Part shown: positions 1 through 35,784 of the stretch, piece after piece
Layout of the letters: every line of letters starts with the position of its first letter
How positions within the stretch are numbered: position 1 is the first letter of the stretch
Assembly: GCA_003156805.1 (NCBI GenBank)
Contig: PMHV01000053.1
Location: 24,374-60,157, forward strand
DNA: 35,784 nt
Reading direction: 5' to 3'
DNA from: Acidobacteriaceae bacterium
GTDB taxonomy: Bacteria; Acidobacteriota; Terriglobia; Terriglobales; Acidobacteriaceae
Notes under the pieces: generated by a model
Seen by the model: the letters and a program-made list of their open reading frames with translations, nothing else
What the model was told of the DNA's origin: nothing
Databases searched by the model: none
Made by a program: the position numbers and the translations under genes

Positions 1-1586
1 GTGTACAAGTCTCCGAGCGCGAGGTAAGGGCCGAAATCCTTGGGGTGCGCGCTGACGGCGCGGGCGAAATAAGTTTCCGCCAATTTGGAATCGCCTTTGT
101 CGCGGGCAAAGTAACCGAGCGAGGAGAGCGCGGCGCGACTGTTGTGGTCGAGGTCGAGCACCTTCGCGAAAGTTTGCTGCGCGGCATCTTTTTGTCCCAG
201 CTTCCATTGCAGGTTGGCATAGTTGAGAAGCGAGTTGACGTTGGCGGGCGCCAGCGCCAGAGCCTCTTTCAAATCCTGATTGGCGGCGTCCGCATTGCCG
301 GAAGCGGCTTCGATGGCGGCGCGCAAGCGGAGCATTTCCGGGCGCGCGGAAGCGGAAACGGTCAGTTGATTAATTTGGGTGGCGGCGGAATCGAGTTGTT
401 GCTTTGCCTCAGTTTGATCTTCCGGCGGAGCGTCCTGGCGCGCGTCGAGTTCGTACAGATTGAGCCCCAGCTCGATGGGATACAGCGGACCCTCGGGAAC
501 GGTTGCGGGCAAATTGTTGAGCGCAAGTTTGTATTCTGCCGCGGCATCGTCGATGCGGTTTTCGGACTCGGCAAGAGCGCCCAGAATGGCGTGCAGACGA
601 TAGTTGTTGGCGTCGATCCTGCGGGCGTCGTCAAGGAACGGACGAGCCGTATCAGGCTGGCCGAGATTCACCCACGACTGAGCGGCGCTGAGATCGAGCC
701 CGAGATTGCCCTTGGCGGCTTTGGCCACACGAGTGTAGAGATTGGCGGCTTCCTGCGGCTGGCCCGCGAGCTGGTAGGTGTAGGCGAGTTCGGCCTCGGT
801 GTCGGCCGAATGCGTAGGGATCGATTTCAGGGCAGCGATCGCCAAATCATACTGACCCTGGTCGCGGTATTGGCCGGCGACCACGCGCAAGACTTCCGGA
901 TCGCGCGGAGCGCGAGTCCTGGCACGATTCAAATAACGCGTGGCGTCGTCGGGCTGGCCGAGATGCTCGTAAGCGTGGGCGATCAAGATGGCGTTGTGCG
1001 CAGTGGGCTGCAGAGCATCGGCGCGCTGCAGCAGTTCGAGGGAACCTTTGGCATCGGAATTGAGCAGCAGTTCGCCTGCGAGTTGCAGGCTGTTTGCGTC
1101 TTTGGGATTGGCGGCGACGACGCGGCGGAGTAACACTTCCGCTTCGGCGTCGCGCCCCATTTTTGCGTAGGTCTGGGCAAGGCCCGCGAGTCCGCGAACC
1201 GACTCGGCCTGAATACGCAGGCCGCGAATATAGGCGTCGACGGAAGCCTGATAGTGCTGATCGAGGCGGGCGGCGTAGCCCAGCAAGAACCAGAGTTCGG
1301 CGTCTTGCGGAGCGGCCTTGGCGGCGCGCTCGGCGTAAGCGACCGCGGCAGCGTAGTCGTTTCGTTTTAATGCATCCTGCGCGGCGCGCGCCTGGCGCGC
1401 CACTTCGATGCTGGACCCCCAGCCCAGACTCGAGTCAGTTTGCGACGAATCGGCGGGAGATGCTTTGCCTTGCTGTTGAGCGGGCGCAGCGCTGCCGTTC
1501 GACTTGTTGATTTCGTAGGTCTGGCCGAAAGCGAAATTGAGAAAAACTGCGATGCAAAAGCTCGCGAGCGGAAGCCGGCTTTTCAC
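1..1586 (-). CDS. Secreted tetratricopeptide-repeat protein (partial, C-terminus off the left edge)
   Basis: The reading frame is open on the minus strand from about 1628 to the window edge, so the C-terminus lies outside. I chose the GTG at 1586 because GGGGA sits about 5 nt upstream and translation then begins with a typical signal peptide (VKSRLPLASFCIAVFLNFAFG, then QTY); an in-frame ATG at 1628 has no ribosome binding site. After a Ser/Gln-rich linker of about 40 residues the protein is an array of TPR helices, for example blocks ending AERAAKAAPQDAELWFLLG and NYANLQWKLGQKDAAQQTF, with the usual small residues at positions 8 and 20 and terminal Pro. TPR arrays are protein-protein scaffolds; export suggests a periplasmic one. 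The client is unknown. It is divergent from the operon starting at 1837. Confidence 0.85.
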   Translation of the reverse strand, partial: MKSRLPLASFCIAVFLNFAFGQTYEINKSNGSAAPAQQQGKASPADSSQTDSSLGWGSSIEVARQARAAQDALKRNDYAAAVAYAERAAKAAPQDAELWFLLGYAARLDQHYQASVDAYIRGLRIQAESVRGLAGLAQTYAKMGRDAEAEVLLRRVVAANPKDANSLQLAGELLLNSDAKGSLELLQRADALQPTAHNAILIAHAYEHLGQPDDATRYLNRARTRAPRDPEVLRVVAGQYRDQGQYDLAIAALKSIPTHSADTEAELAYTYQLAGQPQEAANLYTRVAKAAKGNLGLDLSAAQSWVNLGQPDTARPFLDDARRIDANNYRLHAILGALAESENRIDDAAAEYKLALNNLPATVPEGPLYPIELGLNLYELDARQDAPPEDQTEAKQQLDSAATQINQLTVSASARPEMLRLRAAIEAASGNADAANQDLKEALALAPANVNSLLNYANLQWKLGQKDAAQQTFAKVLDLDHNSRAALSSLGYFARDKGDSKLAETYFARAVSAHPKDFGPYLALGDLY

Positions 1587-1836
1587 GTAGTCCCCACACT
1601 GTGCAAGTTTTCTTCGTACCTCCCGCATACCGTTATTTCTGCGGTCTATCTCAGATGCACATTAGGAGCCTAAAGGCTGCTTTCCAAGTGATTAGCCCTG
1701 CTGGTTTCAAGGCGCGAATGAGGCAGGCTTAAATGTCAGTCACAAAATGGGGTAAAAATCATACGAATCAGCAGTAAACCCTGTGCCGGTTTTGCGAATC
1801 CAACGTGTCCACTTGAGAATCCAGGAGCAGAATGCG
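1587..1836. promoter_or_regulatory. Divergent intergenic region, probable promoters for the TPR gene and the GT-C operon
   Basis: About 250 bases lie between two divergent starts. The part from about 1670 to 1790 is visibly more AT-rich than the flanking genes, which fits promoter DNA. I do not see a convincing -35/-10 pair, and no hairpin or small ORF stands out. Confidence 0.4.
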
Positions 1837-3573
1837 GTGAACACTGCCGAACGCTACTCGCGTCCAATACCGCTGTTGGCGATTGTTCTGGTGGCGCTGG
1901 CTGTGCATGGGCCTCTATTGCTGATGCAGTTGCCGGCCGGCTCGTTCGACACTAACTTTCACATCTTCTTCGCCTCGCACTACGCTCATCACTGGTTCAA
2001 CCCGTGGAATGAAAAGTGGTTTGCAGGTTTTTCGCAGACCACATATCCTCCGCTGACGCACCAGTGGATTGCCATTTTCTCGAATGTTGTGGGATTGAAA
2101 ATGGCCTACATGCTGGTGCAGCTAATTGCCATGCTGCTGCTGCCGGTTGGGGTGTACCGCTTTGCCAAGATCTGGGTGGGCGAGCGAGCCGCGAGCTATG
2201 CGGCAGTGGGCAGTGTTTTCCTGGGCGCGCTAGCTTTTCTGGCCTATCAGGCGGGGCAACTGGCTACGATAGCTTCCGTCGCTCTCTACCTGAACGCGTT
2301 GCCCTACTTTTACGAATGGATGACAGAGGCCCAGGGCCGTTCGCTCGTCAAGGGAGTTGCGGTCGGTTTAGCGGCAGCGGCGGCGCACCACGTCACTTTG
2401 ATCTTCGGGGTGGTGCTGTTCGCGGGGCCTGTGCTTTGGCTCGCATGGCTGGATGCTCGCGAGGAGAGAGTGGCAGCCTCAGAGCGGGGAGTGATTGCGC
2501 GCGCTGCGATTTTCGGCGTGATCGTAGCGCTGGGCGTGGGAGCCGTGCTGCTGCCTTACTGGATTTCCATTGTGCAGCATCCGATTCACCAGATGCCAAT
2601 CCCTCATGACAGCCGCGCCAATTTTCTGCTCAATTCGATCACGGCGATCAACTACTTTGTGATTCCGTACGGAGTTTTGATTCTGGCGCTGCCATTCATT
2701 TTGATGCGCGGATGCGCGAATCGCCGGCTGCGGCCGCTGCTGCTCGGTTTCTGGGTCACGTTTATTTTTGGATTGGGCGGCACCACTCCGTTGCCGAGAT
2801 GGCTGCTGGGCCGTGCCTATGAGATTTTGACCTTCGAGCGCTTTACTTTCTGGGCAACTCTCATGGCGATGCCGATCGTTGGCCTGCTGGCGATGGAGCT
2901 TCTGGATCGTTTCCGCGACAAGGCTGCAGTGGGACTGGCGCTGGCGGCGGTTTCAACCTTAGGTTTGGCCCTGGCCTGGCTGACGGTCAATCCCTACCGG
3001 CCCGCGCGGACGCCGGACGTGAAACCGGTAATTGCATTTCTGAATCGAGACGGCCACGACAGCTATCGCTACATCACGCTCGGCTTCGGAAGCGAGCTGG
3101 CCAAGGTCTCAACTTACACGGATGCCGGCAGCGTGGACGGCGACTACAACTCGGCCCGCTTGTTGCCTGAGATGACGAGTTACGGGTCGGCGCAGCTCAC
3201 CAACTCCAAGTTTTATGGTTCAGCGGGCATGGCGTCTTTGCGAGCGATGCTCGAACACGCCAACCGCTACGGGCTGAAGTATGTTTTTGTCCACGACTCT
3301 TACTACGAGCCGCTGCTGACGTTTGCGGGCTGGCGGAAGATCGAAACCTTCGACAATGGCGAGACTACGGCGTGGTCGAAAGATGATGTGCCGCCGGCGC
3401 ACAAGATCGAGTCTGACGCGGTGCCGCCGCGGTGGGAAGGGCTGTTGTGGGGGACTCTGCCCATCGGCGTGAGCATCCTGGCGATTTTCCTGGAGTTCCT
3501 GTTGCCCGGAAAGCGCCGCTTGCCGGTGCTGATGGAAGTTCCGGCTTGCGCCGAAGAGCACTATGCGGTTTGA
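1837..3573 (+). CDS. Polytopic membrane protein, GT-C glycosyltransferase-like (6-pyruvoyl-tetrahydropterin-synthase-related membrane family)
   Basis: I place the start at GTG 1837 (578 residues), 9 nt after AGGAG; an upstream in-frame GTG at 1783 lacks a ribosome binding site. About ten hydrophobic segments span residues 10-410, followed by a soluble domain of about 130 residues and a last transmembrane segment near the C-terminus. The first extracytoplasmic loop holds SFDTNFHIFFASHY and a Trp-rich stretch ending TYPPLTHQW. That acidic/His loop after the first helix is the place where GT-C enzymes carry catalytic Asp/Glu. The family is usually annotated by a misleading pterin-synthase-related name. 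The likely role is transfer of a sugar from a polyprenyl carrier outside the membrane, but donor and acceptor are unknown. It is first in a four-gene operon (17-nt gap to the next gene). Confidence 0.7.
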   Translation: MNTAERYSRPIPLLAIVLVALAVHGPLLLMQLPAGSFDTNFHIFFASHYAHHWFNPWNEKWFAGFSQTTYPPLTHQWIAIFSNVVGLKMAYMLVQLIAMLLLPVGVYRFAKIWVGERAASYAAVGSVFLGALAFLAYQAGQLATIASVALYLNALPYFYEWMTEAQGRSLVKGVAVGLAAAAAHHVTLIFGVVLFAGPVLWLAWLDAREERVAASERGVIARAAIFGVIVALGVGAVLLPYWISIVQHPIHQMPIPHDSRANFLLNSITAINYFVIPYGVLILALPFILMRGCANRRLRPLLLGFWVTFIFGLGGTTPLPRWLLGRAYEILTFERFTFWATLMAMPIVGLLAMELLDRFRDKAAVGLALAAVSTLGLALAWLTVNPYRPARTPDVKPVIAFLNRDGHDSYRYITLGFGSELAKVSTYTDAGSVDGDYNSARLLPEMTSYGSAQLTNSKFYGSAGMASLRAMLEHANRYGLKYVFVHDSYYEPLLTFAGWRKIETFDNGETTAWSKDDVPPAHKIESDAVPPRWEGLLWGTLPIGVSILAIFLEFLLPGKRRLPVLMEVPACAEEHYAV

Positions 3574-3590
3574 GATAACGAGATAACGAA

Positions 3591-4730
3591 ATGAATCGCG
3601 CTCTGCTAATTATTCTGATCGCCGCGACCGCCCTGCTGATGGCGGTGGCTTTCTTCATGCCCGCTGGGCCCGGCGCAACCGTTGGCGTGGCCTCGGGATC
3701 GGCATTGCCGGGCTTTTCGCCAAAAGCCAACACGCCCGAGCAAGCGATGGCCAATGTTCTGCTGGATGTGAAACGGCGCAACTGGGATCGGGCATTCGTG
3801 GGGGTTTCAAAGACGAGTGGGGTCGATGAGCGAGCGTTCATCGAAGACTGGACCGGGTCGTCTGGAAGTCTACGCACGTTTTCCAATCTCGAGGGCTTCG
3901 AATCGCGCCCTCTGCACGCGACCAATGACGAAGCTCAAATGCGTGTACGTTTGCATTGGAGCACTCCGGTTGGTCCCGAAGAGGAGGCTCGCGACTTTCG
4001 TTTGATGCGCGAGGGCGATACGTGGAAGGTAGTTTGGCCGCATACAGAAACGGCTAGCGTGCCGGCACAGGTGATTCCAGTGGACTATTTGCGCTGGGAC
4101 CTGGTGAGTGGCGGTGCAGAGGATGAATGGGGAGCGCGGAACGTCGACGCGCCGCACGTGCGAATCCTCTCGATGAACGCAGTGCAGGCGGGCGACGGGT
4201 CCGTGGTGATGGGAGAAGTGGTGAATGAAGACACGATTCCGGCCTTCGTGAATGTCAACGCCACGGTCGTCGACGGATCCGGGAACGCCATTGATGAGGA
4301 AAGCAGCTTCGACAAAATCGCACACATCCTTCTTCCCAAGCAAGTGTCGCCGTATCGCGTGGATTTTCCCCAAATCAGCCTGCAACGAGTGAAAAACGTT
4401 CGTATGGATGTGAAGGCAACGCTGGTGCCGGCTTCGGCCGATCCGGTGATCGGAGTGATGGATCAGAGGTTGGAACCGGATGCCCAGGGAAAGAACGTCC
4501 TGCGTGGAAATCTGTTCAATGAGAGCGGGCAGACCGTGAACATTCCGCACGTGGTTGCCAGCTTTTACGACAACAATGGAAAGGTGGTATGGGTTGCCGA
4601 TGGATATGTGGAGCGCGCCCTGCTGCCGCAGAGTTCGGAGCCGTTTGCGGTCGAGGTTCCGCGCGCGCTGGTGGGAAAAGTACAGAACTTCCACGTCGTG
4701 GTAAATCAATACAGTCTGGGAAGGTCTTGA
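3591..4730 (+). CDS. Membrane-anchored exported protein with NTF2-like and FxLYD-like domains, function unknown
   Basis: This 379-residue protein starts with one uncleaved-looking transmembrane anchor (residues 4-24) and a short linker. Residues about 45-155 (from TPEQAMANVLLDVKRRNWDRAF to DTWKVVWP) look like an NTF2/DUF4878-type alpha+beta fold, with a helix-rich start and a final strand with Trp-Lys-Val. Residues about 180-375 contain two similar beta-rich units with 'GEVVNED' and 'GNLFNESGQ' followed by hydrophobic strands, resembling FxLYD domains of envelope proteins. No catalytic motif is visible. It sits between the GT-C-like gene and a secreted Ig-like protein; the next start is 1 nt after its stop, so the products are probably made together. 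Confidence 0.6.
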   Translation: MNRALLIILIAATALLMAVAFFMPAGPGATVGVASGSALPGFSPKANTPEQAMANVLLDVKRRNWDRAFVGVSKTSGVDERAFIEDWTGSSGSLRTFSNLEGFESRPLHATNDEAQMRVRLHWSTPVGPEEEARDFRLMREGDTWKVVWPHTETASVPAQVIPVDYLRWDLVSGGAEDEWGARNVDAPHVRILSMNAVQAGDGSVVMGEVVNEDTIPAFVNVNATVVDGSGNAIDEESSFDKIAHILLPKQVSPYRVDFPQISLQRVKNVRMDVKATLVPASADPVIGVMDQRLEPDAQGKNVLRGNLFNESGQTVNIPHVVASFYDNNGKVVWVADGYVERALLPQSSEPFAVEVPRALVGKVQNFHVVVNQYSLGRS

Positions 4731-4731
4731 G

Positions 4732-5589
4732 ATGCGCCGACTCCTGCTCTTATGCGCGGGCGCAGTGTTGCTTGCTGGAGCGAGCGCGGGGCAGGAGTTG
4801 CGCGTGCCGCCCTCCGTTTCTGCCGGCGAAGATGCCACGATTTCGACCGCGGGAAGCGGCCAAGCGACGTTCTATGTGGTGGGGCCGGGAGTCGCGAGCA
4901 AGAGCAGCGTGAATCTGGGCGAAGAAATCCAACTGCACGGGCAGGACTTGCGGAATGCTGGCCATTACATGGCGATTGTGTGCTCCAGCACATGCCAGAG
5001 TGCAAGCTTCTATGTGATAGCAGCGAAGCCAACAAACTTGAGCTTCCTAGTTCATCCTTCGCGCGTGCCCGTGGGGCAGGAGAATGCGGTGAGCGGAGTG
5101 GCGCTGCCGTTTGACACCTTCCACAATTTGGTGCTGTCGCCCGCGGAAGTGAATTTTACGATGAATGCTGCGAATGCAGCGCTCTTCTCCCGATCTGTGC
5201 ACATGCAGCAGGGAATCGGATGGTTCCGCACGAGTTCGGGCAAAACGGCAGGCACGGTGCGAGTGGTGGCGAGCGTGGCTGACCTCTCTGCGCGGCGTGC
5301 GGTACAGCAAGTCGCTTCCGATCCCTGCAACTTACGTATGCAAGGTCAGCGAACAGCGAAGGGCATCACGGTGCAGACCGAACCGGTTCGCGACTGCTCG
5401 GGAAATCCAGTGTCCGATGGGACTATCGTCAGCTTCGGCGCCGTTACGGCGAATGGCAGGAGCACAGTGGATGCTCCCATCAAACATGGAGTGGCGCGCG
5501 CCCAGATCGAAGGCTCAGGCGCGGCGGTGGTTTCCGTGGCCTCCGGCGTCGTGATAGGCAACGAACTCCACATTGGGGCGCAGCAATGA
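4732..5589 (+). CDS. Secreted Ig-like/Big-1-like beta-sandwich protein, function unknown
   Basis: This 285-residue protein has a clear Sec signal peptide (MRRLLLLCAGAVLLAGASAG, then QELRVPP). The mature part is almost all beta and falls into about three Ig-like sections: residues 20-95 with a CSSTC pair, 96-195, and 196-285. The last section (DCSGNPVSDGTIVSFGAVTANG onward) resembles bacterial Ig-like Big-1 repeats, which have a conserved 'G.pv.g..V.F....G' pattern. It starts 1 nt after the previous stop and overlaps the next start by 4 nt (ATGA), so it is translationally coupled to both. An adhesive or structural envelope role is plausible but not shown. Confidence 0.6.
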   Translation: MRRLLLLCAGAVLLAGASAGQELRVPPSVSAGEDATISTAGSGQATFYVVGPGVASKSSVNLGEEIQLHGQDLRNAGHYMAIVCSSTCQSASFYVIAAKPTNLSFLVHPSRVPVGQENAVSGVALPFDTFHNLVLSPAEVNFTMNAANAALFSRSVHMQQGIGWFRTSSGKTAGTVRVVASVADLSARRAVQQVASDPCNLRMQGQRTAKGITVQTEPVRDCSGNPVSDGTIVSFGAVTANGRSTVDAPIKHGVARAQIEGSGAAVVSVASGVVIGNELHIGAQQ

Positions 5590-6140
5590 TTCGCGAGACG
5601 GGCAAGGCAAGCAGATTGCGCGGGCTGATGCGTGGCGCTGCGGTGCTGGCGCTAGCGCTGGCCGGTTCGCTTTGTTCGCGTGCCGCCGATGCTCCCCAAA
5701 TACAAAAGGACCAGGTGCAGCTGGACGTGAGCAAAGCTGGTCCCCGTGCGGTGGAAAGCCTTACGCAGCACGGAATCCTGCGCGATTATGGTTCAGCCTG
5801 GACCAGCCTGGCGCATGCTCTGGAGTTCAATACGCTCGACCCTCTCGACGGACCGTTTGTGGGAACGGCGAAGAAATGGTTGACGGAGAGAGTCCTCGGC
5901 CAGCAGCGCTCCGGGCTGAGGTCCCGCTATCAGGATCAAAGTCATAAGCTCCAAGCTATCTTTTACGCGCCGGAAGGCGATGTGATTGAGCTGCACGACA
6001 CCGCGGAATATCGCCTACAGGTTCTCGACGGCGCAAAGGCGGTGCATGACGAGCGTGTGGTAGTGCATTATGTTGTGCTGATGACTCCGGGCGCAGATCG
6101 CTGGGTAATTCGGCAGTTGCAGGCGGTTTCGCAATTCTAG
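5586..6140 (+). CDS. Small exported protein, NTF2-like fold suspected, function unknown
   Basis: This 184-residue protein has an Arg-rich n-region and a hydrophobic core ending at an Ala-X-Ala site (GSLCSRAADA), so it is probably exported. Residues about 60-184 run from a helix-rich start (YGSAWTSLAHALEF) into strands (ELHDTAEYRLQVLDG; VVHYVVLMTPGADRWVIRQL). The ending, strand with Asp-Arg-Trp then strand, is typical of NTF2-like or IMS-type domains. No catalytic residues are recognisable. Its ATG overlaps the TGA of the preceding gene (ATGA) and it is the last gene of the four-gene operon. The fold call is by eye. Confidence 0.55.
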   Translation: MIRETGKASRLRGLMRGAAVLALALAGSLCSRAADAPQIQKDQVQLDVSKAGPRAVESLTQHGILRDYGSAWTSLAHALEFNTLDPLDGPFVGTAKKWLTERVLGQQRSGLRSRYQDQSHKLQAIFYAPEGDVIELHDTAEYRLQVLDGAKAVHDERVVVHYVVLMTPGADRWVIRQLQAVSQF

Positions 6141-6297
6141 GCGGGCCACAGTTTGGGCGCCGCCGATCGCATTCCGCGGAGCGCGCTCGCCGTGAAAGGG
6201 TCCGTGCGGTGCATTCCCCGCGCACTTATGCGCCAACCGCCGTATTCGTTGCTGCATCCAAGAGGTTTGCCGTGCGGATAAAAGGGAGAACCTCCGT

Positions 6298-7326
6298 TTG
6301 AGGAATGTCTTGGGCCTCATGATCGCGTGCTTCATGGTTGCCAGCGGATGCACGTCTTCGGGCATCCATCGCGGCGCCGGGCAGAATCTGCAGGCCCCGG
6401 CGCGCGCGCCCGAAATTCTCGCCGTGTACATGCCCTGGTTTGGAGATCATAGCCACATGGATGTTGGCTATTCCAGCCAGGATCCGGCAATCCTGCGGCA
6501 GCAGATTCAGCAGGCTCATCGCCGTGGAATCTCGGCGTTCGTGGTCGACTGGTATGGCGAAATCCGGACGTACTCCGACCGCAACTTTGCCCTATTGGAA
6601 CGGGCTGCTGCGGAGAACCATTTTCAGGTCGCATTGCTGTACAACGAAGCCGAAGATGCAGATGGAGAACCGACCGACCAGGTAATTGCCGCGTTCGACA
6701 GGGCGTATAAGGCGTACATCGGCCCCGGCGCCAAGTATCGCGACGCATACCTCACCTACAACGGGCGTCCGATGATTTTCATCTTCCCCAAGAGCAAACA
6801 CACAGACTGGAACCGGGTGCGCGCACATTGTGCCAATTGGGAAGCCGCGCCCGTGCTGCTGTACGAGGACCAGCCGCCTCCGCAATTCGCCGACGATTTT
6901 GCGGGATCTTATGCGTGGGTGCAGCCTGGACACCAGGGGTGGCGTCCCGACGGCAGCAATTGGGGCGAACAGTATCTGGAAAACTTCTACGAGACGATGA
7001 AAGATAAACATCCCGATAAGATCGCCGTAGGTGGTGCCTGGCCTGGGTTCGACGACTCAGCGGCGAAGTGGAGTCTGAATCGCCATATGGAAAACCGGTG
7101 CGGGAAAACGTTGGAGGAAACGTTGAACTTCTATCATCGCTACTACGACGACTCAAATCCGCTTCCGTTTCTCCTCATCGAAACCTGGAACGACTATGAG
7201 GAAGGGACTGCTATTGAACGCCGCAGTGACACCTGTGGCAAAGAAGAACACGCGAGCGCGGGCGGGTCCGTGCCGCGGGTGAGAGATTTCGCAGCCAACG
7301 TCACTGCTTTCGATCGGGTGAATTAA
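6298..7326 (+). CDS. Lipoprotein with a GH99/GH71-like glycoside hydrolase domain
   Basis: The start is TTG 6298 with GGGAG 9-10 nt upstream; the next ATG would remove the basic n-region. The N-terminus is a lipoprotein signal with lipobox VASG-Cys18, so the protein is probably outer-membrane or periplasmic. Residues about 38-310 form a TIM-barrel-like domain. It opens with EILAVYMPWFGDHSHMDVGY and AHRRGISAFVVDWYG, and carries the diagnostic late motif ETWNDYEEGTAIE at about residues 295-307, seen in GH99/GH71-like and WbsX-type proteins. Those families act on alpha-linked glycans such as mannans or alpha-glucans; the substrate here cannot be read. The next gene starts immediately after its stop, implying joint expression. 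A length of 342 residues is normal for a single domain. Confidence 0.75.
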   Translation: MRNVLGLMIACFMVASGCTSSGIHRGAGQNLQAPARAPEILAVYMPWFGDHSHMDVGYSSQDPAILRQQIQQAHRRGISAFVVDWYGEIRTYSDRNFALLERAAAENHFQVALLYNEAEDADGEPTDQVIAAFDRAYKAYIGPGAKYRDAYLTYNGRPMIFIFPKSKHTDWNRVRAHCANWEAAPVLLYEDQPPPQFADDFAGSYAWVQPGHQGWRPDGSNWGEQYLENFYETMKDKHPDKIAVGGAWPGFDDSAAKWSLNRHMENRCGKTLEETLNFYHRYYDDSNPLPFLLIETWNDYEEGTAIERRSDTCGKEEHASAGGSVPRVRDFAANVTAFDRVN

Positions 7327-8451
7327 ATGAGCGGCCGGAGAAACTCCAACTACTACATAGACCTCTTATCGCATATTCTGCTTGGCACATCACAAGAAGC
7401 TGGCTTGAAGAATGCTGGCGGGGCGGCGGCAGAAAGTGCGGCGCTCAGCATTTCACAAATGGCGGGCGATTTCAGCGAACCAGATCAATCGGAACTTTGG
7501 GCGCTGGCGAATTCGCATCACGTCATTGTGCGTGCCTTGCCGGCGTTGCAGCGATGGATGCTGGCAGTGGGGAATGGGAAGTCCGCGAGGTGGGCGGCAG
7601 ACGCTCTGGAAAAGGAGAAAACACGCATCTCCCACGCATTGTCTTTTCTAGACCGCATTTGCCAGGCTCTGGATCGAGCCGGCAAAGTAATCGTCATCAA
7701 GTCGCTCGACCACTGGCCTGACCTCGGAAGTGATTTGGACCTCTATACAAGCGCGGACTCCGCCGCTGTTGTGGCCATCATGAAGGACCATTTTCGGGCT
7801 CAGGTAGGGGAGCGGAGTTGGGGCGACCGGCTGGCAAACAAATGGAATTTTGTGGTTCCCGGATTAGCGGAACTGGTGGAGGTTCACGTCGGGCGGCTGG
7901 GGCAGACCGGGGAGCAAATTGCCATCACGGACTCACTGCTCAAGCGCTCCGGGGACGTGCAGGCCGGTTCTTATTCGTTCCGCGTCCCTGCGCCGGAAGA
8001 CCGCATAATGATCAGCACGCTGCAGCGCATGTATCGGCACTTTTATTTCCGGCTGTGCGACATCGTGGATAGTGCCGGCCTGATGGAGTCAGGCGAGATC
8101 GACTACGTTTACTTACGTTCCTTGTCACGGCCCGCGGGGCTGTGGGAGGGTGTGGCAACCTACCTCGCGATTGTTTCGGGATATGTGCAGCAATATCGTG
8201 GGAAGGGCTTCTCGCTGCCTTCCTTTGTAAGCTCTGCGGCGCGGTTTGGCAGCGATGAGCTGCACTTCCGAAAAAACTTTTTGCGCATTCCGATCTTTCC
8301 CCATTCGGCCAAACTCTATGCCGCGGAGTGGGCGCGCCTTCTGCTGAACGGAGAGTTTCAGAACACTCTGCGCCTGAGCCTGTTGCCTGGTCTGGCGACT
8401 GCGGCGACGTTGGAAATGAAGTTTACCGGAAGCGACAAGGGGATCTGGTAG
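7327..8451 (+). CDS. Nucleotidyltransferase-like protein (NTP_transf_5 type)
   Basis: The ATG directly follows the TAA of the lipoprotein gene (no gap), so translation is likely coupled. In 374 residues the recognisable core is VIVIKSLDHWPDLGSDLDLY: a Lys on a strand, then Gly-Ser and Asp136-X-Asp138, the metal-binding pattern of the polymerase-beta-type nucleotidyltransferase fold as found in the uncharacterised NTP_transf_5 family. A helical region (residues about 200-330) with several basic residues follows. Members often lie in polysaccharide loci and beside PqqD/HPr-kinase-like genes; such a cassette occurs 13 kb downstream here, but any link is only inferred. Substrate is unknown. Confidence 0.6.
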   Translation: MSGRRNSNYYIDLLSHILLGTSQEAGLKNAGGAAAESAALSISQMAGDFSEPDQSELWALANSHHVIVRALPALQRWMLAVGNGKSARWAADALEKEKTRISHALSFLDRICQALDRAGKVIVIKSLDHWPDLGSDLDLYTSADSAAVVAIMKDHFRAQVGERSWGDRLANKWNFVVPGLAELVEVHVGRLGQTGEQIAITDSLLKRSGDVQAGSYSFRVPAPEDRIMISTLQRMYRHFYFRLCDIVDSAGLMESGEIDYVYLRSLSRPAGLWEGVATYLAIVSGYVQQYRGKGFSLPSFVSSAARFGSDELHFRKNFLRIPIFPHSAKLYAAEWARLLLNGEFQNTLRLSLLPGLATAATLEMKFTGSDKGIW

Positions 8452-8612
8452 TCGACCGAGGGCCAAAGGGCCGGCGCCAGTGAGCGCATCATCAAGGCTT
8501 CCCGCTGGACCGCTGGGTGCGATTTTCGGCGATACTACGGAGTTCACCGGATGGCGAGTGGTCACAGAATACGCTAGCGTGGTCAAGACGGAAACCAAAA
8601 CGTGGAGCCACC

Positions 8613-8783
8613 ATGCCGGGAAAGAAACACCTGCGCGGAGTAAGCGCCAAAGAGCAACGCGAATATGAGCACATTAAGGAAGGCGCGGAAAAATCCGGAC
8701 GTTATGGCAGCCGCGCCAAAGAGGTAGCGGCGCGAACAGTGCTCAAACAGCACAAAGAAAAAGGACACAGCAAGGGTCATTGA
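8613..8783 (+). CDS. Small basic protein (56 residues), function unknown
   Basis: The start is ATG 8613, with GGAG 5 nt upstream. The product is very charged, rich in Lys, Arg, Glu and His (MPGKKHLRGVSAKEQREYEH at the start, KGHSKGH at the end), and is predicted all-helical with no membrane segment or Cys. Similar tiny proteins with a 'KEQRxYEHIKE' stretch occur in many soil bacteria, sometimes labelled plasmid-stabilisation or Rho-termination-factor-like, without firm function. It precedes three response regulators by 47 nt. A nucleic-acid-binding or stress-related role is a guess from charge. The frame extends upstream to 8517 but the upstream part is compositionally unlike a protein. Confidence 0.6.
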   Translation: MPGKKHLRGVSAKEQREYEHIKEGAEKSGRYGSRAKEVAARTVLKQHKEKGHSKGH

Positions 8784-8830
8784 TGTATTTGCTTCTGGGG
8801 ATAGAGCGCCCGGAACAGGAGATATGCCGT

Positions 8831-9244
8831 ATGGTGCGAATTCTTGTAGTCGACGACAATCCCAAGGTGCGGCAATATCTTCGCGCGGTTCTGGAGCAGC
8901 AGAGCGCATGGCATGTCTGCGACGAAGCCAGCACCGGCGGAGAAGCGCTGCAGCGGGTGCAAAAAGCGCCTCCGGACGTGATTCTTCTTGACTTCCAGAT
9001 GCCCGATCGAAACGGACTTGACGTGGGCCACCAGATCTCCCAGCTATTTCCCAATATCCCAATCCTCATGGTGACAATACATTTCTCCAGACAGCTTGCC
9101 GAAGCTGCACGTGCCGCGGGCATACGCGGAGCCTGTGCGAAGTCAGATGTTGGTTCGATTGTGGAGGCGGTGGACGCGCTGTTGCACGAGAAGACCTACT
9201 TTCCTGCCATGAATTCAGCGAATGCCGTCGAATGGCGAAACTGA
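8831..9244 (+). CDS. Single-domain response regulator (receiver only)
   Basis: The start is ATG 8831 with AGGAG 9 nt upstream, giving 137 residues. The receiver domain fills residues 1-120: acidic pair in ILVVDDN, phospho-acceptor Asp in VILLDFQMP, Thr in ILMVT and the conserved Lys in CAKSD. There is no output domain; the last 20 residues look unstructured. Stand-alone receivers act as phosphorelay intermediates or by protein contact. It is followed by two more regulators, and no histidine kinase lies within the window. Confidence 0.85.
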   Translation: MVRILVVDDNPKVRQYLRAVLEQQSAWHVCDEASTGGEALQRVQKAPPDVILLDFQMPDRNGLDVGHQISQLFPNIPILMVTIHFSRQLAEAARAAGIRGACAKSDVGSIVEAVDALLHEKTYFPAMNSANAVEWRN

Positions 9245-9262
9245 CCCGAGAACGGGCACATT

Positions 9263-9291
9263 TTGTGGAAATACGGCGTTTGCTGTATACG
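9263..9291 (+). promoter_or_regulatory. Possible promoter upstream of the second response regulator
   Basis: TTGTGG (9263-9268) and TATACG (9286-9291) are separated by 17 nt, a sigma70-like arrangement (4/6 matches in each box), about 150 nt upstream of the ATG at 9443. One fit of this quality can arise by chance. Confidence 0.3.
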
Positions 9292-9370
9292 GCTCGCCGG
9301 GAAGCGTGTGCTAAGCTCAATCTGCGAAGTGGGTGTAGCGTGTGCCCGGTCAGGAACTAGGTCGCGCGAC

Positions 9371-9398
9371 GAAACTCAGCGCGCGAGGAAACTCAGCG
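9371..9398. repeat. Direct 11-base repeat in the 5' region of the second response regulator
   Basis: GAAACTCAGCG occurs at 9371-9381 and again at 9388-9398, spaced 17 nt start to start, 45-72 nt before the ATG at 9443. The spacing is not an exact helical repeat. It could be a regulator binding site or a small duplication. Confidence 0.35.
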
Positions 9399-9442
9399 AA
9401 AGACCGGCTTCCTATAAGCTCTCCCCGAAGAACTGAAGAGTC

Positions 9443-9859
9443 ATGACAATCCGCATCTTACTGGTGGATGATCATCCGATTGTTCGGCAGGGGCTGAGGA
9501 CCCTGTTGGAGGGGCGTCCTGGCTGGGAAGTTGTCGGCGAAGCCTCCGATGGACTCGAAGCTTTGGACAAGGCAGCCAGCCTGAACCCGGACGTGATGGT
9601 GCTGGATGTCACGATGCCGCGGATGAATGGCCTGGAAGCCTGCCGGCTCATCCGCAAGAGAACGCCCGGCTTGGAGATTCTTTTTGTTACGCAGCATGAC
9701 TCGCCGCAGATGATGCGCGAGGCTATGGAAGCGGGAGGCAGGGGCTATGTTGTAAAGTCCAACGCAGCGCGAGACCTGCTGGCTGCTGTCGAGGCCGTGA
9801 GCCAGCACCGGGTTTTCACGGCGCTAACACGGAACGTCAGTCCTGTTGAGGCGCGATAA
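9443..9859 (+). CDS. Receiver-only response regulator, NarL-type receiver lacking its HTH
   Basis: This 138-residue protein begins MTIRILLVDDHPIVRQGLR, the hallmark N-terminus of NarL/FixJ-family receivers. The acceptor Asp is in VMVLDVTMP, Thr in ILFVT and Lys in YVVKSNA. It stops just after the receiver; the 63 nt to the next gene leave no room for an HTH remnant. It is clearly paralogous to the next protein: EASDG, LNPDV, NGL and the ARDL-AAVEA segment are shared. A tandem duplication followed by loss of the DNA-binding domain is the simplest history. It may compete for phosphoryl groups or for dimerisation with its full-length neighbour. Confidence 0.85.
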   Translation: MTIRILLVDDHPIVRQGLRTLLEGRPGWEVVGEASDGLEALDKAASLNPDVMVLDVTMPRMNGLEACRLIRKRTPGLEILFVTQHDSPQMMREAMEAGGRGYVVKSNAARDLLAAVEAVSQHRVFTALTRNVSPVEAR

Positions 9860-9922
9860 TCTGGCCGCGCTCGAGTTTTCCTTGCCCAAGGGAATGGGCC
9901 GAGTCTTGGTGGAGGAGAGGCC

Positions 9923-10624
9923 ATGAAGTTGCGCATCCTGTTAGCTGACGATCATGAGATTATACGCCGCGGTTTATGCGCGCTTTTGCAGAAACACGAG
10001 GGGTGGGAAGTCTGCGGAGAGGCGTCCGATGGTCGCGAAGCCGTGGAAAAAGCGAAACAGTTGAACCCCGATGTGGTGATCGTCGATGTGGGCATGCCCC
10101 ATCTGAATGGCCTGGATACTACCCGCCAACTGCTTCACCACGACCCGAACTTCAAAGTCATTGTTTTGACCATTACCGATTCCGACCAGGTAATCCGCGA
10201 AGCGCTTGACGCCGGCGCGCGGGGCTTCGTATTGAAGTCGGATGCTGCCCGCGACCTGGTCGCTGCAGTGGAAGCGCTGCAGAGCAAGCGTATGTTCTTC
10301 ACACCGCGGGTGAACGATCTGGTGCTGGCCGGTTTTCTGGAAAAAGGTCACGTGCCTTCGCGGAACGAGCCTCCCAGCTTGCCCACTCTAACGGCCCGCG
10401 AACGGGAAGTCACACAGCTCTTGGCGGAAGGCAAGAGCTCGAAGGAAGTTGCTTCGTTACTGAACCTTAGCACCAAGACGGTGGAAACGCACCGCAGCAA
10501 CATCATGCGGAAACTCAGCCTGCACTCCATCCGCGACCTGGTGGTTTACGCTATCAAGAACAACATCATTCAGCTTGAAATGCCGCCTCACATCAAGAGT
10601 GCCGGCGAAAGCACGATCGCATAG
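9923..10624 (+). CDS. NarL/LuxR-family two-component response regulator
   Basis: In 233 residues, the receiver covers residues 1-120 (ILLADDHEIIRRGL; acceptor Asp in VVIVDVGMP; Lys in FVLKSDA), then a linker, then a LuxR-type HTH at about 150-215. The HTH shows the classic LTAREREVTQLLAEGKSSKE, the recognition helix LNLSTKTVETHRSNIMRKL, and ends IRDLVVYAIKNN. It should bind DNA as a dimer when phosphorylated. GGAGGAGAGG lies upstream of the ATG, a strong ribosome binding site. It is the only output-capable regulator of the three. Its kinase and targets are not visible. It is convergent with the VWA gene, with 23 nt between stops and no obvious terminator. Confidence 0.92.
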   Translation: MKLRILLADDHEIIRRGLCALLQKHEGWEVCGEASDGREAVEKAKQLNPDVVIVDVGMPHLNGLDTTRQLLHHDPNFKVIVLTITDSDQVIREALDAGARGFVLKSDAARDLVAAVEALQSKRMFFTPRVNDLVLAGFLEKGHVPSRNEPPSLPTLTAREREVTQLLAEGKSSKEVASLLNLSTKTVETHRSNIMRKLSLHSIRDLVVYAIKNNIIQLEMPPHIKSAGESTIA

Positions 10625-10647
10625 GCGATCTGGACGAAGCGGTTGTC

Positions 10648-11754
10648 TTACCGCGCATTCTCTTCACCGTAATAGCCGCTCCGTGTGCGGACCAGGAGCG
10701 ATCCATATCCAGGAGCGCGCGCTTCCACCCGAATCGATTGATATGCCGGCTTGGTGTTCTGATTCTGCGGCTTGTAGGCGATGGTGTACTGGCTCCGGAT
10801 ATCGCGTGCCACGGTTCTCGTGATCTCATCGACCTGATCCAAAGTTTCAGGAAAGAATGCGACACCGCCGGTAGCATCAGCCAGACTTTGCAGGGCGGCG
10901 CGGCCAGTACTCGACATTCCCCCACCCAGCAGGCCCACAGCATACAACGTGGGGCCGTTGCTTCTCTGCAGGCGACGGGCCGCTTCCTGCAGCGTTTCCT
11001 GGCTCATATTGTCACAGCCGTCGGTGATCACCAGCAGGACTTTTTTGTCCAACCGCGGATTGTTTTGCAGATGCACCGCCGACGCGACAACCGCGTCGTA
11101 AAGTGCCGTACTGCCTTTCATGGAAACCTGATGGAGGGCCGCTTCGAGCCAATTCGGGTTTGAAGTGAAATCCTGATCGAGATAATAGCTCTGGCTGAAG
11201 TTGACGACAAATATCTCATCCTGGGGATTGCTGGCGCGGATCAGGTTCATCACCGACTGGTTCACTTTTTCTCTTTTGTCGCGCATCGAGCCGGAATTGT
11301 CGATCACGATTCCCAGCGCCACGGGCACATCTTCGCGGCGAAAGGAAGTAACGGTTTGCGGCGCCCCGTCCTGAAACACGGAGAAGGCGCTGCGGTCGAG
11401 ATTCGGGACCAACACGCGCCTGTCATCCACCACCGTTGCGTGGAGAACAACTTCTTCCACCTGTTTCTTGAAAACGAACATGCTCTCCTGATCGTCGCCG
11501 CCTGCAGACTGACCCAGCGGGTCCTGGCCACCCGCCTGCCGCGGAGCAGTTGGGGGCGGGGGAGTGGAGCTTGGAGGCTGTGATGGAGCCGTTTGAGGCT
11601 GCGCCGTGCTTGTGTTTCCCGGCGTCTGCGCGTCCGGATTCGGGGCCGATGGGCTGGTCTGGCTCGCAGCTGCCAGCGTGGAAACGCAAAAAAAACAAAT
11701 GAGGATAACTCTTACGCCAGCTGAGCGGAATCGCGGAAATGTCGCGAGATGCAT
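10648..11754 (-). CDS. Secreted VWA-domain protein (VWFA-related Acidobacterial family)
   Basis: This 368-residue protein starts at ATG 11754, 8 nt after GGAGGG. It has a signal peptide (hydrophobic core VILICFFCVSTLAAA), a Pro/Ser/Thr/Gln linker to about residue 85, and a beta-strand section with the 'V.D..G..V..L....F.v.eDG.pq' pattern typical of the TIGR03436-type family. A von Willebrand A domain follows at about residues 145-330, with MIDAS DNSGS (152-156), a later Thr in KGSTALYDAV and Asp in VITDGCDN. The last 30 residues carry the family's tail (IRVEARAPGY...RTRSGYY). The family is greatly expanded in Acidobacteriota and its role is unproven; metal-dependent protein binding outside the cell is assumed. 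It lies downstream of the GT84 gene on the same strand, 215 nt away. Confidence 0.9.
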   Translation of the reverse strand: MHLATFPRFRSAGVRVILICFFCVSTLAAASQTSPSAPNPDAQTPGNTSTAQPQTAPSQPPSSTPPPPTAPRQAGGQDPLGQSAGGDDQESMFVFKKQVEEVVLHATVVDDRRVLVPNLDRSAFSVFQDGAPQTVTSFRREDVPVALGIVIDNSGSMRDKREKVNQSVMNLIRASNPQDEIFVVNFSQSYYLDQDFTSNPNWLEAALHQVSMKGSTALYDAVVASAVHLQNNPRLDKKVLLVITDGCDNMSQETLQEAARRLQRSNGPTLYAVGLLGGGMSSTGRAALQSLADATGGVAFFPETLDQVDEITRTVARDIRSQYTIAYKPQNQNTKPAYQSIRVEARAPGYGSLLVRTRSGYYGEENAR

Positions 11755-11949
11755 GGATACCCTCCATCCGTTTCGATTAGATGCCGTTTTTGGAGCGCGC
11801 GGTGGGCGCGGAACCGGCTGCCATTGAAGAAGTAACGTTCTCGCGTGGGCACCGATACCAGGAAAAACAAAGGAGCCTACGGGAAATACCTGATTGGCGA
11901 GCCGAGGGCCTCAGCAAAATGAAGGGAGACTCCAGCAAGAATTAGAGAT

Positions 11950-11970
11950 AACCCAGGGCCTGCCTGGGTT
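11950..11970 (-). terminator. Stem-loop just after the GT84 gene, possible terminator
   Basis: Perfect 8-bp arms (AACCCAGG at 11950-11957 and CCTGGGTT at 11963-11970) flank a 5-nt loop and begin at the last base of the stop codon. On the minus strand the following bases are only moderately T-rich (ATCTCTAATTCTTGC), so this may be a weak terminator or a 3'-end stabilising hairpin between the glucan operon and the VWA gene. Confidence 0.5.
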
Positions 11971-14900
11971 CACTTGGCGGCTGTTCCGTAGGGTTTTTCC
12001 GACGCCTGCATGTGGGCAACCGGCTTTTCCTGCAGAAGGAGCTCAGTGGCCTGCACGCGGCGATCGCTGTGGAACCAGCGTTGCACAACGCTATCGCAAA
12101 GAAGATTGGTCACGGCGAGAAGACTCATGCCCTGATGGTGGGCCATCCAGCAGCGAACCAACTGGCAACGCGATCCGCGCAAGCGGGGCCGCGGCGCGCT
12201 GTAGTCTGCCGCCTCGTAGAATCCGTAGGGCCCAAACCAGCCGAGGGCTTCCATGCGGCGCAGATTGCGCAGTGCGCCGTCGCGATCTGCATCCAGCGAC
12301 AAAAAGGTCGAATAGGGCGAGATGACGAGCGGGTTCGAATCTCGCCGCATCAGCGAAAGCTGCGGCAAACCGAAGGCCTGGTATTGGTAGTTCCCGAGTT
12401 CGTCGAGCTTAAAGTAGGCCGACTCCGAAATACCCCAAGGCACACCCCGGTTCGCCGCGTACGCTTGCTGAGAGCGCACGGCCGCCAACCGCGCGCGCGC
12501 CAGAAGTGTGTTGGGGTAAGACCGCATCCACAGTGCGGGCATCTGGTATTCGAACATCGTTCCGCTCCAGGAAAGCAGAACTGGGCGGCCGCGGTCCAGA
12601 GTGTGCCCCCGTCCCAGACGGAACCAACAGTCCTGGGGAATATCCTCCTTGGCGATGGCCACGAACACGGCTGTACGCGATTCCGTGGCCAGCAGGTCGT
12701 AGCAGGCTGCCTGCAACTGCTGCGCCTGCAAATCGAAGCCCACCGACATGAGTTGACGATGTTCATTGAGCAGAAAACGGAAATCCATGCCATTGGCCAG
12801 TTCGCCGGCCCGGGTGCTCGACTCACGCAGACTGTCGACAAGGCGAATCGCATTCCCGCGGGCCTCCGTGAGCATCGGCTTCAACCGCTCGTAGAGCGAT
12901 CTGTTTTCTTCCGGCGCCGAACTGCTGAGGCGTTCGAGATGAACTTCCAATTCCGAAATCAAGTCCGGCAATTGTTGCAGCGGAACATTGGACATCAACT
13001 TCGTGCTGATCGCAGAATCGTTTCGCAACGAGGCAAACTCTCCCAAGCACCACGGCGCAAACAATCGCACCATGCGCCGGATGCGGTCCACCTGCAGCTG
13101 CGCCTCTCGCCGAAACCAGAGGATCTCGGCCGAATCCGCAGCTTTCGCGGAGCGTTTAGTTTCATCGAAGAGCGTCACCGGGAAGTTGAGGATCAAATCC
13201 AGCCAGAAATTCTCTCGCGATTCTACATCGGCAGATGCCGCATCGCGCAGTTGCGTCTCGTAACGGGAAAGCTCTTTGCGGGGGAACGCGCGATGCTCGG
13301 CGAGAATACGGAGATAGTCCAGAAGCCCTTCCGCTAGAGAAGGTTCGAGCAGCGGCTGGCGCAGCCGAGTGGCGCAGCCCTGCTGCAACGACCACAGGGA
13401 AGCAAGAAGGTTGCCGCTGTCCACGGAAGAAACAAAACGTGGGGCAAGGGGCTCGAGCGTGCGCGTGTCGTACCAGTTGAGCAGGTGACCGCGATATTTG
13501 CCAAGACGCGAAACCGTTTCCATGGTCCGCCGCGTCCACTCAGCAAACTCGGGAACCGTGAGATAGCCGAGTTCAACGGCCACTTGCCGCGCATTCAGAA
13601 GAAGACCCAGATTGGTGGGCGAGATGCGGGCGGCGATTGCGGGCGGTTCTTCCTGCACGTTATCTGGAATAAGCCAGTTATGCTCAGTCGTGCAGAACTC
13701 GGCAAAGTACCGCCAGATGTGAAGAGCCGAACGGCGCAAATACAGTTTGTCCGCAGGCGAGATCTCCGACGCGGACGCCCGTGGCGATTGGTTCAGCCAA
13801 ACCGCCACAACCTTACTGGAAGCCCAGAGCATTAGAACGGGGATAGCCGAAGGCAAGGCCTGCGGCTTCACCAGCCACACGACCGCGCCGACGGTCACCG
13901 CCAGGAACGGCATGGCATCCAGATAGCGGTCAATGGACGTGCGCTGAGTCCCCACCTCGGCTTCTTCTGCGGTCTGCCATTCCAGAAGCCGCTCACGCGT
14001 AAATGTCCGCCGCACAAGGGCTCGTATTACTGCATCGAGCGAGAGCAGCGTTTGGTGCGCCAGGAATACCAGGCTCAAAAAGACCGTAAAGGCGGCAGCG
14101 TAGAAAGTGCTGACAGCTTCGGGAATCTGCAGAGGGTCGCGTTCCACGGCGCCCCGAATCAGCCCAAGGGCGAGCTCGAAACAAGATGAAATGAAGAGGA
14201 TGCAGATGGTGGCGAAGGTCCAAAGAAGCGGTTTGCCGCCGGGCACGAGCCAGCCAAACAAAAGCAACACGAAGGTGGCGGGTTCCACCAAGCTGCGCCT
14301 TAGGTTATCGAGAATCTTCCAGCGCGAGACCAGCGAGATGGGATTGGGAACCCGCGCGCCAGATTCATCGGGTACGCGCGACGTGAGCCACTCAATGATC
14401 TGCCAGTCTCCGCGTAACCAGCGATGTTTGCGCCGGTTGTAGGCGCTGTAGTGCGAAGGATAATCCTCGATCACCTCGATATCGCTGGCCAGACCTGCGC
14501 GAGCATAGGCACCCTCAATTAGGTCATGGCTGAGCAGGGCGTTGCGCGGGAAGCGGCGGTCCAGCACGCGCTGCACGCTATCAACCTCGTAGATGCCTTT
14601 GCCGGCGAAGCTGCCTTCCCCATATAAATCCTGGTATGCGTCGGACACCGCGTGGGTGTAAATGTCGATGCGGGTTTCGCCCGCATAAATCGCGGCGAGG
14701 CGTGAGCGAGCCGTGCTTTGCACGCTCACTCCGACGCGCGGCTGCAGAACGCCATAGCCGGCCACGACGATGTTCTTCTCCGGGTCGACAATAGCCTGAT
14801 TCAAGGGATGAGCCAGCGTGCCGATCATGCGCTGCGCCGACCCGCGCGGAAGTTCGGTGTCAGAATCCAGCGTAATCACGAAACGAACCTTCGGAAGCAG

Positions 14901-16487
14901 GGAGAGATCCCCGACCTTCACCGGGAAACTGCCACATTGGCCGCGCATCAGCTTGTTCAAGTCGAGGAGCTTGCCGCGTTTGCGCTCCCAGCCCATCCAA
15001 CCTTTTTCGCGGGGGTTATAGATCCGGTGACGGTGGAAAAGAAAAAATGAACCTGCATTCTGGCGGCCATGTTGGGCATTCAATTGCCGAATGAGCGACC
15101 CGCAGAGATCGATCAAGGGATTCTCTTCGGTGGCCGCATGATCGGAGTCTGGAAGATCGGAGACCAGCGCGAAGTGGATATTGGGATCGTGGTTCCCCAG
15201 AAATCGCACCTCGAGATCTTCCACCAGGCCGCGCACCTGCTTTTCATTCAAAAGCAGCGTCGGGATGGCCACCAGGGTGACGCAATCGGCTGGAACACCC
15301 TCGGAAAAATCCAGCTTAGGCAGAATTCTTGCCGGCAGCAACGCCGTAACTAAATGATTCATCAATTGCACGGCCGCCTGCGAACTGGGCAGCAACAGAA
15401 TCAGCATGGAAAACAATACGAGTTCCGGCGAGCCGTTGTTAGGAGTCAGTAACAGTAGGATTCCAGTAATGATCACAAATGTAAGAAGCACAATTCCGGG
15501 GAGAAAGAATTCATCCGGATGGCGTCGCAGCACAGTCCGCAGGCTTTCGCCGAAGCCGGGCTTGAAACCGATTTTCCGAAAAAGCACGGAGCTGCCTTCC
15601 GCCACGAGGTAGTAACCGATATGAGACTTTCGCAGCCCCATCCGTGGATCGCGGTGAGCTTCCGACTGTGCCTGCCGCGCCAGTTTGAGGACTTCGCGGG
15701 CGACCTCCATCTCCGTCAAGTCAGAGTGCTGAGCGATCTTTGAGAGTTCCTCGCGGTACTGGTCGCGGCTCTCAAAATCCATCGCCGAGTAATAACCGGC
15801 AGGATCCTGGCGAAGGATTTCGTCGAACAGAATCAGAGGCTCAAGCACGTCCTTCCACGAGGTTCGGGTAACGTCCCGCAGACTGCGGATGCAGATGCCC
15901 AGGCCCTGCGACCCGCCGGTTGGATCGTTGACCGCACGACGCCCACGTGCTGCGATCCGCTCCAGAAGAACAAGCTTCAGCGCCGGGGCCAGCGCCGAGA
16001 CCTCGCGAAAATCCAGAACCGCGATTCGTTGGAAGGCCTGGCAAAACGCGGCGAATTCAGCCTCGGTAAAGCGGTTGGCAGTTGCGTCAAGAAAAGCCTG
16101 CGCTAACGCCAAGACTCGCGGAACAATCTCGTCTTTCCGTCCGCGGACATGAGGCAATCGCTTTAGCGGCTTCAATTCTTCAACCACGCTCCGCGATTCC
16201 GCGTAAACAAGCTGGAGATTGTCTCGGAGCCAGCGCAGATCGTCCGCTGAGGGGGCGAGCGCGAAGGCCGCATCGGTACGCGCCAACACTGGGGCCAGCG
16301 CGCTTTTCAGCCGCCGCCATCGCTGCGAAAATGCGCTCGAAGACGGGGTGCCCGGCAACCAGCCCAAATGAGAGCCAAGCTCCGCCGCGGCGGTTCGCAA
16401 CCCACGGAACTCGGAAGCGCCAGCGGCTGCTTCGCGCGGCCGTTCTTCTTCCGTCATCATGCTCTCGGCGTGACTGTTGCGAACCAT
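11970..16487 (-). CDS. NdvB-like GT84 beta-1,2-glucan synthase with C-terminal glucoamylase-like domain, lacking GH94
   Basis: I prefer ATG 16487 (1505 residues) with GGGGAA 6 nt upstream; the frame opens at TTG 16511. Order, numbered from 16511: a cytosolic helical N-terminus; two membrane spans at about 330-395; a GT2-like/GT84 catalytic domain at about 410-710 with DSD at 549-551 and RWLRGDW near 698; more membrane spans at about 735-860; then a long C-terminal part ending in a glucoamylase-like (PF10091-type) domain with SPYSTFLSLDAD near 1395 and AHHQGMSL near 1457. Classical cyclic beta-1,2-glucan synthases are about 2800 residues and end in a GH94 phosphorylase domain that sets chain length; that part is absent and there is no room for a remnant. 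The product may be a linear or differently sized beta-1,2-glucan. It follows the ABC exporter gene by about 33 nt. Confidence 0.82.
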   Translation of the reverse strand: MVRNSHAESMMTEEERPREAAAGASEFRGLRTAAAELGSHLGWLPGTPSSSAFSQRWRRLKSALAPVLARTDAAFALAPSADDLRWLRDNLQLVYAESRSVVEELKPLKRLPHVRGRKDEIVPRVLALAQAFLDATANRFTEAEFAAFCQAFQRIAVLDFREVSALAPALKLVLLERIAARGRRAVNDPTGGSQGLGICIRSLRDVTRTSWKDVLEPLILFDEILRQDPAGYYSAMDFESRDQYREELSKIAQHSDLTEMEVAREVLKLARQAQSEAHRDPRMGLRKSHIGYYLVAEGSSVLFRKIGFKPGFGESLRTVLRRHPDEFFLPGIVLLTFVIITGILLLLTPNNGSPELVLFSMLILLLPSSQAAVQLMNHLVTALLPARILPKLDFSEGVPADCVTLVAIPTLLLNEKQVRGLVEDLEVRFLGNHDPNIHFALVSDLPDSDHAATEENPLIDLCGSLIRQLNAQHGRQNAGSFFLFHRHRIYNPREKGWMGWERKRGKLLDLNKLMRGQCGSFPVKVGDLSLLPKVRFVITLDSDTELPRGSAQRMIGTLAHPLNQAIVDPEKNIVVAGYGVLQPRVGVSVQSTARSRLAAIYAGETRIDIYTHAVSDAYQDLYGEGSFAGKGIYEVDSVQRVLDRRFPRNALLSHDLIEGAYARAGLASDIEVIEDYPSHYSAYNRRKHRWLRGDWQIIEWLTSRVPDESGARVPNPISLVSRWKILDNLRRSLVEPATFVLLLFGWLVPGGKPLLWTFATICILFISSCFELALGLIRGAVERDPLQIPEAVSTFYAAAFTVFLSLVFLAHQTLLSLDAVIRALVRRTFTRERLLEWQTAEEAEVGTQRTSIDRYLDAMPFLAVTVGAVVWLVKPQALPSAIPVLMLWASSKVVAVWLNQSPRASASEISPADKLYLRRSALHIWRYFAEFCTTEHNWLIPDNVQEEPPAIAARISPTNLGLLLNARQVAVELGYLTVPEFAEWTRRTMETVSRLGKYRGHLLNWYDTRTLEPLAPRFVSSVDSGNLLASLWSLQQGCATRLRQPLLEPSLAEGLLDYLRILAEHRAFPRKELSRYETQLRDAASADVESRENFWLDLILNFPVTLFDETKRSAKAADSAEILWFRREAQLQVDRIRRMVRLFAPWCLGEFASLRNDSAISTKLMSNVPLQQLPDLISELEVHLERLSSSAPEENRSLYERLKPMLTEARGNAIRLVDSLRESSTRAGELANGMDFRFLLNEHRQLMSVGFDLQAQQLQAACYDLLATESRTAVFVAIAKEDIPQDCWFRLGRGHTLDRGRPVLLSWSGTMFEYQMPALWMRSYPNTLLARARLAAVRSQQAYAANRGVPWGISESAYFKLDELGNYQYQAFGLPQLSLMRRDSNPLVISPYSTFLSLDADRDGALRNLRRMEALGWFGPYGFYEAADYSAPRPRLRGSRCQLVRCWMAHHQGMSLLAVTNLLCDSVVQRWFHSDRRVQATELLLQEKPVAHMQASEKPYGTAAK

Positions 16488-16520
16488 GTGCGTTCCCCGA
16501 TACTCGTGCAATCCCGATAG

Positions 16521-18341
16521 TTAGCGATAATTGGCGGCCTGCAACTCAAACATCTCGGCGTAGCGGCCGCCCAGATGAGTCAACTGCTCATGATCTCCGT
16601 CTTCCGCGATGCGGCCGTTCTCAAGAACCACGATTCGGTCGGCCATGCGAACGGTGGAGAACCGGTGCGAAATGAACATGGCCGTTTTCCCGGCGGTCAA
16701 CTCCGCGAATCGCTGAAACACTTCGAATTCGCTGCGGGCATCCAGCGCGGCCGTGGGCTCATCCAGAATCAAGAGTTGCGCCTCGCGCAGGTAAGCTCGC
16801 GCCAGCGCTACTTTCTGCCACTCTCCGCCCGAAAGATCGACTCCGCCGTCAAATCGCCGGCCCAGCATTTGTTCGTACTGGTGTGGCAGTTTTCCGATTA
16901 CTTCGTCCGCCATGCTTTTCTGAGCTGACTGGTGGACAAGCGGAACGTTATCGATTTCCTCGATGCGGCCCACCGCAATATTTTCGCGGGCCGTCATTTC
17001 ATAGCGCATGAAATCCTGAAAGATCACGCCAATCTCGCGGTAAATATCCTCAATGTCATATTCACGCAGGTCGATGCCGTCGAGCAACACCTGTCCCTCA
17101 ACTGGGTCGTACAGCCGGGTAAGCAATTTGACAATGGTGGTTTTGCCTTGCCCGTTTTCCCCGATTAGCGCCACTCGCTCCCTGGGGTGCAGATGAAAAT
17201 TCAGCCCATCGAGAATCAGGCGAGGGCTGCCGGGATAACGGAAAGAGACATTGCGGAATTCAAATCCGTGCACCATCGGCCGCGGCGCCGGCAAGGCATT
17301 CGGTTTCGACTTGATGGTCGGCTGCATCTCGAAAAAGGCAATCAGATCGGTCAGAAAAAGCGCTTGGTCCGCGATGCCGGAAAGGGTCGAAAAACTGAGT
17401 TGAATATTCGCGCTGGCCTGCAAAATTGCGTTCGCGAGAAAGTACAGTGTTCCAAGGCTGAACACTCCGGTCACGGTTCGCCAAACGACAAAGATGTATG
17501 CCGAGTAATAGCCGGCGGTGCTGATAGTCGATAGAAATGAACCACCGATCAGTCGGCGACGGGCGAGACTCACGTCTTCTTCGTAGATTTGGTTGGAAAG
17601 CCCGGCAAATCTTCCGGCGAGGAACTCCCTGAGACCGAAGAGCTTCAGTTCCTTGGCTGCTTCTTTGCTGCCGCCCAGCACGCGCAGGTAATCCAGTTGA
17701 CGGCGGATGGGAGTCTGGCGGAGGTTCTTGGCGTAACCCAGGAATGCGAAGTGAGTCTCGCCCAAGAACGCGGGAACGACTCCTACGATCAGTAGGAGCA
17801 GGAGCCACGGCGAAAACAGCATGATCGAGACGGAAAGAGAGACGGTGGTGATGACTTGCTGAACCAGCCGCCCGATCGACTGGATCATGCCTAAGCGATC
17901 CGTGGCCTGGACCCGGGCACGTTCCAGGCGGTCATAGAAGACAGGATCTTCGTAGGCCAGCAAGTCGAGATCCGCGGCATGACGCATGACCAGGATACTC
18001 ACGTGGCGGGTATACCTGTCTGCGAGCAGGGCATCGAGATAGTCGATGGTACGGCTCAACCCGCTGCTGAACACGGCCAGCGCGAATTCCGCCGCAACCA
18101 GCCACCACAGACTCGTGGGGACGGATTGATGGGTGGTAACGGTGCGCACGATGGAATCGAAGATCAGCTTTGTGATCCATAGCAGTCCGATGGGCAGAAG
18201 CGAGGCAAACAACCGGGAAATCAGACCAAACACGACCACTGCGCGGCCGGACTCCCACACAATGCGCAAGACCGGGGGCACATTGCGAATAGCGGAAAGA
18301 CGTTCCCGCCATCCGGTCCAGAAACTCTGTTTTGCGGTCAT
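16521..18341 (-). CDS. ABC exporter, fused permease and ATPase (half transporter)
   Basis: This 606-residue half transporter starts at ATG 18341. Residues 1-345 contain six membrane segments of an exporter-type permease. Residues about 360-600 form the ATPase: A-loop Tyr in FRYPG, Walker [11 protein letters not shown]-loop VIFQDF, signature LSGGE, Walker B LLILDEP, and switch His in ISHRFST. It would act as a homodimer. It sits between a GH144-like hydrolase and the GT84 synthase, a position that recalls NdvA/ChvA, the cyclic beta-1,2-glucan exporter, though the sequence alone could equally suit a peptide or lipid exporter. The gap to the next gene is short, so co-transcription with the synthase is likely. 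Confidence 0.85.
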
Positions 18342-18426
18342 GAGTCGGTTCCCATAGGGGCTTTGCCCTGGAACTTCGTCTTACCCGAACGACGCGTCCC
18401 GGCGTCAAAGGGGGGTAGATACTAAG

Positions 18427-18456
18427 AGTGTAGATCAACGAAATCCGCTCTAACAA
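18427..18456 (-). promoter_or_regulatory. Possible promoter for the ABC exporter and GT84 genes
   Basis: On the minus strand, TTGTTA (18456-18451) and TACACT (18432-18427) are 18 nt apart, 4/6 matches each, about 85 nt before the ATG at 18341. The 224-nt gap between hydrolase stop and exporter start makes a separate promoter reasonable. No other structure is seen in the gap. Confidence 0.3.
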
Positions 18457-18565
18457 GCTCCGGCCGACGTTCTCGTAAGCATGTTTTGGATGACAGCAAT
18501 CTGATTTCGGTTGGTGTGCAACCGAGCAAGAAATAAGGGAACCGCAATCCGCTTGGCAGCAGCGG

Positions 18566-19900
18566 CTAGTACATGTGGAAGCCGGCTCTTTGCATTCCAC
18601 GTTGCGCTTCGGAAGTTTTCATGAAGGTGTCCCAGACAAAGCCGGTCCGCAGATTTTCCGCCATTAGCATGGTGATCCCGGTATCGATTCCGATCACGTC
18701 GGTGTCGTACCAATTCTTCAAGGGATTGAACGCATTTACGAACCCATACTTGGTCCAGGCCGGGCCGTAGTGGTTTCGGATGTTCCTCAATACGCGCAGC
18801 GTAGCTTCAGGCAGGAACGGCAACGATCCCCCCGTCGCGCTGGGCACCACGGTGCCATCGATCGGTCCCTTGGCTGGCGGACCACCCCAGATGACATAAC
18901 CATGTTCGGAGTCGGAAGCGGTAATTCCCCACAAGTCGTCGCTATAGTCGGGGAACTGCTTCGCCAGTTCCAGGCAAAACCGCTGGTGGACCTCGGTGGC
19001 CACTACCGAATTCTGGAAGTAGTCGGCATACTTGTCGCGCCGGCCGCGAAAATCGAACCAGGCCTGGGAATATTGATGCACAAACAGCGGCGCAAACGAA
19101 CCGATATAGCGCATGCCATCGTATTCAAACGTAAGCCGCTTCCACGCATTCCAGGTTTCGTCCCGCAACGGATGGGCGGAAGACCCCAGGCCGAGCAGGT
19201 ACATCATCATTAATTCGCTGTAGTAATCCCAGCGCGAGGGCAAAAAGCCGAATTCGGGGGTCCATCCATGAGGCAGCAGAGACGTGTCTTCTGACAGCCA
19301 CGTCCAGTCCACGCGGTTGAAGATTAAATCGGCGAGTTGAATCACGTCGGGATGCTGGAAATGCTGCCGGCAGGTAAGGATTCCGCAGAGCAGAATGGCG
19401 GTATCGACCGACGAGACCTCGGAATCCCAAACTCTTTCACCCGTATTGATGTTGGCGAAGTGGTAGAAGAATCCGCGATGATGTGGCAACTTTTTCCAGA
19501 GAAAACGCAACGACGTAAAAGCACGCTCCAGCGCCGCGCTGGTGGAAATAAATCCCCGTTGGTCTCCGATGCAAAGGGCGGTCAGACCGAAGCCGGTGGC
19601 GGCGATGCTGGCGACGATGCCCTCATCGGCGATATGGACGTTGCAACGATCTTTGACCAGCCCCGTCTTAGGGCTGGCTTGCTCCCAAAAATATTGAAAA
19701 TTCGCGATTTCCACATCGTTGAGTAGATGATCATCTTCCGGGGAAAGGGCCGGCATCGCGGCCGTTCCCGGCCTCGCCGATGTCTGGGCTGGAATCGTGA
19801 GCAGAGGCGCGAATTCGACCAACGGCAGGGCGAGCCCCATGCCCAGGAGTTGCCGCACAATCTCCCGCCGCGAGAACTGATTGGGGTCGGCATGTCTCAT
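18566..19900 (-). CDS. Tat-exported glucoamylase-family hydrolase (GH144-like, probable beta-1,2-glucanase)
   Basis: This 444-residue protein starts at ATG 19900 after AAGAAG. Its N-terminus carries a twin-arginine signal (SRREIVRQLLGMGLALPL), so the enzyme is probably folded before export to the periplasm. The mature domain (residues about 55-440) is an alpha/alpha-barrel of the PF10091 glucoamylase type: NFQYFWEQASPKTGLVKDR, then a VWDSEVSSVDTA stretch, SELMMMYLLGLGS, SDSEHGY and GIDTGITMLMAENLR. Characterised relatives include GH144 endo-beta-1,2-glucanases. Being upstream of an ABC exporter and a GT84 synthase on the same strand supports beta-1,2-glucan as substrate; this is inference. 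Cellobiose- or starch-related activity cannot be excluded by eye. Confidence 0.8.
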   Translation of the reverse strand: MRHADPNQFSRREIVRQLLGMGLALPLVEFAPLLTIPAQTSARPGTAAMPALSPEDDHLLNDVEIANFQYFWEQASPKTGLVKDRCNVHIADEGIVASIAATGFGLTALCIGDQRGFISTSAALERAFTSLRFLWKKLPHHRGFFYHFANINTGERVWDSEVSSVDTAILLCGILTCRQHFQHPDVIQLADLIFNRVDWTWLSEDTSLLPHGWTPEFGFLPSRWDYYSELMMMYLLGLGSSAHPLRDETWNAWKRLTFEYDGMRYIGSFAPLFVHQYSQAWFDFRGRRDKYADYFQNSVVATEVHQRFCLELAKQFPDYSDDLWGITASDSEHGYVIWGGPPAKGPIDGTVVPSATGGSLPFLPEATLRVLRNIRNHYGPAWTKYGFVNAFNPLKNWYDTDVIGIDTGITMLMAENLRTGFVWDTFMKTSEAQRGMQRAGFHMY

Positions 19901-20083
19901 CCGCTTCTTGTATTCATCTTAAACGAACCGCGTTCTGTGAACATCAAACGGAGCCAGGGACGAACCAAGAAGATGATCCAGGCCGGGCCACTGCCTCTGC
20001 GCCTGGGCGCGGCGCTATAAAACGACTCTCAACTGCGGTGCTGCGCCTTCGCTTCATCGTAGAATGTTGCAGAAGGTGCCAGC

Positions 20084-21076
20084 ATGACCCGCGCACATAA
20101 GCTCGAGGCTTGGATTGCCTCCCTGGTCGCCATTACACTTACCGGCAGCGCTCTGCTCCTGATCCGGTGGCACGCCCGGCGTCCCGTATCGCTTCAAGGT
20201 GCAGTTACGGTGCAGGATACGGACACGCGAAAGGAGCGGCCGATTGCCAATGTCGAAGTTTCCGCCTCTCAAGATTTGGCCATCGCACCGACCAAGTCCG
20301 ACTCTTCGGGGTTCTTCTCGTTCAAGTTGCCCAGGTTCGTGCGGCGGGGACATCCCATCGTTCTTCATTTTCGCCACCCGCAGTACCGCCCGCTGGATGT
20401 GAACGATTTCGTCGGCGACAAGCTTTACATCGTCCACATGGTACCGATTTCCAGCTCGGTAGCGCCCGCGACCCACCAGCCCGAGGTAAAAGTGGCGAAC
20501 GTCCGGTTGAGATACTCCATGAATGCGATGACCGAGTTGAACGTCGGAAGCGCAGCGAAAACTTTTCAAATCGAGAACAAGGGGAATGTGCCTTGCAAGA
20601 AGCAGCGTCCGTGTTCTCCCGACGGCAAATGGAAGGCGGCCTTCGGCTCTGCTTCCCTGGATGCTGGAACGGGCAATGAATTCCGCGACGCTCGTGCCTC
20701 GTGCATCGCCGGTCCGTGCCCTTTCACTAAAATCGAATCGGATCGCTTCTCGCAAGGGGGGGAAACCATTATGGTTTCAGCTCGCGACTGGTCCGACACA
20801 GCCACGTTTCTACTGGAAGCGGAAGTCTTTCATTCCATGGTGAGCCAGACCGTGCACGAATCGTATCCGGTAATTTTCGGAGACGGTCTCAACTTCACCC
20901 TGCCATCGTCCGCTGAAGGCGTCAGCATGGAGGCGGATATGGATGGGCAAACCGTGATCTTTCCTCTCGGTCCGTCCCTTCTGCTGAGCTGGGCAGACTG
21001 TAACGCCAGAGTGAATCCCGATCAGACCAGAGTTTATCGCTGCGAGCTGAAGCCGGGATACCGTTTTCAGCAGTAG
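20084..21076 (+). CDS. Membrane-anchored protein with a carboxypeptidase-regulatory-like domain, function unknown
   Basis: The start is ATG 20084, 8 nt after GAAGG. This 330-residue protein has one N-terminal membrane segment (residues 9-28) and then a beta-sandwich at about 35-125 with the pattern of CarboxypepD_reg-like domains (VSLQGAVTVQDTD, IANVEVSAS, TKSDSSGFFSFKLP, HPQYRPLDV). Residues 140-330 are unassigned and beta-rich, with Cys pairs (PCKKQRPC; CIAGPC; later two Cys near WADC and YRCEL) that suggest disulfides in an extracytoplasmic protein. It is divergent from the hydrolase gene; the 183 nt between them must hold both promoters but I see no strong boxes. It precedes the peptide-modification cassette by 347 nt and may not belong to it. 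Confidence 0.6.
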   Translation: MTRAHKLEAWIASLVAITLTGSALLLIRWHARRPVSLQGAVTVQDTDTRKERPIANVEVSASQDLAIAPTKSDSSGFFSFKLPRFVRRGHPIVLHFRHPQYRPLDVNDFVGDKLYIVHMVPISSSVAPATHQPEVKVANVRLRYSMNAMTELNVGSAAKTFQIENKGNVPCKKQRPCSPDGKWKAAFGSASLDAGTGNEFRDARASCIAGPCPFTKIESDRFSQGGETIMVSARDWSDTATFLLEAEVFHSMVSQTVHESYPVIFGDGLNFTLPSSAEGVSMEADMDGQTVIFPLGPSLLLSWADCNARVNPDQTRVYRCELKPGYRFQQ

Positions 21077-21423
21077 AGCGAAACCTCGACCAATTCAGCC
21101 GCAGTGCAACAATCTTCCAAGATCTTCCTACCAAAAGATCGTCTTGCTTTCCTTGGTCATCGTCGCCAAATGGAACCAACATCTGCGCCGTCGGCGCCCC
21201 CATGCTTTCGAGTCAGGAACCGGCAGCATGTGCGGAGGCTCATTTTGCGACGGCCCTGTAACTCCTGATTTTGTCTACAGTTGGGAATCCCTATGAGTGA
21301 TAACCAACCGAATACCCGCGCGTGAAAGCGCCATTGCTTTATAGGCGTGGTTCTGACGTAATCAAAATCAGTGTTTCATCGTGCGGAAAAATTCAGGGGG
21401 CAAACCTGTTGCCAGACACGCAA
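21077..21423 (+). promoter_or_regulatory. Intergenic region before the peptide-modification cassette
   Basis: About 347 bases have no confident gene. A frame runs open through here, ending at 21296, and its last 22 codons from ATG 21228 would encode a short Cys-containing peptide (MCGGSFCDGPVTP at its start), but it has no good ribosome binding site. The PqqD frame is open upstream to GTG 21322. The cassette promoter is probably here; no convincing -35/-10 pair was found. Confidence 0.4.
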
Positions 21424-21798
21424 ATGACAAAAGACCGCCTTGGGGTCGCGGAGCAGCTCATCGTTCGCTCGCAGACCGTCGTCTCGCGGGTCGTGGCCGG
21501 GGAGACGCTGATTGTGCCGGTGCGCGGCAAGGTCGGCGATCTTGCCTCCATCTACCGATTCAACGAAACCGGCTCTTTGATCTGGAAGCTGCTGGAGACC
21601 CCACGGTCCCTGGAAGATTTGGTCGCTGCCGTGGCGGAGGAATATGAAGCGGCGCATGAGCGCGTGGAAAAAGATGTGGCGCAATTCGTGAGCGATATGC
21701 GTTCGGCTGGGTTAGTTGAGGTCCGGTGTTCTGGCATTGTGGCGAACTTGCTTGCGTCGTCGGCGCGGGAAGCAGCCGCCGCAGCGGGCGCGAGATGA
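21424..21798 (+). CDS. PqqD-family peptide chaperone
   Basis: From ATG 21424 the product has 124 residues; the frame extends in frame to GTG 21322, and neither start has a strong ribosome binding site, so the N-terminus is uncertain. The core matches PqqD/RRE-type domains: strands (LIVRSQTVVSRVVAGETLIVPV), the diagnostic YRFNETGSLIWKLLETP, where 'N.tg..iw..l' is the family signature, then helices with a 'T/R-S-L-E-D-L-V...EY' pattern and DVAQFVSDMRSAGLVEV. PqqD proteins bind the leader of a ribosomal peptide and deliver it to a radical SAM enzyme, which here is the next gene, 37 nt downstream. The Ala-rich C-terminal tail of about 20 residues is not part of the usual domain. Confidence 0.85.
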   Translation: MTKDRLGVAEQLIVRSQTVVSRVVAGETLIVPVRGKVGDLASIYRFNETGSLIWKLLETPRSLEDLVAAVAEEYEAAHERVEKDVAQFVSDMRSAGLVEVRCSGIVANLLASSAREAAAAAGAR

Positions 21799-21835
21799 AA
21801 TCACATCTGCTGTCGGCAGAAGGATTCGAGGGGTC

Positions 21836-23098
21836 ATGGATCAGCTAACGTACGGCGAATTCAGCGCTGACCTGCATCAGCGCCAGTCCGGCGAGCGCGT
21901 ACCCATGCAGGTTTCGATTGAAGTCACCCGCCGTTGTCCCCTGGAGTGCCAGCACTGTTACAACAATCTGCCCATGGGCGACCAGGAAGCTCGCAGCCGC
22001 GAAATGACCACAGAAGAGCATTTCCGCATGTTGGACGAGTTGGTCGACATGGGCTGCTTCTGGCTTCTCTACACCGGCGGCGAGATTTTCGCCCGTAAGG
22101 ATTTTCTCGAGATTTACACCTACGCCAAGAAGAAAGGGTTTCTGATTACCCTCTTCACCAACGGCACGCTCATTACGCAAAAGATTGCGGACTATCTGGT
22201 GGAATGGCCGCCCTTCGCCATCGAGATCACTTTGTACGGGCGCAGCAAAGAGACCTATGAGCACTTGACGCAGGTCCCGGGCTCGTACGAAAGATGCCTG
22301 CGAGGAATCAAGTTGCTGCGCGAAAGAGGGCTGCCGCTCAAGTTGAAGACGGTGGCCACCAGCATCAACAAGCATGAAATCTCCGCGATGCGGCACTTCG
22401 CTGAGGAAGAGTTAGGGGTGGAGTTCAAGTTCGACGGTCAGATTAATCCTCGCATCGACTGCTCGCAAAGTCCGCTGGCGGTGCGCCTTACGCCGGAAGA
22501 GGTAGTTGCGTTGGATATGCATGCCCCGAAAGGCGTGAGCGAATACCGCAGGCTGGCGAAGCACGACCTGGAGAATCCCCCGAACCTCGCGAGAAACGAC
22601 AGCATTTATTTCTGCGGCGGAGGCATAAATTCGTTTGCCATCAATGCCTATGGAGAGATGGGCATTTGCGTGATCTCTCAGCAGGAGACTTTCCGTGTTC
22701 AAGAAGCCGGACTGAGGCGGGTTTGGGAGGAGTCTCTTTTGCAGTTGCGAACGCGCAAGCGCACGCGTGTGACGAAATGCATCGCCTGCCGCATTCAGTC
22801 GCTCTGCGGGATGTGTCCGGCAAACGGCGAAATGGAAAACGGCGACCGCGAGAGTCCTGTCGAGTTTCTTTGTAATGTCGCGCATCTGCGAGCGGCGGTC
22901 ATCGGAACCGAGGTTGCAGTACATGGAGAGTGCGAGTTCTGCTCTGGAGGAAGTGAGCACGATGCGTTGCTGGAGTCGGCGCGCCGGATTACTAGCAAGG
23001 AGATCGATGTTGAAAGTTGGACGGGGCCTCAGCAAGCCTTTCAGATTTTGAACAACGGGAGCGTGACCGCGGGCTGCGGAAGCTGCGGTGGCCACTGA
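21836..23098 (+). CDS. Radical SAM/SPASM peptide-modifying enzyme
   Basis: The start is ATG 21836 (420 residues), with GAGGGG just upstream. The radical SAM motif is C34-X3-C38-X2-C41 (RRCPLECQHCYNN), which holds the 4Fe-4S cluster that cleaves S-adenosylmethionine; a GGE motif (YTGGEIF) and barrel strands follow to about residue 230. The SPASM region begins with C260 (YFCGGGINSFAINAYGEMGICV) and continues with C315, C318, C324 and C327 (CIACRIQSLCGMC) and a later FLCN, enough to bind auxiliary clusters. Such enzymes make thioether or C-C crosslinks in peptides. Neighbours are a PqqD upstream and a three-Cys peptide 24 nt downstream, the likely substrate. The C-terminal tail (HGECEFC near 355-370 and a terminal CGSCGGH) is an unusual extra Cys/Gly extension. 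Confidence 0.9.
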   Translation: MDQLTYGEFSADLHQRQSGERVPMQVSIEVTRRCPLECQHCYNNLPMGDQEARSREMTTEEHFRMLDELVDMGCFWLLYTGGEIFARKDFLEIYTYAKKKGFLITLFTNGTLITQKIADYLVEWPPFAIEITLYGRSKETYEHLTQVPGSYERCLRGIKLLRERGLPLKLKTVATSINKHEISAMRHFAEEELGVEFKFDGQINPRIDCSQSPLAVRLTPEEVVALDMHAPKGVSEYRRLAKHDLENPPNLARNDSIYFCGGGINSFAINAYGEMGICVISQQETFRVQEAGLRRVWEESLLQLRTRKRTRVTKCIACRIQSLCGMCPANGEMENGDRESPVEFLCNVAHLRAAVIGTEVAVHGECEFCSGGSEHDALLESARRITSKEIDVESWTGPQQAFQILNNGSVTAGCGSCGGH

Positions 23099-23122
23099 CG
23101 TATAGCAAGGACTGGGGGCTGA

Positions 23123-23296
23123 ATGGACCACGACTTAAACCAAGCCGACGGCAAGAAGCCGTACGAGCCACCGCAACTGACAACGATCAGCCTACGCCCA
23201 GAAGAGGCGGTTCTGGGGCATTGCAAGACCTCTGGGTCTGGAGGTCCTATCGGCAGTTGTTCGCCACTGGGAACCTGCCCGAACTCGGGGTCATAG
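23123..23296 (+). CDS. Putative modified-peptide (RiPP-like) precursor, 57 residues, three cysteines
   Basis: ATG 23123 follows a GGGGG stretch by 4 nt, in a gap that would otherwise be 230 nt between two cassette genes. Residues 1-31 look like a leader: polar start, then KKPYEPPQLTTISL and RPEEAVLGHCK. Residues 33-57 are core-like: Gly, Ser, Pro and three Cys at 34, 46 and 52 (CK..GSGGPIGSC, then PLGTC and a Gly-Ser end). The 'K-P-Y-x-x-P-x-L' start resembles recognition sequences in several PqqD/RRE-dependent peptides. Placement between the radical SAM gene and a kinase-like gene makes it the obvious substrate. Thioether crosslinking of the Cys residues and phosphorylation of Ser/Thr are possible fates, not shown. 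It has no transmembrane segment and no Sec signal. Confidence 0.8.
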   Translation: MDHDLNQADGKKPYEPPQLTTISLRPEEAVLGHCKTSGSGGPIGSCSPLGTCPNSGS

Positions 23297-23328
23297 GGGT
23301 ACACGTGAATTCATGCGTAGAAGGAGAA

Positions 23329-24273
23329 ATGAGTGATGATTCGGCTCCTGCGCCGCCGGGTCGCGTCGCTGCCTGTTCCACCTGGTTTCATGTCGGGGGA
23401 GTTTCTGTGCGGGTGGTCGGCGAGCATAGTGCCGACCTTAATTTGGACGCAACGCTCCAGCCGTTTCGGGTCGAGTCGCGAGGCTGCGATATCGAAATTC
23501 GGGTGCGATGGGTGGGTAAACTTCCTCAATCACGGCAACGTCAGCTTTTCGATTCCGGATGCGTCTGGAAGCTGTACGAGAGCGGAGGCGGGTTTCAATT
23601 CGATTTCGGCACGGCGGGCCTGGGCGGCGTGCCCTATAAAAGGCTTCTGGTAGATGGGCGATTCCGCAGCGCTTCGCTTCTGCTGAGCCGCGAGAGTTTC
23701 GGGAATCGCGAGCCTGCGATTCCGCTTGAGTACCCGCTGGATGAGCTCCTGATCATGCATCGGCTCACGCAAGAGAGAGCCATCGAGCTGCATGGGGTTG
23801 GCATCGTCGGCCCAGACGGCGCGAGCAACCTGTTTGTCGGGCATTCCGGGGCGGGCAAGAGTACGACGGCGCGGCTGTGGACCTCGCTGCACGAGATAAA
23901 GATCCTGAGCGACGACCGGATCATAGTTCGTGAAGACAAGGTTCGAGAATATCCGCTTCGCGAGCATGCAAACCAAATCTTCATGTACGGAACACCGTGG
24001 CATGGGGAGGCCCATTTCGCTTTGCCCGAGCGCGCTCCGCTACAACGAATCTTCGTTCTGGAGCATGGGCATGGCAATGTGATTACGCGTCTCTCGCCGA
24101 GCCATGCGGTCGGAGAATTGTTTGCGCGCAGCTTTGTTCCGTTTCACCGGCACGAGTATGTGGACTCCGCGTTGAGCTTTCTGGAGCACGTTGCGGATTC
24201 AGTCCCTTGCTATCGCTACTCTTTCGAGCCCGACGAACGCGCGGTGGAGAGGGTCCTCAATTTCCGTGAATGA
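23329..24273 (+). CDS. HPr-kinase-like P-loop protein (HprK-related) of the peptide cassette
   Basis: ATG 23329 gives 314 residues; AAGGAG lies only 2 nt upstream, so GTG 23305 in the same frame (AGGGG 5 nt before it) is an alternative. Residues 1-150 form an unassigned alpha/beta N-terminal region with 'FRVESRGCDIEIRVRW'. Residues about 155-310 resemble the C-terminal kinase domain of HPr kinase/phosphorylase: P-loop GHSGAGKSTT (171-180), then ILSDDRIIV (acidic pair) and HGEAHFALPERAPLQRIFVLEHG. The family's HPr-specific lid motif is not evident. Such HprK-related proteins recur beside PqqD and radical SAM genes, where they are thought to act on a peptide or small molecule instead of HPr. 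It overlaps the next gene by 8 nt. Confidence 0.8.
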   Translation: MSDDSAPAPPGRVAACSTWFHVGGVSVRVVGEHSADLNLDATLQPFRVESRGCDIEIRVRWVGKLPQSRQRQLFDSGCVWKLYESGGGFQFDFGTAGLGGVPYKRLLVDGRFRSASLLLSRESFGNREPAIPLEYPLDELLIMHRLTQERAIELHGVGIVGPDGASNLFVGHSGAGKSTTARLWTSLHEIKILSDDRIIVREDKVREYPLREHANQIFMYGTPWHGEAHFALPERAPLQRIFVLEHGHGNVITRLSPSHAVGELFARSFVPFHRHEYVDSALSFLEHVADSVPCYRYSFEPDERAVERVLNFRE

Positions 24274-27200
24274 TCTTGTGACTCGCGACTGCCCGGAGTC
24301 GAAGCAGTTTGAATCCTTCGTTGTTGAATGCCTGGGCGCCGGACTCCGGGTTCGCTTTCAGGCCCGCGGAGCCAGTATGTCTCCCGCGATACGCGACGGA
24401 GAAATGGTTTATGTAAGACCTGCTTCTGGAGTGAACTTGCGCAAAGGAGACATCGTTCTGCTAAAGGGCGACCATGGATTCCGCCTGCATCGGTTGGTAG
24501 TTGCCGATGCCGTACGGAACGTCTTCATCACGCGCGGAGACTGCGGCCAGCAAGATGATTCAGCGGTGCAAGGCGAGCAAATACTGGGCGTCGCGGTAGC
24601 CAAAGAAGTACGAGTCGGAAGAAGAATCGTGCGCACGAAACTGAAAGGAATGGGCGGCAGATTGTTGCGTGGCGTAGCGCGGGGACAATCGGTGGCAAGC
24701 AAGCTCTTACGCGTGGCAGGACTACCGCGGCCATCGCGCGCAACGGCACCGAGCCCATTGTCGTCGCAGCCCAGGCGCGAAGGGGCGCGCAATCTTCTCG
24801 GAACCTTGGGCCTACTGCTCGTTTTGCTGGCCGCGCCGTATTTGCGCGCGCAGGTCGCGGTTGACGCCGAGACGAACTTTGGGGCCGAGCTGAAAGGCAT
24901 GGGCACAGAGACCCTCACCTTCAACCATACGACGACCACCACAGCGAATCGATTGCTGATTGTCGGCGTTTCCCTGAACATTACCAGCGCCACCGCAACT
25001 GCTTTAGTTGGTGTCACGTATAACGGCACGGCGCTGAGTTTCGTAGGAGCTCACAACGACGCAGGGAGCACGCGCCGCGTGGAAATGTGGTCTCTGCTCA
25101 ATCCGGCTTCCGGGACCAATCTTGCAATCGTCGTATCAGCAAACATCCCGGTTACCCAGACCGTGGGTGTTGTTGCCGGAGCCGTTACCTTCACAGGCGT
25201 TGATCAGACCGTACCCTTGGGATCATTCGTGTCGGCGGACGGCGCTGCCGGCGCTAACTCACAACTCGATGTGCCCAGCGTGGTGAACGGGATGGTCTTA
25301 GACACGCTGGCGGTTGGCGGAAATCGGACTCTTACTGTGCCGGGGCCGCAGGTCTCCGAATGGAATTTGGCCACGACCCCCACCCACGGAGCGAGCGCCG
25401 ACCCTCCCGACGTGACCGGCAGCGGGAGCGCTCGCACAGGCGCGCCCAGCGTGCCGATTTCGGAGACCTTCAGCGGCAATTCCAACTGGTCACTCGGAGC
25501 CCTGTCGATCAATCCCACGGCGGCCGATATCGGAGTCACTACCAGCGTCGGCAGCGCAGTCTTCCTCGGATCGAGCACAACCTACACCATCACGGTTTTC
25601 AACAATGGAACCTCTGCGGCGAATGGCGTCACCCTGTCCGACACTCTGGCTTCGGGAATGACGCTGGTTAAGGTGACTCCAAACACGTGTGTCACTACTA
25701 CGAACCCGATCACCTGCACAATCGGCACGCTGGCTAGCGGAGCAAACGCGACTGTCACCGTTGTGGAAACCGCCGGCGCGTCGGGATCTTACGCTAATAC
25801 CGCAGTTGTTTCCGATTCCGGCACGCCGCCCGATCCGAACACGGGCAACAATACCTACGTAGCGGTTGCGACCGTGCAGGCGGTTGCTTGCGCGGGTGTT
25901 TCACAGGCCTCGGCGGGAAACAACCTGACGGGCGTTCTAAATACCTACTATCCGGGAACGGCCGGGGTCGCTGCGGCGGCAACCTCGATTCCGGTAGGGA
26001 CGGCGACGGGAGCAGGATCTGCAATCGCCGCCGGGAATCTTTTGCTGGTGATCCAGATGCAGGATGCCAGCATCAAAGACTCCAACAACGTTGCTTACGG
26101 CAACGGCAGCACCGGCCAGGGATTCACGTTGCTGAACAGCGCTGGGAACTATGAGTTCGTTACAGCGACGGGTGCAATCAGCAGCGGCTCGGTTCCTATA
26201 GCAGGAGCAGGGCTGGGCGGAGGATTGGTCTTTGCGTATCACTCGGCTGCAGCCTCTGCGACCGCGGGACAGAGCACCTACCAGGTGGTTGTGGTGCCGC
26301 AGTACACCACTGCCTCGTTCAATTCGACCACGCCGCCGACGGCGCTCGCCTGGAATGGTTCCACTGGGGGAGTGCTGGCCCTAGATACTTCGAGCACGCT
26401 GACTCTAAACGGCGCAACCGTGTCGGTGAGCGGACAAGGCTTTCGCGGCGGCGCGGGACTGCAACTGGATGGAGGCGTCGGAGGCGCCAATACGGACTAC
26501 CTTCACGCTGCTCCGGCCGCCTATACCGGCGTGGTGGAGAACGGCGTGGATGCTGTGAAGGGCGAAGGAATTGCGGGCACTCCTTTGTGGGTTGAGTCGG
26601 GTGGAACTTATGTGCCCGGAAACAGCAGCTATCCGAGCGGCACGACTGGTGCCGATGGCAGCAGTGCCCGCGGCGCGCCGGGCAACGCGGGCGGCGGCGG
26701 CACCGATGGCGATCCATTGGCCAACGATCAGAACGCTGGTGGCGGTGGTGGCGGCAACGGTGGCGCTGGAGGTTTTGGCGGGGACTCGTGGAACACGAAC
26801 CTGAGCGTCGGCGGCGAGGGTGGCGCGGTTTTTCCGGCAACGATAAATCGCGTCGCGATGGGTGGTGGTGGCGGCGCGGGTACACGGAACAACTCCGATG
26901 GCGACACTCAGGCCAGCGGTGGCGCGGCGGGAGGCGGCATTCTCATCATTCGCACCTACGCGCTCAGCGGCACGGCCACGCTCACAGCCAACGGAGTCTC
27001 CGCCTACAACGGCACGGCCAATGATGCCGGTGGCGGTGGCGGAGCCGGCGGCAGCATCGTGGTTCTCTCCGCTAACGGCGGCGAAAGCGGCTTGACCCTG
27101 CAAGCAAATGGTGGGAACGGCGGCGATGCGTGGGCCTCCCAGGCGTACAGTCTGGCGAATCGTCACGGACCGGGCGGCGGCGGTGGTGGCGGCATTGTGT

Positions 27201-30200
27201 TGGTTTCGGGTGCGCCTGCGGGCATCAGCGTGACTGGTGGTGCATCGGGACTCACGCTCAACACGCCCAGTGTCGCCTATGGCTCAACCCCTGGCGCTGC
27301 CGGCACCAGCGCAACCAACGCGACCATCTCGCAAACTTCGGGCACGCAATCCGGCGCGCAATGTACTCCAGACATGACGCTGGGCAAAAGCCACGTAGGA
27401 AATTTTGTGCGCGGCTCGACCGCGACTTACACCATTCCGGTTTCGAATTTGAGTCCGTACGGCCCCACCAACGGCACGGTCACGGTCGATGACACATTGC
27501 CCTTCGGTCTTACCCCCACCAGTGCCAGCGGCACTGGTTGGTCGTGCTCGATTGCGTTGCAAACCGTGAGTTGCGTGGATTCGACGGTCCTAGCAGCAAA
27601 CAGCGGCTATCCCTCAATCACGATCACTGCGAGCGTGGCGCAGACGGCACCTTCCACGGAAACCAACACCGCGTTAGTGAGTGGCGGAGGCGAGATCAAC
27701 CTCTCAAACGACAGCGCCACCGACGTAGCGACAGTCGTTTCCAGCGCCGACTTGAGCGTCACCAACGCTGGGTCGCCGAACCCTGTGGCGGCCGGCAGCA
27801 CCATTACGTATACCCAGGTGGTTAGCAACAACGGACCCAGTGCCGCGGACAACGCCACGCTCGTATCGACGATTCCCGCGAACACTACGTTTGTTTCCCT
27901 TGCGGCTCCGTCGGGTTGGAGTTGTATCACCCCAGTGGTGGGCTTCACGGGCAACGTTGTCTGCAGCAATTCCGATTTGGCGGGTTCGATGGCCGCCACT
28001 TTCTCCATCGTGGTCAAAGTAACTACAGGCACGGCAAACGGAACCGTGATCACCGAAACCGCGTCCGTGAGTTCCTCAGCAAGCGATCCGAATTCCACCA
28101 ACAACACGGCGAACGCATCCACGGTGGTGGGAAGTACTTCTCAGGCGGAGATGACGGTCACGAATTCGGCCTCGCCCGATCCTGTGATTGCGGGTAACAA
28201 CATTACTTATACGCAGACCGCCACCAACGTGGGCAGCGTCGCGGCCAACAATCCAACGCTGAGCGAGAATACTCCAACCAACACAACATTTCAGTCGATC
28301 TCCGCCCCCCCGGGAACCACGTGCACAACGCCGGCCGTCGGCGGAACCGGTGCGATAACCTGCACTGCCGGGTCTGCTCCAGCGGGTTCGAGTGGGACGG
28401 TGCTGCTCGTCGTGCAAGTCGCGTCCGGCACCGCCAGCGGAACGGTCATTTCCGACACCGCTACAGTCAACGCCGGAAACCAGGCTTTCGGCGCCAATTC
28501 TGCCACCGCCACAGACGTTGTTGCCTCAGCCACTCAGGCCGATCTGGCGCTGAGCACGGCGGCCACGCCTCCCAATCTGCTGGCTGGGAACAACATCACC
28601 TACACCCAAACCGTTACCAACAACGGCCCCGCTGCTGCCTCGTCGGTGAGCTTTACTGAGGCTATTCCAACCAATACCACATTCCAATCTGTCTCCGCGC
28701 CGGTGGGCTGGTCCTGCACCACACCGGCGGTGGGCGCGACCGGCACTGTGAATTGCACGGATTCAAGCCTGGCCGCAAGCGCCTCTGCGGACATCATCGT
28801 GGCCGTCAATGTGGCCTCGTCGGTAACGGCAGCGACCATCACCGCCAACTCTTCGGTGTCTGCCAGCACCACCGATCCTAACTCAGCCAACAACAGCACG
28901 ACGGTGGTCACAAATGTTGCCACCGCTTGCGATCTGGCCGTGACCAACAGCGGCACGCCGAGTCCGGTGACCGTCGGCAACACTATTACTTATACTCAGG
29001 TCGTGACCAACAGCGGTCCCAGCAATTGCGCTGGCGCCACCTTCACCGAAGCCATTCCAACCAACACTACATTTGTCTCACTCACGCCCGTTCCCACGGG
29101 ATGGACTTGCACAACCACAGGTTCCATCAGTTGCTCGAATCCCACCGTGGCTCCGGGTTCCACCAGCACATTCACAGTTGTGGTGAAGGTAACCGGCGGA
29201 ACCCTCATCACCGACACCGCCACCGTGGCAACCACCACGCACGACACCAGCAGCAGCAACAATTCCGCCACCGTGACGATCGGCGTGGCGACCGCGACTC
29301 AGGCGGACTTGAGCGTGACCAACTCGGCCAGCCCAAATCCAGTCTCGGCAGGCAGCAACATCACTTATACCCAGACTGTCGCCAATGCCGGGCCGGCCAG
29401 CGCGAGCACAATCACTCTTACCGAAACAACTCCGGCGAACACTACCGCGCAGTCGCTGACCGGGCCTGCGGGATGGACCTGCAACGTAGGAACCCTTACC
29501 TGCACGATTGCTACCCTCGTGGCCAATGCCAGCGCGAACTTCACTTTCGTGGTAAAGGTGAATGTCGGCACGACTTCCGGTTCGACCATCACGCAGACGG
29601 CGTCGGTTGCGTCTAGCGTCACCAGCGATCCAAATACTGGCAACAACAGCGCATCGGCCAGCGTGGTGGTCGGGAATTCGGCCGACTTGTCCGTGTCGAA
29701 TTCCGCAAGTCCGGTGCCCGTGCTCGCGGGTAACAACATTTCCTACATTCAGACGGTCACGAATGCCGGCCCGAGCGCGGCGACCAACGCCACTTTCACC
29801 GAGCAAACGCCACCCAATACGGTGTTCTTTTCTTTGGCCTCGGTGCCGAGCGGTTGGGCGTGTTCTCATCCGGCCGCTAATTCTGCCGGAACCATCACTT
29901 GCACCGACACAAGCTTTGCCCCGGGAACGGCGAGTTTTCCGGTTGTGCTCACCGTGAACGCAGGCACCGCCGACGGAACCGTGATCAACGACACGGCCAG
30001 CGTGAGTTCATCCACCACCGACCCCAACAGCGCGAACAACACCTCCACTGCCTACGATGTGGTCGCCAAGTCGACGGATGCCGACCTGGCAACCACGAAC
30101 TCGGCATCGCCCACCTCAGTCGCGGCGGGAAGCAACGTCACCTACACACAGAGCCTTACCAATAATGGACCGGCCGCTGCTGCCGCCGCCACTTTCACGC

Positions 30201-33200
30201 AAACCACTCCGCCGAACACAAGCTTCCAGTCCATCACGGCTCCGGCGGGCTGGACCTGCACGACGCTAGCCGTAGGAGCTGCGGGAACAATCACCTGCAC
30301 CGATGGTAATACCCTGGCGGTAAATGGCACTGCAAACTTCTCTCTGGTCTTGCAGGTAAATGCAGCGACCGCATCGGGCACGAACATTGCCGAGACTGCC
30401 ACGGCCACAGCCGGCAACATGGTTCCGAATCTGACAACCAATACCGCCACGGCCACGGTTGTGGTTGCCAATGCCAATAGCGCGGACATAGCAATTGTGA
30501 AAAGCGCGACGCCGAGTCCGGTGGCCCAGGGCGACACCATCACTTACACGCTGACCGTTACCAATAATGGTCCGGCGCAGGCAACTAACGTGACTGCCAC
30601 CGATACTTTGCCTTCGTCCGTCACTTATCAAAGCGCGATTCCGAAAAGTGAGTGCTCGGAAGCGGGCGGGACTGTCACGTGCCTCCTCGGAACCATGGCA
30701 AATGCTGCTACGGCCACGGTTACAATCCTCACGCTTGCCGGTACGCCGGGGCAGGTTACGAATACGGCTATGGTTAGTGCGGATCAGACCGACCCCAACA
30801 CGAACAACAATTCTTCGTCGCAAACGGTTACGATCACCGCTCCCACCAAAATCCAGTTGCACTCCTTTGCTGCGCAAAAGGGCAAAGATAAGACCGATGC
30901 AAACCGGGTGATCTTGTCCTGGAAGACGGCCGGCGAAGCGCATAACCTCGGCTTCAACATCTACCGCGAACAGAACGGGCTGCGCCTGCGCCTGAATCCT
31001 TCCTTGATTGCCGGATCGGCGCTGCTGATGCGCGGAGCGTTGCCCAAACACACGGCGAGATCCTACGCGTGGATCGATTCGTCGCCGGCTGCTGGCAGCG
31101 GCACGTATTGGCTGGAAGACGTCGATATCAACGGAACGCGCACCCTGCACGGACCTGTCGCGGCAGATGGTTCGGCGAGCACGCAGCAGGGGAATTCAGC
31201 AATCCCGTCTGCGGCACGAATGCTGAGTCAACTGAACCAGGCGCAGCCGGCGTCTAGTTCTGGCGAAATGAGCCATCCGGTTGAAAGTGCGTTGCAAGAA
31301 TTTTCATCCACGTCCGCCCAGCAGCAGAAACAGTTCGAACTGGCCGGCCAGCCTGCGGTGAAGATTTTTGTGAAACACGAAGGCTGGCATCATCTGACAC
31401 AGCCAGAGTTGGTGAAGGCTGGGGTGGATCCTGATGTCGATCCGGCGTTGCTCCATCTTTATGCCGAGGCGATTGAGCAACCCATGCAGATCACCGGCGC
31501 CACAGCGGGACCGGGAGGCTTCGGGCCGCAAGCCGCCATCAATTTCTACGGAACCGGAATCGACACGCAATACACAGGCACGAGAGTGTACTGGCTGGTC
31601 GCCGAAGACGGGCCTGGCGCTCGCATTCAGCAATTGCCGCTGTCAACCGGCTCGAACCAACCTCCTGCCAGCTTCCCGTTCGCGGTCGAGTTACAGCCGC
31701 ACACAATCTACTTCGCGGCGCTGATCACACACGGCGGCGAAAACTATTTCGGGCCGCTGATCTCAACCACGGCGATTCAAGAGGTTGTGCATGTGCCCCA
31801 CCTGGACAAGACCTCGACGGCGCCGGCAACGCTTGAACTCGTTCTGCAAGGAATTATTTTGGGAATTCCGCACGACGTGGCCGTTACCCTGAACGGCATC
31901 TCCCTCGGAGACTTAACTTTCACAGGCCAGAGCAAAGGACGACTCCGTATGAATCTGCCTGCGGGTACGCTGCAAGATGGGGACAACACCTTCACGCTCA
32001 CGGCACAAAACGGAGAGTACGACACCAGTCTACTGGATTACATCCGGGTTGTGTATCCACATTCCTACGCGGCTGACTCCGATGAGTTGAAGTTCAGCGG
32101 TCGTGCAGGCGATGAGTTGAAGATCACAGGTTTCGACAGCGCCGAAGCGACCGTGCTCGACATCACCGATCCCGACCGGCCGGTGGAACTTACGCCACAG
32201 ATCACACAGCAGGCGACGCAGTCTGCTTCAAAGACCAGCCAGTACGAATTGGCCTTGGAGGTGCCATGGTCGACCACAAATTCATCGAATCCAACATTGC
32301 ACACGCTCCTGGCTGTGGCCGAAGACCGGGTGCTTTCCGCCGCTGCAGTTCGAGGGAACCATCCCTCGCACTGGCACAGCCCGCAACCCGGCAGCGAGAT
32401 TGTGATGGTTTCGCACGAAGATTTCGCCGCTGCTTTGGCGCCGCTGGTGCGTGCGCATCAGGCGCAGGGCCAGTCGACGGCGGTGGCATTAATCACCGAC
32501 CTCTACGACGAATTCACCTTCGGTGAACACAATCCCTATGCGATCCGCCAGTTCCTGAAAACCGCAACCAAGGCTTGGCGCACCGCTCCCAGGTATTTGC
32601 TGCTCAATGGCCGGGCGTCGGTTGATCCGCGGAATTATCTGGGTTTCGGCCACCTTGATTTCGTGCCCACGAAAATCGTGCCCACTCCGATCCTCATGAC
32701 GGCCTCCGACGATTGGTTCTCCGATTTCAGCGACCACAACCTGCCCACAATCGCCACCGGACGCTTTCCGGTGAGCAGCGCAGAAGAAGCGCAGACGGTG
32801 ATCGGCAAAGTAGTAGCCTACGAAGGCCAATCGACGAACGGACCCTGGACCGGACAGGCTTTGATGGTTGCCGATAGAAACGACACGGAGAACTTTACGC
32901 AAGATAGCGAGGCGGTACAGGCTGAATTGCCGGCGTCGTTGCAGGTGACCGATGTCTTCGCCAGCACCATGACGACAGCTCAGGCTCAGCAACAGATTCT
33001 CGATTCCATCAACTCTGGACAGTTGCTGGTCAACTATATGGGCCACGGCTCCGAGGACGAATGGTCCGGGGATGATCTGTTCGACAACACGACTGTGCCA
33101 TTGCTGACCAATGGAACGCGCACGCCGGTATTCTTCATCATGGACTGCCTGAACGGTTTCTTTCAGGATGTGTACGACCAGCCCTTGGGAGTGACTCTAT

Positions 33201-33463
33201 TGCTGGCGCCGAACGGCGGCGCAGTGGCGGTGCTGGCTTCGAGCGGATTGAATCAGTCACCCCCGCAGACCAATCTCGATAAACTGGTAGTTGAAAACGC
33301 ACTTAAGCAGGCGGCTCTGACACTGGGCGACTCGATTCTCAAGGCAAAGTCCCAAATCAGCGACGCCAGCGTGCGGAAAACCTTCGTGTTGCTCGGCGAT
33401 CCAGCCATGCAGATCAAGTCCCCGGCTACGAATACATCGGCTCAGCAGGGTAGGGCAAAATAG
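24266..33463 (+). CDS. Giant fusion protein: S26B signal-peptidase-like domain, DUF11 repeats, C-terminal gingipain-type (C25) protease
   Basis: GTG 24266 overlaps the kinase-like gene's stop and gives 3065 residues. Residues about 25-125 are an S26B/SipW-type peptidase: Ser37 in ASMSP, His75 in RLHRLV and Asp97/98 after FITRGDC. A basic linker and a signal-peptide-like hydrophobic stretch (about 174-195) follow. Then come a concanavalin-like beta domain (to about 415), one DUF11-like repeat, a Gly-rich domain (about 540-1030), nine more DUF11-like repeats of about 130 residues (to about 2190), an Fn3-like piece, and beta domains like the N-terminal part of C25 proteases. The protease domain ends the protein: His2927 in NYMGHGS and Cys2961 in IMDCLNG match the gingipain dyad. 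Most of it must be extracytoplasmic. An internal start (for example ATG 24649) could yield the secreted part separately. No sorting signal is seen. Confidence 0.8.
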   Translation: MNDLVTRDCPESKQFESFVVECLGAGLRVRFQARGASMSPAIRDGEMVYVRPASGVNLRKGDIVLLKGDHGFRLHRLVVADAVRNVFITRGDCGQQDDSAVQGEQILGVAVAKEVRVGRRIVRTKLKGMGGRLLRGVARGQSVASKLLRVAGLPRPSRATAPSPLSSQPRREGARNLLGTLGLLLVLLAAPYLRAQVAVDAETNFGAELKGMGTETLTFNHTTTTTANRLLIVGVSLNITSATATALVGVTYNGTALSFVGAHNDAGSTRRVEMWSLLNPASGTNLAIVVSANIPVTQTVGVVAGAVTFTGVDQTVPLGSFVSADGAAGANSQLDVPSVVNGMVLDTLAVGGNRTLTVPGPQVSEWNLATTPTHGASADPPDVTGSGSARTGAPSVPISETFSGNSNWSLGALSINPTAADIGVTTSVGSAVFLGSSTTYTITVFNNGTSAANGVTLSDTLASGMTLVKVTPNTCVTTTNPITCTIGTLASGANATVTVVETAGASGSYANTAVVSDSGTPPDPNTGNNTYVAVATVQAVACAGVSQASAGNNLTGVLNTYYPGTAGVAAAATSIPVGTATGAGSAIAAGNLLLVIQMQDASIKDSNNVAYGNGSTGQGFTLLNSAGNYEFVTATGAISSGSVPIAGAGLGGGLVFAYHSAAASATAGQSTYQVVVVPQYTTASFNSTTPPTALAWNGSTGGVLALDTSSTLTLNGATVSVSGQGFRGGAGLQLDGGVGGANTDYLHAAPAAYTGVVENGVDAVKGEGIAGTPLWVESGGTYVPGNSSYPSGTTGADGSSARGAPGNAGGGGTDGDPLANDQNAGGGGGGNGGAGGFGGDSWNTNLSVGGEGGAVFPATINRVAMGGGGGAGTRNNSDGDTQASGGAAGGGILIIRTYALSGTATLTANGVSAYNGTANDAGGGGGAGGSIVVLSANGGESGLTLQANGGNGGDAWASQAYSLANRHGPGGGGGGGIVLVSGAPAGISVTGGASGLTLNTPSVAYGSTPGAAGTSATNATISQTSGTQSGAQCTPDMTLGKSHVGNFVRGSTATYTIPVSNLSPYGPTNGTVTVDDTLPFGLTPTSASGTGWSCSIALQTVSCVDSTVLAANSGYPSITITASVAQTAPSTETNTALVSGGGEINLSNDSATDVATVVSSADLSVTNAGSPNPVAAGSTITYTQVVSNNGPSAADNATLVSTIPANTTFVSLAAPSGWSCITPVVGFTGNVVCSNSDLAGSMAATFSIVVKVTTGTANGTVITETASVSSSASDPNSTNNTANASTVVGSTSQAEMTVTNSASPDPVIAGNNITYTQTATNVGSVAANNPTLSENTPTNTTFQSISAPPGTTCTTPAVGGTGAITCTAGSAPAGSSGTVLLVVQVASGTASGTVISDTATVNAGNQAFGANSATATDVVASATQADLALSTAATPPNLLAGNNITYTQTVTNNGPAAASSVSFTEAIPTNTTFQSVSAPVGWSCTTPAVGATGTVNCTDSSLAASASADIIVAVNVASSVTAATITANSSVSASTTDPNSANNSTTVVTNVATACDLAVTNSGTPSPVTVGNTITYTQVVTNSGPSNCAGATFTEAIPTNTTFVSLTPVPTGWTCTTTGSISCSNPTVAPGSTSTFTVVVKVTGGTLITDTATVATTTHDTSSSNNSATVTIGVATATQADLSVTNSASPNPVSAGSNITYTQTVANAGPASASTITLTETTPANTTAQSLTGPAGWTCNVGTLTCTIATLVANASANFTFVVKVNVGTTSGSTITQTASVASSVTSDPNTGNNSASASVVVGNSADLSVSNSASPVPVLAGNNISYIQTVTNAGPSAATNATFTEQTPPNTVFFSLASVPSGWACSHPAANSAGTITCTDTSFAPGTASFPVVLTVNAGTADGTVINDTASVSSSTTDPNSANNTSTAYDVVAKSTDADLATTNSASPTSVAAGSNVTYTQSLTNNGPAAAAAATFTQTTPPNTSFQSITAPAGWTCTTLAVGAAGTITCTDGNTLAVNGTANFSLVLQVNAATASGTNIAETATATAGNMVPNLTTNTATATVVVANANSADIAIVKSATPSPVAQGDTITYTLTVTNNGPAQATNVTATDTLPSSVTYQSAIPKSECSEAGGTVTCLLGTMANAATATVTILTLAGTPGQVTNTAMVSADQTDPNTNNNSSSQTVTITAPTKIQLHSFAAQKGKDKTDANRVILSWKTAGEAHNLGFNIYREQNGLRLRLNPSLIAGSALLMRGALPKHTARSYAWIDSSPAAGSGTYWLEDVDINGTRTLHGPVAADGSASTQQGNSAIPSAARMLSQLNQAQPASSSGEMSHPVESALQEFSSTSAQQQKQFELAGQPAVKIFVKHEGWHHLTQPELVKAGVDPDVDPALLHLYAEAIEQPMQITGATAGPGGFGPQAAINFYGTGIDTQYTGTRVYWLVAEDGPGARIQQLPLSTGSNQPPASFPFAVELQPHTIYFAALITHGGENYFGPLISTTAIQEVVHVPHLDKTSTAPATLELVLQGIILGIPHDVAVTLNGISLGDLTFTGQSKGRLRMNLPAGTLQDGDNTFTLTAQNGEYDTSLLDYIRVVYPHSYAADSDELKFSGRAGDELKITGFDSAEATVLDITDPDRPVELTPQITQQATQSASKTSQYELALEVPWSTTNSSNPTLHTLLAVAEDRVLSAAAVRGNHPSHWHSPQPGSEIVMVSHEDFAAALAPLVRAHQAQGQSTAVALITDLYDEFTFGEHNPYAIRQFLKTATKAWRTAPRYLLLNGRASVDPRNYLGFGHLDFVPTKIVPTPILMTASDDWFSDFSDHNLPTIATGRFPVSSAEEAQTVIGKVVAYEGQSTNGPWTGQALMVADRNDTENFTQDSEAVQAELPASLQVTDVFASTMTTAQAQQQILDSINSGQLLVNYMGHGSEDEWSGDDLFDNTTVPLLTNGTRTPVFFIMDCLNGFFQDVYDQPLGVTLLLAPNGGAVAVLASSGLNQSPPQTNLDKLVVENALKQAALTLGDSILKAKSQISDASVRKTFVLLGDPAMQIKSPATNTSAQQGRAK
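26640..27230 (+). repeat. Gly-rich low-complexity coding segment
   Basis: Within the giant protein, runs of GGC/GGT codons encode clusters such as GGGGGNGGAGGFGGDSW, GGGGGAGTRN and GPGGGGGGGIVLVSG, interleaved with strand-like 'ILIIRTYALSGTATLTANG' units. This is the sort of beta-helix with glycine turns seen in large adhesins. It also produces long meaningless antisense frames. Confidence 0.7.
27364..30840 (+). repeat. Tandem DUF11-type repeat array (nine units of about 375-400 bases)
   Basis: Units begin near 27364, 27748, 28146, 28537, 28929, 29304, 29680, 30080 and 30482. Most open with 'ADL.vt.sasP.pv.aG..itYtq.vtN.Gp' and close with 'DpNs.NN.a...vv'. A tenth, isolated unit lies at about 25521-25900. 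DUF11 domains are Ig-like spacers in surface proteins. The similarity is mostly at the protein level; units are diverged in DNA, so the array is old. Confidence 0.85.
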
Positions 33464-33485
33464 TTATTTCCCAATCTCGGTGCCG

Positions 33486-34526
33486 TTAAGCCTTCGTCTC
33501 AACCGGCACCGGGCGAGCCGAACCGACCCTCCGTCGCAGCGGCTCGGCGATGGCCCGAACGACTTTTTCAAATCCGGCGAAGTCAAGAGACTGTGCTCCA
33601 TCCGACAGCGCACGCTCCGGGCAGGGATGCACTTCGATGATCAGGCCGTCGGCTCCAACGGCTACTGCGGCGCGTGAAACCGCTGCAATCAGACTTTGCT
33701 TGCCGGTTCCGTGCGACGGGTCTGCAATTACCGGCAGGTGCGAGAGATCGCGGGCCAGCGCCACCGCAGCCAGATCGAAGGTATTGCGCATTTCCGTTTC
33801 AAACGTTTTGATGCCACGCTCGCAAAGTACAACCTGATCATTTCCCCCCGATAGCAAGTATTCCGCCGCCAGCAGCCATTCCTTCACCGTCGCCGAAGGG
33901 CCGCGCTTCAACAGCACCGGTTTGTTGATCGTTGCCAGACGCCGCAGCAGTGCGAAGTTCTGCATGTTGCGCGCGCCCACTTGCAACATATCCGCGTGTT
34001 CACAGATGATGTCCACATCTTCCGTACCCATAACTTCCGTGACTACGGGCAGATCGGTTTGTTCGCGCGCCTCGCGCAGAATCTTCAGCGCTTCCAATCC
34101 AAGACCCTGAAAATCATACGGAGAAGTGCGCGGTTTGTACGCGCCGCCGCGAAGCATGTTGGCCCCGGCGCGCTTTACCGCGTGCGCTGTGCTGAGCAGT
34201 TGTTCGCGCGATTCCACGGAGCAAGGGCCGGCGATCACCACAATCTCCGCTCCGCCAATGGAAACTCCGCCCACGTTCACTACTGACCGCTCGGGCTTCA
34301 CTTGGCGGCTCACCAGCTTGAATGGCTGGGCGATCGCCACTACGTTTTCCACTCCCGCAGCCACCAGCAATGCTTCAATTTCATGGCGGCGTCCGTTGCC
34401 CACGGCGGCCACAATCGTGCGTTCCACTCCTCGCGTCACGTGAGGCTGGTAGCCCGCCTCACGCACGCGCTCGATTACGTGCTCAATTTCCTGCTCAGTT
34501 GCCTTTTCCGACATATTGACGATCAT
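33486..34526 (-). CDS. aroF: 3-deoxy-7-phosphoheptulonate (DAHP) synthase, AroAI-beta type with N-terminal regulatory domain
   Basis: ATG 34526 has GGAGG 6 nt upstream (346 residues). The enzyme condenses phosphoenolpyruvate and erythrose 4-phosphate, the first step of the shikimate pathway to Phe, Tyr and Trp. Residues 1-70 form a ferredoxin-like domain (MIVNMSEKA...), the place where the Thermotoga-type enzyme senses Tyr/Phe. The barrel shows [48 protein letters not shown] and DPSHGTG, which include the PEP-binding and metal-binding residues of the type I-beta family; all look intact. It is preceded by an attenuator-like leader (34550-34800) and convergent with the giant gene (22 nt between stops). 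Confidence 0.95.
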
Positions 34527-34549
34527 GGATCCTCCGTGAATTCCTCCGC

Positions 34550-34584
34550 AAAAAAGCAAGAGCCGCGACTTGAGATCGCGGCTC
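34550..34584 (-). terminator. Intrinsic terminator in the aroF leader
   Basis: On the minus strand a 9-bp perfect stem (34584-34576 with 34568-34560, arms GAGCCGCGA and TCGCGGCTC) with a 7-nt loop is followed by TTGC and six T (34555-34550). It lies between the leader peptide and aroF, only about 24 nt before the aroF ATG, so it can only serve to stop transcription before the gene. Confidence 0.85.
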
Positions 34585-34679
34585 CCGCTGAAACTTGTCT
34601 GAATCTAGGCGATCACGTTTGCCTCGATCTCCCCGCAAGTTCCGCCGAAGCCGCTGCTGCAATAAACCAATAGCAGCGG
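34572..34679 (-). promoter_or_regulatory. Attenuator: mutually exclusive RNA pairings upstream of aroF
   Basis: Hairpin 1:2 pairs 34679-34672 with 34658-34651 (CCGCTGCT and AGCAGCGG, 8 bp), with the Tyr-Trp-Phe codons in its loop. Two alternatives would break the terminator: 34654-34647 (GCGGCTTC) with 34585-34578 (GGAGCCGC), 8 pairs including one G-U, and 34631-34625 (GAGATCG) with 34578-34572 (CGATCTC), 7 pairs. These two are not nested with each other, so they are alternatives. A ribosome stalled on the aromatic codons would block 1:2 and favour antitermination. Confidence 0.7.
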
Positions 34680-34711
34680 TGCTGCGCGATGATCGATGTA
34701 AATCGTGTCAT
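34613..34711 (-). CDS. Putative aroF leader peptide with consecutive Tyr-Trp-Phe codons
   Basis: ATG 34711 opens a 32-codon frame ending at TGA 34615-34613. It contains Phe4 and the run Cys13-Tyr14-Trp15-Phe16 (TAT TGG TTT at 34672-34664), one of each aromatic amino acid whose synthesis depends on DAHP synthase, followed by an Ala-rich stretch. The ribosome binding site is weak (GAGCG about 8 nt upstream). The frame extends upstream to 34822, but that start lies before the proposed promoter. As in trp and phe leaders, ribosome stalling at scarce aminoacyl-tRNAs would control folding of the following RNA. Confidence 0.75.
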   Translation of the reverse strand: MTRFTSIIAQHRCYWFIAAAASAELAGRSRQT

Positions 34712-34771
34712 GGTTGATCGCTCGGTCGTGCCTTTGTTCCCGTAATGTCGACCGGCCACGCCGAAGTAGCC

Positions 34772-34800
34772 ATGATGCCGCAGCACACAGCGCTTGTCAA
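34772..34800 (-). promoter_or_regulatory. Sigma70-type promoter for the aroF leader
   Basis: On the minus strand a perfect TTGACA (34800-34795) is followed after exactly 17 nt by CATCAT (34777-34772, 4/6 match). Transcription would start near 34765, about 55 nt before the leader peptide ATG. It lies between the nuoN stop and the leader. Confidence 0.75.
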
Positions 34801-34836
34801 ATGAAACGCCTTGATATTTCAATACTTTCAGATCGC

Positions 34837-35784
34837 CTAAAGTGTGCCCGGAACCACGGCTGCGGTTGAAGGAGATGGAGCTGGCGCGGGTGCGGTTTGC
34901 TGGATCAGTTGCTGGGCGGAATCTTGCGCGTAATGAAGCACACGATCCGGAACCAGGCCCAGGTAGAGCGTCGCCAAGACACTGCTCGCCAGCGCCAAGC
35001 CAAGTCCCAGCGGAACCGGCGTCACCGGGACTTCTTTGCGTGACTCGCGCATATACATCACGACGACGATTCGCAGGTAATAGTACGCGCCCACCGCGCT
35101 GTTGAGGAGGCCGATGACCGTAAGCCAGACCAGATTGGACTTGAGAGCGGCCGCGAATACGTAAAACTTGGCGAAGAAACCGCCAGTCATCGGAATGCCG
35201 ATCAGCGAAAGCAGGAAAATGGTAAGCGTGGCCGCCAGCAGCGGGGAACTGCGGCCCAGCCCTTCGTAGTCTTCCAAAGTTACGTAGCGTTCACCGGCGT
35301 TGGCGAAATGGCTGACCACGGCGAATGCACCCACGTTCATGGCGGCGTAGGCTGCCGTGTAAAACATGGCCGCGGAAGTGCCGAGCTCCGGGGCGGTTGC
35401 AAACGCGACCAGCAAGTAACCAGCATGGGCAATCGAAGAATAAGCCAGCAGGCGCTTGACGTTGTTTTGCACCAGCGCTCCGATGTTGCCCAGCGTCATG
35501 GAGAGCGCCGCCGAGACCCAAATGAGCCAGAAGCGTCCGGGCACGTTGATGACAAAGACGACGCGCAGCAACACGGCGAAAGCCGCAGCCTTGGGCGCAG
35601 TCGACATAAAGCCTACAATCGGCGCCGGCGCGCCCTCATACACATCGGGCGTCCAGATGTGGAACGGAGATGCCGCCACTTTGAAGCCCAGGCCCACCAA
35701 CATCAACGCCACGGCTACATAAGCCAGCAGTGAAATCGGACCCCGGCGTAACGCAAGGCTAATGTCGTCAATGTTGGTCGAACC
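34837..35784 (-). CDS. nuoN: NADH-quinone oxidoreductase subunit N (partial, N-terminus off the right edge)
   Basis: The frame is open to the window edge; 315 C-terminal residues are present. This is an antiporter-like membrane subunit of complex I that takes part in proton pumping. Recognisable segments include FKVAASPFHIWTPDVYEGAPAPI with the conserved Lys and the TPDVYEGAP motif, KRLLAYSSIAHAGY with the second conserved Lys, and FLLSLIGIPMTGGFFAKFYVF in a late helix. At least seven hydrophobic helices are visible. The C-terminus ends in an Ala/Pro/Gln-rich tail. The rest of the nuo operon presumably lies to the right. The aroF leader promoter begins about 37 nt past its stop, and no terminator is seen in between. 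Confidence 0.95.
   Translation of the reverse strand, partial: GSTNIDDISLALRRGPISLLAYVAVALMLVGLGFKVAASPFHIWTPDVYEGAPAPIVGFMSTAPKAAAFAVLLRVVFVINVPGRFWLIWVSAALSMTLGNIGALVQNNVKRLLAYSSIAHAGYLLVAFATAPELGTSAAMFYTAAYAAMNVGAFAVVSHFANAGERYVTLEDYEGLGRSSPLLAATLTIFLLSLIGIPMTGGFFAKFYVFAAALKSNLVWLTVIGLLNSAVGAYYYLRIVVVMYMRESRKEVPVTPVPLGLGLALASSVLATLYLGLVPDRVLHYAQDSAQQLIQQTAPAPAPSPSTAAVVPGTL

Follow-up and report, generated by a model that had tools for sequence, protein, structure and literature searches.

The window, by which we mean the whole stretch of DNA analysed here, comprises 35,784 nt from an Acidobacteriaceae bacterium (GCA_003156805.1, contig PMHV01000053.1, positions 24,374 to 60,157 of the forward strand; GTDB lineage Bacteria; Acidobacteriota; Terriglobia; Terriglobales; Acidobacteriaceae). 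Direct reading of its plus strand gives a compact cassette consisting of a PqqD-family discrete RRE of 124 aa (21424..21798), a putative peptide-modifying radical SAM/SPASM-like enzyme of 420 aa (21836..23098), a 57-aa precursor peptide (23123..23296) and an HprK/PEPCK-superfamily P-loop kinase-like protein of 314 aa (23329..24273), all with ATG starts, followed by a fifth ORF that begins as an S26-like protein and reads in frame for 3065 aa from a GTG (24266..33463). The gaps of 37 nt (PqqD-radical SAM), 24 nt (radical SAM-peptide) and 32 nt (peptide-HprK-like), as well as the 8-nt overlap between the HprK-like gene and the fifth ORF, are exactly those given by the earlier note for four genes and the start of a fifth. 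Promoter and terminator searches returned 0 and 3 matches, respectively, no more than in shuffled sequences, and Rfam gave 0 matches in the window at the gathering score. The NdvB-like, MsbA-like and glycoamylase neighbours were considered as members of the system and rejected, being unmatched in the named related loci; for the MsbA-like gene (16521-18341, opposite strand), this refers to 31 loci searched at E 1e-20, many of which span less than 6 kb upstream.

The peptide carries Cys34, Cys46 and Cys52 and ends with Ser57 (codon at 23291..23293). It is short and matches no Pfam or NCBIfam family, as would a chance ORF whose presence masks a true substrate encoded elsewhere. However, the search of related loci suggested by the earlier note finds the frame, positioned before the HprK-like gene, in 30 of 31 named loci, the 31st (L062) being cut inside the radical SAM gene. 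The peptide has 631 homologues in total, of which the best 120 are listed, and it recurs in 17 of 18 distant stretches from other genomes of the phylum, the exception (L151) being cut by a contig end. A codon test over the Y..CK block of 33 distinct copies yields pS 0.683 and pN 0.128. Because the frame is present in 30/31 loci and synonymous change is saturated while amino-acid changes are few, the peptide is, judged by its conservation, a real gene, and the chance ORF, to which we attach a negligible probability, is rejected. The earlier note would have been contradicted by an unconserved 57-residue frame or by conservation at the DNA level only; the frame is conserved, and at the protein level.

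Three features, namely YxxP, EEA(V/I)LGxCK and a C-terminal Ser, are kept in all 151 distinct peptides. The first belongs to YxxPxL (Y14-L19, 23162..23179), the RRE-binding motif of the leader according to the accessible part of PMC13381572; its Y and P lie at a fixed distance upstream of the first Cys in 151/151 peptides, and YxxP is present in 17/17 distant ones. The near-invariant EEAVLG block (residues 27-32, 23201..23218) is exact in 150/151 peptides and in 13 of the 17 distant ones, and we infer a leader-cleavage site in its vicinity. The C-terminal residue of the distant peptides is Ser in 15 cases and Thr in 2, and among the 33 distinct copies the Ser codon is TCG, TCA, TCC or TCT (12/10/7/4). 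Core length and Cys spacing differ between copies.

The matching partner of this leader is found in the first gene. The PqqD protein scores 65.7 bits with PF05402, above the Pfam cut-off, and its best PDB relative is 9x8z (E 3.3e-6), described in the accessible text of PMC13381572 as the LppB-LppA leader complex. LppB residues N33, D70 and F74 correspond to N47, D84 and F88 of the window protein, and these leader-gripping residues are kept in 42/45, 44/44 and 36/44 of the letters in the aligned RREs. The lasso RRE type NF033536 also matches (E 2.6e-10, 40.3 bits), under its cut-off of 80. With leader-binding residues in the RRE and the corresponding YxxP motif in the peptide, the leader-binding function attributed to PqqD by the earlier note is borne out at the level of family, residues and motif, and we are highly confident that this protein would bind the peptide leader.

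The radical SAM enzyme scores 74.3 bits with PF04055, above the cut-off; its SPASM score of 14.5 bits lies under the Pfam cut-off. The SPASM Cys motif usually has CX3C. The pattern found here is CX17C with Gx4C, CX2CX5CX2C and C; two additional CxxC pairs lie at residues 366/369 and, at the C terminus, 414/417. The CxxxCxxC motif and the SPASM-like cysteines are kept in 29-30 of 30 aligned copies, the single gap being a broken copy (L061), so that the radical SAM-SPASM assignment first made for this gene stands, with a SPASM domain that scores below threshold. Its relatives in the PDB include PqqE and SkfB, and it very likely modifies the peptide. The combination of PqqD, a SPASM-type radical SAM enzyme, a small peptide and a peptidase, together with an N half resembling PqqE and the mycofactocin radical SAM enzyme, would also suit a cofactor or redox mediator of the PQQ or mycofactocin type. 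This is very improbable: the variable core length and Cys spacing are unlike a fixed cofactor, and a separate PQQ-type operon is encoded in this genome (on C46), which leads us to reject PQQ identity. Sactipeptides and ranthipeptides share with the cassette a SPASM-type radical SAM enzyme, whose Cys pattern is present in the window enzyme, an RRE and cysteines in a Gly/Ser-rich core. They differ from it in that the kinase, the S26 leader peptidase and the C25 partner are particular to the cassette, where no exporter is seen and thioethers are predicted.

The fourth protein has the superfamily fold and the P-loop, although the window copy has no Pfam HprK match at E<=0.1 and no Hpr_kinase_C match, the latter being obtained for 18 of 32 HprK-like members. 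The best HprK sequence match, 1jb1, is weak (E 0.0059). Among the matches listed, the closest solved folds are PEPCKs; no HPr kinase chain occurs among the best 50 matches listed in either structure search, which we do not count as contrary evidence. A RiPP pathway in which the C terminus is not phosphorylated, the HprK/PEPCK fold being an ATP-using accessory or acting on another residue and the Ser being kept otherwise, for example for recognition by the C25 or radical SAM enzyme, would accommodate the PEPCK folds and the weak 1jb1 match, as well as the phosphates placed on Ser3 in the accessible parts of PMC13381572 (the LPP core) and PMC10368454 (the kinase BsfK, which acts on Ser3 and not on the C terminus). 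We consider it unlikely, since the same kinase type and an invariant C-terminal Ser occur in two separate cassettes, and both exceptions are Thr. The second of these, type B, is a paralogous cassette in the same genome, whose peptides end in Ser in 120/120 homologues among the matches listed. This count excludes a further set of type B peptides, which had been chosen by a pattern that requires a C-terminal Ser. Moreover, the lasso peptide phosphorylations reported before PMC10368454 are, according to its accessible text, all on the C-terminal Ser of the precursor. We thus lean towards phosphorylation of the C-terminal Ser by the HprK-like enzyme; as two separate precursor families end in an invariant Ser/Thr, one point mutant would suffice for a direct test of the kinase.

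The giant ORF opens with an S26B/archaeal-type signal-peptidase-like domain (24266..24655). Its catalytic Ser/His/Asp residues, S37, H75 and D92, are invariant in 27/27 sequences, and it matches the SEC11C profile (1.9e-6) and, under the cut-off of 51.85, TIGR02228 (33.0 bits, E 5e-8). Peptidase_S24 passes its cut-off of 23.3 when the N-terminal 189 aa are scored alone (26.1 bits) and reaches 21.2 bits with the full ORF. The domain is followed by a hydrophobic, signal-peptide-like junction (LLGTLGLLLVLLAAPYLRAQ, 24794..24852), equivalents of which are seen in open relatives, and the gene runs in frame into an exported region in 26 of 28 copies tested, failing in two (L034, L058); the S26 pattern is unmatched in L112. 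The S26B-type peptidase domain proposed by the earlier note is therefore upheld by its triad and SEC11C match; it is no free peptidase, the frame continuing to 33463. This domain probably cuts the leader, to go by its catalytic residues.

The predicted exported region (24833..32401) contains an AgmC_N-like part, 10 DUF11 stretches (PF01345, 501.7 bits) and a PorU-like pre-domain; NF047640 and NF033707 match under their own cut-offs. It ends in a gingipain/PorU-like Peptidase C25 domain (32402..33412; PF01364, E 1.3e-76, 258.7 bits against a cut-off of 23), with the His/Cys dyad motifs GHG and DCxNG 34 residues apart, and this is the only C25 match in the assembly. Besides the window, 14 of 15 downstream stretches carry the dyad motifs; in the remaining one (L113, genome G070) none of the six longest ORFs has a C25 motif. 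It is unusual for a leader peptidase and a giant exported protease to share one polypeptide. The S26-C25 fusion recurs in relatives. All 11 S26 ORFs inspected in distant genomes lack it; there, the two are encoded by separate, often adjacent genes, and their fusion therefore constitutes a Rosetta-stone link. C25 occurs in 16/18 cassette-bearing genomes against 118/378 sampled cassette-free ones (Fisher p 1.2e-6), an association that is thus not exclusive, and the gene lies within 11 kb of the radical SAM gene in 13/13 genomes where the contig continues. A functional coupling of the cassette to C25 is likely, whatever its exact role.

The RRE/HprK/S26 core resembles the linear polyphosphorylated peptides (LPPs) of Popov et al. 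2026 (PMC13381572) but fails their definition. As described in the accessible part of that paper, LPP systems have in common with the cassette a discrete RRE, the YxxP motif, at the level of superfamily fold and P-loop an HprK-like kinase, and an archaeal-type signal peptidase with Ser/His/Asp residues, which here belongs to the same cassette as the RRE, without a macrolactam cyclase; HprK-type Ser phosphorylation and RRE-assisted S26-like leader cleavage are demonstrated there. These shared parts could suggest simply an LPP cluster with an acquired radical SAM gene. This is improbable, as the radical SAM enzyme and C25 recur, and the radical SAM enzyme, the three-Cys core and the C25 giant fused to the peptidase belong to the cassette only. 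The LPP leader block YxxPxVLxHQxIxFETxxS contains an HQxIxFET part that is lacking from the window's type A leader, in which YxxPxL is followed by ISLRPEEAVLG (type B has FVT/FET only). The NTP transferase and MsbA-like transporter of the LPP core set are not conserved in the cassette, neither being among the five cassette proteins scanned, and no exporter is found in its conserved part. Finally, LPPs are described in the same text as restricted to Bacillota, whereas the cassette is found in Acidobacteriota. Phosphorylated lasso peptides (paeninodin, ThcoK/SyanK type) share the RRE type, YxxPxL, the kinase and, in earlier-reported substrates, the C-terminal Ser, and some lasso clusters carry an HPr kinase according to the accessible part of PMC4289311. 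The cassette differs in having a radical SAM enzyme and no macrolactam synthase or B2 protease, neither of which turned up when window proteins were scanned with Pfam. SynChlorMet (TIGR04248-04251) has PqqD-like, radical SAM and ScmC-like parts in common (ScmC E 1.1e-3), with scores far below the family cut-offs (ScmC, ScmD and ScmE at 18.3, 23.6 and 90.4 bits against 125, 100 and 400) and one radical SAM enzyme versus the two implied by the names ScmE and ScmF; for the HPr-rel-A system, PqqD_rel_X reaches 17.9 bits against a cut-off of 35.

Because gene set, RRE motif and precursor are conserved across the phylum, the RiPP-type cassette claimed in the earlier note is strongly supported. Based on the above data, we propose, with a probability of roughly 0.7, an RRE-guided RiPP pathway. 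PqqD would bind the leader and present the peptide to the radical SAM enzyme, which would crosslink the cysteines of the Gly/Ser-rich core through sacti- or ranthi-type thioethers, and the HprK-like enzyme would phosphorylate the invariant C-terminal Ser/Thr. The S26 domain, anchored at the inner membrane face via the following hydrophobic segment, would remove the leader near EEAVLG, and the exported C25 part would act on the released peptide or be served by it. With a PorU-like C25, one polypeptide could couple leader removal at the inner face to export of the giant protein. C25 might then work outside the cell as a protease or ligase, and the peptide might become attached to the giant surface protein. 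This extension as a whole, in which a pathway spread across the phylum would make a crosslinked, C-terminally phosphorylated peptide specifically for the C25 enzyme, which is activated by it, trims it or attaches it, is improbable.

The data suggest a modified peptide of a kind not described so far, which a gene set conserved in some Acidobacteriota would make. The RRE/HprK/S26 module reported for LPPs in Bacillota in the accessible text of PMC13381572 is joined here by three further parts: a radical SAM enzyme, a precursor with three cysteines and an exported C25 protease. Within the open-licence literature we found no paper on this gene set, nor is it mentioned in the accessible parts of PMC7470986, PMC12710340, PMC10352776 and PMC4289311. 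The earlier note does not mention the fusion to the C25 giant, the invariant Ser/Thr at the end of the peptide, the second, paralogous cassette of the genome or the LPP family as published. Such cassettes are now known in several families of Acidobacteriota, where their chemistry and role can be tested.

The 57-residue peptide encoded at 23123-23296 on the plus strand is a real gene. A protein search with it returned 631 homologues, and it is present in 30 of the 31 loci named by a genome scan with the radical SAM enzyme (rSAM, 21836-23098); the remaining one, L062, is cut inside the rSAM gene. The earlier note had made its candidate precursor depend on conservation of the frame in related loci, and this is borne out at the protein level, not in the DNA alone: in the 33 distinct copies for which DNA is available, pS is 0.683 vs pN 0.128 over the Y..CK block, and pS 0.721 vs pN 0.304 over the last six codons (uncorrected values, pooled over pairs). 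PqqD, HprK and S26 genes accompany the 31 loci in 29, 30 and 28 cases, respectively, the absences being places where the contig ends; in locus L035, rSAM and peptide lie ~2 kb apart.

The best 120 of the 631 homologues, together with the loci, provide 151 distinct peptides of this type (type A). All of them terminate in Ser, preceded by Gly in 149. Exactly three Cys are found in 134 and more in 17, with the last Cys 5 residues from the C-terminal end in 146. The Tyr and Pro of a YxxP motif stand 20 and 17 residues ahead of the first core Cys in 151/151, and EEAVLG is exact in 150. The part C-terminal of the first Cys contains no Trp, and no more than 0.2% of its residues are D, E, R, H or Y, each counted separately. 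The type A leader would, by inference, be cleaved near EEAVLG.

The named relatives belong to the Acidobacteriota, several under the name Candidatus Sulfotelmatobacter. Among 150 genomes of near relatives, 34, including the window genome, match the rSAM at E≤1e-40; in four, the identity is just 30-32%. At E≤1e-100, the enzyme occurs in 18 of 396 sampled genomes of the phylum, the window genome and 17 from other families; the distribution of the cassette is therefore patchy. Sixteen of these 17 (G268 left out) supplied 18 distant stretches, two each from G528 and G491. Their peptides, located beside the rSAM or HprK gene and identified by tblastn (that of L144 by pattern alone), were read with the YxxP pattern without requiring a C-terminal Ser and picked by eye among many pattern matches. 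A full peptide was obtained from 17 stretches, L151 running past the contig end. The Tyr of YxxP is 20 residues ahead of the first Cys in 17/17, the third Cys is 5 residues from the end in 16/17, and the C-terminal residue is Ser in 15 and Thr in two. Gene order varies: in L146, PqqD and rSAM diverge from peptide and HprK, and in L138, S26 precedes HprK. Divergent cassettes, in which the rSAM is 47-49% identical and blocks are altered (for example, LVLQESVMMVCK), occur in L138, L144 and L152. For G528 and G491, L138 and L144 represent the second copy, the L138 peptide ending in Thr.

On direct reading, the genes, gaps and overlap of the cassette, from PqqD (21424-21798) to the HprK-like gene (23329-24273), are exactly as first described. 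Of the fifth gene only the start had been recognized; this start stands (GTG at 24266), and the frame is actually open to 33463, giving 3065 aa that lead from an S24/S26 domain through a hydrophobic junction, an AgmC_N-like part and then ten DUF11 stretches to a C25 peptidase at the C terminus, which is also PorU-like (240.8 bits vs a cut-off of 420). All 27 S26 sequences compared conserve S37, H75 and D92, a triad of like type to S29/H68/D93 reported for LppS (PMC13381572). Its top profile matches are SEC11C and SEC11A; for the AF2 model (pLDDT 87.1), the match to SpsB is weak (E 8.6e-4) and about as good as that to LexA-type folds.

The S26 frame is open into the exported region in 26 of 28 cases tested (27 relatives and the window), the exceptions being L034, with early stops, and L058, ending at aa 154. 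In 13 of 15 longer downstream stretches, one closed ORF combines the S26 motif with the His/Cys motifs of C25; L112 has a C25 ORF in which the S26 pattern finds no match, and neither set of motifs occurs among the six longest ORFs of L113. L034 (stops in S26, 8476-8856), L046 (fused giant ORF, stop at residue 515) and L061 (rSAM frame cut, ambiguous residue) appear to be broken copies, with assembly error possible in each. The S26 copies examined in distant genomes each form a closed ORF of their own (11/11), and in five (L139, L145, L147, L149, L150) a C25 ORF comes directly after it on the same strand. The S26-like ORF of L152 (444 aa stop to stop) runs on into a part reading like an acetyltransferase-type domain, possibly another fusion.

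The window assembly has a single C25 match, that of the fifth ORF. Taking the two 396-genome draws (rSAM and C25) as identical, C25 is present in 16/18 cassette genomes vs 118/378 others, with p 1.2e-6, which is not a strict probability because the genomes are related. A C25 gene lies ≤11 kb from rSAM in 13 of the 18: G000 (the window genome), G188 (on the opposite strand), G224, G241 (if the record is circular, across its start), G268, G310, G321, G396, G416, G428, G435, G489 and G528. In the remaining five (G177, G350, G360, G408, G491) the contig ends <5 kb downstream of rSAM; G360 and G408 have no C25 match at all.

The window occupies G000:C23:24374-60157 of a 5.03 Mb assembly (75 contigs, completeness 95.12%). 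Downstream, DAHP synthase is kept in 8/15 stretches and NuoN in 7/15; the five upstream genes tested have no match at E 1e-20 in the 31 named loci, the lone similarity being a 27% ABC match in L112. The conserved unit therefore extends from PqqD through the giant ORF, and it occupies a common genomic place in part of the genus. The minus-strand genes at 11970-19900, an NdvB-like giant (named by reading), an MsbA-like ABC transporter and a Glycoamylase-domain protein (PF10091), are perhaps a glucan locus.

The closest PDB entries to the window PqqD, the predicted leader-binding RRE, are 9x8z (E 3.3e-6), 9x90 and TbiB1; the first two are LppB and PbaB1, each with its leader (PMC13381572). Leader contacts are reported for LppB N33, D70 and F74, N33A and D70A weakening binding (PMC13381572). 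With a constant offset of 18 between published numbers and chain positions, which also fits the other pocket residues named there, these align with N47, D84 and F88. At these positions, an alignment of 46 sequences, 45 of type A and a single one of type B, has N in 42/45, D in 44/44 and F in 36/44 letters. The rSAM has two CxxC pairs additional to the SPASM set, at residues 366/369 and 414/417 (22931-22942, 23075-23086), kept in 29/30 aligned copies, the exception being a broken copy; they are possibly an additional metal site.

A paralogous second cassette (type B), separate from the window set, lies on contig C65 of the same genome (L068:2829-8609) and comprises a 909-aa ORF that matches no Pfam family, a 56-aa peptide, a standalone S26 gene, HprK-like, PqqD and rSAM. 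The peptide has two Cys, the sequence KKPYEKPGF..FVTSALSCGK and a C-terminal Ser, which is found in all of the best 120 of its 159 homologues. In 15 longer loci (its own and 14 selected among matches), all five cassette parts match in 15/15 and the 909-aa ORF in 10/15. The FxT ahead of SALS, a putative cleavage site, resembles the LPP site FET|A. Type A and type B precursors each end in Ser beside a like kinase, and chiefly on this ground we propose that the HprK-like kinase would phosphorylate the precursor C terminus. According to PMC10368454, every lasso phosphorylation reported before it had modified the C-terminal Ser of the precursor; BsfK, the kinase of that study, targets Ser3.

Clusters for linear polyphosphorylated peptides (LPP) contain an RRE, an HprK kinase, an archaeal-type signal peptidase, an NTP transferase and an MsbA transporter (PMC13381572). 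The window cassette shares the RRE, the signal peptidase type and, putatively, the kinase; its five scanned proteins include neither an NTP transferase nor MsbA, and we therefore do not file it as LPP. The term "radical SAM" is absent from the main text, at least, of PMC13381572. In its mode of working, the cassette would resemble a front end of LPP or lasso type that feeds into a radical SAM enzyme. For lasso, SynChlorMet, HPr-rel-A and PQQ identities, the tested features failed or the fit was poor. Elsewhere in the genome, L069 (G000:C46:126000-138000) has a PqqD match among PqqB-, PqqC- and PqqE-like ORFs, named by reading their translations, and reads as an ordinary PQQ operon.
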